Shown: positions 1-64,000 of the stretch, in pieces
Numbering within the stretch: position 1 is the first letter of the stretch
Layout of the letters: each line of letters starts with the position of its first letter
Assembly (NCBI GenBank): GCA_036971615.1
Contig: JAYKKR010000026.1
Location: 1 to 64,000, forward strand
DNA from: Amyloporia xantha
Lineage: Eukaryota; Basidiomycota; Agaricomycetes; Polyporales; Adustoporiaceae
Direction of reading: 5' to 3'
Length of the DNA stretch: 64,000 nucleotides
Notes under the pieces: model-generated
Database searches by the model: none
Seen by the model: the letters and a program-made list of their open reading frames with translations, nothing else
What the model was told of the DNA's origin: nothing
Translations under genes and position numbers: made by a program

Positions 1-126
1 ACAGCACAGCACAACCTAGCACAGCACAACCTAACTTCTTCAACTAACTTCTTCTTCTTGGCTTCAACCTAACTAACTAACCTAACCTAACCTAACCTAA
101 CCTAACCTAACCTAACCTAACCTAAC
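1..126. repeat. (CCTAA)n microsatellite tract
   Basis: The first 60 bases are imperfect ACAGCACAACCTA and CTT-rich repeats. From about 79 to 125 there are roughly nine perfect copies of CCTAA (TTAGG on the other strand). This is the insect-type 5-mer and not the TTAGGG expected at a basidiomycete telomere. Short CCTAACCTAA runs recur at 1572, 16440, 16530, 17100, 17335, 18966 and 20141, so it is more likely an interspersed microsatellite than a chromosome end. Confidence 0.85.
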
Positions 127-800
127 TGATATATTTCATATCAATGCAAATGTATCTTATGGCATTATCTTAGTGTGTTGCAGAATGAGAAAACAATTTG
201 ATGTGGACCAAAGCATCAAAAAAGAAAATATGCAGATATGCAGATATGGGACATGAGTATGATGTGCTCATTGCCTGCACATGCTGGTAATGAGTGTTAT
301 ACACTTAGTGTTTGAGCTGTCTTTTCACGCTGCACTTACAGAACAACAATAGTCACCCACCAATTTTGGCAACTATACTTTCAGTGCCCAGGAAAATCAA
401 ACTGTTAAGATCTAATAACCAATCACATTTAGCAGGAAATGCTCTAGATATGATTGAATTGGTACAATTAGCTCATTCACTTCACAGTATTCTTATTGGC
501 AGCATTGCAAGCCATATGAGCATATTTACAACAAGTCAAGACTTGTCTTTCAATTGAAATAAGTATTGTCAAATAATGACTGCCCATGGTGCCACTTTTC
601 CTCTAGTGCTTGATAGACTGCACAAATGTGATCTATTCTTTAGATTTTAATAGCATCACATTCATTGCCTTCATTCAATAAGGCAAAACTGTGCTATTGC
701 TCAATTGGTGCATAAATGAATATTGGTCATCAAATAGAAAGTTTGGCAAGCACTGAGCCTAGCAGGAAACACATATCACTTCAGAGGGCAGAAAATGCCA
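127..800. other. AT-rich stretch without recognisable gene
   Basis: Base composition is clearly more AT-rich than the GC-rich sequence that starts near 800. The only open frame (312-557) begins at TTG, has no recognisable similarity and is not called. It may be the edge of an old transposon copy, but no terminal repeats are visible. Confidence 0.5.
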
Positions 801-1976
801 CTTCAGTGAATGAGGAGACATTGTTGGTGTTTGCGGTATAAATGGGCGTCCCAGACGGCCATCAAACGTTTCGCGGTAGCGGCACACTGGCGGCGCCCGA
901 CGCCACTGCGACGGGCGATCGCGTCGCCGTCTTGGACGTCCATTGAATACCTGTAGGAGAGCTCATCGCGTCGGAATGATCCCTGCACGCGGGTGCGGAC
1001 ACTACTTGTGGATTCTTTTTGGCGTATGCTGCTGGGTTAGAATAGAGTTACTTCTTGCTTATCGCATATGAGCCGGTAAGTCATTGCAGATGTAGTGAAA
1101 TAGTTTAAGCTTCGGGTTTCGGGTTCGTTTTACTTAGTTAGATTATTTAGTTTTAGTGTTTTACTCGGGGCTTTGGCGCAAGCTAGATGGAAACGCTTCA
1201 CTCCCAAATTTGTTTCCCGACCGTGATCGCCGTCCGGGACGGCCGTCGGAGCGCAGTGCGCCGCAAGACTACTGCGGGCCACTCAAGGGGTACATAAGCA
1301 ACGCCTGTGAGGCCACCCATGCAAGCGGACGTCGCGGACGGCCATGGCTGGTTGCAGGCTGTCGAGCTTCGTGGTGACGACTCGAGTAGGTTGTGTTGTG
1401 GTGCTTGTGTTGTGGGGAGTGGCTGGTGGCCGTCGAAGACTGCCATACCCGATACCTTACACGTTGACAACATAATCCTAAACATATTGACTACCGCCCC
1501 GCGCGGCCGTCTGGGACGGCCATTTTGGAGACTGAACCAAAAATTATATTGCCCTACAACCTGAGGACATCCTAACCTAACCTAAAGATTTAGGCCAAAA
1601 GAATATGACAAAACGGACCTGATGGCAGAGGCCGTCGAGACAATCACACTACACTTAACTTCAATTACAACTTCAATTACAGGCTCTATGCGGGTATTCA
1701 TATCGCGATGACTGATGGTTTGGACTACGCGGGCGGCAACAAAATCGGCCGCTGCGTAAGCTTATATTACATTACAAAATGCCAAGTCAGGCTAAACTGA
1801 TGTACAATTCGCGGCAAGGATGAAACACGTAGCACCGTACTTGGATCCATGGGGATGAAACAATGAAACAAGTTTCGTCCCGGTGGCTCCATGATACGCG
1901 GTGTTAGGTTAGGCGAGGATCGGAAACATCTAGCATTTAATACGCCCAGCTGGACGTGCACTCCTCTAAGAATCCA
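801..1976. other. Intergenic stretch with six diverged palindromes
   Basis: No gene is supported. Degenerate copies of the GGCCGTCCWGGACGGCC palindrome lie near 843-861, 925-942, 1226-1248, 1327-1345, 1427-1445 and 1505-1522. A short CCTAACCTAACCTAA run lies at 1571-1585. The 1226 copy runs head to tail into a second half-palindrome (GGACGGCCGTC). Confidence 0.6.
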
Positions 1977-4725
1977 ATGCCTCATTATCCTGACGAGAAT
2001 CTGCCTTCAAAGCAAATCACGCTATCGGAATTCCTACGGCGCGCTGAAGCCTTGCTTGCCCCGGATGTCGATGACAACGACGGGTCTGATTTCGAGCTCC
2101 CTGATTTTGATCTGCTGCCTTTCGTCCAGTTTGTCCTTGCGGGACGCGTTCATGGATCCAATGAACATCGCGTTAACGTCAATGCCAGACAAGGTTTGAC
2201 TTATGTCGAGCGGGAGAGACTTGTTGTCACCCGCGATTACGATTCGGTGATTGGAGTCACCAGAACACTCCCATTTCACAATGCAATCAATATCTATCCG
2301 CTTCCACCGTTTAAAGACACGCACACAAAAGATAACTACCTCACCAGAGGTGTTACCCAGCGTGATGTAAGCTATCCTATTTCCGATATCTAAGCATAAG
2401 ACTAATCTGTGTGTAGGGGACGGTGACCCATGTGCCGCTGCACCGCATACCAAATATCATATTGGCCAAACTCGATACTCGTGCAAAGACAAATGTCTTC
2501 TTTCCGGCTCTGATCCGGCCAGGAGAAGATGCAAAGATTGAAGCAGACCTTTGTGAAAAGTTCTATGATCAAGTCGTCCATCCAGTGCTGAGCAGAGTGG
2601 TGCCAGAGCAAATGGGGCATTGGCCTGCATCATACAAGGAGGCGATGAAGAAATCACGCGATACCACAGGCAAATTCCATTTCCAGACGGTGCCCATTTC
2701 CGCTGACTACCTCACCGCATTCGAAGCACGCCTGCTGGCGGAGATGGACCGCCATCGCGAATTCCGCGGTGCATTCTTCATGCATGAGGTGCGTGGTGTC
2801 AAAGGGGTGACTGCCCATGACCCCTCCGACGTCTCGGACCGCACGGAAAAAATTAACGAAGCCATCCCCTTCGTTTCGGGACTTGAACTAGATTCAACCG
2901 AGTGGTGGGTGGATGTAGGCCTCGAATTGTTCGATCGAGACCATGTCATGCAGTGGCTCACAGTAGGCCACCGACGTATTCTGCAGTACTGCTTGCCCAA
3001 TCTCAGCGAGATCGAAGCAGACAGACTCTGTGACAGCAAAAGTCTATTCACTGTGGACACGGAATGCCAGCTCACTGACTTTGCGGGTTTCCGCTGCACC
3101 CCGGGGAGTAAAGGCCGTGAACGCCATATCAAGTACATCCAGGCCTACAATGTTTCAAAGGAAAACCATTATCAGTTACATGATGGGGTTTATAGCCGCA
3201 AGAGCCCCAAACAGTTGATGCCAACCCACATCGACACCTTGATCAAGCATTGCGAGGCTATCTACGGGCTTTTCACCACTTGTGCAGGGCGCGGAGAAGA
3301 GCAAGGACAAGATGCGGCAATCCGTCTGGAATGCCGCGTGCGCATGGACGTGGCCGCGGCTACAATGACCAAATTTCCCCGCTCGGTATTGAGAAGCACC
3401 ACAGTCACGATGCCATTGGCTAATTGGTGGTATGGCATTTTGCATGGCTTGTCTATGCGGTTTAGCTGATGAACATTGTCAGGATGTTTAAAATGTATCG
3501 GACATACGCTGTCCATCAGGTGTTCGAACATTTACGACGCATGCCCGCCAAAAACAGAATATGGAAACCTTCCTTGGGTCTGGGTGCCATTGGCATATAC
3601 ATGTTGAATGCACTGCTCTACCGTCCTGGAGAAAAGCGAGAGCACTCAGCCTTGGTCCCTGTCTGCGCGTTGCATGTGGCCCGCACACAGACCTCTGAGC
3701 ATTCTGATACAGACGAGGATGAGCTAGAACCAATTGGAGACCGTCGCGGGCTCTATTTCATATCGGACATTCTGGACGATAACGGCACCTGGCGTCTGCC
3801 TGCCACCCACTTTGGGAGCTTGGCCGAGACCGAATTAGCGCGAGCCTACGGTGAAGAAGACATGATGGACTTGCAAGGGGCTTTCAGCGTGAAATCTCAA
3901 CAAGCCATCAAGCGCAAGGCGCATCCCACTCGCACGCATAATCGGCGCCCCCACACAACTTCTTTGTCGGTTTTCCGGGATTCACCAGAGCCCTTGGACT
4001 TGGGATTGGATCAGCGTGGAGTCAAGTTCACAACTGCGAGCGGTATGACAGGAGAAGACGCGCTGGATACTGGAGAATTGGAGGAGGACGACCTCCATGC
4101 CCAACGTGTGGATACCGCCGTCACGAAGATGTGGCACCAGCTCTTCTTGGACATCGTCCAACTGGCGCCCAATCCGAAAGATCGCACTACGCCCTCCTAT
4201 CTGACTCTCAGCAAGAGGGAGCAGGGGGAGGTGAGCGAAGCGCTGTTTCAGTCGTACGATCTGCCGTTTACAAGTGCACGATACCAAGAGCTCGATATCG
4301 GCCAATGGGCGGCGCAGTTCAACTACTATTTCCCTGATCGAGGCTACCAACCCAAGAGCCATGTTCAAAACTTCCCGAATGCCACATATTTCAAACAATG
4401 GAACGCGATGATGAACCGAGTTGCCGATCGCAATCAATTTAAAACGATTCGTAACGAATTGCGGAAGCGGTTCAATACACTCGCATGGATCCCGATGGCC
4501 TCGGGGGATCGGATGTGGGATACCCGCAAAATAACCAACATGAAGGAGCTGGGGACCACGTCGTCTAAAACGGCACCGAAGATAGCCTTGAACCCTTTAA
4601 AGTATACCGATAAGCCAGTGAAGCTACGGGCGGTTAGGGTAGAGGAAGAGGATGAAGAAGACGAGAACGATGAGGAAGAGGAGGACAATCAAGAAGCGGA
4701 GGATAATGACATCTTTGAAGTGTAG
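1977..4725 (+). CDS. Unknown protein, 881 aa, three exons
   Basis: Function unknown. The model is exon 1977-2366, intron 2367-2416 (GTAAGC...GTGTAG), exon 2417-3429, intron 3430-3482 (GTATGG...TGTCAG with a CTGAT branch site) and exon 3483-4725. Both junctions keep one frame open, giving 881 residues. The ATG at 1977 is the first in frame; the open frame runs seven codons further 5' from a GTG. The middle holds a distinctive aromatic motif, STEWWVDVGLELF, followed by VMQWLTVGHRRIL. The C-terminus ends in an acidic Glu/Asp/Asn tract of about 35 residues. No catalytic motif, signal peptide or membrane segment is recognised. The texture recalls multi-copy uncharacterised proteins of Agaricomycetes (from memory, unverified). 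It lies tail to tail with the SNF2 gene in a repeat-rich block, so a mobile-element origin is possible but unproven. Confidence 0.75.
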
Positions 4726-5073
4726 ACAGAAAGTTGGACTAGACTTGAGTCGGGAAATAAAATATGAGGATGTCTTGAAAATTGGTTTCCATATATTCAT
4801 CATCAAGACTCACTCCAATTTGGCCGTCTTGGACTGCCACTGCGCATGGGCTCTCAGAAATTCCCCGCCAGCACGTGTCTCGCTCCGGGCACCATAGGGA
4901 GGAGCACATAGCCGTCCAAGACGAGCGCTGCTGGCTTGCTTATACGGGTACTCGCCGATAGAGGCCTCAAGACAGCTGGTCTTATTGGCGATGCTAAAGT
5001 GGCTCCACGTCGCGGCATTGCGACTGTATCTGACGATTGGCATGGTCCTCATATCCCTGTACATGCTCGAGAT
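4726..5073. other. Spacer with two diverged palindromes
   Basis: No gene seen. A palindrome variant TGGCCGTCTTGGACTGCCA lies at 4821-4839 and a half copy GCCGTCCAAGACG at 4911-4923. Confidence 0.5.
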
Positions 5074-5471
5074 ATGTATGTATTATTATACAACATGCAG
5101 GAGGAGGACGGGATGCAGCCATGTGCCGGAGAGACGAAGTAAGTAATGCAAAGGGATAGAGGGTATATATAAATGGTCCTGAGGAGGCCGGGTTAGAAAT
5201 ATGTATGTATTATTATACAACATGCAGGAGGAGGACGGGATGCAGCCATGTGCCGGAGAGACGAAGTAAGTAATGCAAAGGGATAGAGGGTATATATAAA
5301 TGGTCCTGGGCAGGCCGGGTTAAAGCTATGAATGTATTATTATACAACATGCAGGAGGAGGACGGGATGCAACCATGTGCCGGAGAGACGAAGTAAGTAA
5401 TGCAGAGGGATAGAGGGTATATATAAATGGTCCTGGGCAGGCCGGGTTAAAGCTATGAATGTATTATTATA
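5074..5471 (+). repeat. 127-bp tandem repeat, three copies plus part
   Basis: Units start with ATGTATGTATTATTATAC or ATGAATGTATTATTATAC at 5074, 5201, 5328 and 5455, exactly 127 bp apart; the last is cut short at about 5471. Each unit carries AACATGCAGGAGGAGGACGG, GCCGGAGAGACGAAGTAAG and TATATATAAATGGTCCTG. Copies differ at only a few positions, so the array is young. The same unit occurs inverted at 11735-11942, on the far side of the SNF2 gene. Confidence 0.92.
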
Positions 5472-6012
5472 ACTGCCCATTTGCCCTGATCCTCGAGGAC
5501 GGCCGTCCTGGACGGCCACCACCGTGACTTAACGAAATGCAGTGCGCGCGACGCGACGCAGTGTGATGGCAGTCCGGGACGGCCGTCCGGCGATGCGCGC
5601 TGCCATCAGGATGCCATAGACCCCGGTTACACGAATGGCACTGCGATGGGTTTTCCACAGGCGCAGGGAGTGGCCGTCCAGGACGTCCATTCTGGCATGA
5701 CGTGCTCCTCAGGATCATTCACAATTATCATCAGGGCTGCAGCGTAGATAGCCTAGAACATATCTATCACGCTTATTCAATTGGTTACTCCCACTTGCAA
5801 CGAGTCAAGCGTTCATCAAATACAGCAGTTCAAAACCTGAATATCATTACAAAACTTCATTATAGTCGTTAAAAATCATTACAGCCATTAGAAATCATTA
5901 GTTCATGATGCGAAAACAATAAGTCCGGCATATGCATAGGGAGAATGGTCGAGGAGGGACACCGAGCCAACTTAACGCCTACCACGATTCGACCGTGCGC
6001 CGTATCTCTTAG
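5472..6012. other. Spacer with nested palindromes
   Basis: This is the 3' flank of the SNF2 gene. It contains a perfect 17-bp palindrome at 5501-5517, overlapped on its left by the perfect 12-mer GGACGGCCGTCC; another head-to-tail pair at 5567-5588; and TGGCCGTCCAGGACGTCCA at 5671-5689. Nothing coding is seen from 5700 to 6012. Confidence 0.6.
5501..5517. repeat. Perfect 17-bp palindrome GGCCGTCCTGGACGGCC
   Basis: Exact inverted repeat with a one-base centre. The bases just before it (GGAC) extend it into a second perfect 12-bp palindrome, so two palindromes share an arm. Confidence 0.95.
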
Positions 6013-9000
6013 TCACCTTTCGATTATCAAGTCGGGCAACCTGGTGTCATCAGGCTCAATTGCCGCGCTTGCGCTGACCCTCGGCTTGCGCTGCTTCTTT
6101 GGAGGCGAATTGGACGGTCCGCGCTTGGTGCCTTTCTTGGGCTGGCTGGATTCAGCATCTAAGGATTATATGGGTCGCAGGTGAGATAGCAGACTGGTAC
6201 ATAAGATGAATGACTCACTGTCGTCATCTCCCGAAGTTGGCGGTTCAGTGAGTGGGGATGAGGCGCGGGACCCCATCACGGTATCGTTATCAGGCTGGCT
6301 GGGAACCGGCTCCGGTGGGAAATTGCTCTCGTTGGCCTCCGATGGCAGTAGAGGAGCATCTGCCAGGGATTGGCTCGCTTCTCACCCAGGCGATTGGCTC
6401 GCTTCTCACCCGATCCTCGCATCATGTTCGCGATCATGTCAAGCGCATCCTGGTCCTGGGAAATCTTCCTCTGGCAAGACAGAGGGGTCTCGAGGCGGGG
6501 ATTGCCGCGCGGGTAGTCGAGCGCGCCGCTACTCTCCGCCGGAACCAACTGCAGATCCAGGAAGCGATTGTTCTTCCTCCTCGGTTTCGGGCGCAGCGGG
6601 GGTTCTGGTGAGGGCGAAGGTTCGGCCAGGTCCGAGCTTTCCTTCTCCTTCTCAGGGGCGTGCTCAGGCTGGCTGGCTTTTGCCCGCCCCTTCTCGCCGC
6701 GAGAACTGCTCGAAGGGGCCGGTGTCGCTGTCTTCTCGCGGTCAGAAGTGGGCGGAGGGGACGATGCCGCTCGCCCCTCAGCAATTGCAGCCTTCTTGGC
6801 CTGGTATTGCTTCGCCTTCTCGATGGCCGCAAGGTCCTTTCGTTGCTTACGCTTGGTGGCATTGGCTTCCTTTTGGGCAGTCTTTTCCGCCTCTGCCTCC
6901 ACGTCGATCGCATCGTCCGTAATCACCCCTGCCGGCTGCTTCCCTTTCCGCTTGCGTGATTTTGAGGCCTTGGCAGGGCCCGGCTGCGTGTCATCGTTTT
7001 CGACAACATCGTTGTCTTCGTCGTCGCTTCCACCCATATCGTCAGAGCGGAACGCATTGCCTGTAAACGATGTAGAATAAAGAAATCAGCAAGAATGTCT
7101 GTGTGAAGACGAACTGAGACGCACGCATTTTCTTGCTCGCGCCTATGAATGCTTCGTGCATCGTAGCCTTGTCGAAAGAAATGTTATTAAGGAAGACGTC
7201 CGGCGTGTTCTCCGCGATAAACCTGTAGACGTGAACGCGCTTCTTCTGGGGATAGCGCCACAACCTGCCGATAAGTTGGGCATCCTCCTGCGCTGACCAG
7301 AGAGTATCCTGTACAGGCAATTAGGTTGTCGAAATACTCCAAATTGAAAATAACCCACCATCATCACGAGAATGTTCGCCCGAGCGAGATTGAGCCCGAC
7401 CATACCGACACCGGAGAGGAGCATAACTCGGCAGCCATCGGGCTTCTTGAAGTTCTCGATAGTGGTCATTCTCTTGGCCATAGGGACGCTCCCATTGACC
7501 GTTTCATACTTGATGTGGTACAGGTCCAAGAACTGTCAAATCCTCAGCATGTCAACAATTAAAGAGAAGCTCGCAGCGTACTGTAGTGATGACATCCAGG
7601 TTGGACGGGAAGGCGACGAAGACAATTATCTTGTCGCTGGGAGCGTCCTCATCGCGCGGATCGTACTCAAGCGAGCTGTGTGTAAGCTTGTTGCGCCCTG
7701 GCGTCTCAACCATCAGCGGGGCTAAAGCGTCTTCGGCGAGATGATACGACAAGACTTCGATCAACATCGAGATCTTCGTCGAGATCGAGTCACCAATGTC
7801 TTGGAGGGTCTTGGGCTCATCGAACTCCTCATCCTCATCCACTGCTCCGCAGAAGGACCAATGTGTGAGGCAACGCCGGAGAGCAAGATAGAAATTCTGT
7901 GAAGTTTCAGTTAGTGCAGGTTAAACAAAATCACTGCAAGTCGCCGTCCTCGACGTCCATCGCTCGCAGTGAAGAAACAAAATCTCCGCAGCTAAATCAG
8001 GTGGCGATGGCAAGGAATAGGACGTCCCGGACTGCCACCGCTGGTGCTCCTGAACGAACTGCCCAAATGGGCGAAATTGGGAGGCGTGAGCGGTGGCCGT
8101 CCAAGACGGCCAATCCGGGCCACGGCAGCTGCGCTCTTAGTTTTACGCACGCACGCCCGTGGCCGTCCTGGACGGCCATCGTCGTCCGCACATCCATGCC
8201 TTGCGTACTTACCTTTCCATACACATGGACGTTTCCATCTCCAGTCTCACTTTCACCCGCAATCTTGTCGAGGTACTTGTGCTCCTTCTCTGTCAGAGTC
8301 AGCAGGAGATTGTGCTCCTGGTACATCTCGAGACCGGAGATGGGGTTCCGTCGTAGTCGAGGGACTGCACCGTACGTCGGATAACGCTGGGGCGAACTTG
8401 TCGCGCAGCTCCTTCATCGCCTTCCTAACCTCTGTCGTGTGCGCACTCTTTTCAATTGCTCGAGACGACTCGCCATGTGCGAGCTTTTGTAGCGCTTCTC
8501 GATTGCCCTTCGCGTCTGCCTTGTCCCGCCTGCGTGCGGATGCCAACGTTGCCTCGACACTTTTCACATCATGAAAGTGCTTTTGCTCGCACCCTGGGAC
8601 TTTGATCACCCTCCCCAAGTTATACATATCCTTCACAGAATCATCAAATAATATGAATACGAAGATAACAGATAATAGACTTACCATTGGCCGAGTCAGA
8701 ACGGGCGTGGCAGTCATCGCGATGCACGCCTGTGAACGGTCGCCCAGAGCAATCCCGGCACGGAAGGTCTTGTTCATGTTTTTCAGCGCGTGCGCCTCAT
8801 CAATCACCATCAGCCCAAAGTCGTGGGCGAAGACGGTCTTGGGGAGAATCGCCTCCACTTTCCTGCGTGGGACAGGCGCTGCCCATTTCTCTTGGGGCAG
8901 ACGCATCGTGCTGTCCAAATCCGCTGTCACTGCCTAGATAGTTCGAAACGTTATTTACATGTGGATCATCATGACTCGAAGGTTTACTCACCGAAAAGGT

Positions 9001-10780
9001 CGCCACTATGATCCGCCGATGCAGCGGCTGTTGAGACTTGGCGAAAGCGTCGCTCCAGAAAGTGGACCTGGTGGCAAGGCTGCCCACATACGGGAAAACA
9101 TCGAAGGTGCCGCGCTTGAGGTATCGATGCATCTCCGCAATGACCTGATTGACGAGGTTCGCGGGGACAATGAAAATAGTCGGCAGGTCGGGCAGGTTAC
9201 CGCTCTCCGTTCTCAGATTGCCTGCAAGAGCAGTCAGCGTGGCCGTCCAGGACGGCCAGATGGGACTCACCGAATACTCCCGGAAACGTCCCGTGTTGCT
9301 CCCAGTATTCGTGAAACCACGAGCGCACCGCGATCGTACCCACAGCCTGCATTGTTTTCCCGACACCAACCTCGTCCATCTGCAGAGTTGGCTCGCCCTC
9401 CAGTGATCGACGTACCATCTTAACGATGCCGACGAATTGATGCCATCTCGGAGAAAGGGGGACGCCGTGCTCCCGGATATACTCCTCTCCTTCCGGCGTC
9501 CACGCATCATGCTGCCCAGTCGGATCGTCTTTCTCATTGAAGAACGGGAGTCGCCCATCATGGAGGCCCAATGCTTCATGAAGCCGCGCGCTATCCCAAT
9601 TCTGGTATTCCTCCACTCCGGATGACCACTCATCGGTAGGTAAAGGGTCGTCAAAGTCGAGATCGAGCGTGGAGTCGTCCTGCTCGTGGATAAGGTTCAG
9701 CGTCTCCGCGACTTCATGCGCCAACGCATCGACCTGGTTTTTCGTCGCCAGGAATCGTAGAGCGTCCCGGATTACCTTGGGCAAGCCTGCATCACATTAA
9801 GAACAGAATGGATTTAAGTGATTGCAATGATTATTTATTCAGTTATTCAGTTACTTACGCGTGGAGTCGCCCTGTCCATTGCCTTTGCCCATCGCGTCCA
9901 ACATGGCTTTTAGCATCTCCTCCTGTTTCGCCAATGTCTCTAACGCGGGGTCGTCTCCGAAGAAACGGGCCTCCTTCACTAGCGCCGCGCACTTGGCAAT
10001 TAGATTCTTCACATCGTCACGCGTGGCATTGCCATTGTCCGCGTTCCAGAAAGCTTGTCATAAAAGTGCAATCAGTTATTGAATTTGCACTAGAAGCACA
10101 CTTCTTACCAGCCCACGCAGCATTCGAAGCCTCCTGCTTTGTTTCAAACGAACGCGCGTGTCGATCTACTCCCTTCTTCCACCGATTCCATACAGTTGGA
10201 ATGATATCGGTGACGAACTTTTCTGCCTTTCGGTTGGGCAACACGACCATGCCATTCTCTACCAGGGCGTCATCTCCGAAGATCTTCTCTACAGGCCCGT
10301 TGATGTAATGGGGCCATTGAGAGTGGAGCATATCTGGCATCTAAAGCATTGCTTAGAATATGTAAATCAATCCGTGACAATGTTGATACCCACCTTGAAA
10401 CCGCTGTGCTGGATCTTCATGACATCCACCAGGCGAAAACCAGCGGTGGCGAACCCCTCATCGATCGCTTTGTTCATCTCCCACTTGGTCCACATTGCGC
10501 CGCTCCATTGAAACCACGCCTGGCGACCTACCTTGTTCTGGTCGTCCTTTCGCGCATCCTGGACAAAAGTTACCCGCTTCTCTGCGCTCTTTGCGCGGAA
10601 GTTTGCGACAAAGGTGTCTACCGCATCTAACTGGGCCTCGCTCCACTCAGGGGGTGTGTTGCCAGGCATCCAAGGGGGGCCAGTCATGCCAGTACGAGCT
10701 CGCCAAACAGGCCAGTCCCAGATGTCCGGTAATTCAAGAAATAAGGTGAGCAATGCGGCGGCAACGCTGATAGAGGGCAT
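6013..10780 (-). CDS. SNF2-type helicase/ATPase, 12 exons, three frame breaks
   Basis: Probable DNA-dependent ATPase of the SNF2 family. Exons (minus strand): 10780-10394, 10340-10109, 10053-9859, 9786-9271, 9221-8992, 8933-8685, 8630-8213, 7896-7582, 7532-7359, 7308-7125, 7060-6219, 6158-6013. Exon phases agree throughout once three one-base deletions are allowed. Visible motifs: Walker A DEVGVGKTMQ with upstream RWHQ (exon 4), DEAH box MVIDEAHALKN and ATPVLTRP (exon 6), and C-terminal helicase motifs VGLNLARANILVM and QLIGRLWRYPQKKRVHVYR (exons 9-10). The tail is Lys/Glu/Pro-rich and basic, probably disordered and nuclear. Two deletions in exon 7 (near 8390 and 8350) and one in exon 11 (near 6370, beside an in-frame 24-bp duplication at 6368-6415) break the frame as given. 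Two introns carry palindromes (9222-9270, 7897-8212). It is either a decaying copy or an assembly with uncorrected indels. Confidence 0.82.
7897..8212 (-). repeat. 316-nt intron filled with four palindromes
   Basis: This intron of the SNF2 gene is five to six times longer than its neighbours (49-64 nt). It holds an intact TGGCCGTCCTGGACGGCCA at 8160-8178, a near-intact copy at 8094-8112, and two diverged copies at 8021-8040 and 7942-7958. Donor GTAAGT and acceptor CACAG both join codon-phase-0 exons. Confidence 0.85.
9222..9270 (-). repeat. 49-nt intron containing a perfect 19-bp palindrome
   Basis: The intron is GTGAGT...TTGCAG with the perfect 19-mer at 9240-9258 as its centre. Without it only 30 nt would remain, below the usual size of a fungal spliceosomal intron. 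Confidence 0.88.
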
Positions 10781-11390
10781 TATGCAGCAGAGCGAGATTG
10801 TGTTGACTTGGAACGGGGGTCGGGTGAAAATTGGCGAAAACTGGCAAGAGCAGTTACTCGAGTGGCTTCTTATAATACTTTCCACACGTGGACGCCTCAC
10901 GAGGAAAAATGGCGGTCTTAGACGGCCACGCACATCACGCCGATGGGGAAGCTTAGCGGAGACGATATTTGCGCTCGGCATTCGCCTCGTGTTTGATTAT
11001 CGCTCCCCTCCATGAATCAAGCTGCTTCCATTTCCATAGGAAAGGTGCGGGTTGTCATCTGCGGGTTGGCCGTCCAGGACGTCCACGCTCCGCCTGATCT
11101 GTTACGCGCGGATCCCGCTCAGCTTGCGGGATTCATAGATCCATATACCCGTCCAAATATGGCTGCTCCTCGCCCATTCCGGGTCCCATGAGACCTACCG
11201 ATTACGAGTCAGGGGTCTCGTTTGCTGCAAGCGGGAGATGGCCGTCCAGGACGGCCATGCGCGCGGCTCCTGCCTGTCAGCAGGGGTTGCCGCGTGGCCG
11301 ATGGCAGCGAGGCGCTAGCCACATGCGGTAGGCAACAATCTTAGATCATGATCTGATGATGCCTGCTGTGAGTCACTAACCACATGGGAT
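10781..11390. other. Upstream region of SNF2 gene with palindromes
   Basis: No gene seen. Palindrome copies: 10910-10928 (one-mismatch arms), 11067-11085 (TGGCCGTCCAGGACGTCCA) and a perfect 19-mer at 11239-11257. They lie 130-480 bp upstream of the SNF2 start codon. Confidence 0.6.
11239..11257. repeat. Perfect 19-bp palindrome TGGCCGTCCAGGACGGCCA
   Basis: Exact copy of the consensus, in non-coding sequence 459 bp upstream of the SNF2 start codon. Confidence 0.95.
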
Positions 11391-11700
11391 AAGTGACGAT
11401 CTCAGATCATCTCAAGTCGAAGTTGGTCCCCTACGTCACGGCCGTCCGGGACGTTCTTCTTCCCTCATCTCCACCCATGGTGGCAATCATCCGGCGTCTC
11501 GGAACAGTGTCCATATGCGGTAACCGACAATCTTCGATCTCCCGAAGTCTGAGTTGGTATCGCGCATCACGGCCGTCCGGGACGGTCACTCTTCTTCTTC
11601 ACCCATCGTGGATATTCTCCGGCTCTGAGATAACTATGCATATGCGGTAAGTGACAATCTTAGATCTCCCGAAGTCTAAACTGGTAACTGCGCATCATGC
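11320..11700. repeat. Imperfect tandem repeats, about 130 bp
   Basis: Three diverged units share ATGCGGTAAGTGACAATCT-like and GATCTCCCGAAGTCT-like segments. Two of them include a palindrome derivative (11440-11453 and the better preserved GGCCGTCCGGGACGGTC at 11571-11587). Confidence 0.65.
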
Positions 11701-11734
11701 CAGAACGGCTATTGCTTCGGGCTCACATCCCATT

Positions 11735-12190
11735 GCATCTCGTCCTCCTGCATGTTGTATAATAATACATACATATTTCTAACCCGGCCTCCTCAGGACC
11801 ATTTATATATACCCTCTATCCCTTTGCATTACTTACTTCGTCTCTCCGGCACATGGTTGCATCCCGTCCTCCTCCTGCATGTTGTATAATAATACATTCA
11901 TAGCTTTAACCCGGCCTCCTCAGGACCATTTATATATACCCTTGCTGTGTCTAGCTCTGATTCATCCGAAACAGACACCGTGCGCGTTTCCGACGGTGCC
12001 ATCTCTATGCCTGTTACGCCGGCATCGCTATACGAACATGACAATAGTCAGGGATCAATCCATCCTCCTTCTCCGTCGAAAATTCGACAGTCTGCACCTC
12101 TACCTCCACTTCCGCCACTTCCTCCCCACTTCTCTGTCCCCGCCGTACATATCCCATCGCATTACTTACTTCGTCTCTACGGCACATTGG
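11735..12190 (-). repeat. Inverted copies of the 127-bp repeat, one split by an insert
   Basis: One full unit and most of another match the 5074-5471 array on the opposite strand with very few differences. The outer unit stops at ATATATACCC (11942) and resumes at TCGCATTACTTACTTCGTC (12157). About 210 bp of unrelated sequence lies between the two halves. Confidence 0.88.
11943..12156 (+). pseudogene. Coding-like insert inside a 127-bp repeat unit
   Basis: The insert is one open frame on the plus strand with no ATG at its start. It reads as a Ser/Thr/Pro-rich segment (SSSDSSETDTVRVSDG, then SIHPPSPSKIRQ and a PLPPLPPLPP run). The composition resembles a disordered part of a fungal regulatory protein and is unlike the flanking repeat. 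It is best read as a captured gene fragment; the source gene is not in the window. Confidence 0.45.
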
Positions 12191-12437
12191 TAGTCATTCA
12201 CTTCATCGTCTTTTCTTTCTCATGCTGCATGTCGGGAATTAAATTCGCACACAACACTCGGTGTCTATTGACTTTGCTCGGACACAATATTGGATGTCAT
12301 TGAGTTTACAAACCAAGCTGATACATTCATGTATATATAGAGAGGCAATATTATATTATGGCCATTTCCCATGAGCATGAATTTAGTTAGTTCAAGGATA
12401 TATGCCAGTGAACAATCGTCACTTACAGCAAAGGGGC

Positions 12438-13021
12438 TCACAGATGAACCATCGAGTCCGCCTCTCCTGCTCGTATGAGCGCAGCGGCCAGTTCAATCAT
12501 CGCTTTGAATTCCCTGAGGACGCAATGCATCACAACGCCCGGGCGATGCGGCCGTACGGTGCTGATAAGTAGCCTGGCCTGTGGAACTAAGATCAGAACT
12601 TGCATGCGGTGTTTGTCTGGATTTCATCACTTACTGCGTGCCACAGCACTCTCGTGGCCCATTGATGCCAATGATTCGGAGAATATACTTGTGGACCCAG
12701 CGCTGGGCCCCGCTCACGTTCCTCCCGCAATCCTGCGTATGCTTCGCGCGCAATCTCGAACATTCGCGCGATATACTGATCGTTGGCGTTGGCGGTCATG
12801 GGGGTTGGAGGGGATTTTCTATCTCTCCTATGGACGGTCCTGGCACTCTTATGAATATTTTGCGCGCTCTGGCTTACGTTGCAGAAGCATTCGCGTAGGA
12901 GACTCAATACCCTGAAGTCTTCTCCAATGACTACCCGATGACAGGACGTGCGAATAGAACACCCATCCAGGACCTCAAATCTTCTAATCTGGTACCTTCT
13001 ATCTGGGTCTAATCGAGTCAC
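12438..13021 (-). CDS. Small unknown gene, trio copy A
   Basis: Function unknown. The 3' exon ends at TGA (12438-12440) and joins, through a GTAAGT...CCACAG intron, an exon with the motif PQVYSPNHWHQWATRVLWHA. The C-terminal part reads REFKAMIELAAALIRAGEAD. A likely ATG is at 12799 (MTANANDQ); an upstream exon reaching 13021, joined through a GTAAGC donor near 12889, is possible. Two related copies follow (13427-13878 and 14482-14956), with the intron at the same place in the protein. No known domain is recognised. Confidence 0.5.
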
Positions 13022-13426
13022 CTGTTTGATGCGCCTTATTTTACGTTATTTTTAGGCGTATCAAACACAAGGTTAAGGTTGGAAATATATCTTTTCAAGG
13101 CATTTATTGATGTGCATGTTTTGCTGGAAGGGAACTGGTCGAGGAAGTGATATGCACGTGACTATAGGATCCCTCGCAGAGGGCGCCGTCCAGGACGGCC
13201 ACGCCACCTGCTGGACGTTTGTGCCTAGCATCAGATTCCCATTCCGGACAAGCAGAGCGGCCGTCCAGGACGGCGACTCTGCGCGCCCTCCGCATACGCT
13301 TAACGAAACAAAAGTGTTCGTATGTACAGATTCATATGAAAATATCTGCCGACTGTTTACAGTATTTCTAAAGGAACAACCCATGCATAATAAGACATCA
13401 ATTAATTAACGTTCATTTATTTTCTA
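13022..13426. other. Spacer with two palindromes
   Basis: No gene. Palindrome copies at 13182-13200 and 13259-13276, each with one arm slightly altered. Confidence 0.6.
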
Positions 13427-13878
13427 CTACTCACCGGACACTAGGGTCATCCCTTCCTCCTCGGCGGCCTCGCACTCAAACAAGAGTATGTCTACTGCAT
13501 CTTGGAGCACGATATCCTGGTACCCGCCTGCAGCCCACTCTAAGTCGCCATATTCGCTCCGACGTATTTGCCTTTTCAGCTCGTGCAATGTAACCTATTC
13601 GTACTGTTAGCGTCGTTTCAAACCCTTGCATATGTTTCCGTACTTACTTTGTAATACACAACTCGAAGTGCCCAGTGCACCCAGTATTTCCGAGAGTACA
13701 CTTTGGGTGCCTCCGCCGGCCTCTCCGTATATGCATGTTCCAGAGCATGGGCATACATGAGCACTTTATGAAGTAACCGCACTGTCGCCCACGACGTTTG
13801 CCCGTACCATGACATCCTGAACAACAGGGCAAGGGAGTTTGCATTCCGCCCACGTATAGCACTGTCTTTTAAGCACAA
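13427..13878 (-). CDS. Small unknown gene, trio copy B
   Basis: Best preserved copy of the trio. The 5' exon (to 13648) contains PKVYSRKYWVHWALRVVYYK. The intron 13595-13647 is GTAAGT...GAATAG. The 3' exon encodes about 55 residues, beginning VTLHELKRQIRRSEYGDLEW and ending MTLVSGE before TAG at 13427-13429. The shared pattern with copies A and C is P-x-V-(Y/L)-S-x(3)-W-x-H-W-A-x-(R/Q)-V, then the intron, then an acidic helical C-terminus. The start codon is uncertain; the first candidate is upstream of 13878. Function unknown. Confidence 0.55.
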
Positions 13879-14481
13879 TTGTTGTCTTCCTACTTATGTC
13901 CAAGCTCTACCCGCTGACGCGCCTCGTGTGATGCGCAATACCTAATCGATAACACAAGCGATCCTACTTCTCACCGCTTAGCCATGTTCCGTCCACTCCG
14001 TCAAATGACAATCTCCTAGTGAGCGCATTACGTTGTGATTACATAGTTAAATATTAATACAACATATATGATCATCTCGTTTATTTGTGATCTAGTCATC
14101 GCATCAAGCGCATCAATGTTCCTATACACGTTTACATTTCAAATAATCATAAGTATGTCATGATCTACAACTTGTGCCATCCCACGGGACTCAGTCAATG
14201 CTCACAGGGCACTTCACGGCACTGGCCGTCCAGGACTGCCATGCCTGCCACGGGACTCTTGTACTCCGCCCCATTCACACTGGCCGTCCAGGACGGCCAC
14301 AACAGTGTAGCGCTTTCTCGCACGTGCCCTCATGCATGTCGACTCATTTCCTGCATATAAAGCGTACACCCAAAAACTGTGCATCTCACATCTAGACACG
14401 ATCTACGCGCACACTGAATCCATCCATTATTGTCTATCAGTATAGTTCGGTTCCACTATTCTCTTTGCTACTCACCGGGTA
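13879..14481. other. Spacer with two palindromes
   Basis: No gene. TGGCCGTCCAGGACTGCCA at 14223-14241 and a perfect 19-mer at 14281-14299. Open frames here merely read through the palindromes. Confidence 0.6.
14281..14299. repeat. Perfect 19-bp palindrome TGGCCGTCCAGGACGGCCA
   Basis: Exact copy of the consensus, 40 bp from a diverged copy. No target-site duplication is visible around it. Confidence 0.95.
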
Positions 14482-14956
14482 CTACGGTGTCCACAGTATT
14501 AGCCCTCTCGCCTCTTCAAACATGTCATGAAAAACCTCCAGCCCAGCCCCCACGCGAAGCTCTCGCGCATACACCTCACTCATCAACCCTCCGACCGTGA
14601 GCTGTTCAAGTCATCAATATATTTATCCCCCCATGTAGTAACCCAACTTCTCTACTCACCTCGGTTTCTAATACCTGCAACGCCCAGTGTGTCCACACTG
14701 CCCGAGACAATACCCGCGGCATTACCGCTGGCCTACGCATGAACAATAGCCCCAATTGGTAACATTGACCACGTAGGTCCAAGATCAGCAACCTCGAAAC
14801 TGCGTCGAGATGGTCAGGCATATCAATCACGAATGGCGGAACAGTGTTTTCGGCCATTCTGACTGGGATGGGTGGTTTCCGAATCCCAATGACATTGCCC
14901 ACTCTTATATGTATCTCGTCTCTCTCCCTTACGTTACGTGACAACCCTAACCGCAC
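14482..14956 (-). CDS. Small unknown gene, trio copy C, probably broken
   Basis: Related to copies A and B: PRVLSRAVWTHWALQVLETE, then an intron (GTGAGT...GAACAG) at the same protein position, then LTVGGLMSEVYARELRVGAG. As written the frame ends at TAG (14482-14484). The neighbouring frame ends VVPGE-stop, matching LVSGE-stop of copy B, so a one-base loss in a GGG run near 14505 probably shifted the frame. Function unknown. Confidence 0.45.
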
Positions 14957-15200
14957 ACACTTTCAATTCAATTCATGAGCTTACCGCCGCATGTCAATTT
15001 TAAACTCAATTCCTACGCGAGGTGCAACGCCGCATAGAAGATCCATCTGCGATCAAAGAATCTGTCAACAATCTCATTGCTATCCACCCGATCTTTTGCT
15101 CCTCGCTTAAATTTCATATCTAAGGTTAGGGTTTAATATTATTCTCTTTATAGGAAACCACTGTATGCAGCACATACCCCATATTTCATGGACAGTGGGT
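14957..15200. other. Spacer, no gene seen
   Basis: AT-leaning sequence with one telomere-like GGTTAGGGTTT at about 15125-15135. Nothing else recognisable. Confidence 0.5.
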
Positions 15201-15220
15201 GAGGAGCTCTCCGCCTCTCA

Positions 15221-15885
15221 TGGCCGTCCTGGAAGGCCATATCTCTCTCTACAGTAATATAGACACTTTTACCGGAGATTTCTCTTACCGCAGAGTCTGT
15301 TCCTAATAAGGTGTGCACATGTTTGGAATGCCGTTGCAGTGATAGACGTCCAGGACGTCCACCTCCGGTGCTACGCATACATAAGGTCTGTCTAATACAA
15401 CATATGGCCTACCTTTCTCATGTCCTGTAGCAAATATGGACGTCCAGGACGCCCCCTTCTCGCGCTATGCATTGATGAGGTCCGTCTAATCCAATATACG
15501 GCCTACTTTTTTATCATTCTGTAGCACATGTCGACGTCCTGGACGTCCACCTCCGATGCTATGCATGCATAAGGTCTGTCTAATGCAACATAAGGCCTAC
15601 CGTTCTCGCGTCCTGTAGCAAATATGGACGTCCTGGACGTCCCCTGCTTGCGCTATGCATTTACAAGGGCTGTCGATTCCAATATAGGGACTACTTCTCT
15701 ATTGTCCTGTAGCACATGTAGGCGTCCTGGACGCCCGCCTCCGATGCTATGTATATACCAGGTTTGTCTAAGCCAATGTACGGACTACGTGTTTGTATTC
15801 TCTAGACAATATGGACGTCCTGGACTGCCATCTCCACCGCTGCACCCATTGTGCTAAGTAGCGCAGACGGACGTCCAGGACGGCT
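15221..15885. repeat. Palindrome-bearing tandem array, unit about 94 bp
   Basis: Palindromes lie at 15221, 15344, 15437, 15531, 15625, 15719, 15812 and 15868, mostly 91-95 bp apart. The sequence between them is also repeated (GCTATGCATNNATAAGGTCTG, TAATNCAANATANGGCCTAC, TCCTGTAGCA). The arms vary: GGACGTCCTGGACGTCC at 15626-15642 and GGCGTCCTGGACGCC at 15721-15735 are each perfectly self-complementary. Confidence 0.88.
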
Positions 15886-16560
15886 CCTGCTGCGTTGGCC
15901 CCCTCCGCAGGCCTAGGGACGTGCTATGCGCCAGCCTATGCACTGGCCACACCAGGCGAGCCCACTAGGCGCTCACCTAGGAGCGCACCAGGTGCCGACC
16001 TAGGCAATAAGCACCTCTCTAGGTGCGCGCTAGGCGCCGACCTAGGCATTAAGCGCCTGCCTAGGATTCCGGTCCTAGCTCAGCCTAGGAGGTCTCATAA
16101 CCTAAGGCGCATAACTGGGCCTATGCCTCTCAGGGGAGGTGCCACTTCGGTGGAGTTGCCTCTGATGCATGGGGGGAGGGTACTACGACTACTCTTATGG
16201 ATGAACTGACCCTGTGCGGCAGTCCTGCGACCGTTGTATAACTGATAATTTCATGTGCTGTAGTTGGCAGCCCGCGATTCGAATGGTAGTTCCTCACGAG
16301 CTCTCACTTGGTGTCTTTCAGCCATTTGGGAAGGGGGGAGATCAGCAACTCTTTCGCAACCTCACTTGCAATATCTTGTAAGTACTACGGTTTCTGTGTA
16401 CACCGCAGACGGTATTAACCGAGGCGTTTTACCTAATTTAACCTAACCAGAACCTAACCTAACCGTATGTACATTCCTTAATCGGAAATACAATATTGCT
16501 GACTAATTGATGTCATATCAAAATAGTAACCTAACCGAACCTAACCTAACGGACCTAACG
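15886..16560. repeat. CCTAGG/GGCGCC-rich short repeats and CCTAA runs
   Basis: From 15905 to 16115 CCTAGG, CTAGGCGC and related 6-8 mers recur about a dozen times. A shorter relative lies at 18860-18965, where both end in AGGTCTCATAACCTAA. CCTAACC runs lie at 16434-16460 and 16528-16558. The open frame 15895-16209 only reads through this repeat. Confidence 0.7.
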
Positions 16561-17112
16561 GTCCGGGCCAGGTGCGTAGTCCTTAATGCAATTAGCGCCG
16601 GGGTAGCGTGACTCAGTCACGTGACATGGGGCGTCTAATATACGCGCTCGATGACGTCATGTTCTAGGCCTGCCTAGGCCATGACGTCAGGGGTGGCACA
16701 TGTGATTGCATGAATCACATGCACCGGCTCGGCTACTTCGGTGACTCTTCGGACCGGCGGAACGCCGACGGAATGACGTCACTCCTAATAATAGGAGACA
16801 GGTCTAGACAATGACATCATAGTCCGAGTCCACCCGATAGCGGGATATTGCTATTGGCTCGGTCTCGTCGGCAACTATTAATAAGATATTATGCCATCGT
16901 ACGATTCTCAAAGTCGTACGATGCGAGGTATTTCTCGCTTACCAAGATAGAGGGCCTGATGAGTCTATAAAAGACGAAATGGGTCGGTGTTGGATCCCCA
17001 GCACCTCATTGCCTAGCTCTGTCTCCCGCTCCTCAGCAACATCCTCCGCTAAGGTCGCCTTCGGCTCCCATAGCTCCGTCGTCGCTTCGTCGCTCCACCA
17101 CCTAACCTAACC
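16561..17112 (+). repeat. R repeat, full copy 1 (about 550 bp)
   Basis: Begins CCGGGCCAGGTGCGTAGTCC and ends CTCCACCACCTAACCTAACC. It is a chain of hairpins: GTGACTCAGTCAC, ATGACGTCAT...TAGGCCTGCCTAGGCCATGACGTCA, GTGATTGCATGAATCAC, CTCCTAATAATAGGAG and CATCGTACGA-loop-TCGTACGATG. TATAAAAG at 16975-16982 lies about 130 bp before the end. It has no open reading frame and is probably a non-autonomous repeat. Confidence 0.82.
16975..16982 (+). promoter_or_regulatory. TATA-like box inside R repeat
   Basis: GAGTCTATAAAAGACG in copy 1; the same site reads CTATATAAG in copies near 17200 and 19380. Conservation of a TATA-like site in every copy suggests a promoter, but no transcript is known. Confidence 0.35.
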
Positions 17113-17115
17113 CTA

Positions 17116-17343
17116 AGATATTATGCCGTCGTACAATCTTCAAAGTCGTACGATGCGAGGTATTTCTCGCTTGACTAAGCAAGGGCCTGATGAGTCTATA
17201 TAAGACGAAATGGGTCGGTGTTGGATCCCCAGCACCTCATTGCCCAGCTCTGTCCCCCGCTCCTCAGCAACTTCCTTCGATAAGGTCGCCTTCGGCTCCC
17301 ATATCTCAGTCGTCGCTTCGTCGCTCCACCACCTAACCTAACC
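17116..17343 (+). repeat. R repeat, 5'-truncated copy 2
   Basis: Follows copy 1 directly in tandem, starting at AGATATTATGCCGTCGTAC and ending CACCTAACCTAACC. Confidence 0.85.
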
Positions 17344-17393
17344 TTCCATGATTGCTACTTCATTGTTTTTATATAAATTAAATGTGCGTGTTC

Positions 17394-17968
17394 ATGGAAT
17401 AGCGTCCTGGAACGCTATTCCATCATTTCCACTGGGTTGTTTTTATATAAACCAAAGATGCGTATTTATGGAATAGCGTTCAAGGACGCTATTCCACAGC
17501 TTGACTCGTATTTATTATTGCCCTCCAGGGACACTACCCATGGAATAGCGTCCCAGGACGCTATTCCGCGACTTCATCATATCTTCTTTGTCATCAATCA
17601 AAGACAAATTATCCCTGAATAGGGTTCCTGTTCCTTGGGTTTTGCTGTCTTTATGTAAATTAGTGGTGCGTGTTCATGGAATAGCGTCCTTGAACGCTAT
17701 TCCATGGTTTCCACTCATCTTTGTTATCACCACTCAATGGTTCATAACCATGGAATAGCGTCCGTGAACGCTATTCCACCATTTCATCATGTCTTTGTCT
17801 TCGCCTGTCAATGCCATTACATCACGGAATAACGTTCAAGGACGCTATTCCGTGGTTTCTGCTCTCTTTGCCTATGTACATTTAAGGTCCGCAACTTTTT
17901 GTCACTTGTCAATTCATGTCAGTTGAGGGTGCATATTTATGGAATAGCGTTTCTGGTCGCTATTCCAT
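17394..17968. repeat. Array of seven AT-armed palindromes
   Basis: Hairpins of 30-32 bp, consensus ATGGAATAGCGTCC, a short centre, then the reverse complement, at 17394, 17468, 17540, 17676, 17750, 17823 and 17939. Intervening DNA is loosely repeated (TTTTTATATAAA, GTGCGTGTTC). The 17823 copy has CACGGAATA matched by TATTCCGTG, so both arms changed together. The core CGTCCTGGACG is shared with the GC-rich palindromes. Confidence 0.92.
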
Positions 17969-18049
17969 GGTTCACCACTTAAGATCCCTAGGAAAACCCT
18001 AGATTTACCCCAACCCATTTAGAAAAACTCCCTATAATGACCGGAGTTT

Positions 18050-18820
18050 TTTGATACTGTAACAGACATGGCCATCCTGGAAGGCCATATTCTCTTTCTG
18101 AAACAAAATCATACTTTGACTGGAGTTTTCTGACACTGTAGCACACATGGCCTTCCTGGAAGGCCATATTCTCTCTGACAATATATATACTTTGACCGAA
18201 GTTTTTTTATACTGCAGCTTGAATATCCATATAGGGAAAGTATATTGCTATATAAGGAGTGCACATTTTTTGCATGCTATGGCACAGATGGACGTCCAGG
18301 ACGGCCATGCTCTGTGCACTGTCTGACTCTGTATTATGTCTATATATATGGACTGAGATGTGCATGTTCTCTGATAGTTATGATGGAAATGGACTTCCAG
18401 GACGGCCATCTCTACTACTGCGCTTCAATACTATGTAGCAGAGATGGACGTCCTGGACGTCCACCGCTGGTACAGTATCTATATAAGTAGTGTCTGTTTC
18501 TATATATGGTGTGCGCGTTTTTTGTGTTCTATAGCAGAGATGGACGTCCAGGACTGCCATCTGCACCACTGTGCTCCAATACTGAGCAGTGGAGATGGAC
18601 ATCCAGGACGGCTGTCTGCTCCATGAGATGCTGGTACAGAGCAGCAGAAACAGACGTCCTAGACGGCTGCCTCTGCTGCTATGCCTATATCAGGAGTGTC
18701 TGTTACTATATAAGGACACCGCGTTTTTGCATTATATAGCGGAGATGGACGTCCTGGACGTCCGCCTGTGCTACACAGTACAACAGACATGCCAGCAGAG
18801 GTGGACGTCCAGGACGGCCG
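18050..18820. repeat. Palindrome-bearing array 2
   Basis: Ten palindromes at 18069, 18148, 18289, 18390, 18445, 18541, 18596, 18651, 18746 and 18802. They are embedded in loosely repeated T-rich sequence (CTATATAAGGAGTGC, TTTTTGCAT-TATAGCAGAG). The 18148 copy TGGCCTTCCTGGAAGGCCA and the 18445 copy TGGACGTCCTGGACGTCCA are perfect 19-bp palindromes with different arms. Confidence 0.9.
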
Positions 18821-18978
18821 CTGCTGTGTTGCACCTCTCCCTGCTCTCATGTACTACGTGCCTAGGACTGTGCTAGGTGCTGGTCTACGTAGTGCACACC
18901 AGCCTAGGAGTGCACTAGGCGCCAGCCTAGGATTTCGATCCTAGCTGATCCTAGCAGGTCTCATAACCTAACCTAACC

Positions 18979-19526
18979 GTCCGGGCCAGGTGCGTAGTCC
19001 TTAATGCAATTAGCGCCGGGGTAGCGTGACTTTGTCACGTGACATGGGGCGTCTAATATACGCGCTCGATGACGTCATGTTCTAGGCCCGCCTGGGCCAT
19101 GACGTCAGGGGTGGCACATGTGATTGCATGAATCACATGCACCGGCTCGGCTACTTCGGTGTTTTCTCGGAGCGGCGGAACGCCGACGGAAGGAAGACTT
19201 GCCTTAACGGGCAACAGATCTAGGCAATGACATCATAGTCCGATGCCACCCGAATAGCGAGTTTACGCTATTGGCTCGGACTCCTCGGCGTGCATTAATA
19301 GGATATTATGCCGTCGTACCACTTTCAAAGTCGTACGATGCGAGGTAATTCTCGCTTGACTAAGCAAGGGCCTGATGAGTCTATATAAGACGAAATGGGT
19401 CGGTGTTGTAAACTCAGCACCTCATTGCCCAGCTCTGTCCCCCGCTCCTCAGCAACTTCCCTCGCAGAAACTCGCTTCGCTCGTATCTGCTCAGTCGTCG
19501 CTTCGTCGCTCCACCACCTAACCCTA
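18979..19526 (+). repeat. R repeat, full copy 3
   Basis: Nearly the same as copy 1 over most of its length and ends CCACCACCTAACCC. At the site where copy 1 has the CTCCTAATAATAGGAG hairpin, this copy has TTGCCTTAACGGGCAA, a different sequence that is still a hairpin. Confidence 0.85.
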
Positions 19527-19563
19527 AGTTTTTTGCACTTTGACACTACACACATTTACCCCG

Positions 19564-19750
19564 TCGATCGCGCTTCCGTTCAATCGTGCGGATGCGCGTT
19601 CGACAGGGTATATGTGTATAGTACTCGAGTGCCTCGAACGCGCATCCGCACGAGCAAATGGAAGCGCGTTCGTACATATACTTCACGTGTGTACATTCAG
19701 TGCTCCGTTCGCGCTTCAGCACGCTCTATCCGAAGCGCGTTCTTTTCTCT
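19564..19750. repeat. Large imperfect inverted repeat
   Basis: Arms of about 40 bp (19564-19603 and 19634-19672) centred on GTGCGGATGCGCGTTCGA and its complement TCGAACGCGCATCCGCAC, around a 30-bp loop. A smaller pair TTCGCGCTTC/GAAGCGCGTT follows at about 19708-19742. No gene. Confidence 0.75.
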
Positions 19751-19890
19751 CAACTCATATATTTACGGTATAGTACCCTACTGTACAGGGTTTCGCTACG
19801 TAAATGTACCTCCCCACTCCTAATCGGACCTACCCAAACCCAGAAGAGAGGTAAGTGTACCCCAACCCAGTTACGAAAACCCTATATAAT

Positions 19891-20240
19891 GCTATTGGCT
19901 CGGTCTCGTCGGCAACTATTAATAAGATATTATGCCGTCGTACGATTTTCAAAGTCGTACGATGTGAGGTATTTCTCGCTTACCAAGATAGAGGGCCTGA
20001 TGAGTCTATAAAAGACGAAATGGGTCGGTGTTGGATCCCCAGCACCTCATTGCCTTGCTCTGTCTCCCGCTCCTCAGCAACTTCCTCCGCTAAGGTCGCC
20101 TTCGGCTCCCATAGCTCCGTCGTCACTTCGTCGCTCCACCACCTAACCTAGCTCTGTCTCCCGCTCCTCAGCAACTTCCTCCGGTAAAGTCGCCTTCGGC
20201 TCCTATACCTCCGTTGTCGCTTCGTCGCTCCACCACCTAA
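19891..20240 (+). repeat. R repeat, partial copies 4 and 5
   Basis: Copy 4 (19891-20149) covers the last 260 bp of the R unit, with the TCGTACGA hairpin and the TCTATAAAAG site. Copy 5 (20150-20240) repeats only the last 90 bp, AGCTCTGTCTCCCGC to CCACCACCTAAT. Confidence 0.85.
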
Positions 20241-20831
20241 TCCACAGGTGGTCTGTGCGCAGCCTGAGTAAGCAGGCTATGAGTCATAAGTGATGTCATG
20301 AGCGAAGCCCGGTGGGGCCCAAGATCGGCCGGCATCATGCTTAAGTAAACATCCATAAAGGGAAGGTGGGACGGAGTCCATGGGAAAGGGACATGTGACC
20401 TGTAATGGTCGACACATCTAAGTCCATGAACAAGGAGCTCGCTGTGTTCGTGTATAGTAGAATGGCCGTTCAAATAAGAAGGGAAAATAACAATGAGTAA
20501 AAGGGGAAAATCGTCCGTATATAGAAAGGAAGAAACGCTCGATGTCAACTCGTGACATGTCTCGATGCAGTGTAGCGCACCGTACACACGTTCTCTGTTC
20601 GGGTCAATATGAAGCTCGCATCCAAACATATAGCCACTTCAACACTCACAAACTCAATCAACCTTGTAAATTGGATTTTCAGCTTTTTGAATATTGTGGC
20701 TAGACACTCAATAGCTTGCGAATGAAACAAATGTCGAGTTCATCTCCCGCTGTGCACGGCTGACCGTGTCTTCAGCCTCTGAAGTCTTCACGCGCACCCG
20801 TGAGTAAAATAGCAACTGAGATTCTAAAGCG
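20241..20831. other. Boundary between repeat block and gene-rich DNA
   Basis: No gene is supported. A minus open frame at 20237-20629 has no recognisable features and overlaps the end of R copy 5. After this point no R repeat or palindrome of either family is seen. Confidence 0.5.
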
Positions 20832-21311
20832 ATGACGACGAACGACGCACATCAAGGTCCTGATGGCTCCTTGTGGCGCGGTGTTGATGAGATGCTCAGT
20901 CTTCAAGTACGTTCACCATCTTTGAATCCCCCACGCCTGCTCAAACCAATTGTAACGTGTTATTGTCGTTTCATTCGCGCAGCGTGCTACGATGCCTCCG
21001 AGCAGCATCCAACTCGGAACCAACCTGAATGTAGGACACCTTCGATTCGATTATAGTCTTCCATTAGCTTCCGTGAACAGTTTGACAGCATTCCACTGAG
21101 CCCGAAGGGATCACTGGCGAGCGACTATGACACATTCTCCCGGCACTGCGAATGTTCGATAGCGACGTCAAACGTCGACCTGGTCGCTGCACGCACGAAC
21201 TTTGATGTTCGCGACGGAGCTGATCTCCTCCAAGGAAGTGCCATCATTCCGAGCAGCGGGAGTACACTGAGTATTACTCTTGCTGCAGCCCGGAGAAGCA
21301 CCCCCGCCTGA
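20832..21311 (+). CDS. Small hypothetical protein, about 110 aa
   Basis: The ATG at 20832 opens MTTNDAHQGPDGSLWRGVDE. A GTACGT donor follows at 20907. A downstream open segment reads SFREQFDSIPLSPKGSLASD and ends at TGA 21309-21311. The acceptor is either at 20981-20982 (keeping a 48-nt exon but then needing an implausible 26-nt second intron) or at about 21055 (one 149-nt intron); both keep phase 0. No domain recognised; a guess at a real gene from codon texture. Confidence 0.4.
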
Positions 21312-22400
21312 GATCTCGACCATCCCGCCGTGCTTCCCATCGCACGCGTCACTTACGGCCTATCAGAAAACTTACAGTTCAGGAAGAAACAAATTTGCTG
21401 TTCCGCCGAATGATGGTATAGCAAGGTTTACGAAATAACCTTGTTCAAGTCGACAAGTGTATAAATCTGGGATGCTTACAGTTTCTGTATAGACAGATGA
21501 CCAGCGGTGACAGTGTGTGAAGCATGATAGAAGGGGCTGCCCGGACGTAAAGTCGGAGAGATGATATAATTGGGCGACGGTGTGAAGTGTTGCGAGGCGC
21601 GAGCGCGGAACGTGAGAGTCATTAACCACGACAAGAGCAGAGAGACCGCAGTTGAGAAGACGACGAGCGGTGGAGGATGTAAAGCTGTAAGTACGTGAGG
21701 ATGAGAAGGGGAAGCCTCCCGGAGACGACCAAGGGAGATGCTAGAAGACCGGGTGAAGGGAATTGCCGAATGGGGGGAAACGAGACTAGTTCGGTTCTTT
21801 TCGTTGATGTCGGATGGCTGGACGACCAGCTCATCCTCCTTTCTCCCCTTTCTCCTTCTCCGTCATCTACATACCTATCCTCTATTCACGCCTAATTTCT
21901 TCTGGCCCCATCCCCACTGGACGCCTGGACTCAGTGTCTCGTCGACCGCCGCTGCCTAGCACGCGATTCCCTGTAGAAGCGCTCTGAGGACAATTGGAAC
22001 GCCCATTTAGGACGAGCGAACAGTTGTAACAGGTCCGCGCCACTACTCGTGCTCTTTGACTCTACCAAAAGTATGTCGTCTTCCCGTTTTAATCAGCAGA
22101 GGACTCCGCTTCCGCGGCCCATCGATTCCTCGTCGTCCGAAGCTCCCTTATTGACGCCAACGTCTTTCCTTCTCACCATCAGGTCGAATAGGCAGCTCTT
22201 CGCCCGCCCGCCAACTTCGCCTTCGTGTGCCGTTAGGAGGTTGTCTTTAGCGTGTCGGGTGGTTTGGGTTTGGATTGGAGCGTCCCATAATTCGTTTCTG
22301 TTGCATAGCTGGTGCGTCTGCCATCTTTGCTCGCTTGCGCTCTAGAACACTCACCCTCCATTCGCTCCTGTGTCCTACAGCCTACCGTTATACTCCTTTC
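21312..22400. other. Intergenic region upstream of the 22.4-kb gene
   Basis: No firm gene. The ATG at 22073 opens a 91-codon Ser/Pro-rich frame (MSSSRFNQQRTPLPRPIDSS) that could be a 5' exon or upstream ORF of the next gene; no convincing splice links the two. Confidence 0.4.
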
Positions 22401-25232
22401 ATGGCTACCACACTGACGACTGAATCTCGGTCACAGTTACGTGATAGGCGCAATGCCGTACCTCTTCTTCTTTCGTCTTTTCCAGCGCCGCCTTCGCATA
22501 TCCCCGCCTCACCTTTTACGCCGCTTAGCACTCCTCTCAGCGCACTTCCTGGTACTCCTCTCAGTGCTCCTCCCAGTACTTCTCCGGCTCTTAATCCGCC
22601 CCCGTCGTTACCACCATCTTCTCCACTTCCACCAGTTCCTGGTCCATCACCGATCACGGAGCAGGATACTCTTATTTTTATTTCCGCTGCTCGATCTCGT
22701 CGGACATCAAAGCTGTCCATCGCGTCCACCTCCAGCTACTCCCGACGTAACTCCACCGCTACTCTCGCCAGTAATGCGAGCGGCAGCAACAGTAGTGTAC
22801 CGTCTCTCTCCTCGTCCACCAGCGTCACCCCCATTGATTCTTCCATACGCTCCCTGAGGTCCTATTCCTCTAACGGCTCATTGTCAGTCCCATCCGCGTT
22901 CAGATACCCAGACAAGTCTCCTGTTTTAGAACCACGGATTTGCGAAGAGGATCCAGCAGATCTCAGCCGCATGTCTCTTGATGAGATCTCCGTGCATCCT
23001 CCCATGTCTGATCACGAGCTAAGTGATGACGAGAAAATTCTCCAGCTGGGCCTACCATTATCTCACCGATCGCGACACTCCGCCAATGACTCCATCTCAT
23101 CCATCGACATGCATGACCTTCCTCCTCTGCAAGAAGATGAAATCGAGCCGTTACCATCTGCCCCAGCTACACTACGTTCTTCAGCTGCCGTTTCGTCACA
23201 TATTGAGAAGATGTCGACCAGCACAACACCACGTGTGGACAAGGAGCTTCCTCCTCTACCAGCCGAACCCTCAGGAGCGTCGACTTCGCAACGCGCCGAT
23301 AGCCCAGACATTCAAATGATTCTCGCCACGACGCCCCGGCCGCGCCGGAAATCATCGGGTTCGTGCATCTCAACACGTTCTCGCTCACCGTCGCGGTCGC
23401 GGTCAAGGCCACCGGTGCGCACTCTCAGGCGGCACGTAAGCGAGGGCATGCCAAGTGCTAGATCAAAACTGCGCAGGATGGATGATGGCGCCCGCAGGAC
23501 CAGTGAGGCCTCCCTTCCTCTCCCTGTCCTACGAGGGAGACCACGGTCACCGACGGAACTTGCCTACGCGAAGGCAGAAGAACCGTGGAATGACGATTCT
23601 TTCGTGTCGGACTACGGTGTGCAACTGGATGGTACGGGTACTCCGATGGACATCCTCGACAGAGAGGAAGAAGAGCGGCTGGAAAAGGAGCTCGAGGGTG
23701 AGGACAGCGACACGGATTCAGATTTAGACATCCATACGCCGTTACCGTGAGTGACTAGCATGGATCGTCCATCAGCGTTCTTGACGGGTTGAATGTTCTC
23801 TAGCAATCTGATGCTGCGGGACGGGCTATTGTCACCCAATTCGAAATTGTTGCCGCAAGCATCATCAAGAGCTTGCACGCCGCAAATACCGGGTGGCCGG
23901 CCTGGAAGTCACATGAGCGTCGCGTCTACCGGTGAGCAATGTTTCTGGTGCTTAAATTTAACCTGATGATTGACAATACATTTAGTTGGCTCGGTCATGA
24001 CGAAGTCGGGCTTGTATAAGGACGAGCGTGACACGGTGACAAGACGGCATAGACATCGAGATGGCAAGCTCCTGCGAGGCGGAATAGGACTCACCACGGG
24101 TCTTGGATGGAGTGATAGGTAATGTTTCGTTACCTTGTCAGGTTAGGCGAATATTGACTTGTTTTACGGCAGTGAGGATGAAGACGCACCGTCGCCACTT
24201 ACTCGAAAGTTGTCGTCCTCCACCTTGGGTCGGAAGGTGTCTAGCACCGTTATCAGGACGTCCCATCCTCTCTCACGGTCCTACAGCGCTGTCGGTCTGG
24301 ACACCTCATCATCTGACGTGGGCGTCATCGAGAGAGAACGTAGCGGAAAAGGTGGCCCCTCATCTCGGGACCAGCAGTCGGGACCTTTCGAGCGACGCGT
24401 TAGTTCGAGCAGTACAGCTTCGTCGAGTGTACCGTCGCGTACTTCGTTATCGTCTCTGCGATCAGCCTCGTCTTCGGGTCGGATGTCAACGTCAACAGGC
24501 CGTACATTGACTCACATCAATGAGAAGGAAGAAGTTAACTCGCCATCTTCGGGGTCGAGTATCAACATGCCCACCACCCCTATAGACTCTCGTACAGCTC
24601 TTTCCGCCGTCAAATTTGCCGGAGGCGGTAGGCGCAGTTTACCCAAAAGTTTGCCTGAGGGCCATGCTGCACTGTCGTCCAATCGTGCGTCCCAGAGTAG
24701 TGTGGCGCACGAGCCTATGTCTCGTATCTCGACCAGAAGTACTGGGAGCAATCTGTCTGCAAGTGGGTCGCAAGCAGGGAGACTTGCGCAGGTTCCTCGA
24801 CCGTTGAAGCTACCTCAGAACCAAGGGAGTTTGCGTCGTGCTCAAGATGGCACCTATCGACCAACACTGTCGGCCAGCAGTAACAGCAGCAACGGTAGTG
24901 TCAAGAATCTCGAACGTGTACGAGCGCAGTCGGGCGATCTACAACGTCCTCTGCGATCTTCTCTATCGCAACATAGTCGGCCTTCACTCCCTGGTGCCGC
25001 TCACGGTGATCATATGACACGTTCAACTCCTTCTGCACGGCCTGTCCGTGCTACTACCTCTCTGCCGCATCCGGGTGTTGCCAATGTGGAAGTAAAGTTG
25101 AAGCCGCGGACTGGTACTGGTATGACCTATCGGACCGCTTCTCAGCCTACCATGCGCCCTAGTATGATGCGTGTACCTAGTTCGACTCAGTTGAGAGCGG
25201 CCTCAGGGTCTGACGTTGGCATCGCAATTTGA
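22401..25232 (+). CDS. Ser-rich disordered protein, 888 aa, four exons
   Basis: Exons 22401-23746, 23804-23931, 23986-24118 and 24173-25232, with 54-57 nt introns; phases match throughout. The start is the first ATG (MATTLTTESRSQLRDRR); the frame extends upstream without an ATG. The protein is dominated by Ser, Pro, Thr and Arg, with SR-type patches (RSRSPSRSRSRPP) and an acidic EEEERLEKELEGED stretch. One ordered-looking block at the exon 3-4 junction reads KLLRGGIGLTTGLGWSDS followed by EDEDAPSPLTRKL and is the likely conserved core. No catalytic domain, signal peptide or membrane segment. Probably a fungal-specific cytoskeletal or signalling scaffold, but that is a guess. Confidence 0.82.
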
Positions 25233-25820
25233 CTTCTGTTCTTACGTTGGATCGTTCGATGGCGTCTCCTGCCATTCTTTATTGGAATTACTTCATGTAT
25301 ATCAACCTCAAACTTTGACTGCATCCTCATACATTCACGTATATTCCCCACGCTCATTGTTTTAGTTTTGTCGCGGAAGTTTGACATTATAGATTAAGGG
25401 ATTATTGTCGCATGTTGTCATGTTGTATACCCTCGTCGCTCGTCACTCATTGGGTTCCGAAAGCCCTAGCATTACTCTACCTCAGTTTTATGTGCAAATT
25501 CTATTACGATCAGAGGTCAGCGCACTCTTTTGCAAAGCGTAGTCGAAAGGTGCACGGCTGCCTTATAGCATATGCACGTAAACCTCTCATTCTGTGTTCC
25601 GGCATGCTCAAGGCGGTGGTTGGAATTCAGAAAAATATCATTTTGATCGCTGGCCTCACAATAATCAAATGGATATATGGGCCTTCGCATATATTCGAGA
25701 AGATCGCATAAGTCTCATAATCCAGCATTCAAAACAACGCAACGATATGATGTTTTGGACAACATGTGAGAAGACTTCCTTCCTACTAGTACGCCCACAA
25801 CACTGTAATTGCGTACTACT
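25233..25820. other. 3' intergenic region
   Basis: Shared 3' flank of two convergent genes. Short open frames at 25412-25854 show no family features and are not called. Confidence 0.5.
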
Positions 25821-27982
25821 TCACAACCCTGCCGCTGACTTCAACTTCGCGTAGTTTGGCGTTCCAAGGCCCGTAATCTAAAATACGGCGCGCTATACGT
25901 AAGAGCGACATGTACAACCAACACGTAAATTAACTTACTGGGTCCCATCCTGTCGTGGCCGGAAATCCGTTCGTTTTGCATCCCGGATTATTCCCGCTAG
26001 TCACATCATTAAGTGCACCGCTTGCTGTGCTGTATAGCCACGGGTTCAAGAACCCCAACGGGCTTCTCCCGGACGCAAGGAGCTCGTCATTTAACAAAGC
26101 GACGACGCTCGCGAAGGTCGGGCTTGAACAACTGGTACCTGACTCCGATGTAAACTCGCCGTTGACAACAACCTCGAAATTCCAGCCCTGTGTGCTGACA
26201 TCGGGATACCCACGCCCGGACGAGTTATAGAGGCCTTTGTTAGTATCTCCAAGGGAAGAAAAGTACGAGGAGACGGCAGATGATTGATATGAGGGTGTAC
26301 TCCAGTAGTTCGAAAAACCGCCTCCAGAAAAGAATGCGCCCTTCTCAGGAGATATGCCCATAGTTGCACCGACAGAGGTTACGCTTCCAGTAAAGAATTG
26401 AGACTTTCAATATACATTCCATAGGAACATCCCGATAAACTTACTAGGGACAACCAGATGGGAAGGTGACAAGGAAATCGGTACAGTTGGCACTCTGGGA
26501 ACCGGAGACACCCCCGTCGCCAGATGAGAACAAGATTGAGACGCCCCGTGCACCAAGTTGTGCATATGCATTACAGAGATTGCTAGAATGTACGGTATTC
26601 AGGTTGATTAGCAGTCTGGGAGCTGGAGCATACGATGGAAAACACACTCTGCCATATCACGTTCTACGATTTCCTCGTTTTCACCATAACTTGTCGTGAT
26701 CACAGAGGGTGGCGAGTCCTCGTTGAGGAGGTAGTCGGCAAGGTCTAAGAATCCATCAAGGTTGCCATCATGGTTATTCTCGCCCACGGAGAGGAAGACA
26801 ACCGGGACGTCAGTCGCAAGACCGACCGTATATTGAATGTCGATTGACTGGCAGTGGGTTAGGACCATGAACGTGGAGATAGATTGGAAACATACAGCTT
26901 CTGTTTCGAAGTTTATATGGGGACCTTGAGTTACATCGAGGGTCTGCACAGAGAACGTCGTAGTGTCGGACATATCGGTTCGGTACGCCTTCAGGAACCT
27001 CTGTGTAACAGCAGCGCATCTTTAGCACAAATGGGAGTACGATAGTGGCCCATGTATGTCAAATGCAGCAACGAGGAGTTCACCTTGAGATCGGTCTCGT
27101 TAGCATACTGGTAACTAAAGCCAGTGACGCCCAGTGTGTTCGAAGGCTCTGTTGCGGGAATAGTGGGGATGCCGTAGAGTGACTGGAGGCACGTAGGTGT
27201 GATTGTAGAGTTGCAATAGGCGTCGATACTCGATGAGGTACTTGTTCGGTAAGTGGGTCTATTGCGGAAACTAGCATGTCTCTTGACAGACAGTGAAGAT
27301 ACCAGAGGACTGTCGACGTTTCGGGACGAGAATCTGTGAAATAGAGAACAGTGGGAGAGTCAACATTTTTATCACAGGCAACAGCTGAGACGTACGCTTT
27401 AGTTGGATGTACGACCTTCAAGTGCCCGAGCAGCTCCTGCGGAATGGAGTAAGACAGGGTGTGAATGATTTGTCGACCTGTATTCTCGTGGGTGTATATG
27501 CGGTAGTTGGCATCAAATATATTGTTGGCCTTGCTGACTGGTATGGAAAAGCCGTACCAGTCTCCCGCAGGAGTGAGAGTCGTTGCGCTGATGTCATTAG
27601 CCTTCAACCAAGTGTCCATGGCGGCCACTGTCTCGTTGGTAGGTGCCACAAAGTGTGCTGCCTTTATGTGACATGATGATCGGATATCAGACGGATGAAG
27701 ACACTATTTTACGAAATAACCTGCCTCTTTCTTGGAGAGATGTTTTCCATAATTGGGACTTGAGGGAGTGCTCACGTCGTACAGTGCTTGCTGAAGACCT
27801 GTCGGGTTACTCTGTGCAACTGCAATGCGCAAATTGAGTACGGTGTCGGGCGATGGAGCGCCCGTGAGACTGAATCCGCGTGGAGGACTGTCCCTTCGAG
27901 AATGCACATGCTTATCACGGATGAGAGGGTTGCCATACGCCAAAGAGAAGAGGGCAAGCAGAAGGGCATTTACGATAATCAT
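25821..27982 (-). CDS. Tripeptidyl peptidase, sedolisin family S53 (copy 1)
   Basis: Secreted acid serine protease that removes tripeptides from protein N-termini. Starts MIIVNALLLALFSLAYGNPL, a clear signal peptide, followed by a pro-kumamolisin-type propeptide (SPDTVLNLRIAVAQSNPTGL, SPNYGKHLSKKE). The catalytic Glu and Asp lie in TEA-SIDIQYTVGLA, split by an intron. The oxyanion Asp is in LFSSGDGGVSG and the catalytic Ser in ESGTSCSSPTFASV. A C-terminal NDVTSGNNPGC calcium-site region and GLGTPNYAKLKSAAGL complete the domain, ending at TGA 25821-25823. Many introns; all junctions examined keep frame, including TA|C between FPSGCP and VTSVGAT. It looks intact. A close paralogue lies at 31374-33488, with one unrelated gene between. 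Confidence 0.92.
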
Positions 27983-28586
27983 CGTGTACGAGCACAAGCG
28001 ACGGCACTCTGGATTGAAGAACGACACAAAGAAGTGGAGACTTTGTAGCACGGCAGAAACATTTCATGTTATATGGCTGGTATGCGCGCAAAATGATACG
28101 TGAGCCGGTTGGTCCGAAGGATGTTTCATGTCTCAGCGCGCGCATGCAAATATAACCTTGGCTGTGCACCGTATCAAGGCAAGAGGCCTCTGAGATACAT
28201 GCATGTCGTCGAGAGGCCGCTCAACAGCCTGGCGGCTTGCTTGTCACTACCGACTGACGCACGCACCTGGTTTTTCAGATGATCTCCGAGTAGCCCGTCT
28301 AGCCCGTGAGCGGGCGAGCCGAGCCCAAGAATACTCTCGAGACAATCATTCGATGCGGCTCGTTCCGCATCAACAATTTTTCTTGAAAACATAGATCCTT
28401 CGACCTGGAGTCGTGGATCAGACGAACTTGACGCGACGCGTCTGCCAGTCATGTGCTCGCGTTTCCTGATCGATGCATTTGCTAGTCTTTCAGACGGCCA
28501 CTGTCAGGACCATATTTGTCTACTATTCTGAAGTCTGTATCCGACATTTCTGCAGCCTTCTCACTAGCTCTTATTTCGGCTTCGAT

Positions 28587-30846
28587 ATGACTACTACAAT
28601 CACCTTTGATAGGACGGAAGAGAATGACCCTACTTTGCAGCGACTTAGGGCTATAGAGGATGGCACGATCAACCCCTTCGACAGAGCACGTTCTACGCCT
28701 TCTGGTATAATGAAGACTCCCAAATTCGTCCGCTTTCATTTCGCCGACTCTGGTAAAGGTTGCGACGAGATTTTCTGGGAAGGTGCGTTCTTTCGTACCC
28801 TAGTACCCTATATAAAATCTACGCTCTATTTATATGATGTTGCTTTTTCCTTCTATACTATACTTCTGGCTCATGTACTCATATTTTCAGATCCTCTGAA
28901 TTTCGAGCCAAGGCGCGGTCTTGATGGCAGGATTGAGTCGTGGGGGATCTACCCAGTACGTCATTTCTGTTCGTGATGGTTGTTCGTGAGCGACTTACTG
29001 TTCCGGTTGAATTTTCTGCAAGTATGACGAACAGGGCAGACGTGATGTTGATGGCATGAGGATATTTCAAAGAACTGTGCGTGTTCAGACCCGTGATTGG
29101 TGTGCGGGCCATTTCCTGACCTGTCCTAGTTTGATACCCAAATCATCTACAAGGATGGGGTTGTACTGCCAGAAATACAATTTATAAATGCTTTAATAGA
29201 GAGGAAGGTTCGCAAATCGTTTTACATTTACTTCTATTGTTTTGATGCAGAAGACGTTATAGCTCAAGCAGCTCGAGCTGATGGATTTGGGGGACCGACT
29301 AAGCTGTGATTACACGCTCCGTATTCACCTTCCGTAAGTCTTCTCTCTTGTATATGTAGGGTCTGATGTCTCTATTCTCTGTGTACATTTACTCGTCCAC
29401 TTTGCATTTAAATCGGTCCATCCTCTGACAATCCGCTTGCTGTGACTAGATGGATACATCACCCTCAAGATAAGAAGTCACAGCGGTATTGGCGGCGTGT
29501 GCGAGTCTCCGGTGGGCTTAGACTTTCCGTTTTCTCTGACAAAGTTATCAAGCCGCTCTTTGGCTGGTGAGTTCGTTTACTCTGAAGACTCGCTAATAAA
29601 TGATCTCAAAGCTAATCCATTCGCCTCATCGGGATGCACGCTCTCCAGGGTCCGAAATCTTCATGCACATGTATTTCATGACTTCAAAGACGGTGCGTTG
29701 TTCGGTCCAAAGGTAAGTCTGAGAATCTCCGTAATGCTGCATGTCTTTTGCCATGTCTTTCGTTGACCTCCTACTTCGATTGCATGATATGCCATATTCT
29801 CTACGGCGCTGGGAAATTTCACACAGGATTGCAACTCGATAGACATGATGCATCTTGACAAGTCTGGTTATGCATATGTCCCCGATCAAGAGTTAGTCCG
29901 TTCCGTCTTGTCACCGTCTCTGTTCGAGTTACTGACCTATACTTTTCTGCTAGCTGGACTCTTGCTCATATCCTGCACAAACCAGGCGATAAGATGGGAT
30001 ACCATTATGATTTCGGCGATAATTGGTGGCATGAGATAACGGTACGTAGGGACCGACAGTGCGTATGTGCGAAAATATTGGGCTGTATTCAACGCTGGCC
30101 TCGCTGGGCATGGTTTATCTCAGCTCGAATCTATCACCGCCGTCTCAGACAGTACTGGCGCGGTTATCGTCCTGGATGGTTCGGGCGCATATCTGCCGGA
30201 TGGCGACAACCTTGGGACTTTCAAGTGGGCTTGGCATCTCGAACGTGCCGCTGCATCGCGATATGGAAAACAAGCAGCCCTTGAGGCTATGTTGAAGGCG
30301 ATGAACTATTCTATGGGCCTCGTACCCGGTCCTGCAAGCGCGACGGCGGACTTCAACTTTGACCGCTTTGACGTAGCAGAAACGCAGACTATCGTGTCTG
30401 CCGCTCTCAACAGCCCGGCGTCACTCCCACATGCCAGTAAGAAGGTCGTAGTTCCCATGCCTGGGCATGAAGAAGAGGTCTTTGACCAGGAGGCTGTCTT
30501 CACCCGTATTGGACGCTTGCCAAGTAATATGAAACGCGGGCATATAGTTTCGCAGACACCTATCGAGCCGGGGACGCGTCTGGGAGATGGGAGTGTCTTC
30601 CTGGAAGAGGGCATTAATGAAGACCGAAGGGATCGCCCGGCAAATAGTGCGTGCGCATACTGCGGAAGCCCAAACGATTTGAAGGCTTGCGCTGGGTGCA
30701 AGAAGAAATTCTACTGCAAACGTGCTTGTCAACGCGTAAGTGAACGCCTTCTCATCACTTTGTTTTCCTGAACTTCTATTTTGCCCTTTCAACAGGCACA
30801 TTGGGCTCAAGGTCACAAGAAGGAATGCCCCGGAGGCAAGAAGTAG
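28587..30846 (+). CDS. pRiA4b ORF3-like domain plus MYND zinc finger protein
   Basis: Divergent from tripeptidyl peptidase copy 1 (about 600 bp shared upstream). Starts MTTTITFDRTEENDPTLQRL; exon 1 ends at 28782 and exon 2 begins at 28891. At least seven further short exons follow. The middle carries a plasmid pRiA4b ORF-3-like fold (PF07929): NLHAHVFHDFKDGALFGPK, then HILHKPGDKMGYHYDFGDNW and WHEIT. The C-terminus has a MYND finger, CAYCGSPNDLKACAGCKKKF, YC, C, then HWAQGHKKEC, complete in its Cys/His ligands. The stop is at 30844-30846. MYND fingers bind proline-rich peptides; the role of the pRiA4b-type domain in fungi is unknown. Confidence 0.85.
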
Positions 30847-31373
30847 TAGCAACCATTGCCCTTGAACTCCAGTGGAGGGTTGACGATCTGTAAAGACGCA
30901 GCTCGATCTCTATTTGATATCCCAAGATATTTCTGCCATATTAGTCTGATTTGCTCAACCCATTAACCCACGTAGATGACATACAAACTTTATGCATAAA
31001 CCACTGTTACGGTCTTCAATCATAGCATGTGAATCGTCGCGGTCCTGCAGTACTCAGTCAGGATAGCAACTTCAACACCCTTATATAGCACTATTTATTC
31101 GCAAGATGATTTGTTTGCATCCCATACCTCTACCCTAAGGGAATGCAAACCGCTTCAGCTTTCCTCCTTTCGATAACTCAAATGAAAAGGTGGAACACGG
31201 GGACGGGTTGCGAGCGGAGCAGCACGATGTAACCACAGACGAAGCTGGAAGTAATTACAACACTCGTCCAGCTTGCACACAGTAACGCAACAGGAATGTT
31301 TGATACAACAGCGCATACAGATACATTGCATGTAACAACACTTATCAAGAACATGTCTGCATCGCCGCCCCTC
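30847..31373. other. Intergenic, convergent 3' ends
   Basis: No gene or repeat recognised. Confidence 0.5.
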
Positions 31374-33488
31374 TCATAACCCCGCTGCAGATTTCAGCGC
31401 CGCGAAGTTCGGCGTGCCGAGACCGGTGACCTACATGCAAGCGGGTCAGTACAGATCCGTGAAGCACAGCGACAGTAACACGACAACGCACCGGATCCCA
31501 GCCCTTCGTGGCCGAGAAGCCATTCGTGTTGCACCCAGGGTTATCTCCGCTTGTCACATCGTTCAACGCGCTGCTTGCCGTGCTATACAACCACGGGTTC
31601 AAGAACCCAAGCGTGCTCTTGCCCGCTGCGATGAGCTCGTCGTTGATCAGCGCAATCACGCTCGCGAAGGTCGGGCTCGCGCAGCTCGTCCCATCGACCG
31701 TGCCGAGCTGACTGTCGACGTAGATCTCAAAGTTCTCGCCCTGCGTGCTCACGTCGGGGTACCCGCGGCCGGACGCGTTGTACAATCCCTGATTCGTGCT
31801 TCCAATCGAGGACAGGAACGACGATACCGCAGATGACTGGTACGAGGGCACTCCCCAGTAGTTGGAGAAGCCGCCGGCTGAGAAGTCAGCGGCTGTCTCG
31901 GGCGAGGTGCCGGTAGTAGCGCCGACAGAGGTCAGGCTGCGCATACAGCATACAATCAGAGAAGCAGAGGCAAGAGGCAAGGAAAGACGTACTAAGGGCA
32001 GCCAGAGGGGAACGTAGGCACAAAGTCAGTGCAAGACTGACTCTGCGAGCCAGAGACACCACCATCGCCAGACGCGAACAAAATGGAGACGCCGCGGGCA
32101 CCGAGCTGTGCATAAGCATTGCACAAGTTGCTGCGAGGGTGTTCCGGTCAGTAGTTGTGGAAAACGACATAGACCAGCACTCACTCTGCCATGTCGATCG
32201 GGATGTCTGCCTCGTTGTCGCCGTAGCTCGTCGTGAGCACCTGTGGCGGGGCGTTCTCGTCGAGCAAGTAGTTGATGATGTCCAGGAAGCCGCCGAGGTC
32301 TCCGTCCTGGTTGTTCTCGCCAACAGAGATGAACGTGACCGGAACGGATGTCGCGAGGCCGACAGTGTACTGCGTGTCAAGGTTCTGCAGCCGCGAATAG
32401 GGTTTGTTAGTAGATGTTGACTGATAAACAGGGAACGACTTGCAGCTTCGTCGCCTGCATCGGAACCGCTCTGAGGGTTCGAACCGCCGTCGAGCGTCTC
32501 GAGGGAGAAGGTCGTGGTATCGGACATATCCGTCCTGTACTTCTTCAGGAATTTCTGGAGAGACACGGTGCCATCAGCGCTCTCGATATAAACACCCAAT
32601 GGCCCAACCCTTCATTCACAAATCAGGATGTAAAGCGCACGTACCTCAAGGTCGGCCTTGTTCGCGTATTGCTCAATGAACGCGCTGACGCCGAGCGTGT
32701 TTGATGACTGGGTAGCCGGGCTAGTGGGGATACCGTAGAGCGACTGCAGACATGCAGGGGTGACGGTCGAGCCACACGAAGAGGCGTCCGAGCTCAGGGA
32801 GGAAGACGCAGCCTTGAAGACGGGCTTGGGCGAGTTGCTGGATGGGAAGCTGCGGTAGTGAGATGACTAGGTCAGTATTTCTCCATCGGAAATCGTGCAC
32901 AAAAAGACTCACGTCGTCGTCGGGTAGACGACCTTTAGGTGGCCTAGAAGCTCCTGGGGGACGGAGTACGACAGGGTACGGATGGTCTGTTTTCCGGTGG
33001 TGTCGTGGGTATAGACATTGTACTGGGCATCAAAGAGGTCGTTCGCCTGGCTGACCGGCACGGAGAAGCCATACCAGTCGCCGGCGGGAGTCAACGAGGT
33101 CGCGTTAATGCCGTTCGACTGCAGCCATGCGGTGATGGCGGCAGTGGTGTCGTCAGCGGGAGCCACGAATTGGGCAGCCTGCGTTGCGATTAGATTTACG
33201 GTAAGCAAGAAAGTGCATGCGAGAAGACATACCTCCTCCTTGGAGAGATGCTGTCCGTAGTTGGGGCTGGACGGCGTGCTCACGTCGTAGAGGGCCTGTT
33301 CGAGCCCTGCAGGATTGCTCTGGGCGAGAGCAATACGCAGGTTGAGGACAGTGTCAGGCGACGGGGCTCCGGCGAGGGTGTACCCGGCGGGGGCTATCCC
33401 TGCGAGTGTGTACATGCATGTTGCGAGCGAGGGGATTAGCCAGCGCAAGGGAGAAGAGCGAGGCGACGAGGACGCCGGCGGAGAGCAT
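31374..33488 (-). CDS. Tripeptidyl peptidase, sedolisin family S53 (copy 2), frame break near start
   Basis: Paralogue of the 25.8-28.0 kb gene. ATG at 33488 gives MLSAGVLVASLFSLALANPL, a good signal peptide. The frame then breaks: a five-G run (plus strand, near 33388-33392) would need six to continue into the propeptide AGYTLAGAPSPDTVLNLRIA, as copy 1 does (RRDSPPRGFSL). Downstream everything is intact: catalytic Glu/Asp in DEA-NLDTQYTVGLA, Asp in FASGDGGVSG, Ser in VDGTSCASPTFASV, and the C-terminus GLGTPNFAALKSAAGL ending at 31374-31376. One intron (32385-32443) has a GCAAGT donor, a GC-AG intron. Either a very recent pseudogene or a homopolymer error. Confidence 0.88.
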
Positions 33489-33584
33489 GGTGCTTGTGGG
33501 GCCGAAAGCCTAGCTCGAAGTGCAGTACAGGGGGGAAGGGAGCGGAGAGCGAACGCCTTGAAGAAATGGGCAAGAATATGGCAT

Positions 33585-33592
33585 TATTTATA
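33585..33592 (-). promoter_or_regulatory. Candidate TATA box of tripeptidyl peptidase copy 2
   Basis: TATAAATA on the minus strand, about 100 bp before the start codon, a plausible distance for a fungal promoter with a short leader. Confidence 0.4.
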
Positions 33593-33599
33593 CAGTGAG

Positions 33600-34384
33600 G
33601 GGCGGTGAAGTCGGGAACCGAGGAGAGGATCATGCGCAGGACGATAAGCATGCATGTCGGGAAGACAAGAGGGTCGCGCTAGAAACGAGATCTTCTGCAC
33701 GCTAGAAGGCAGCGAGCACGAGATAGAATCTGGGGAATGTGTGAGAGCACACGAGAGCACATAAGGTCGGCTGGAAAGAGCAGTCTGCAAGTCCCATATA
33801 TGTCGTCAAACATATCGTCAAACATAGTGGCCATGGCCCGTGTGCACGCCCGCCGGTCGACGATCCTGCTATTCAGTGCCAAGATCTGGATCTGAGTCGC
33901 AGCGCGTCATACACGTGGCTCGCTGTCGCATGGCCATAAGCGCTCGCTGGCCAACACTGTTGTTGCTTAGCCACCAACCGAATGCTTACATCCGGCACTC
34001 CTCGGACCATAAACCTCATCAACGGTGTGCAACTCCTTGGCTTGCCTTACTTATCGCCATCGCCACACGCACCGCCCTCACCGCTACTTCATTCCTTTCT
34101 TGCCCTCGTCATGCGTCTCCTGACATCTTCACCTCATGCTTGATCCGATTCTTGCCTCGTTAAGAGCTCATCCATGCGTTGACTCCACTTCTCCGAGTGA
34201 TCTCTCTTTAGGATGAGATGTACCCGCTTTCTCCCTCTGTACCGTTCATTACCCTGCCAAGATCTACAGCGGGTATGAAACATGATAGGCATACGGTCAG
34301 CTGCACACAGAAGGCGGACAGCTCGGGTCACCGCGCGCAACATGCTCGCTCTCTGTATATCGCCGCTCATGCACAACGCATGGC
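33600..34384. other. Intergenic, no gene seen
   Basis: Open frames in this stretch start with GTG or show no protein-like features. No repeat recognised. Confidence 0.5.
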
Positions 34385-35164
34385 TTACCCTCGTCTAGCC
34401 CCATGGCGCTGTTTCGAGATGTACTTCCTCCACCGCTGCACGTCTTCTCGCTCCATAAGTCTCTCGACTGTGTAAAACTCCTTAGCAAGCTCTTCGTTAC
34501 TCGCGACTTGATGGACAGTTGAATGGCACGGTCTGCGAGATATGTAGCGCATGTGACAGCGATGATCAGTTCAGCGTGTCTCTCAGCCACACGCACAAGA
34601 TAAATTCGACACGAGACAATGCTAACGTACGCACCTGCAGAGCCAAGCGACCGAGTTGAGCATGGCTTGCGGATGCCACTTCCTCCGGAGCACCTTGGCG
34701 TGCACCTGGCGAGGGATGAGGTGATGGTACGTCAGCGGCACGCTGCGTTCGCAGATCTCGCACGCGGACGCGCGCGTCCGAGGCCACACTGGCGGCGGCG
34801 CACACGCCTCCGCGACGTAGTCCACGAGGACTTTGCGCAAGAAGGCGAGCGCGTCGTCCGCGTCATCGACGATCCCGCAGGAGACGAGCGTGTCGGTGAA
34901 CGAGAGTGGTATGTGTTCGAGCGGGAGGGCGTCGATGTCCGGAAGGTCCGTGCGCGTCTCGAACGTCGCAGAAGTGAGGAACGTAGGCAGCGTGGGCCAC
35001 ACTTCGGACGCGAGGTAGGAGGTGAAGTCACCCAACGGAGAACCTGATGGGGTGCCGATGTCAGCACCGTTGGATGTGTCGACAATCCCGGGCTGGGCGA
35101 GTATGCGACGTGCGAGACAGTGCTCGAAGGAGGCATAACTGGTAGACAGCATGGAATCGGACAT
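34385..35164 (-). CDS. HNH-nuclease-like protein, 225 aa, two exons
   Basis: Exons 35164-34635 and 34532-34385, intron 34533-34634 (GTGCGT...TCGCAG), frame kept across AG|A. The start MSDSMLSTSYASFEHCLARR is the first ATG before the conserved region. The C-terminal half has the HNH-type zinc and metal motif CEIC-ERSVPLTYHHLIPR, then WLCRPCH and VHQVASNEELAKEF. That is the CxxC...HH...CxxCH arrangement of fungal HNH-like proteins. It ends EDVQRWRKYISKQRHGARRG. Whether it cuts nucleic acid is unknown; the family in Agaricomycetes is mostly uncharacterised. Confidence 0.75.
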
Positions 35165-36132
35165 TGAGATACTATTGATGTTCGATGCGAGACGTAAGCG
35201 CAAGACTAAGTCTATAGTACTGACTAGAGTGAGTTGGGACTCATGAGTCGGGTGGCCGAAGTGTCTGAGCGGGAGTAATTGTAGATTGCGTATGAGGCTA
35301 AAGTGTACATGGGGAACGGTCAAGATCTAACCAGAGTCTATCGCCGACGTCTCCATCTGGTGTGAATCCCTAGGCCTGAGACATCTCGACAGCATGCGTG
35401 TCTCCTCTCTACTATGATTCTGTCGTTTCTTTGCACTGTATACCAGCTCACTCGCTCGACTATGGATCGTTTATCCTAGTATGAATCCAATCGTGACTGC
35501 CAAATTAATATTCGAAAACGCAAAACTCTGGGAGGTTGGCGGCTACTCGCAAGTCTTGTGGTCTAGCAGGATTTCATACTAGTTGCCTTGCGACCCCTTG
35601 ACAGAGTACATTGCGAACTGATCTGGCCAGGAGGAGCACTCGCCCTTTGCACCACTCTGACTCTACACAGGTCTCACCGTGGCGGACTCGCCGCCGACGA
35701 TCATATTGCGCAAGAATGGTCGACCTGTTATCTGCACATTCTGCACATTGCTCCTATGAATGCACATCCGTCCTGTACAGGCATGTGACATGTACACCTC
35801 TCAGAGATGCCCGAGGGGTCGTGGGGTTTGTTTACCTCCTATTCAGCTAGAAGGTTGGTAGCAGCCGACCGAGGATCGACTCAAAAAACCATCTCCCGAC
35901 TTTTAAGGTTATGACCGATCGTCTTACTGACAAGCCGCCGATTACCCGCCCGCTTCATCAATGAGGCATCCTCAGCTGATCAGGTCGGAACGCTTGTGCT
36001 GACCAAACTATTTTCAAGCTTTCGATCGGGGAGAAAGGGGGACAGCAAAGTCCTAAAGAGGGCCGAACGAGCAAAGGCTCCATCTCAACAGGACGACGAC
36101 GACGCAAGAAGAGGTCCCTCGTTCTCGGTAAG
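35165..36132. other. Intergenic, no gene seen
   Basis: Nothing firm. A tRNA-like A-box TGGTCTAGCAGG at about 35559-35570 lacks a B-box and a foldable partner. Confidence 0.5.
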
Positions 36133-36669
36133 ATGGCCGACCAGATTCCGCCCGCCGACCAATGGGTGACAGGGAATGGTGAGCCTCTCGCGCTATATTC
36201 GTCCGCGTGGGCCAGATCGAACGAATACTCACCATTTGTCCGCACAGAACCGATGACTCTGAAGCAGGAACGAAAGCTCAGCAGAGAAGCCGACCGGACG
36301 AACACGTATATCCCCTTTCTCCACGACCCGACGCAGCACCGTGTGTTGTCAAAGAGGGAAGCGTCGGACCTGATCAGTATGCTCGTCAACGACGACATTC
36401 CTACTCCGCAATACCTTGCTACTCTTGGCAATGCCGATGTAAGCTATACAGCCCTTCGAGACCCAGACAACCGCTCAATGCAGATGCAATTGCACAATTT
36501 GCAGACAAGCAATCCGCTGGAATGGCCCAATGCCAACCTTCCCGCGACTGCTGGACAAAGGCAATGCGTTGCAAATATGTTCAATATACCACTTGATAAT
36601 CTGGTGCCCGATTTAACGTTGGGAGAGGCCGCTGTATGGATTAGATTTGGGCGTTCCCGTGGCCAGTAG
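36133..36669 (+). CDS. Small protein with two DUF3072-like modules
   Basis: ATG at 36133 (MADQIPPADQWVTGN). Two in-frame introns are likely: one from GTGAGC near 36180 to CGCACAG, and a 45-nt one, GTAAGC...AATGCAG, ending just before 36481. Both have lengths divisible by three, so the unspliced frame is also open. The spliced protein has EPMTLKQERKLSREAD...LSKREASDLISML and a second similar module, ATAGQRQCVANMF...LTLGEAAVWI. That layout (short helical pair, then L-T/S-K-x-E-A-S) resembles DUF3072; the match is from memory and weak. Ends at TAG 36667-36669. Confidence 0.6.
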   Translation: MADQIPPADQWVTGNGEPLALYSSAWARSNEYSPFVRTEPMTLKQERKLSREADRTNTYIPFLHDPTQHRVLSKREASDLISMLVNDDIPTPQYLATLGNADVSYTALRDPDNRSMQMQLHNLQTSNPLEWPNANLPATAGQRQCVANMFNIPLDNLVPDLTLGEAAVWIRFGRSRGQ

Positions 36670-37187
36670 TGTGAGCACATGTACCCTGATACTGATCCAC
36701 CGTGTCCACTATTCCTTCGGGATATAAACATAGCAGATGTTATAGGAAGTTTGCATCGCCCTGATCAAGCATACCCAAATCACTTTTCCGAGTTGATTGG
36801 CCGTTACAACGGCAGGTAAGAAATTGCTCAGGATCCCGACTGTTCATCACTTGGAGTGAAGCTCTCCTGTAAATGGTTTAACCAACTTGGCCGAATATGA
36901 AGTGGCTATCGTCAAATCCGCTGTACACATTCCATATGATGTTATTCCTCTTCGCATCACTTTGGATCTGATAATCCTCATTTACTAAACACACAGCGTG
37001 TCTCCATGTTTGCGCATAGATCATCATGCCAAGAAGTGGTACCTAGTCTGCATTACAGCAGGTTGCCACACCAGATTCGGACATCTTTGGACGCAAGTGC
37101 AAGTAGTCTCGTGTATTTGTAAACTTCAGATAAGGTTGGACTTATTCTTGAATTATTGCAACTCATTGACCGTTAATCTTGCTAAAA
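36670..37187. other. Intergenic, no gene seen
   Basis: Nothing recognisable beyond short open frames. Confidence 0.4.
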
Positions 37188-37832
37188 TGAATATTTTTCC
37201 AGTCATGCTATTTATTGTCGTCGCCATGGGGCTCCGCGATATACAAGTCACTTCGCAAGTGGCCCTCGGGGCCACCGACGTGATAGGAGGAAGATGTGGC
37301 CCATTCCCGCTAGACAAGATAAAAAGATGCCGGCCACACTGTTTGACTGGGTATAATCGTCTCTCTATCCTCATCCCGACCTTGTTTGCATCTCTTCGTG
37401 CTTGGCATCTTCGTTCTGTTGATATGGTGCAGGCATTTCTCTCCGTCGTGCAATACCAATCACCCCACGGCGGTTGTGGCCATTGGGCGTTTTTATCTCG
37501 AGGAAGTGGACAATCTAGACACGGAGAGCTACATCTTTCAGGCGCAAAACCGTACGGGAAAGTGGCAAGTCGAAGAACTTACATCTGTCGACCCTACCTC
37601 AAGCAGTAGATATATCCGATCCGTATCGTTCATCCAACCCATCGACGGAATGGAGGCTTTACTTCGGATTAAAGACATTATACGCAACCAACCATTGTCC
37701 GATCAGCCTCAATGGAGTTGTCAAGATTGGATCCTGGAAACCATTGATACTCTGCACGACGAAGAGGCAATTGATGACTATGAGTATTGCGAAGTGAAAG
37801 AAACTCTCGAGGCCGACTATAGACACTTCTAA
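37188..37832 (+). CDS. Possible secreted or unknown small protein, model ambiguous
   Basis: Two readings exist. (1) ATG 37188 with a signal-peptide-like start (MNIFPVMLFIVVAMGLRDIQ), an intron GTATAA...GTGCAG ending near 37431, and a frame running through FYLEEVDNLDTESYIFQ to TAA at 37830-37832. (2) The downstream exon read in the other frame gives VVQYQSPHGGCGHWAF, which looks like the start of a fungal family with a conserved HWA motif; this joins the same C-terminal half only if one T is removed from TTTTT near 37490. The C-terminal half (WQVEELTSVDPTSSSRYI, then QWSCQDWILETIDTLHDEEA) is coding in both. Function unknown. Confidence 0.5.
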
Positions 37833-38276
37833 TATTCAGGTCAGAATAGCCCCTTACTTAACTCGCTGTTTTGACTTAACTTCTGCCTTCTTAACGTCTA
37901 GGTACCGGGTCGTGAGTGGATACTTCTCATGACAGACTTACCCATGCTTGTCAATATTTTGTTCCTGGTGCAGGTAGCACTTACTCGAGTTTCTTAGTTG
38001 TCCTCCACTGTATGTATACTCTATTCATCACTATAATCAAAATCATTGTCACGTAATGATGTTGCATTAGTCCTGTTCACGCTGCTTTACTGAAGCAGGT
38101 AAAAACATTTATTCACTATGTCAATTAGGAGAAGCTCACGATACATAGCTGAGATAATGATACAGTATTTGGCAATATAATATCAACCAGATACAAGGCG
38201 ACAAGTGGTCGAGGACGTAGTACATGTGAGGATAGAAGCAAAACGGTAACCTGACTGAGTGAAAGTAAACCGACAA
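37833..38276. other. Intergenic, convergent 3' ends
   Basis: No gene or repeat recognised. Confidence 0.5.
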
Positions 38277-39567
38277 TCAGCTCCTCATTGACTGTTCCAC
38301 AACTCGACGTTCCACCACCTCACGGTCATAGCCAAGAATGGCGTCGGGAAGAGAGTCCCACCAGTCACTCTCGTCATTACCGCCTCTCGTGTTGAGCGCT
38401 CTATACATCTCCCAGTACTCCGGATACCAACCGCCCATCTCCCAGTCGATTATCCCGGATATCGTCAGTTTTCCCTCAGGATCATCAACCACCATGATAT
38501 TGCGTGGATGCAAGTCACCATGACTGAGCACGACACGATATTCGTCCTTCAGGACTGAGCGGAGCCACCGTAGATAACTGTCAGAGACGCCGGGAAGAGG
38601 TCTCGACACGATGAAGTCGTGGAATGCCGATACGGTGCAGATGTCTGGAGCGCTCACGAATACCGTCATTGATGAGTGTTTACAGACATGCGGCACAGAC
38701 AGGCTGCCCAGTGGCGTTGGGAAGGTATACGGAATTTGACGCAGTTCACGGACCATGGCATTGAGTTGCGATCGAATAGATATCTTCTCGTCGTCAGTGA
38801 GCGTTGGCCATCGAGTCTCCAGCGTTTGGCCTGGTATGAAAGTGGAGAACACATACGTAATCGCATCAATGGCGACTGTCCCTAGAGGCTTAGGAACGGG
38901 TATAGACGTATGCGACGCCACATACTCGAGAATGCTTGCCTCGTCATGCGCGACGGTACGGCCATACTTGACGACAATATCGTTTGTAAGACGTATGACG
39001 GTTCGCGTCTTCCCAGAGAAAAGACATTCTCCTCGATGAAGCAACCGGGAAAGGTTACAGCGCAGCAAGGAGGGCACGTCCATCATAATGGTAGATCCTT
39101 TGTCTGTAAGGAGCGAGAGAACAGATGGTGACAAGGAGGCGAGTATAACAGGGATGGAGGAAAGATCCACAACACCGTGTCCACTGTTCGACTTTTCTTT
39201 CGGAGGCAGGTTGATCCTTTTCAGAGGTCTGCTTGGTACTGTGGTAAGAGCAATGAGCTCCCACATGCTAAGGAAGAGGAAGAAAAGGAGGCATCTTACT
39301 CGACGCGCGTTTTTCTGCAGTTTTGCGGGCAGAGGCAAGTCTACGATGATAAGATTGTAGTGCCTCATTCACCACTTCTTCGAAGTCAGCAACAGGATTT
39401 TTCTGAATAGCATTATGGATCTGCTTTGCAACGAATCGATTCACTTCTTGACGGACTCGCTCCAGAACGATATGCTGCTTTTCTGTCAACAAGGAGCTTC
39501 CACTACTCGAGGGTGTGTCCCGCATAGATGCTTCGGTCGAGGAAGAAGGTTTGACGATGGCCGACAT
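38277..39567 (-). CDS. Aminoglycoside phosphotransferase-like kinase, 409 aa
   Basis: Protein-kinase-like fold of the APH family (PF01636), common and expanded in Agaricomycetes; the substrate is unknown. Exons 39567-39300 and 39238-38277, intron 39239-39299 (GTAAGA...CCACAG), giving 409 residues. The N-terminal 90 residues are helical and charged (LTEKQHIVLERVRQEVNRFV). The kinase core follows: IRLTNDIVVKYGR (ATP-binding Lys), DEASILEYVASHTSIPVPKP, catalytic loop VVLSHGDLHPRNIMV and metal-binding SGIIDWEMGGWYPEYWEMYR. All key residues are present, so it should be active. The first exon could be a separate N-terminal domain fused to the kinase. Confidence 0.85.
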
Positions 39568-39827
39568 AAGAAAAAAGAGATAGCACAGGTAGACAGAAGT
39601 TAGTGGCGAGTATGCAGCCGTTAACACGGAGTGGTTGCAGGTCTGACTGAAGGCAATTGCAAGGGTTAAATAGAGACTAACCTCGTAAATGCGGCTTCGA
39701 AACGCGTCCCACCGCGCGTCACGTTATGTCACGTTACCGTGGCCTGACTGGGTGTTGCGGCACCGTTGTGAATTGGAGGCCATTCGTTCTTGGAACTTGG
39801 AGATACGCTCATCATCACAGTACCAAC

Positions 39828-40096
39828 ATGTCTGCCTTCTGCCGTCGAAAACGTCCTGTTGACGAGTCTGAACCTTGTTCATTACCGCCTGCCAAGAGAC
39901 TGAAGACGGGAGTCCACAATTATACGCGTTCAGAACACTCGGGATCGCCAAGTGGTCTGGAGAGTGAGTAGGCCTCAAGAGTCTCTTGAGTAATCCATTA
40001 ACGTGTGATTTGATAGTAGTGAAGGAGCACGGACTCTGCAGACTCGGAAATTTTAGGCAGAGATGGCGAGGTCTGGACAACATCACTGAAATGGTA
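39828..40096 (+). CDS. Hypothetical short ORF or 5' exon
   Basis: ATG 39828 opens MSAFCRRKRPVDESEPCSLP followed by PAKRLKTGVHNYTRSEHSGS, with a nuclear-localisation-like PPAKRLK. A GTGAGT donor near 39963 may join VKEHGLCRLGNFRQRWRGLD (to about 40096). No stop-terminated complete model was reached; it may belong to no gene or to the esterase downstream. Confidence 0.3.
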
Positions 40097-40105
40097 GTCT
40101 TGTGA

Positions 40106-41108
40106 GTCGCCCAAGCAGCCGTCCTCCGCGACATACCCGCCCAAAAGCTGTTTCGAATTTGCATTCAATATTGGCAATCTAATGGAGTTCTCGTATATAG
40201 TGGCGACTCGACGACATGTTTCGGCGATTCCACAACATGGGTATGTGGCATACCTCATCCATATCACATTTATACGACGCAATTAGATTTCAGTTAGGTC
40301 ATTTTCTGGCGTCTGTCAATACAACAAGATCAGTCGGTTCGCCTCCGATGAAAGTCTCTACCTATGCGTTTCCTGGAGCTACTGTAGAAGATGACCTTAG
40401 CGACCAGATGGCACAATTCTTTGCTCAATTTCCTGCGAAAAAGTCCCCTCGCTCAAAGCCTCCATTGGACCCAATGCAAACACTCTTTGGTGCTGTCCCT
40501 ATGGCCTCGTTTGTATTGAGTCAATCGTTCATATTTCCATAGTATTCTGGTTGGGTACGAATGACTGTGGGTCAGTGTTGAGGCCCTTTCTAGTGTGTGT
40601 CCCTAACACGATATGCCATCTCGATAGTCAAACACCAGCATCGGACCTTGAAGATATTATAGAAATCCTATTCTCGAATGGCCTCGACGAGCTATACATA
40701 AAGACCGGAGCTCGAAACTTCCTCCTAATTGATGTTCCACCTAAAGACCGATGTCCTAGTGGTGCGTGCACTGTACGATGAATATACCTATGCTTTGTCA
40801 AGCCTCATCCCTGTTCCAGGTCTCAAATCATCCGCTGATTTTTCAGAGCGCTATCGAGAATGGAATAAGGCTATTGAGGTCTCATGCCGAGACATATATA
40901 GAAGAGACGACTCAAGCCACTATCTTTCCTCTTTTCAGCGCATTCTGTCATCACTTCTGTACTTGACGAACCTGCTGAGTTTGACTTCCAGGAGGAGGAT
41001 GCAACCGAGGAAGGCGGAGGGATCTGGCTAGATGAACTACACCTTACGAGCCAGGTCCATGCAATTATTGCCGAGCGATTGGAGAAGATGCTACGTGCGT
41101 ATGGCTAG
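40106..41108 (+). CDS. SGNH/GDSL esterase, CE16-like, with two frame breaks
   Basis: Probable carbohydrate or acetyl esterase of the SGNH hydrolase group. Block I is TTCFGDSTTW (exon ending 40240). After intron 40241-40293 comes STYAFPGATVEDDLSDQM, then FWLGTNDCG (exon 40543-40570) and LYIKTGARNFLLIDVPPKDR. The C-terminus has GIWLDELHLTSQVHAIIAER, giving the catalytic Asp-His pair DELH. The Ser, Asp and His of the triad are thus all visible. Between ERYREWNKAIE and the end the frame shifts twice (near 40881 and 40930), each as one extra base in a GG or CC. The 5' end is unresolved: an in-frame TGA lies at 40103-40105 and no clear ATG was found. No signal peptide seen. Confidence 0.7.
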
Positions 41109-41479
41109 TTCCCTGGGCTCCATATGTGGACTCTGTCACGTCCTCGGGCGCCATGTCACTTTAATGTTTATGTCTCAGCCAGAGTTACCTGTCACTTGTA
41201 GTCTTCGTGCTTGAGATCAAGCATGTATGTATGATTGCAACACGGTTTATCTCAGTGTCGAAATTGGGCCTTCCTCACATGTAGACCAAGCTGCTTCTTT
41301 TGAAATAAATCGTGCCAGACGGACAGTTGATATTTAATTGCGCCGTCCAGTGTAATCATTCCGCGGATTACCGTCATCTATTGCAACCCTTTAGCCATGC
41401 ACACACTAATGGATGGCTTCAGGTCGGCAGTTAAGTGGAAATCAAAAAATAGCTGGTTTTCCTGTTGGTACAAGAACAG
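41109..41479. other. Intergenic, no gene seen
   Basis: Nothing recognisable. Confidence 0.5.
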
Positions 41480-41481
41480 TA

Positions 41482-41657
41482 CAGTAGACAATCTCATAAT
41501 GCATGAGCTCATAATGCATAAAATCTCGTAATGCATAGGCCGGGTCGGGAACCAACCTGGGGTCAGCCACCTATTTGTCAATATGCTCGTGCATAAAATC
41601 TCATAATGCATACGCCAGGTGGGGGACCAACGTGATGCATTATGAGATTGTCTACTG
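41482..41657. mobile_element. 176-bp MITE with TA target duplication
   Basis: Terminal inverted repeats of 23 bp: CAGTAGACAATCTCATAATG at 41482 onward and its complement ending CTACTG at 41657. TA lies on both sides (41480-41481 and 41658-41659). Inside are several direct copies of CTCATAATGCAT. The CAGT start and TA duplication fit a Tc1/mariner-Pogo type non-autonomous element. No transposase. Confidence 0.85.
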
Positions 41658-41832
41658 TATATACAACATGACTATGCAAAGTCCAAAGTTAGTATAGTAA
41701 TTTAAGCACTGCTCTACCTGTACAATAATCGTCATTCATCAGAGGACCTGGACCGTTGTAACAATACGTCAGTCCATCTAGCTTGTGCGTATATAGTATG
41801 TTCGTTATCGTAGTCTGGAGGTACCAGTGCCA

Positions 41833-44800
41833 TCATGAAGCCTGAGGGGTTGTTGTGCCGCTTCCGGAACCATTAGCATTTGCTGCACCGCCTCCATTAC
41901 CCGTATCATTATGCCCTTCTTGATTCTCGGTCGGCTCAACCTGGGGCCCTTTCTCCTGCGCATCGTCCTGTGCTCCTTTTCCTGTAGTCTGCGCCTGGGA
42001 TGCAGCAGATTGCGTAGCCCGGCTTTTCGCAGTAGGCCTCTCGTTCTTGACCTCAGCCTGCGGTTTGTTGTTGCCCTTCGCACCGTCGTCCTGGGGTGCG
42101 CCGGCAGCCAATCGGTAATACGACTCGCCTTTCGAGTCTCGCTCATGTACAAGTGTCAGGCGTTGCATCTCGGTGAGGAAGTTCTCGAGCCGGACATCCT
42201 TCTTGCTTCGCTGTGAATCATGAGGATCAGCCACAGTCGCGTGTATAGAGGGCAGTGGTACTTACCACACGCCGGCCAATATTGTTAAGCCAGCTGATCC
42301 TGTTTAGGAGGAAGTCTACAAAGGTCGAGCATTAGTCAGCGTACCATGATCCCCATGACGGCATATGTTACGCACATGCACAGCCAACTGCCACTGTTAC
42401 ACCGAAGGAGTACCCCCAGATCTTGACCACAGTAACGATGTCAATCCAACTAAAGTTTGGGAAGATGAAATGAGCAAGACGTCACTTATACGGGAACGAT
42501 GGTCGATTGTCAATACGTACCCTGAGTGAACTGCAGGACCAGAGATCCACCCGAACAATGCGAAGATCGTTGCCAGAATGTCCACGCCGAGAATTGCGCC
42601 GAGCAGCTGCCAAGACGGCCATACGAACCCGCCAGAATCGGGGCCTGTTGACATTCGGGTGATCAGGATGACCCAAGACTCCGTGAGGGCAACTTCTAAA
42701 AAGAGAATTTCTTGAACGCTTTCAGAAGACGAGCACGCGTCAGCGCATAGCGAGTTCGATAAAACATAGAATACAGACCTTCCGAAGTTCTGGATGATAC
42801 CACCGTCATGAAGGAATAACGTGCCACGAATGATCCAGGTACCGCCGCACAGGACCATGCCCATTAATGTCGAGATGATCCACACTTTCGGTAGCTGCCA
42901 ATCTACGGGCTTGCGCTCGTATGGGGCATTGTCATATGCGATGGCAATTGTAGCAACACTGTGAGGGACTATAAGCAAATGTCATGTTTTCGGTGAACAC
43001 ACTTACTCAGCAAAGATGGCCAAGAAGACGATCAAGTCGACTCGAATAGTCTCGTTCAGGATCAGCATGGATAGACACTGAGGAGAGCTTGTCAGATCAC
43101 AGAAGTAGGTCATTTAGTGAATGAAACATACAAGGTAAAGCTCGAGGTGAATACAAAGCGCGATACGGTAGACGATGTATGCTTTCATACCTGACGCGGG
43201 AATAGTATCAGACTAGATCAACGGTGGCGAGCAATAGCAAGACACTCACGATGGAAAATCTGACGTGCCACTTTGATGCTGGTAATGATCGTGCTGAGAC
43301 CCTCGTCGAGGAACACCACATCTGCCGCAGTCCGCGCGGCGTCCGAAGCACCTTCGACGGCGATACCACAGTCGGCCTTCTTCAGCGAAGGAGCATCGTC
43401 TAGGTGCAACACTCGCTAAGTATCCCAGCCTCGATCATACTAAATGAGCAATACTTACTAACACCCTACAACGAACGCGGACATCAGTTACCTGATTTAT
43501 GTCGAGGCTAAAGCTGAAATACTCACGTCTCCTGTCATCGCAGTCAAATGCCCACGCTGCTGCAGCATCGACACGACTTGATACTTGTGCTCGGGGTACA
43601 CCTCCGCGAAGCCGTCAGCAGCCTCGATGAAATCGCGCACCTCCGAGCCCGCCATGCCGCCGCCAATGAGGCGCTCCGAATCGTACACATTCGTCCCCAG
43701 CGACAGCTGCTTACACGTCTCAATCGCGATCGCAACTGCGTCTCCTGTAAGCATCTTGATGTGAATCCCTAGGTCTATTGCTTCGCGGATGGTCTGAAAG
43801 AGTGGCCATCAGTCAAATATATGATAAATTAAAAAGTGACGGAGAGCTCTTACCGCTGCCGTGTCGCTGCGGGGAGGGTCGAACATGCAAAGCATACCGA
43901 GGAGTTGCCAAGGCTGATCCTCCTCCTTGACCGCAACACCGAGAGATCGGAAACCCCTCTGCGCAAACTCCTGTGACTGCGCGCGGTACTTCTGCACCGT
44001 GTCCGGATCAAAATCGTGAAGCCTCAGGATCCTGTTCATCACGGAATATAACATCGATCAACTCTGACGAAGAGGGAGGAGCAACGCGGTCTTACGCATT
44101 CGGAGCACCCTTCGCGCACGTATACTTCTTGCCGTCCTTCTCTACTTCGGCGGTAATGCGTTTCGAGACCGGGTCGAACGGCGTGAACTTGCGTGTGACC
44201 CAGCCCTCCCGGAGAATCTCCTGTGCGCCAGGGTAGTCCTTGAGGCCGATAATAGTTACTCGGTCAATGGGATCGAGCGACTTGATATTGTGTGAGGAAG
44301 CGAGGACGCCAGCCTGGGTGACTGCTCTAAGGAACGCAGAAAGCGGAGGGAAAGACAAAATGCTCACCGCCATGAACCAATTGGGGTCGACACCAGGAGC
44401 GATAAACGGCTCATTTAATGAGAGCTTGTTTGCAGTGAGGGTACCTGTCTTGTCCGAGCACAACATGTCCACACCTACACAAATCAACATCAGCGCCATG
44501 CCATAGAGAAGAGATAGGGCCAACGTACCAGCAAGCGATTCGATCGCGGTAAGCTTCTGTACAATTGCCTTGCGCTTCGCCAGATATGCAGCACCGACGG
44601 CCTATCGAAAGACGAACCCGTCAGGGTGAAACCGCAACGCGTGATCGGGAACAAAAGAAAGGCTTACCATCGTGGTGGTCGTCACGCATGGGAGACCAAC
44701 AGGGACACCAATGATCTATACGCCTAACGTCAGCCGTGCTGCGACGCGAAGAAAACGTCCACGATGCTCACCAAGAAAATCAGCGCGTACACGAGCAAGT

Positions 44801-46393
44801 TATTCTGCGCAGGGGTGGCAATGCCTACGTGTCTGATATTCCAAACACGGTCAGGTCAACGCTCGCGACGAAATGGAGGACATGAGGGACACTCACCTGA
44901 AGAACCCGCCAATCCAGACGATGAAGATGAATGCAATGACGATGATCAGGAGCATTGACCCAATCCCACCCAAAACGATCTGGAAATGGCCCTTGTCGTT
45001 CGACGCTACAGGCGCGGAATCAGTTAACTGCCAGAGAATGACACAGCACACGACGCAGCGCGGGAGTACTCACACATGACAAGGGTCGCTGTACGTCCGA
45101 CAAAGCTCTGTTGCGCGCTCGCCACGACTACACCGTACACCTTACCCCGCTTGACCCCACACGTGTAGTACGCGACGTCGCCAACGTACTTGTCTACCGC
45201 AAGCGACTCGCCCGTGATCGCCGACTGGTCGACGGAGAGTACCGATGGCCCACGGTCCATACCCGACGCATTCGAGTTCTGCGACGAGTGCGACCCGCGA
45301 CGCTCGAGGATAGGCTTCGAGCCTGCGCCAGATTTGTCGTTATAATCCGCAATGATCTACGCATATGCAGTCAGCGCAGTGCTCAACGAAGGCAACAAGA
45401 AGCATACCTTCGCGTCCGCAGGAATGGTGCTTCCTTCTTCTAGTACAACCTGCGCAGATACTCATGAGTGCTTAGGCAAAGAGAGGTCGGGAGGAAACGT
45501 ACGATGTCCCCAGGAACGAGGTCCCGCGCTTCGATCTGCTGCTCGCGACCGTCCCGTACAACCGAAGCCCTCATGGCAATACCAGCCTTGAGCTGCGCGA
45601 CGATGTCTCCAGCTTGCCTAACGGTATTCGTCAGCACGTATGACGAAGTGAAGGGGCATGCATACGCACTTCTCCTGGTACCAACCGACACCAGCGTTCA
45701 AAAACAGAATACCGATCTATTGTTGGTGTCAGCGAGACAGACGTAGTCATGACCCAAAGGAATACGCACAATGACACCGAAATCAATCCAGTCACGAAGA
45801 CCCGCGGACAGACAGACGGCGAGTTCCATAACGTACAGAATGGGACCACGGAAGTAGGAAATGAACTTGAGGAACTGATTCTCCTCTTGGCTGCGAGGAG
45901 TCGATGAGAATGGCCGAAAGACGTTGACATTCGTAGCACGTACCTCTGTAGCTCGTTCCAACCGGAGACGGCCCTCCTGCGGTCTATTTCCTGACCGGAG
46001 GAAAGGCCCTTAAGCATGTCTGTGCGGAGCCAGTCTGGGGGAATTTTCTTCTCTTTCTGGTTGCGGGACTTGACCTTCTTCCACGGGGCATACCATGGGC
46101 GGGTGTAATTGTCCTCCTCATCCTCGTCTTCGTCCTGGTCACCGTGTTCAAGCTTGGCAGCCTCGTCGTTAGCAAAGCGGAGGAGGACGTCGTACTCGTC
46201 GCCGTCGTATGCTAAAGGTGGCGTGAGTAGGCGCGCAGGAAGACGGAGGAAGCCAAGACGTACCAGGCTTCTCGTCGACGACGGTTCCGTCTGCGGTTCC
46301 AGCGGAGTTGCGGGCGTCCTGATTTGTGTCTGCGCCTGGGGCAGCCTCCTCGTCTTGAGGGGGAGTCTTTCTTTTGCGATTGAAGAGGCCCAT
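41833..46393 (-). CDS. PMA1: Plasma-membrane H+-transporting P-type ATPase
   Basis: P3A-type proton pump that builds the electrochemical gradient of the fungal plasma membrane. About 20 exons with short introns. N-terminus [20 protein letters not shown], a cytosolic acidic extension. Then [20 protein letters not shown] (membrane segment 1), actuator motif [16 protein letters not shown], and phosphorylation site [17 protein letters not shown]. The nucleotide domain includes KGAPNA and FDPPRSDT, followed by [14 protein letters not shown] and the hinge [17 protein letters not shown]-terminal membrane helices include [20 protein letters not shown]. The tail of about 130 residues begins [20 protein letters not shown] and becomes Gln/Asn/Gly-rich, replacing the usual autoinhibitory domain. 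GVN of the hinge is encoded by a 7-nt micro-exon (43459-43465). The frame appears intact. Confidence 0.93.
43459..43465 (-). other. 7-nt micro-exon of the H+-ATPase
   Basis: GGTGTTA lies between intron 43466-43526 (GTGAGT...TTGTAG) and intron 43400-43458 (GTAAGT...ACCTAG). It supplies GGT, GTT and the first base of AAC, completing the invariant TGDGVNDAP hinge. Without it the frame and the motif are lost. Confidence 0.9.
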
Positions 46394-48816
46394 GGCGAAG
46401 ATGGGGAGTGGGACACACGCAAGGGAGTAGTAGACAGCGAGAGGGGTTGGCGTGAGGGAATGTATTTATGTTCTGTTAGCACAGACGGCGGCTGAGGACG
46501 GCATGGAGCACAGAGGCTGCCGAGGGCTGGCTAGTTGGAATTGGTAGGTCTCCACTCGAATGACATACCTCTGCGTCATCCGCAAAGTCTGATGTGCTTT
46601 TGCGGTTTCTGGCCATGCAGTCTGTCCCTCGTACAAGGCGGAGGCAAATTCGCAGCCCATAGTCTTGCCCGAGTCGGTTCAGCCATGTTGAGGCCTAAGA
46701 TGCAAGTGGACGATCGAGTCCTCAGGTAGCCTCAGGTCTCCTTCAAGTCGATGACAGTCGCGTCGCACTCACGTGACTGTACGCTCGACGTCATGCATGG
46801 CAAGCGCTGGCTGTGACCACGGGCCCATCTCGTTCGACGAGTCGACTGCGCACGGCCGATCGCGTTCTCCACGCGCGCAATTCCGTCCGACGCATGGAAC
46901 CTTCTCCCTAGGAATTCACCAGAATATATCCATATGTCCTGTCGGTGCTCAATGCTGCGCTCGGACTCTCGCCTCAGGCCTCAACCGTTCTCCGTCTCTC
47001 CTCGGTCAAATTCGGCCTTCTCTTCTTTTTTCTGGTGCTTCCTGCATCCTCGCGAACGACGACGTCGTGGGGTGGGGGTGAAAACAAGAAATTAAGTACT
47101 CCATCTCAGGTGCATCACCTATGTTGCACCGGGTAGCCGGGAGCCCCAAGGTGAGCACTGCGGTAGAATTTCATTCTTTGACAGGCGCAGACACTGACTT
47201 TCGAATCTCATCCGTGAAAGGCGAGCTGATCTGCGAGACTTACGTGAGGGTTACTAGGTATCACAGGCTAGTGTTTCTCGTCACATTCGGTCCTCTCACA
47301 TCTTTGTCCAAATCTCTGTGTTTATTGTGTTTATTGATGTCGACTAGCGTACAGCTCATATATTCAATCCTGACAACGTGTGATGACGGTAACCAGTGTA
47401 ACTTGTTGAATTCCGCTCACCGGTCTTCCCCGAAAATGACTCGAGGGGTCTGATATGGCATCTATTTTCCGCATAGCTATCCGTCGACAACATCTGGGCT
47501 AGGGCCATGTCCGTAAGCCAAGTCCCATGCGGCAGCTCCGATTGTACTCAGTACCGGAGGCGGAAATGGGCTATGTGTATATACGCGTGTGCATGCTGAC
47601 AATTCGTCGTACGGCCTTGGTACGGCCGTGGGATTTGTCTGTCTCACACTTGATTTCAGCGTTAAAGACAGCATGCAGCGTGTCCTGCATCGATCGTAAT
47701 GAAATCACACACCCAGGCTTCCCCCTTCGCTCTCTTACCGTCACACGCACTGGTCCCTTCATCGGGAACCAACTCAATCTCAAACTCCCTTAGTAAATCT
47801 CAATAAATACTCGAGCAAGCTCAGGAGCTTCGTCAGATGTGAATCCAAGAGATAACGAGGCCTCTCAGACCTGTGGCCATTGTTCGTATTCGGATTCATC
47901 TTGCAGTGGTCGAGACAGACACAAAGCAGCTCGACTATTATCATTAATATAAGATGTTTGAGGAAGGTTGGGTGGGACGGCGCGGCGGTCGAGATGAAAG
48001 GGAGAAAGCGCTCAGAGATGCTGGGAGCCTTCAGCGCCGGCACATTTTCATCGTCTGTAGCCAGACAGGTTCCTTTTTTGCCGATAGTCACAATTCGCTT
48101 GTTTTGCGGATATTCAAAAATGCTAGTGAGTCATCTATGTTCAAAAGTAATACCCTCCACGACGACGGGTCCTTTTTGTTAAGGCAAATCTAGCCTGAGG
48201 ATCCTTTCAATTGGTATGGCGACAGTAAGGTTCCAACTTCGTTTGTCACGATTAGTATAAGTTCTTAGAGGATTCCGTCTTCTGATAAGAACTGGTCCAA
48301 TCGTGCCGAGTCCCTGCTCTGAACACAATATTGAGACCGATTATTGTGGGTCCTTGTGTCTCAAGCGCTAATGCAGCGCGTCGCCAAGCTCATTACGTAA
48401 TTGCGCCAAATTGCTGTATCATTGTGAGGAAAAGACAACACAAAATTTACGTGGAAGACAGCCGTTAGAAGAAAGAACAGATATCGGAACACGGTGATAC
48501 GACATATACCCCCGCCAATGCACTACTTAAATTATGTAGAGACTTGTCGAGGCCGACAACAGTAAACACACGAGAATAGTTAGAGATCTCGCGACCACCT
48601 AGGAGATGCCAAAGCTAAAAAGTAAAAACCGATCCAGTAAGAATCATTGGACACTACACTCATGGCCCGTGTAAAGGGCTAGTTCTGTCCCGAGGGCGTA
48701 CGGCCGTCTCAATAGACGAATGCACAATCTGCCTCTGACACTGATGATACCAGAGACGGATCCGATCCGGTTACATCCCTCTAGTTGTCGATCACCAGTT
48801 CTACCTACTTGTGGTT
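46394..48816. other. Long upstream region of the H+-ATPase, no gene seen
   Basis: 2.4 kb between the divergent start of the ATPase and the 3' end of the BTB gene. Short open frames (for example minus 47780-48091) have no recognisable features. A long regulatory region is usual for this highly expressed gene. Confidence 0.5.
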
Positions 48817-49839
48817 TTAGTAAGTCTTCACTCCCGTATAGAGACCAACACTTGCCTCAGAGATTATCCTGTCAACTTCCTTCTCGTAGGCACCTGCGAA
48901 TCGTAACAAGTCGGTGAAGATGGATTTACGACACTGCACACACTCGTTCGCCGCCTGGATTACAGGACCCAACATTGTAGGATCAGAGACGATGGATCCG
49001 TATGGCCGTGACTTTAGCGCGACCTCCGTCCGATTCAAGTACTCGTCCAAATAGGCCCTTGGACGAATCTTCAAGATGAAGGATGGGTCCATGCTTCGAA
49101 ATACAGGCCTGGTGGCTGGTAGGCCCGGAATAGTCCCTGCTGCGCACTTTTCGCATTGGAAAAATGTGCAGTCAGAGTAGGCCCGGAGCCATTCAGACCG
49201 TGCCAACGACTCCGAGTCAGCGACCCCGCTGGCAACCTCGCCACACTTCTGGTGATACAACAAGAGCCTATGATAGGCCCGGGCTGTGATACGTGTAAAC
49301 TCCTCGAGCTCTGGTCCACCTAAAGGCTTTCGCAGGCTGTAACGAGCGGCGGTTCTGGCAAGCTTTGCGAAGCCAAAACCGCATGCGAGGGCATAAATTC
49401 GGAGAGGCTCTTTTTCGGTGAGGCCGGAGCGGAGTAAAGTATTCCTGATACGTCGGCTTACGTTCTCCATCAGATATTTGCGGGCAGCCTCCAAGAGAGG
49501 CCAATACTCGGTGATATCGTCTACCACCGGTGGGATGACAGGATAGCAGAGTCGAAGTAACAGGTCCCAAGTCTGACTTTTCTCTGCAACATCAACGGTG
49601 GGGATATCGGCCGTGGTGTCTAGACCCATCACCCGCGCTCTCGATCCCTGCGGCAGAGAGAGCATGTCATAGAAGAAAGGCGAGGCCTTGACTAGGATGA
49701 GCTTGTGAACATAAAAATCGAATTTGTCGGGAGTACGGATGATAAGGTCGCTGTCGTCATCGGAATTGTCAAATGGTGCAGATGCCCGACTGTTGGTCGA
49801 CTGCGACTCAGGTGTGAAAGTGAACGAGTAGCGCGTCAT
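48817..49839 (-). CDS. BTB/POZ domain protein, 340 aa, intronless
   Basis: Single-exon gene of the large Agaricomycete BTB family. The BTB domain lies at about residues 25-135: DSDLIIRTPDKFDFYVHKLI, LVKASPFFYDML, then LLLRLCYPVIPP and WPLLEAARKYLM. The C-terminal half is of the family's unknown type, with a CxxC...CxxC pair (FFQCEKCAAG, ECVQCRKS) that may bind a metal. BTB domains mediate dimerisation and can bind cullin-3; the target is unknown. The start at 49839 (MTRYSFTFTPESQS) is the first ATG. Confidence 0.88.
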   Translation of the reverse strand: MTRYSFTFTPESQSTNSRASAPFDNSDDDSDLIIRTPDKFDFYVHKLILVKASPFFYDMLSLPQGSRARVMGLDTTADIPTVDVAEKSQTWDLLLRLCYPVIPPVVDDITEYWPLLEAARKYLMENVSRRIRNTLLRSGLTEKEPLRIYALACGFGFAKLARTAARYSLRKPLGGPELEEFTRITARAYHRLLLYHQKCGEVASGVADSESLARSEWLRAYSDCTFFQCEKCAAGTIPGLPATRPVFRSMDPSFILKIRPRAYLDEYLNRTEVALKSRPYGSIVSDPTMLGPVIQAANECVQCRKSIFTDLLRFAGAYEKEVDRIISEASVGLYTGVKTY

Positions 49840-51960
49840 CTTTGAGCGCGAGGATGGGGAGCGCGAAGGACGAGACGCAAACTGCGTTCAAACGATGCGG
49901 TGTAGAATACATATACCTGCTTTGTGAAGGTTTGATTATCGACGATGCCGGACCACTATCTGACGCCATGGGGCATGCTCCAGATAAGAGTGTTATGCTA
50001 GGAAAGAGTCTCTGCCATGATGGGTTCCTGCCATGATGGATTCCCAGGGACTGTGAATAAGCCGCAGTGGACGCCTTTAAAGAGGCAACTCACCTAAACA
50101 CTACAAACACGCAGTCATTCTTCATGTGCTCAGCCGATATTGGCAGGAACTCTAAATCCGCATTCAACGGTCCTCGTGATACTACGTAGGAATTCTAAGT
50201 CGACGTAGTCTCGTAGTAATCTAGGTCAATAGGTAGTTCAAAAGTCAATGCCCGCCGCAAATTAGGTGTTGAAAGGCCAGAAAAACCTGTGCTGTGCCCA
50301 CCTACTGAACGGATATCCTAGAATGTCTGGTAGACGTCTGGTAAGTTACAGAACCGGGAGGTCGGCCAGGGTCGCACTGCAGGCTACATGCAGGCCTCAC
50401 CTGTTGATCGTAGCGGCGGCAAGCGCCAATCCCCGACTCTGTGGTGCACAAACTGAGATAGATAGACGATATATGAGTTACAACACAAGCTACTACTATT
50501 ACAGAGATCGAGCGCGAAGGAAGAATCAGTAAGATATAGGTATTGAATTGATCCAGTAAAATATATCTTTTTCAATCTTTGCATTACCTGGAGTACTGGA
50601 TCTCGAGTCGTTGGATTGTGATGCACTGCCGACGCCAGGGTGAGAGTCGTCAAAAATCGGCTCACGGAGAGATTTGTATGAGAGCGCCTGTTCGAGGATG
50701 ATGACGGCCTGAATGTTCATTGATACAGTGTCTTGAGGGTTGTCAGGGGATAGGCCGTTGTAACAGGGTACGGTGTGTAGAAAGCAAGTTCATGTCAGTT
50801 AAAATATGATCTTACTAGACAAAAATCGCAATACAAGAAGCTCACTGCAGCCCAGGTCGAATAAAGACAGCGCCAACGTTACGAGGGACAAGAACGTCGT
50901 CAGTGTATTGGTGGTTTGTATGGGCACAAGACAGGAGCACGAGGGAACAGTAGGATCAAAATCGGAAACGCTATTTGACAGATGTCTCTCACGTCACAGC
51001 TGAACTCGCGGATGGTGGGTCGTCCCAAATGACCTGTCATTTGGTTATCAATGGATGTACGGTGAGTGTGCTTATGTAAGGGCTCCACCCTCGTTGGAAC
51101 CGAAACGTTTAAGCGGTCACGTTCTTGTTTGTTTCCAGGTGATGTTTCTCACTTTGACTTTGCACTTTTGCTCCTAGGAGTCCACGCATTCAAAGCGGGC
51201 CTACTTATTCTGTTGTCCATGTCTGTGCCAATTTTTGAATAGGTTTTGTAAGCTGTTGGAAGCGGTAAACGTATCTTTTGACTGCGTCATGTGGTATATG
51301 GAAACCACTCACGTGTATTTCACGTGAACGGTGCTCGCATTCGGTTGCCACGTGGTGCTATATGATTTTATCTCAAGTAGGAACTTCATCCTCGTCAGAG
51401 TCGTCACTTTGCTGCAGCCAGTGCTTGACTTAGTGTCGGTATCAGTGCTGTTCTGTGGGCCGGGTCGTACTCACATGCGCCGCTGGACCCGCTCGCGTCG
51501 TCCTCGCGGCCGCGGGAGCTGTTCACGATCGCGTCGGAGGCTCCAGACGGTTCTCAACGAGGAGCAGGATGTAAGGGTGAACAACAGTAGCATCTTTACC
51601 CTTTGATAATAGGTAGAAGCTTGACTGCCCAAAAGCGAATTGCAATCCTGGCTCTATAAAACTAGACGCAGCAATGAACCTTTCTCCCTGTCTAATTCAC
51701 GCTACGTCTAATTACATTGACTTATGAGCTGATGGTATTGCGACGTGATGGGTACTAAGATGAAGGTCCGGCAACCGTGAAGGGCACAGTCTAAGGTCAT
51801 TTGGATTCGGGCGTGCGGAGCATCGCCGTCGGAGTCGGGGATCGGGATCACATGATCCCGACGCGTCGGGCGTCCTGCGTAAACTCGTTCCTGCGCTCAT
51901 CTGCCCTTCGGGTGTGCCACCCCTCCTCAGGACCTCAGCCAATTGTCAGTCTACATCTCT
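49840..51960. other. Intergenic, no gene seen
   Basis: About 2.1 kb. Several short open frames (50266-50720, 51331-51606) lack protein-like features or ATG starts. No repeats of the left block. Confidence 0.5.
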
Positions 51961-53541
51961 ATGTCTCAAACCTGTGTCCCTGTGGGTCTTCCTACATCTG
52001 GCTTATGTACCCGACCAGATTAATCATATTCTCATAGCACCACGACTATGCGGCCAACGTGCTGACCGCACTGCTGTGCACAGGCCTCGCCATTTCCTAT
52101 CTGCCACAGGTGCGTCCTCACTCCTTGATTGTACACTAGCTACGTTGCGTTGTCTACATTTGTATATGCGGTACTTATGCGCTGGGACTGATATCGTGGA
52201 ATTGACAGCACCTACGGATCATCAAAGCAGGTTCGTCTGAGGGATTCAGCCCATGGTTCCTCCTCTTAGGGAGCACATCATCTGCGTCTGGAATGCTTAA
52301 TATGTAAGTAGATGAATAACTAGGCAGAAACACGTGCAAAGCTGATCATCGTGCAGAATCGTAATGCAATGGGAAATCATAAAGTGCTGTCGAGTTCTCG
52401 TAAGTCACTTATTTCTGCTCAGATCGACAGAATACACGTCTTTATCATAATTACAACTGTCGTGCTAAAATATTTCTTGCCTCTCAGAGCGCCGGCAGTT
52501 GCATAGAGTCCACAGCGGGTGTATTTCAGCTTTTCCTGCAGTGGCTGTTTTTCACCATGATGTCAGTTCAGAGTAATCTAGTCTTCCGTGCGGCTCTGTA
52601 GTTTGATTGCTCACGTTGACTAGATTGGTGCTGTATATGATATACTATCCTCCGCATCTCAAGTACACAGAGGTGGATGTCAACATGCACGATGGCCGCC
52701 CGTCTCAGCATGTCAGAACCTCTGTCAAGAGCGACAACTGGAGGCTCTCAGTCATACTATCTTGGGTGGTATTCATCCACATGTACGTGATCTCACCTTT
52801 CCGACTTGCTCGAATGACAATTCATGCATTAGCTAAACAGAGCCTTCATAACTTTCGTCACGTTTCTTCTCCTGTCGACCAAGCCGTCACCGGATTCATC
52901 AAACCGCTCAATGCAGATCTCCATTTGGGCTACATTCCTCGGTGTCGCTTCTGCTGCACTCGCCGCAATGCAGTACGCACCGCAGATCATGCACACATAC
53001 CGGCTGAAACTTGTTGGTGCGCTCAGCATCCCAATGATGCTGATGCAAAGTCCGGGTGCAGTCTTCATGGTCCTTAGCATCGCTCTCAGGTATGTTGGAT
53101 CTATTTTCTTGTGTGCCGAGCTCATTCGAACACGACAGACCAGGAACTAACTGGACAAGTACGTTTCGGCTATTCAGAGTACATTTTCTTATCTGACATG
53201 TCCTGTCAGCATGGTTGCCCTACGCAGTTGCAGGCATAATGCAAGGCTCGCTCCTCACCATGTGCCTATTTTGGCGTGTACGACAACGTCGTCTCGGGAT
53301 TGACGATTTCGGCAACCTCATCGAGCCATCATCGGCCTTGGGCGACGGTGAAGGCTCCCCTGTGTCTGTAGTTCAAGGCCCAGATGACGGCGTGCCGGTG
53401 GGCGCTGCTGTTGAAGCTGCAGTGGAGACCGACGTGAGGGGCGAGGGAGACGCGGATGAAGTAACGCCACTGTTAGCGAAGCAGAACAGCGAGGAGAGAC
53501 GCAGTAATACTCGTAGGTGGCTTGGCTGGCTGAAGCGGTGA
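51961..53541 (+). CDS. PQ-loop repeat transporter
   Basis: Seven-helix PQ-loop (SWEET/cystinosin-like) membrane protein, probably of the vacuole or endomembranes; the substrate may be a cationic amino acid or cystine. Exon 1 is only 21 nt (MSQTCVP, 51961-51981), intron 51982-52037, exon 2 52038-52109 giving HHDYAANVLTALLCTGLAIS then YLPQ. The first PQ motif YLPQ-HLRIIKAGSSEGFSPW spans an intron. A second, MQYAPQIMHTYRLKLVGALS, starts near 52970. Helices between include LVLYMIYYPPHLKY and WVVFIHM. The tail is acidic and ends ADEVTPLLAKQN, carrying an acidic dileucine-type sorting signal typical of vacuolar targeting. The frame is intact to TGA 53539-53541. Confidence 0.85.
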
Positions 53542-53910
53542 CGAGGCTGGAGCTTGCAATGTCGGATTTCCTGGCTACGACTCTACAAGTACGATCGACC
53601 GCCGACCAGTAATCCTTTTGTGGATTACAGCCTATACCATATCCTCCCTTTTCATTTGGTCGTGGAATATACATTGCGATGCATGTTATCTTCTCAAAGA
53701 GAAGTAGTTTATTTAGGTCAACTTTTGAATACTTGAATACGTAGTGGCTGTAGTCGCTATGACAAAGTCACCGGACTTGAACGCGTCGAATACTGATCGC
53801 CGGTTTGGGGTAGTGAACCTCTCGCAAGTCGCTGCCTTCATCCCGCTCGGTCGTCCTACCACTTGAATTGTGGACCATCAAAGCCACACTCAAACGCACT
53901 GCCATTCCCA

Positions 53911-56029
53911 ATGGCCAGCTTGATTGCGATCCTCGACCTGAAGGGGAAGCCTCTGATCCAGCGCTCGTACCGCGACGACGTCCCCTCATCGTACATCGAA
54001 CGTTTCCTGCCTATCGTGCTTGACCTGGAGGAAGAGGGTCAGCAGGTAACGCCATGTTTTACCAGGGAGGGCATCAACTACATGCACATTCGCCATTCGA
54101 ATCTTTATCGTGAGTGTCCGTGCTCTCTATGTCTATCGTACTGCACTGACTGCTGCGCGACGCGCTGGGACGCACTCTGCTCATACGAACACTTTGGGTC
54201 TCATATATGAAGTGCTTGCGCTGTCAAAACGCAACAGTAATGCTGCTGAGATCATTCTCTTCCTGCACCGCCTTGTCCAGGTCCTGATCGAGTACTTCAA
54301 AGAGCTTGAGGAGGAGTCTATTCGCGACAACTTTGTCATCATTTACGAGCTGCTGGATGAGATGATGGACTTTGGCTACCCTCAGACAACTGAGAGCAAA
54401 ATTCTCCAAGAGTACGTGATTCTGCCATCTGCACTACTCACGTTCTCACCCCCGGTTCGACAGATATATCACACAGGAATCGTACAAACTTGAAGTACAA
54501 GTTCGCCCACCAATAGCCGTTACAAATGCCGTTTCGTGGCGGTCAGAAGGTATCCGCTACCGGAAGAATGAGGTGTTCCTGGATGTTATCGAGAGCGTGA
54601 ACCTCCTGGTATGTTCTGTTTTTCTCAGATCCTTAGATCTTTCTCGCCCTTCGTGATTATTTCTTTTGTGATTTTCCACAAGAGTTGAGAGCTCAGTCAG
54701 TATCTACATCTCACAGGTGAACGCGAACGGGAATGTTGTCCGCTCCGAGATCCTTGGCGCTGTCAAGATGAAGTGCTATTTGTCCGGCATGCCTGAGCTG
54801 AGGCTAGGGCTCAATGACAAGGTCATGTTCGAGACAACAGGAAGAAGTGAGTGTCTTCGTACTGCGTTCCTGGCCGTTGCTGCCCATCTGCATGGCTGCT
54901 CCCCACCTTTGCCCGCGTGCGCGCCCATTCTGTTCCCTCTCTCTTCATTGTCTGGATTTCTCGCTGACGCTGTTGCAGCCGCACGGGGGAAGGCAATCGA
55001 GATGGAGGACGTCAAGTTCCATCAATGCGTGCGACTTTCAAGATTCGAGAACGACCGCACGATCTCGTTCATCCCGCCTGACGGCGAGTTTGAGCTGATG
55101 AGCTACCGTTTGTCCACCCCCGTAAAACCGTTGATCTGGGTCGAGGCTGCTGTGCGTGATTTCCTGATTTATGTGACTTCCCCACTCTTCGGCATGTGTC
55201 AACCCTGCGCCATTCGTACACGCACATTTGCACTGACGTCGGACTGACGAGTATTGGTGACGGTTGATAGGTCGAGCATCACAAAGGCAGCCGGGTGGAA
55301 TACATGGTCAAGGTCAAAGCACAATTCAAGCGGCGGAGTACAGCAAACAACGTCGAGATCTACGTACCGGTACCAGATGACGCGGATACGCCCAAGTTCA
55401 GGGTGCGTGCGTGCTGCCGCACATCTTCTCTGTGTTCCGTCCAGTGCGGCGTGATTGGAGTGCTAGCCTGCTGATTGAGTTCGTCTAGGCGTCAACAGGG
55501 GCCGTGCAGTACGCGCCAGATAAGAGTGCATTCGTGTGGAAGATCAAGCAGCTGGGCGGCGGGCGCGAGTTCCTGATGCGCGCCCACTTCGGGCTACCCA
55601 GCGTCAGAGGAGGTGCGTTGTCTGCACGTTGCTCCTGCCCACGAGTCTAACCAGAACCACGACCTCAACCTTGTTCGTGCCCGTGTCTTGTACAATGTGA
55701 ATTGTGTGCAGAACAAGACAGCATGGACAAGCGCGCGCCGATTACGGTCAAGTTTGAGATTCCGTATTTCACCGTGTCCGGCATCCAGGTGCGCTATCTC
55801 AAAATCGTGGAGAAGAGCGGGTACCAGGCGCTCCCGTGGGTGCGGTACATCACGCAGAACGGAGATGATTATAGGTAAGTGTTTCGCGTCCTCGCGTGGC
55901 ATTTGTGGCTGCTCTAGCTGCCTTTTACTTTCTGATCCTCGTGCGTCGTACGCGGTGCTGACGTTTGGGTTTGCTTGCAGCTTACGAACGGCGTTGGAGA
56001 AGGGCAGCGCCCCCATTGTGCCGATGTAA
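53911..56029 (+). CDS. APM1: AP-1 clathrin adaptor complex subunit mu
   Basis: Medium chain of the AP-1 adaptor, which selects tyrosine-motif cargo at the trans-Golgi and endosomes. Begins MASLIAILDLKGKPLIQRSY (longin fold), continues VLIEYFKELEEESIRDNFVI and YELLDEMMDFGYPQTTESKI. The C-terminal mu-homology domain follows: SWRSEGIRYRKNEVFLDVIE, FHQCVRLSRFENDRTISFIP, PPDGEFELMSYRLSTPVKPL and VEKSGYQALPWVRYITQNGD. It ends SAPIVPM at 56027-56029. Residues for Yxx-phi binding (FDRT-type region, W near the C-terminus) are present. About seven introns. The PDGEFELMSYR and SGYQALPWVRYIT signatures favour mu1 over mu2. Confidence 0.93.
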
Positions 56030-58735
56030 TTCTTGTGTGCTCTGTTCGTTCCCTGTTGTGCCTGTTTGGAATATTATTATCTGTCTTCCCAGTGTGCGCG
56101 GGCAGCGTCAGCTTACGGTGGCCTGGTGCAATGCAAGTCTATCCTGTGCGTTGTGCAAGGCGTTTCCATACGAATGTCTTGCGCTCTCCAGTTTCGGGGC
56201 GCCTTCTGTGTATAGAACTCTCGTCTTCTCATACGTCAGCTTCACGACACCGAGCGTCTACAGACCGCACTTCAACTATCGACCATGGACCGTCACTGAG
56301 AGCAGCAGCGTCCCCCTCGTGTCTTATTACGTCCAGCCCGATTCCTACTTCTCCGCGTCTGCTACTTATACTTAAACGCCGGCCACTACTAGTATAGTGC
56401 CCGCTATATTTATCCTATCCTCCAGCGGCGGCACCGGTGCGTGATGATGGATGGTGATGGACAAGAATAGCGGGAGCGTGTAGGGCTGGCTATTCTTGTC
56501 CGGCGGGCAGGAATACCATGCGGGGGGATGAGGTGCTTGATGCACGGGTATGTACTTGGGTCCTGATTTGGACCGCAGAGGATATGGGTATAGATATATG
56601 CGCCGGTGGGCGGACGCGCGGAAGGGGCGAGTGACGTACTTGCTTAGCTGCGCACGGTTCGACGCTCCTTGCATAGCTGTTCAAATGTTCACCGTTCAAT
56701 ATCCGACGGCTGCGTGCTGGGTTACACAGAGGCGGCGGTGATTGGAGGTGGACCAGGACAGTGCGCACAGAGGGCCAGTCCACCAGTACAACAGTCCATC
56801 ACGGTGTGCACCCACTCACGCCGCTCGGCCTGAACAGCCCCATCGCATCGCCGGGCCACCCGTGCTATCGCACCGCGATATCGCCCACAAAGCCTTGCAA
56901 GTTCTGGAACACGAACGCATATACGTACATGCTGAGCGTGCGACGGACGTGCTGTAAGTGTGCGTTCTCCGCGACAGGCTCCCGCCGCCGGCATGCCGTC
57001 ACGGCCGCACGATTCCCGCAGAGCTCCATTCTCCAGCCGAGAATCATCTCGCGATGCGCACGGAGGCCTGAGGGAGGGAGCCTCATCGATCAGCGGCTCT
57101 GGCAGCCGCAGGCCGTCCGCCTGACATGGCAGGCTCGCCGTGTACGTTACGCTGAGCTTCGCGGGCAGGCTGCGTGTCTGGCGGTCTGGTGGCCCGTGCG
57201 GAGGTGCGAAGCAGTCGGCGCAGGCTTCGGCGGCGCTCACGGGCTCGAGGCTTCAGTTTCGTGCTTCAAGCTTCAGGTTGCAGCCTCCGGCTGATGTGTG
57301 GATGCGTACGCTTCGCGTCTCGGGTGTTCTGCGGGGATGCGCAGCGTGGGGGTCGCGGTGTACGTGCCCCGCTGTCGATTGCCGATGGTCGATCAGGGGT
57401 TGAGTGCAGAGGGTCGCGGAACAGATACCCCTACCTGCGGCTGGCGCGTCAACACTGGCGGCGTGCAAGGCGCGGTTTTTCACGCAGTGGAGGCTTCAAG
57501 ACGTAAGGTTTTGCGCGCAGTGGAGGTTTCGAGACGCAGGGCGAGCACGATCAATGCTGCGGGCCAAGGATGGAGGGATGTTTCGTACGGGGCGGGTTGG
57601 GTGGAAGAAATATATTGTTCCTATGCTCGCCCGAAGGCGGCAGATACACGATGGGCGTAAGACTGCACGTATGCACAGGATGGCCTGCGCTGGCACGGTA
57701 GATCCGTCCGTAAACTAAAGGACTCACCTGTGCACGCGAGTACGGAAGCATATGCATACTCCTACGAGCGCGTACGCCCTGCGCCCAGAGTTTGTGTTTC
57801 CTCGTTCCTCAACGGGCGCGCCTACGCCGGTGCATTGTCATGTGTACGCTCACGACGCGCGCCGCGGACAGGCTAGAGTCGAGCTGGAGTGCCCGGGGAG
57901 GACCTGGTAGCAGTCGCTGCGTGTCGAGTGCGTCGCGGACCTTGCTGACGCTGATTTCGTGATTTTACGGTTGAGATAAGAGCGAAAGGCAGCTGCGGAC
58001 TGGGCGGTAGATATGGGTGAGGTGCGCGCGCTCAGGCAGCATTGACACACCTGGTATAAGGGAAGGGAAGCGCTCTGTCGTGAAGCGAGTACAAGCGGGG
58101 ATAGGCCGGGCAGAGACCCAGTTCTTTGCGGAATTGGGAAACGCGATGCGAAGTCGAGGTTGGCGCCGCGACGAGTGGCCGCTACGAAAGTGCTGACTAG
58201 TACTGTATTGGCGAATGCGTGTCTGGGGAGAGGATACGGAAGTGCGCCTCTACTCGGATCGATTGGAAGGATGGCCACTGGATTGACGGGTTAGGCGAGA
58301 GGGTTATCGGGCAGGGCCAGTTACGGAGAACGGTTGCCGCGAGTGGCTGCAGGTGGCCAAGGCTGCAGCGCGGGGAAGTCTGCCGACGATGGCACGGGCG
58401 GCTAGTGAGGGGACGGATGTGATTGGAGCCCTGGGCGTCGGCGACACTATGACCGCATAAGTGCCGGATCAGATCGAGCCAGGCGCCGTCCTCGGCGGGT
58501 TATGTCCTCGAAGCGGGTCCGTCCTCGGGCGAGCACCGGGTACAGGACGCGGGAGGCTTTGTCGACACCGTCACGACGACGACGCCGAGCGTTGTTATAT
58601 TTGGAGCAGGAGTTGCCCAGATGGGACAGATGCCGGGATGGTCGCCTTCACGCAGGCCGACGACGAGCCGCGCCAGATCTCAGGCTAGCGATTAAAGTTC
58701 ATTTGAGGTGATTACGTTAGCGCTGATCGAGGGCT
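56030..58735. other. Gene-poor GC-rich stretch
   Basis: No gene supported. Minus open frames at 56722-57240 and 57850-58278 have no recognisable domain. A weak repeated phrase (GAGGCTTC, GTTTCGAGACGCAGG, TTCAAGACG) occurs at 57245-57540. Confidence 0.45.
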
Positions 58736-60730
58736 GTCAGCGTTGCGCCTGCCCGTTTCCAGCCATCGTCAGTTCCTTTTCCCCCAGCTCGTCCATCGCT
58801 CGCTGCTCTCTCTCCCTAACCACTCCCTTGCCCAGTCAGCCTCATCTCTCTTGATCAACACCGCTCATTCGCCCACTGCCATCCTGCCCACGCTGGTCCA
58901 ATCACTGCCCTCCGATCGTCGCTTAGCACACGGTCCATCTTCAATAGGTGAGCGTCCGCCTTTCTACCCTCGCTGGCTCCCTCTCGCGCCCTCTCTGCGT
59001 CCGTATACACTCTGCCCCTTCTCTGTCCCCCGTACTGCCCGTCGTTCGCACTCTCGCCGCCACACACCCGCCGCACGTCCTCCGGTGCCGAGTCCCGCCG
59101 CTGCGCTATTTCTAGACCACTGATCCACGCTTCACAGTCGCCTCCCCCCTCTCCCCAGACGCGCATACCCCTCTGCGTGAGTACTCTCTTGCCCATCTTT
59201 TTTCCCTTTGGTGTTCTCGCGTCGCCGTTCGCTGCGCGTCCTCTTCCCGCATAACCGTCCTTGCTCCCGTTCCGGCCTCCGTCGTCCCCTCGTCTACCGC
59301 ACCCACGCCCGCTTCTCGTCTCTACCACTCTCCCACTTCCTCTTCCTTTCCTCCTGCCTGCATCCGCGCAGCTGCCATAGCTACCCGTGCGTAGACACCG
59401 AGTCCGCTTCGCCTTCTGCGTTCGCACCGCTTAGCCTACCTCTGTCCTCCCGTCCGCTTCTGCCTCACACCGCTACTGTCGTAAGCCCATCTGGCCCCTC
59501 TGCTCCCTCTTCTCGCGCTTGCCTGTGCTTTTTTTCCGCCCCCGGTCACCTTCTGTTCACCTCTTCCTACGTCATCCCGACTTTCCTCCGAGTCTCTCTG
59601 CGTCCTCGGGCTCGTCTCGGGCTTCGCGTCCTCTCACTTCGGCGTGATCGCGGGTGCGCGCGCGGCTGCGTCTTCATCTTCACAGCAGCGTGCTCGTTCT
59701 CATTTTCACCCTCTTTCTCTTACCCGCCTTCGATCGGGCCGGGTTGCATTTGCGTTCTGCCAGAGTTCGCATTGCCTCATAGATGCGTTCGTGACGGTCA
59801 CTGACGCCGCCTGCTTGGATCGTACAGGGCCGGGTTCAGATCAGAAATCAGGGCACACGCTCGTTGCTCAGCATAATACTCAAGCCGCGCCGTAGAGCAT
59901 ACAGGCACATAGGCAGCTCTAGAGTAAGTACGGTCGGCTGCGTCCCCCCGCCTCCTCATCTGGTCGATCTGGCTCCCTCGAAAAGGGTGAGTGTTCTGTA
60001 CCGTTTGGCCTGAGCCTCCTTGCGTCCGCCGATGGATCTTTCTCGCTCGAGCACTTTTCTGAGCGGACGTTGTCGTGCTGCGCTGCTCGCGTCCGCGTAC
60101 CGAGCGCCGCTCGCTCGCCATCCGACCCGTCGCGCCCGCTGCACCCACGCACCTGCCCTGTCTGTCGGATTCTCGCCTTGCGCTACGCCCTCTACCTCGC
60201 TTTCCGTTTCTGCTTTCTTACTTCTGTGCGCGCGTGCGGCCATCGCACTGCCGTAATCATAGCCGTTCAGGGCTCTACGGGCGTGGCTTTTCGCCTCTAT
60301 GTGCGCCTTCGGCTTCGATCTGCACGTCGCGCCGTGGGACTTGCCTTGCCCTGGTCGTCCGCCATGCACTTCGCATCCTGTCGCACTTCACCTGCGTCTC
60401 GTCTGGTTTACGTTCGCATGTTCTTTTAACTCTATCTTCTCGTCGGGTGTGCTTCACTTCTGCGTGATCGCGCATGCGAACGGCTTCGTCTTTATCTGCG
60501 CTCTCGTCATCCTCTGCAGCTTCGCGTTCCCTCTCGTTCGTGCGTTCGTCTTCGTCGTCGCCCGGGCCGGCGATCTGGCGGTGTCTACTCGCATCGGAAT
60601 ACGCGCGAGTGCTTCCGCTCTCTGTTGTCAGACCTGCTCAGAGACGTATTTATTGACTGACCCTCTTCTTGCAGATCCCAGGCACTCCGCAGACTGTGCT
60701 ACATAACCCATCACGTCGCCTGCGGACAAT
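58736..60730 (+). promoter_or_regulatory. Pyrimidine-rich leader/promoter of the 60.7-kb gene
   Basis: Nearly 2 kb with a strong excess of C and T on the plus strand and very few ATG-initiated coding-like frames. Fungal core promoters and long leaders are commonly CT-rich; this suggests a long 5' untranslated region, possibly with introns, for the gene at 60731. Purine-rich minus frames here are mirror images of the CT bias. Confidence 0.4.
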
Positions 60731-63133
60731 ATGACGACACCACAGCGTGTGTCGACCTTCACGGCGGTCGCTTCCCCGCCCGCGGCGTCCCTCGCCGCAC
60801 TGCCACAGCGCGCGAGCTCCTTCGCCGCGTTCTCGGCGTTCTCGGCCGCGTCTTCCTCATCCCTTCCGCCCTCGGATTCGACGTCCACCGTGCCATCGCC
60901 GCTGCTCGCTGCGCCCCGCCCGACACTCGCCCCGCGGCGCCACACGATGCGCCCACTCCGCTCGTCGCCGCTCGCCGGGCCGAGCCTCGCGCTGTCCGCG
61001 GACGGGGTGGCGGTGCTGGGCGCGCGGGCGGAGGAGGCGGAGCGGGAGTACGACGCGGACGTGAGCACGGTGGCGTGCGGGAGCGGGAGCGGGAGTGGGA
61101 GCAGCAGCGGGGAGCACGGCCCGCGGGGCGGGAAGGAGACGGTCAGTGCGCCCGCGTCGCTCAAGTTTCCGAGTGCCACAGACGGGTGGGCGGAGGGCCG
61201 CCCGTTTGTCGCGGGGGTAGGGTCGGATGGCGAGGTGGCGCGGGACGAGGATAAGAGTGTCCAGGAGAAGGGGAGGGAGAAGAGAAAGTCGACCAAGTTG
61301 AAGAAGAGGGTCAGCTCGGGCTTTGGGCTGGGGAAGCTCAAGACGCCTTTTGGGCCTGCGGGTGGCGCCACCGCCGTCGCTGCTGCGTTGCCGGTGAGGC
61401 CTCAATCGGACACGTCGCATGGGCACGACGAGAGCTCGCACGGGCATGGGCGGGCGTCGACGGAGGAGGGGTGGGCGTCGGGGTCTGCGGAGAGCGGGAC
61501 GGTCCCACGGCCTGGGATCCTCAAGATGCCCGAGCCGAGTCGGGTGAGAAGGCGGTCCGCGCTGTTGCCACCGCCGCATTCAGCATCACATGGGTCGTTG
61601 GAGACTGCCTCGGTGCATGGCTATCCTGCGGGGAGTCACGCGAGCCTGCAGGCGGGGTACGCCGGCGCACGGTCCTTCTCGTACCAGGACGGCTTCCCCA
61701 CCTCCTCCTCATCGAGCAGCACGCGGCCGCACTCGCGCGCCATGACGGACCACGCGCGCCACTCGCAGCACAAGGAGCACTGGATGAGCGCGGTGCCGAA
61801 CGGGTCGCTGACGCACCTCGTGAAGACGATGGCGGACCCGGCGAGCCCGGAGGCGACGTGGCTGCAGGTGATCGCGCCGCCCAGGTTCTCGAGGGAGGGG
61901 ATTAGGCAGCAGGGCGTGGTCATGCCCGTGCGCAAGGCGGAGGCGGGGCTCGCGGCGAGGAGGAAGAGCGTCGGGGTCGGGGCTGGGGCTGCGGGTGCGA
62001 GGGTGGAGCAGGGCGGGCAGGCTCCAGGCGTAAGAGGGAGGAGTCGGTCGGCGTTCGCGGGGAGTGGGGCAGGGTATGTGCGTGCGGGGGCTAGTGCGCA
62101 CGGGCAAGGGCAAGGGCAAGCTGGTGGTGAGGACAAGGGGAAGGCGAGGGAGAGGGAGGAAGACATTCTTGAAGTGCACAGGGACGGCGGCGATGCGTTC
62201 ACGCCCCCAAGGCCTGTTCCCATCCGTACGGACTCGCAAGGTAGCGTCAGCTCGCAGGGCTCGGCTGCGCAGAGCGTCTCGCCTGCGAACACCTCGCTCA
62301 GTCTGTCGCCCGGTCTGGTGAGGGCTGAGAGTCCTCTGGCGGCGCTCGGCAGACGGGTCAGCGCGGAGTTTGCGCGCGCACAAGCACAGGAGGAGCAGGC
62401 CGTCAAGGAACAGACTACCATCGTCCAGAGTGTCCATCAGCACGACGATGGGAGCAGCGATGTGCAAGCCCTGCCACAGCCCTCCCCGCCTTTCGCAGCC
62501 CCACCGATACTATCGAGAGCGAGCTCGGCAAGCTCATTGGGGTCGGCGGCGAGTTTTAGGACCGCGCCGGACGATCCGGAGGCCCCGCTCGCGGCGCCCA
62601 GTCCGCCGTTCTTCGAGTCTGCGCATGGCGGCCATGACGGGCGCTCGGAAGAGAGCCTCGCGTCGACGTGTTCGTCTCCCCCAGAGCTGGGCGGCGGCGT
62701 GCGTTCCGGCCTGATGGGCGACGGGACGGGTACGAGCGTGGAGACGCCGAGTTTGACGAGGAGCCGGACGGTGAGCACGAGCGGTGGGAGTGTCGGCGCG
62801 AGTGTGAGGTTGGCCGATGCCGTCGGCGGTGGGAAAGAAGAGGTCCAGGAGAAGCCGACGGGTGTGGTGGAGGTGAGGGTAAACGGCGTGCCCGTCGAGC
62901 TGGTGTCGATCCCGAGCCTGTCGAGCAAGGCCCAGTGTGAAGTGGACGTGGACTTGAAGGGCGTGGGGAAGACGAAGGGGCGGGCAACGTTGAAGAAGCG
63001 GCTGAAGGGCCCGATGGTGAGGGTGGAGATGGCGAAGGGAGAAGAGGATCTGGACGCGTTGAAGAAGGCGAATGCAGATGGCCCGATCAAGAGGGCCTGG
63101 AGGCGGATGTTCAAGGGCGGGGCGGGGCGGTAG
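60731..63133 (+). CDS. Low-complexity protein, 800 aa, intronless
   Basis: One uninterrupted exon from MTTPQRVSTFTAVASPPAAS to a basic C-terminus (KKANADGPIKRAWRRMFKGG). The protein is rich in Ser, Ala, Gly and Pro and mostly disordered. It has Lys-rich patches (REKRKSTKLKKRVSSGFGLG), a His/Gly/Gln segment (AHGQGQGQAGG) and a more ordered C-terminal block, VVEVRVNGVPVELVSIPSLS. Another ordered stretch is MSAVPNGSLTHLVKTMADPA, followed by TWLQVIAPPRF. No signal peptide, membrane helix or known domain. Third-position GC is very high compared with other genes here. The CT-rich leader of about 2 kb suggests a regulated gene; function unknown. Confidence 0.8.
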   Translation: MTTPQRVSTFTAVASPPAASLAALPQRASSFAAFSAFSAASSSSLPPSDSTSTVPSPLLAAPRPTLAPRRHTMRPLRSSPLAGPSLALSADGVAVLGARAEEAEREYDADVSTVACGSGSGSGSSSGEHGPRGGKETVSAPASLKFPSATDGWAEGRPFVAGVGSDGEVARDEDKSVQEKGREKRKSTKLKKRVSSGFGLGKLKTPFGPAGGATAVAAALPVRPQSDTSHGHDESSHGHGRASTEEGWASGSAESGTVPRPGILKMPEPSRVRRRSALLPPPHSASHGSLETASVHGYPAGSHASLQAGYAGARSFSYQDGFPTSSSSSSTRPHSRAMTDHARHSQHKEHWMSAVPNGSLTHLVKTMADPASPEATWLQVIAPPRFSREGIRQQGVVMPVRKAEAGLAARRKSVGVGAGAAGARVEQGGQAPGVRGRSRSAFAGSGAGYVRAGASAHGQGQGQAGGEDKGKAREREEDILEVHRDGGDAFTPPRPVPIRTDSQGSVSSQGSAAQSVSPANTSLSLSPGLVRAESPLAALGRRVSAEFARAQAQEEQAVKEQTTIVQSVHQHDDGSSDVQALPQPSPPFAAPPILSRASSASSLGSAASFRTAPDDPEAPLAAPSPPFFESAHGGHDGRSEESLASTCSSPPELGGGVRSGLMGDGTGTSVETPSLTRSRTVSTSGGSVGASVRLADAVGGGKEEVQEKPTGVVEVRVNGVPVELVSIPSLSSKAQCEVDVDLKGVGKTKGRATLKKRLKGPMVRVEMAKGEEDLDALKKANADGPIKRAWRRMFKGGAGR

Positions 63134-64000
63134 GGCCTATGGACTTGTCGCGAACTTTCAAAACTAAAATTATTGCACGGTGCAGGACGAGGACCTCTTG
63201 TTTCTGCCGTGTTTGTGTTTGATGGACTAGCTTGGACTCTCTTGGATATATCCGTTCCTATTCTGTGCTGTATACAATACCGTATGTTCTGTTTCTTGAC
63301 AATGACTCTGCTGCCTCTGATGTTCCGTCCATATTGTTGGCTGATCCCTCTCATTTGGTGATTGTGTTCATGCGGGTCCATTCTCTTGTTCAACATAGTG
63401 ATAGAGGTCCGTCGCAGGACTACCTAAAGTATGTGTACACCTTCCACAAAGCAAAATAGCCTTCCTAGAATGATAGATAAACCTTTGTTGTCTCAGTCAC
63501 CATTCCTCTACGCGGTGAAGCCTAACGATTTCAGCCCACAGTACCCCATGTTCGCAGCTTGAGCCCGGGAGACAGAACAGAGTTCTATCAATAGTGAAAA
63601 TACAACGGTGCTATTACCTCTAGTGTAGACCCACTAGAAGCTTCAAGTCAGCTCCAGTACCTGAATCCGAATGGTTCATCGTCTCACGCATGTTGTAAAT
63701 GATATGAAGTATCGGTCACAGCAACGTAGAGGACATACAAAATCAATCGGTGTTGCTAAACCAGTGTAGCTGAAGATAGCCACTCGACTCGATTGATGTT
63801 GGGTAGTCCAATATATTCAGGAAGCTCGCGAAAGTCGTGGAGATCATGTTCTCCTTCCGAGCTCTACAGCGCACACGTCTGTCTCGCGCATGTCTCTACA
63901 AGGGAGGAGTGCGCGAGGCAGACGCAAGTAAACTGGAAGGCGCGTTACATCCCGAGTACAAAAATCCAGCCAGGACCAAAAGAGTCTACTTGCAATCAAC
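63134..64000. other. 3' flank, no gene seen
   Basis: No supported coding sequence or repeat up to the end of the window. Confidence 0.5.

Follow-up and report, generated by a model that had tools for sequence, protein, structure and literature searches.

Fungal mitochondria carry GC clusters and PstI palindromes, which are short, GC-rich, present in many copies and regarded as mobile. In yeast, the subtelomeric Tbf1 and Reb1 sites are sites of sequence-specific factors that cluster at chromosome ends and affect silencing. For Plasmodium falciparum, the part of the published account that we draw on describes SPE2 arrays and their reader PfSIP2, with hundreds of bipartite sites at chromosome ends and few in the interior; SPE2 consists of two imperfect 6-bp repeats 4 bp apart, is read by two AP2 domains and is described as one motif for all ends (PMC2829057). 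RecQ helicases have been mentioned as lying near fungal telomeres (PMC10817607).

Here we analyse palindromic words in a stretch of 64,000 nucleotides of Amyloporia xantha (the window), which is contig C19 from base 1. These palindromes near the chromosome end look like docking sites for a protein, kept in place by selection, and not like jumping DNA. Among the matches listed in a literature search of titles and abstracts, with few subscription journals covered, we found no description of the three words treated below (types A, B and C).

Number, setting and spread of the type A palindromes

The window holds 41 sites with at most three mismatches to the type A word GGCCGTCCWGGACGGCC (5 with 0, 9 with 1, 15 with 2 and 12 with 3 mismatches). 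All lie within 844-18819, their starts running from 844 to 18803, and the rest of the window is free of them. A dinucleotide Markov sequence of 19 kb (100 runs) yields 0.04 sites at three mismatches, 0.48 at four, 2.5 at five and none at two or fewer. The dense local family described in the initial annotation is thus reproduced, including exact 19-mers at 8160, 9240, 11239 and 14281 and an exact 17-mer at 5501, as are its settings: isolated copies whose flanks are unrelated, intron copies, and arrays (15344-15885, 18070-18819). Its relatives with four or five changes should be counted cautiously, since the control also yields such sites; the same stretch holds three sites with four mismatches (4910, 5488, which overlaps 5501, and 18652).

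A genome-wide count at up to two mismatches, as that annotation had suggested, gives 125 type A sites against 4 for the reversed pattern, and GGMCGTCCWGGACGKCC occurs exactly 39 times against 0 in the control. The shuffled and reversed-pattern controls rule out chance or GC composition as the source of the words. The location is not mitochondrial, since the contig begins with telomere-type repeats and the genes have GT-AG introns. Based on the 112 of these 125 sites that were placed (the remaining 13 were not located), 93 are no more than 35 kb from a contig end and 19 further inside, 15 of the latter being the block on contig C42. One exact copy, at C7:101460, shows no similarity to the other loci compared. 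Contigs C5 and C55 match the window at about 99.4% identity, and much of the genome-wide count arises because whole subtelomeric blocks were duplicated recently. When sites are distinguished by their 41-bp context, 69 of 145 on eight contigs are distinct, 61 of them with at most three mismatches. That no larger element explains the sites holds in the sense that no single repeat unit accounts for them, though they belong to duplicated subtelomeric gene blocks.

Features of the window between the telomere-type repeat and the last type A array (gene models are our own where marked; A, type A palindromes)
Feature	Position	Strand	Remarks
Telomere-type repeat (CCTAA)n at contig start	66..126	+	Tandem Repeats Finder
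Six A: 844, 925, 1228, 1327, 1428, 1505	844..1521		upstream of gene 1
Gene 1, three exons (own model)	1977..4725	+
A: 4822, 4910, 5501, 5568, 5672	4822..5688		all five with collinear C42 partners
SNF2-type helicase gene, many exons	6276..10780	-	C-terminal end not fixed; relatives with PF00176, PF00271
Helicase intron, four A: 7942, 8020, 8095, 8161	about 7893..8216	-
Helicase intron, 49 nt	9222..9270	-	mostly one exact 19-bp palindrome (9240-9258)
Five A: 10911, 11068, 11240, 11440, 11571	10911..11587		upstream of helicase
Small orphan gene s1, two exons (own model)	12441..12799	-	A sites 393, 468 bp upstream
A pair: 13184, 13259	13184..13275
Small orphan gene s2	13430..13815	-	A sites 417, 475 bp upstream
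A pair: 14224, 14282	14224..14298
Small orphan gene s3	14485..14857	-	A site 373 bp upstream, array beyond
A site 15222; array 15344, 15438, 15532, 15626, 15720, 15813; plus 15869	15222..15885
Array of seven type B palindromes GGAATAGCG...CGCTATTCC	17394..17967		at most 3 mismatches
A array: 18070, 18149, 18290, 18391, 18446, 18542, 18597, 18652, 18747, 18803	18070..18819		18652 with 4 mismatches

The start of gene 1 lies 464 bp from the nearest type A palindrome. This gene matches FIBRA_08584 of Fibroporia radiculosa at 41%, belongs to a family without known function and gives one match in this genome. Among close species, protein relatives occur in Amylocystis and Fibroporia. The array 15344-15813 has a spacing of 93-94 bp. 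As for helical phasing, whole turns are approached at spacings of about 53, 74 and 94 bp, but not at 25 and 55-59 bp.

Stations, words and places in paralogous blocks

Upstream of the starts of the orphan gene family, the SNF2-type helicase and a third gene, type A sites recur at a distance of about 300-560 bp, and they also lie in helicase introns; within modelled exons no copies with up to four mismatches were seen. All five gene starts have a type A site at this distance (expected 1.5, p 0.013), and for type C this holds for five of six gene starts (expected 1.2, p 0.021), modest p-values for a distance window chosen post hoc and for gene starts and introns that are our own models.

Sister blocks at the subtelomeres have different palindromic words at comparable stations. 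The type B word is found 164 times against 0 in the control, and type C pairs 75 times, the controls giving 2 (forward) and 0 (reverse). At about 50 listed places the type B sub-words are symmetric, with two exceptions; type C consists of two short arms with a free spacer of fixed length between them. A homologous intron of the long gene contains five B1 words in C17, and also in its near-copy C23, five B-type sites at relaxed match in C57, and C words in C6 and two C15 copies. The small gene s1 is 61% identical to a gene of a type C block and 28% to s2 and s3, yet it has type A sites. Thus, the palindromic word tracks the block and not the lineage of the small genes. One word per block despite genes of mixed descent implies that the word was rewritten or spread inside the block.

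In the recent copy C5, about 99.4% identical to window positions 5196-14213, all 15 sites (at most three mismatches) are present in both copies and the 22 substitutions all fall outside the palindromes. The old paralogous block C42 has 11 palindromes at collinear places. In these 11 pairs the 17 bp are 85% identical and the outer 20-bp flanks 39%, which is above random pairing (p 0.001-0.002); within the 17 bp, collinear pairs are barely more alike than random pairs (0.85 versus 0.82, p 0.053). Identity inside versus outside the palindromes is 0.86 versus 0.45 in intergenic and 0.82 versus 0.42 in intron sequence, with a shuffled baseline of 0.39, and two of the five non-coding stretches have diverged almost to unrelated sequence with their palindromes kept. 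In the 3' region 4735-5070 palindromes have no advantage over the remainder (0.79 versus 0.80), and upstream of the helicase the values are 0.71 for palindromes and 0.50 outside.

The non-matching sites fall in this diverged helicase upstream stretch (window 11068, 11240, 11440 and 11571; C42 9632 and 9880), where the comparison of window and C42 offers no readable clean empty site. The C42 counterpart of the helicase intron 7893..8216 has five type A palindromes, and the extra one belongs to a stretch of about 77 bp that is duplicated in tandem (alignment, by eye). The intron palindrome 9240-9258 is kept in C42 with one change. Among array units, identity is 0.84 for the palindrome and 0.40-0.44 for the spacer, in 14 units picked by match to the word. 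What seems to be a C42 breakpoint within a site (window 15230) rather resembles the insertion of another element into that site.

Rival readings and the operator model

The initial annotation had proposed a minimal mobile or conversion-propagated palindrome, 17-21 bp that insert or are copied into the non-coding DNA of the block without a larger vehicle. A real, nuclear and locally confined palindrome family stands; its mobility finds no support and we consider it unlikely. Many copies in unrelated flanks, together with the lack of copies in modelled exons, would suit insertion, and a single word per block in spite of small genes of mixed descent would suit conversion. However, the proposed empty-site comparison came out against mobility when run on recent and old paralogs of this one genome, with no clean insertion-type empty site found, and target duplications, such as those around a MITE or other small transposon, were not noticed on visual inspection of 25-bp flanks for the listed window copies. 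Matched sites have common ancestral flanks, one gain lies in the 77-bp tandem duplication, and other words occupy similar stations elsewhere. It is very unlikely that the palindromes are a functionless satellite that merely rides on subtelomeric DNA duplicated in segments and in tandem: the near-identical block copies C5, C55 and C19 and the 94-bp and 55-bp arrays agree with this, but contexts differ among the 61 distinct sites, palindromes are kept where two flanking stretches approach the unrelated baseline, within array units the palindrome is better conserved than the spacer, and the upstream stations recur.

Equally improbable is a structural element, i.e. a DNA cruciform, an RNA hairpin or a site of recombination or replication arrest. 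The perfect inverted symmetry of the best copies, the near-constant symmetry of the type B sub-words and an RNA hairpin with a 3-nt loop, possible from the sequence, speak for it. Against it, the arms of type A vary independently in the 61 distinct sites (every arm pair p > 0.1), and the absence of compensatory change between them rules out a hairpin for this word; type C, with its short arms around a fixed-length free spacer, also argues otherwise. A hot spot of telomere addition or recombination is rejected as well, as telomere meets block in C5 and C55 (window 4260 and 8847) at points about 390 bp or more from the nearest palindrome. The lack of arm covariation fits half-sites of a dimer. 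Positions G2, T6, C7, G11 and A12 are unchanged in the 61 sites, an invariance inflated by picking sites by their match to the word.

We favour, as the probable reading of the sequence comparisons, that the palindromes serve in cis as operators, the docking sites of a putative dimeric sequence-specific DNA-binding protein. Their mainly subtelomeric location, the places kept in C42, the recurrent non-coding stations and the different words in sister blocks form the observed part of this model, which predicts a reader protein and an effect on expression. A separate homodimer would read each word, with one subunit on each half-site (A, GGACGKCC; B, GRACGMTATTCC; C, ATGCCGC). Occupancy along a block could impose a common chromatin or expression state on its genes, most likely the silencing of chromosome-end genes. 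If reader and word change together, blocks would become independently addressable.

In B and C the word accompanies the clade to which the block's long GGQHR gene belongs, apparently down to the B1 and B2 sub-words, so that under the bolder extension described below this gene is the first candidate reader. We took the GGQHR motif of the long B and C genes to resemble ParB/sulfiredoxin-like proteins; this assignment is unsupported by Pfam, NCBIfam, PDB sequences and a genome search with PF02195, which gave no match at E <= 1 and no ParB-type reader of the kind that a ParB/parS-like partition site has. An AlphaFold2 model of the long gene product is too weak to use (mean pLDDT 47). The small orphan protein was rejected as the reader: the word does not follow its lineage, four members match no Pfam family, and a search with one typed member found no database relative (one candidate, none scored). 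AlphaFold2 predicts four helices for one member from ten rows, at low confidence (mean pLDDT 68, pTM 0.45). Window 12593-13045 gives an HTH_30 match (E 0.012) that does not reach its cut-off and was not seen in these four spliced small genes.

A bolder extension of the operator model, possible but doubtful, is that each subtelomeric block is an autonomous unit akin to plasmid incompatibility: a putative block-encoded reader would bind its own word at every gene, upstream or in introns, and set its state, and new blocks would arise by joint change of reader and word. Two general questions are touched: how one control can extend over fast-evolving gene families at chromosome ends, and how dozens of sites can change in step with the DNA-binding protein that reads them. 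With three or more sets of palindromic words at similar stations, this single genome makes both directly testable.

Comparison with described systems

The mitochondrial GC clusters and PstI palindromes are regarded as mobile, whereas the palindromes described here are nuclear, subtelomeric and positionally conserved. Clustering at chromosome ends is shared with the yeast Tbf1 and Reb1 sites, but the motifs are unrelated and the yeast words are not block-specific. As for the telomere-linked helicases of fungi, a helicase gene lies beside the telomere in the block copies on C19, C5 and C55; unlike the RecQ helicases mentioned there, it looks SNF2-type, with no indication of RecQ. With SPE2, as far as the available part of its account extends, the palindromes share bipartite sites in hundreds of copies, concentrated at chromosome ends with few in the interior, and arrays upstream of a subtelomeric gene family. 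In contrast to the SPE2 of that account, there are three or more palindromic words here, one per block, which also occur in introns, and these words are inverted repeats of other sequence. By analogy, the palindromes may work like SPE2, yet they are not members of it.

Type A sites in the window and across the genome

A direct search of the window recovers the exact copies of the type A word, a short GC-rich palindrome, at the positions reported in the initial annotation, and gives 41 sites with up to three mismatches, confined to 844-18819. At this threshold the remaining 45 kb of the window harbour no site, and a Markov control of equal length yields 0.04 sites at three mismatches and none at fewer. 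The genome-wide count also bears out a family: the 46.8 Mb (60 contigs) contain 125 sites with up to two mismatches compared to 4 for the reversed pattern, and the tighter pattern GGMCGTCCWGGACGKCC has 39 exact matches compared to 0. The copy number is inflated because contigs C5 and C55 hold recent near-identical copies of the window block.

The window starts with (CCTAA)n telomere-type repeats. Among the 112 of 125 genome-wide sites with assigned positions, 93 lie no more than 35 kb from a contig end. Fifteen of the remaining 19 form a single internal block at 143-153 kb of C42, a 230-kb contig carrying an older paralogous copy of the window block; the others are two sites on C17 at 67 kb and one each on C12 and C7. 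The C12 site resides in a 315-bp fragment that is 87% identical to the upstream region of the C42 helicase. The C7 site (101460-101476) is an exact 17-mer, 101 kb from the contig start, whose surroundings show no similarity to the other loci compared; at a distance of about 1.2 kb, what we take from its motif to be a phosphatase-like coding sequence contains a match with three mismatches.

The telomere-type repeat is a 5-mer, TTAGG, in contrast to the TTAGGG reported for Ganoderma in PMC10817607.

Genes and repeats of the window with distances to upstream type A sites
Feature	Position	Strand	Upstream type A sites	Remarks
gene 1	1977-4725		464 bp	
SNF2-type helicase	about 6276-10780	reverse	467 bp	
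s1			393 and 468 bp	small, two exons
s2			417 and 475 bp	small, two exons
s3			373 bp and more	small, two exons
(TTAGG)n, some variants	66-126			also at ends of C1, C5, C6, C10, C25, C35, C55
Subtelomeric repeat with CCTAACC tract borders	16104-17110, 17114-17343, 18971-19523			contains its own palindrome CATGTGATTGCATGAATCACATG; also on C6, C10, C22, C55, C57 (about 83-99% identical)
Repeat of ~364 bp, many inverted repeats	19528-19890			also on C3, C5, C6, C17, C57
127-bp tandem repeat flanking the helicase	5070-5471, 11711-11942			inverted on far side

All five window gene starts have a site 300-560 bp upstream compared to 1.5 expected from circular shifts (p 0.013), the interval having been set after inspection of the upstream distances. 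No sites with up to four mismatches were seen in the modelled exons of the window genes. A 49-nt helicase intron consists largely of one type A palindrome, and a longer one contains four sites (five in C42, one via tandem duplication). The window helicase exons alone score below the Pfam cut-offs, but PF00176 and PF00271 are found in full-length relatives. The closest proteins to the helicase and to gene 1 come from the polypores Amylocystis lapponica (38%) and Fibroporia radiculosa (41%), respectively, with Suillus among the next; neither search gave a near-identical protein. The family of gene 1 is uncharacterised and has members in several Agaricomycetes (Fibroporia, Suillus, Hydnomerulius, Pleurotus, Panaeolus, Pholiota).

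Comparison with paralogous copies

Window 5196-14213 differs from the C5 copy by 22 substitutions and many small or single-base indels. None of the 22 substitutions falls inside a palindrome, and 15 sites (up to three mismatches) are common to both copies. Given the many single-base indels, some frameshifts in the assembly may be sequencing errors.

The C42 helicase is 57% identical to that of the window in protein (about 220 residues) and about 68% in DNA, and 11 window palindromes have collinear C42 partners. Over 17 bp these pairs are 85% identical, barely above the 82% for random pairing of the same sites (p 0.053); in the flanks (20 bp on each side, starting 5 bp out) they are just 39% identical compared to 27-28% for mismatched pairing (p 0.001-0.002), so the pairs occupy the same ancestral places. 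Identity between window and C42 inside and outside palindromes is 0.86 and 0.45 in the intergenic segment 5472-5786, 0.82 and 0.42 in the helicase intron, 0.94 and 0.71 in a short intron (one site), 0.71 and 0.50 upstream of the helicase (one site), and 0.79 and 0.80 in the 3' region 4735-5070, against a baseline of 0.39 (range 0.31-0.45, 20 runs) when the partner of the intergenic segment is shuffled. A footprint at the palindromes is accordingly strong in the first two of these segments, suggestive in the next two and lacking in the 3' region.

As far as the paralogs tell, these data speak against the mobile palindrome put forward in the initial annotation. Among the sites at 4822-11571, a clear partner in C42 is lacking for the four most distant from the helicase on its upstream side (11068-11571), and two further sites in this region are peculiar to C42 (9632 and 9880); the flanks are too diverged here for an empty site to be read. 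A mobile palindrome of the mitochondrial type is likewise not matched by the tests run.

Words of sister subtelomere blocks

Searching with s2 yields at least 51 matches at the exon level, spread over thirteen contigs (E up to 10, from 50 scored candidates). We examined 28 small-gene copies, many of them mutual copies and about ten distinct, for upstream words. A type A or B word is present within 560 bp in 18 (C55:5950 placed approximately) and a type C word in six, while the nearest word lies at 689-904 bp in three. The copy at C42:152892 is without a word because its site is interrupted by an apparent inserted element. This element begins with TAGTGATG at C42:153467 (position 3467 of locus L007) within a type A palindrome, its start occurs again about 0.5 kb further, and from its terminal sequence it is presumably hAT-like.

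The type B word, GGAATAKCG-N8-CGMTATTCC, occurs in a stricter form with one mismatch allowed at 164 places compared to 0 in the control. Type B sites far from the contig start (C10:104-131 kb, C17:3-20 kb) indicate that subtelomere-like blocks may exceed 100 kb. The type C word, TGCGGCAT-N17-TGCCGCA, is found at 75 places, many within duplicated blocks, compared to 2 and 0 in controls. Type C heptamer pairs at C6:914-923 kb have an exact spacing of 25 bp in six cases, with differing spacers, and of 28 bp in one more; a pair lies 300-560 bp upstream of five of six gene starts (1.2 expected, p 0.021).

An alignment of exon 1 (49 columns) gives s1 61% identity to the C6 gene at 917597, which lies in a type C block, compared to 28% for s2 and s3. 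Upstream, s1 has the type A and the C6 gene the type C word, and their DNA shares a BLAST match of 26 bp only. The word thus goes with the block. A long gene with a GGQHR motif invariant in five members is common to B and C blocks, and its homologous intron following W-G-x-[KR]-[LV]-Y-D contains differing palindromic words. On C17 it holds five B1 words, four at 51-53 bp spacing, and a near-copy on C23, its frame broken just 5' of the intron in the assembly, holds the same five. At C57:44.6 kb relaxed matching finds five B-type sites at intervals of about 53 bp, only one of them satisfying the stricter expression; another five B-type sites lie in a second intron on C57 (48.7-49.0 kb). The C6 and two C15 copies carry GCGGCAT-N16-ATGCCGC pairs instead, with the outermost bases of the longer form altered. 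The B1 and B2 proteins are 72% identical to each other and 24-29% to the C clade; judged by the copies examined, the words travel with the long-gene clade. No GGQHR long gene is detectable in the A block, where the helicase introns bear the word.

Symmetry and possible function

The type A, B and C words are non-random, position-conserved, symmetric, block-specific and found at recurrent stations. A hairpin would require matching changes in the two arms. Across 61 distinct type A sites (145 reduced to 69 by 41-bp context and to 61 at up to three mismatches) the arms vary independently and no position pair exceeds shuffled columns (all p > 0.1), with positions 1, 3, 8 and their partners carrying most of the test and near-invariant positions having low power; we therefore rejected the hairpin for type A. 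G2, T6, C7, G11 and A12 are invariant, in sites picked by similarity and so biased toward invariance, and positions 3 and 15 are free to vary, mostly C/A and G/T. Independent arms are the pattern expected from a dimer reading two half-sites.

We infer that every word is bound by its own homodimer and that occupancy across a block establishes a shared chromatin or expression state. The uniformity of the word within a block might arise by gene conversion, through stepwise co-evolution as the reader changes, or by spread from arrays; to this extent the propagation proposed in the initial annotation may hold. Among the literature matches listed, none describes these words. The shared state would most likely be silencing, by analogy with the SPE2 sites and PfSIP2 at Plasmodium chromosome ends. 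Compared with SPE2 as described in PMC2829057, the fungal words lack its defining motif, but their distribution is similar.
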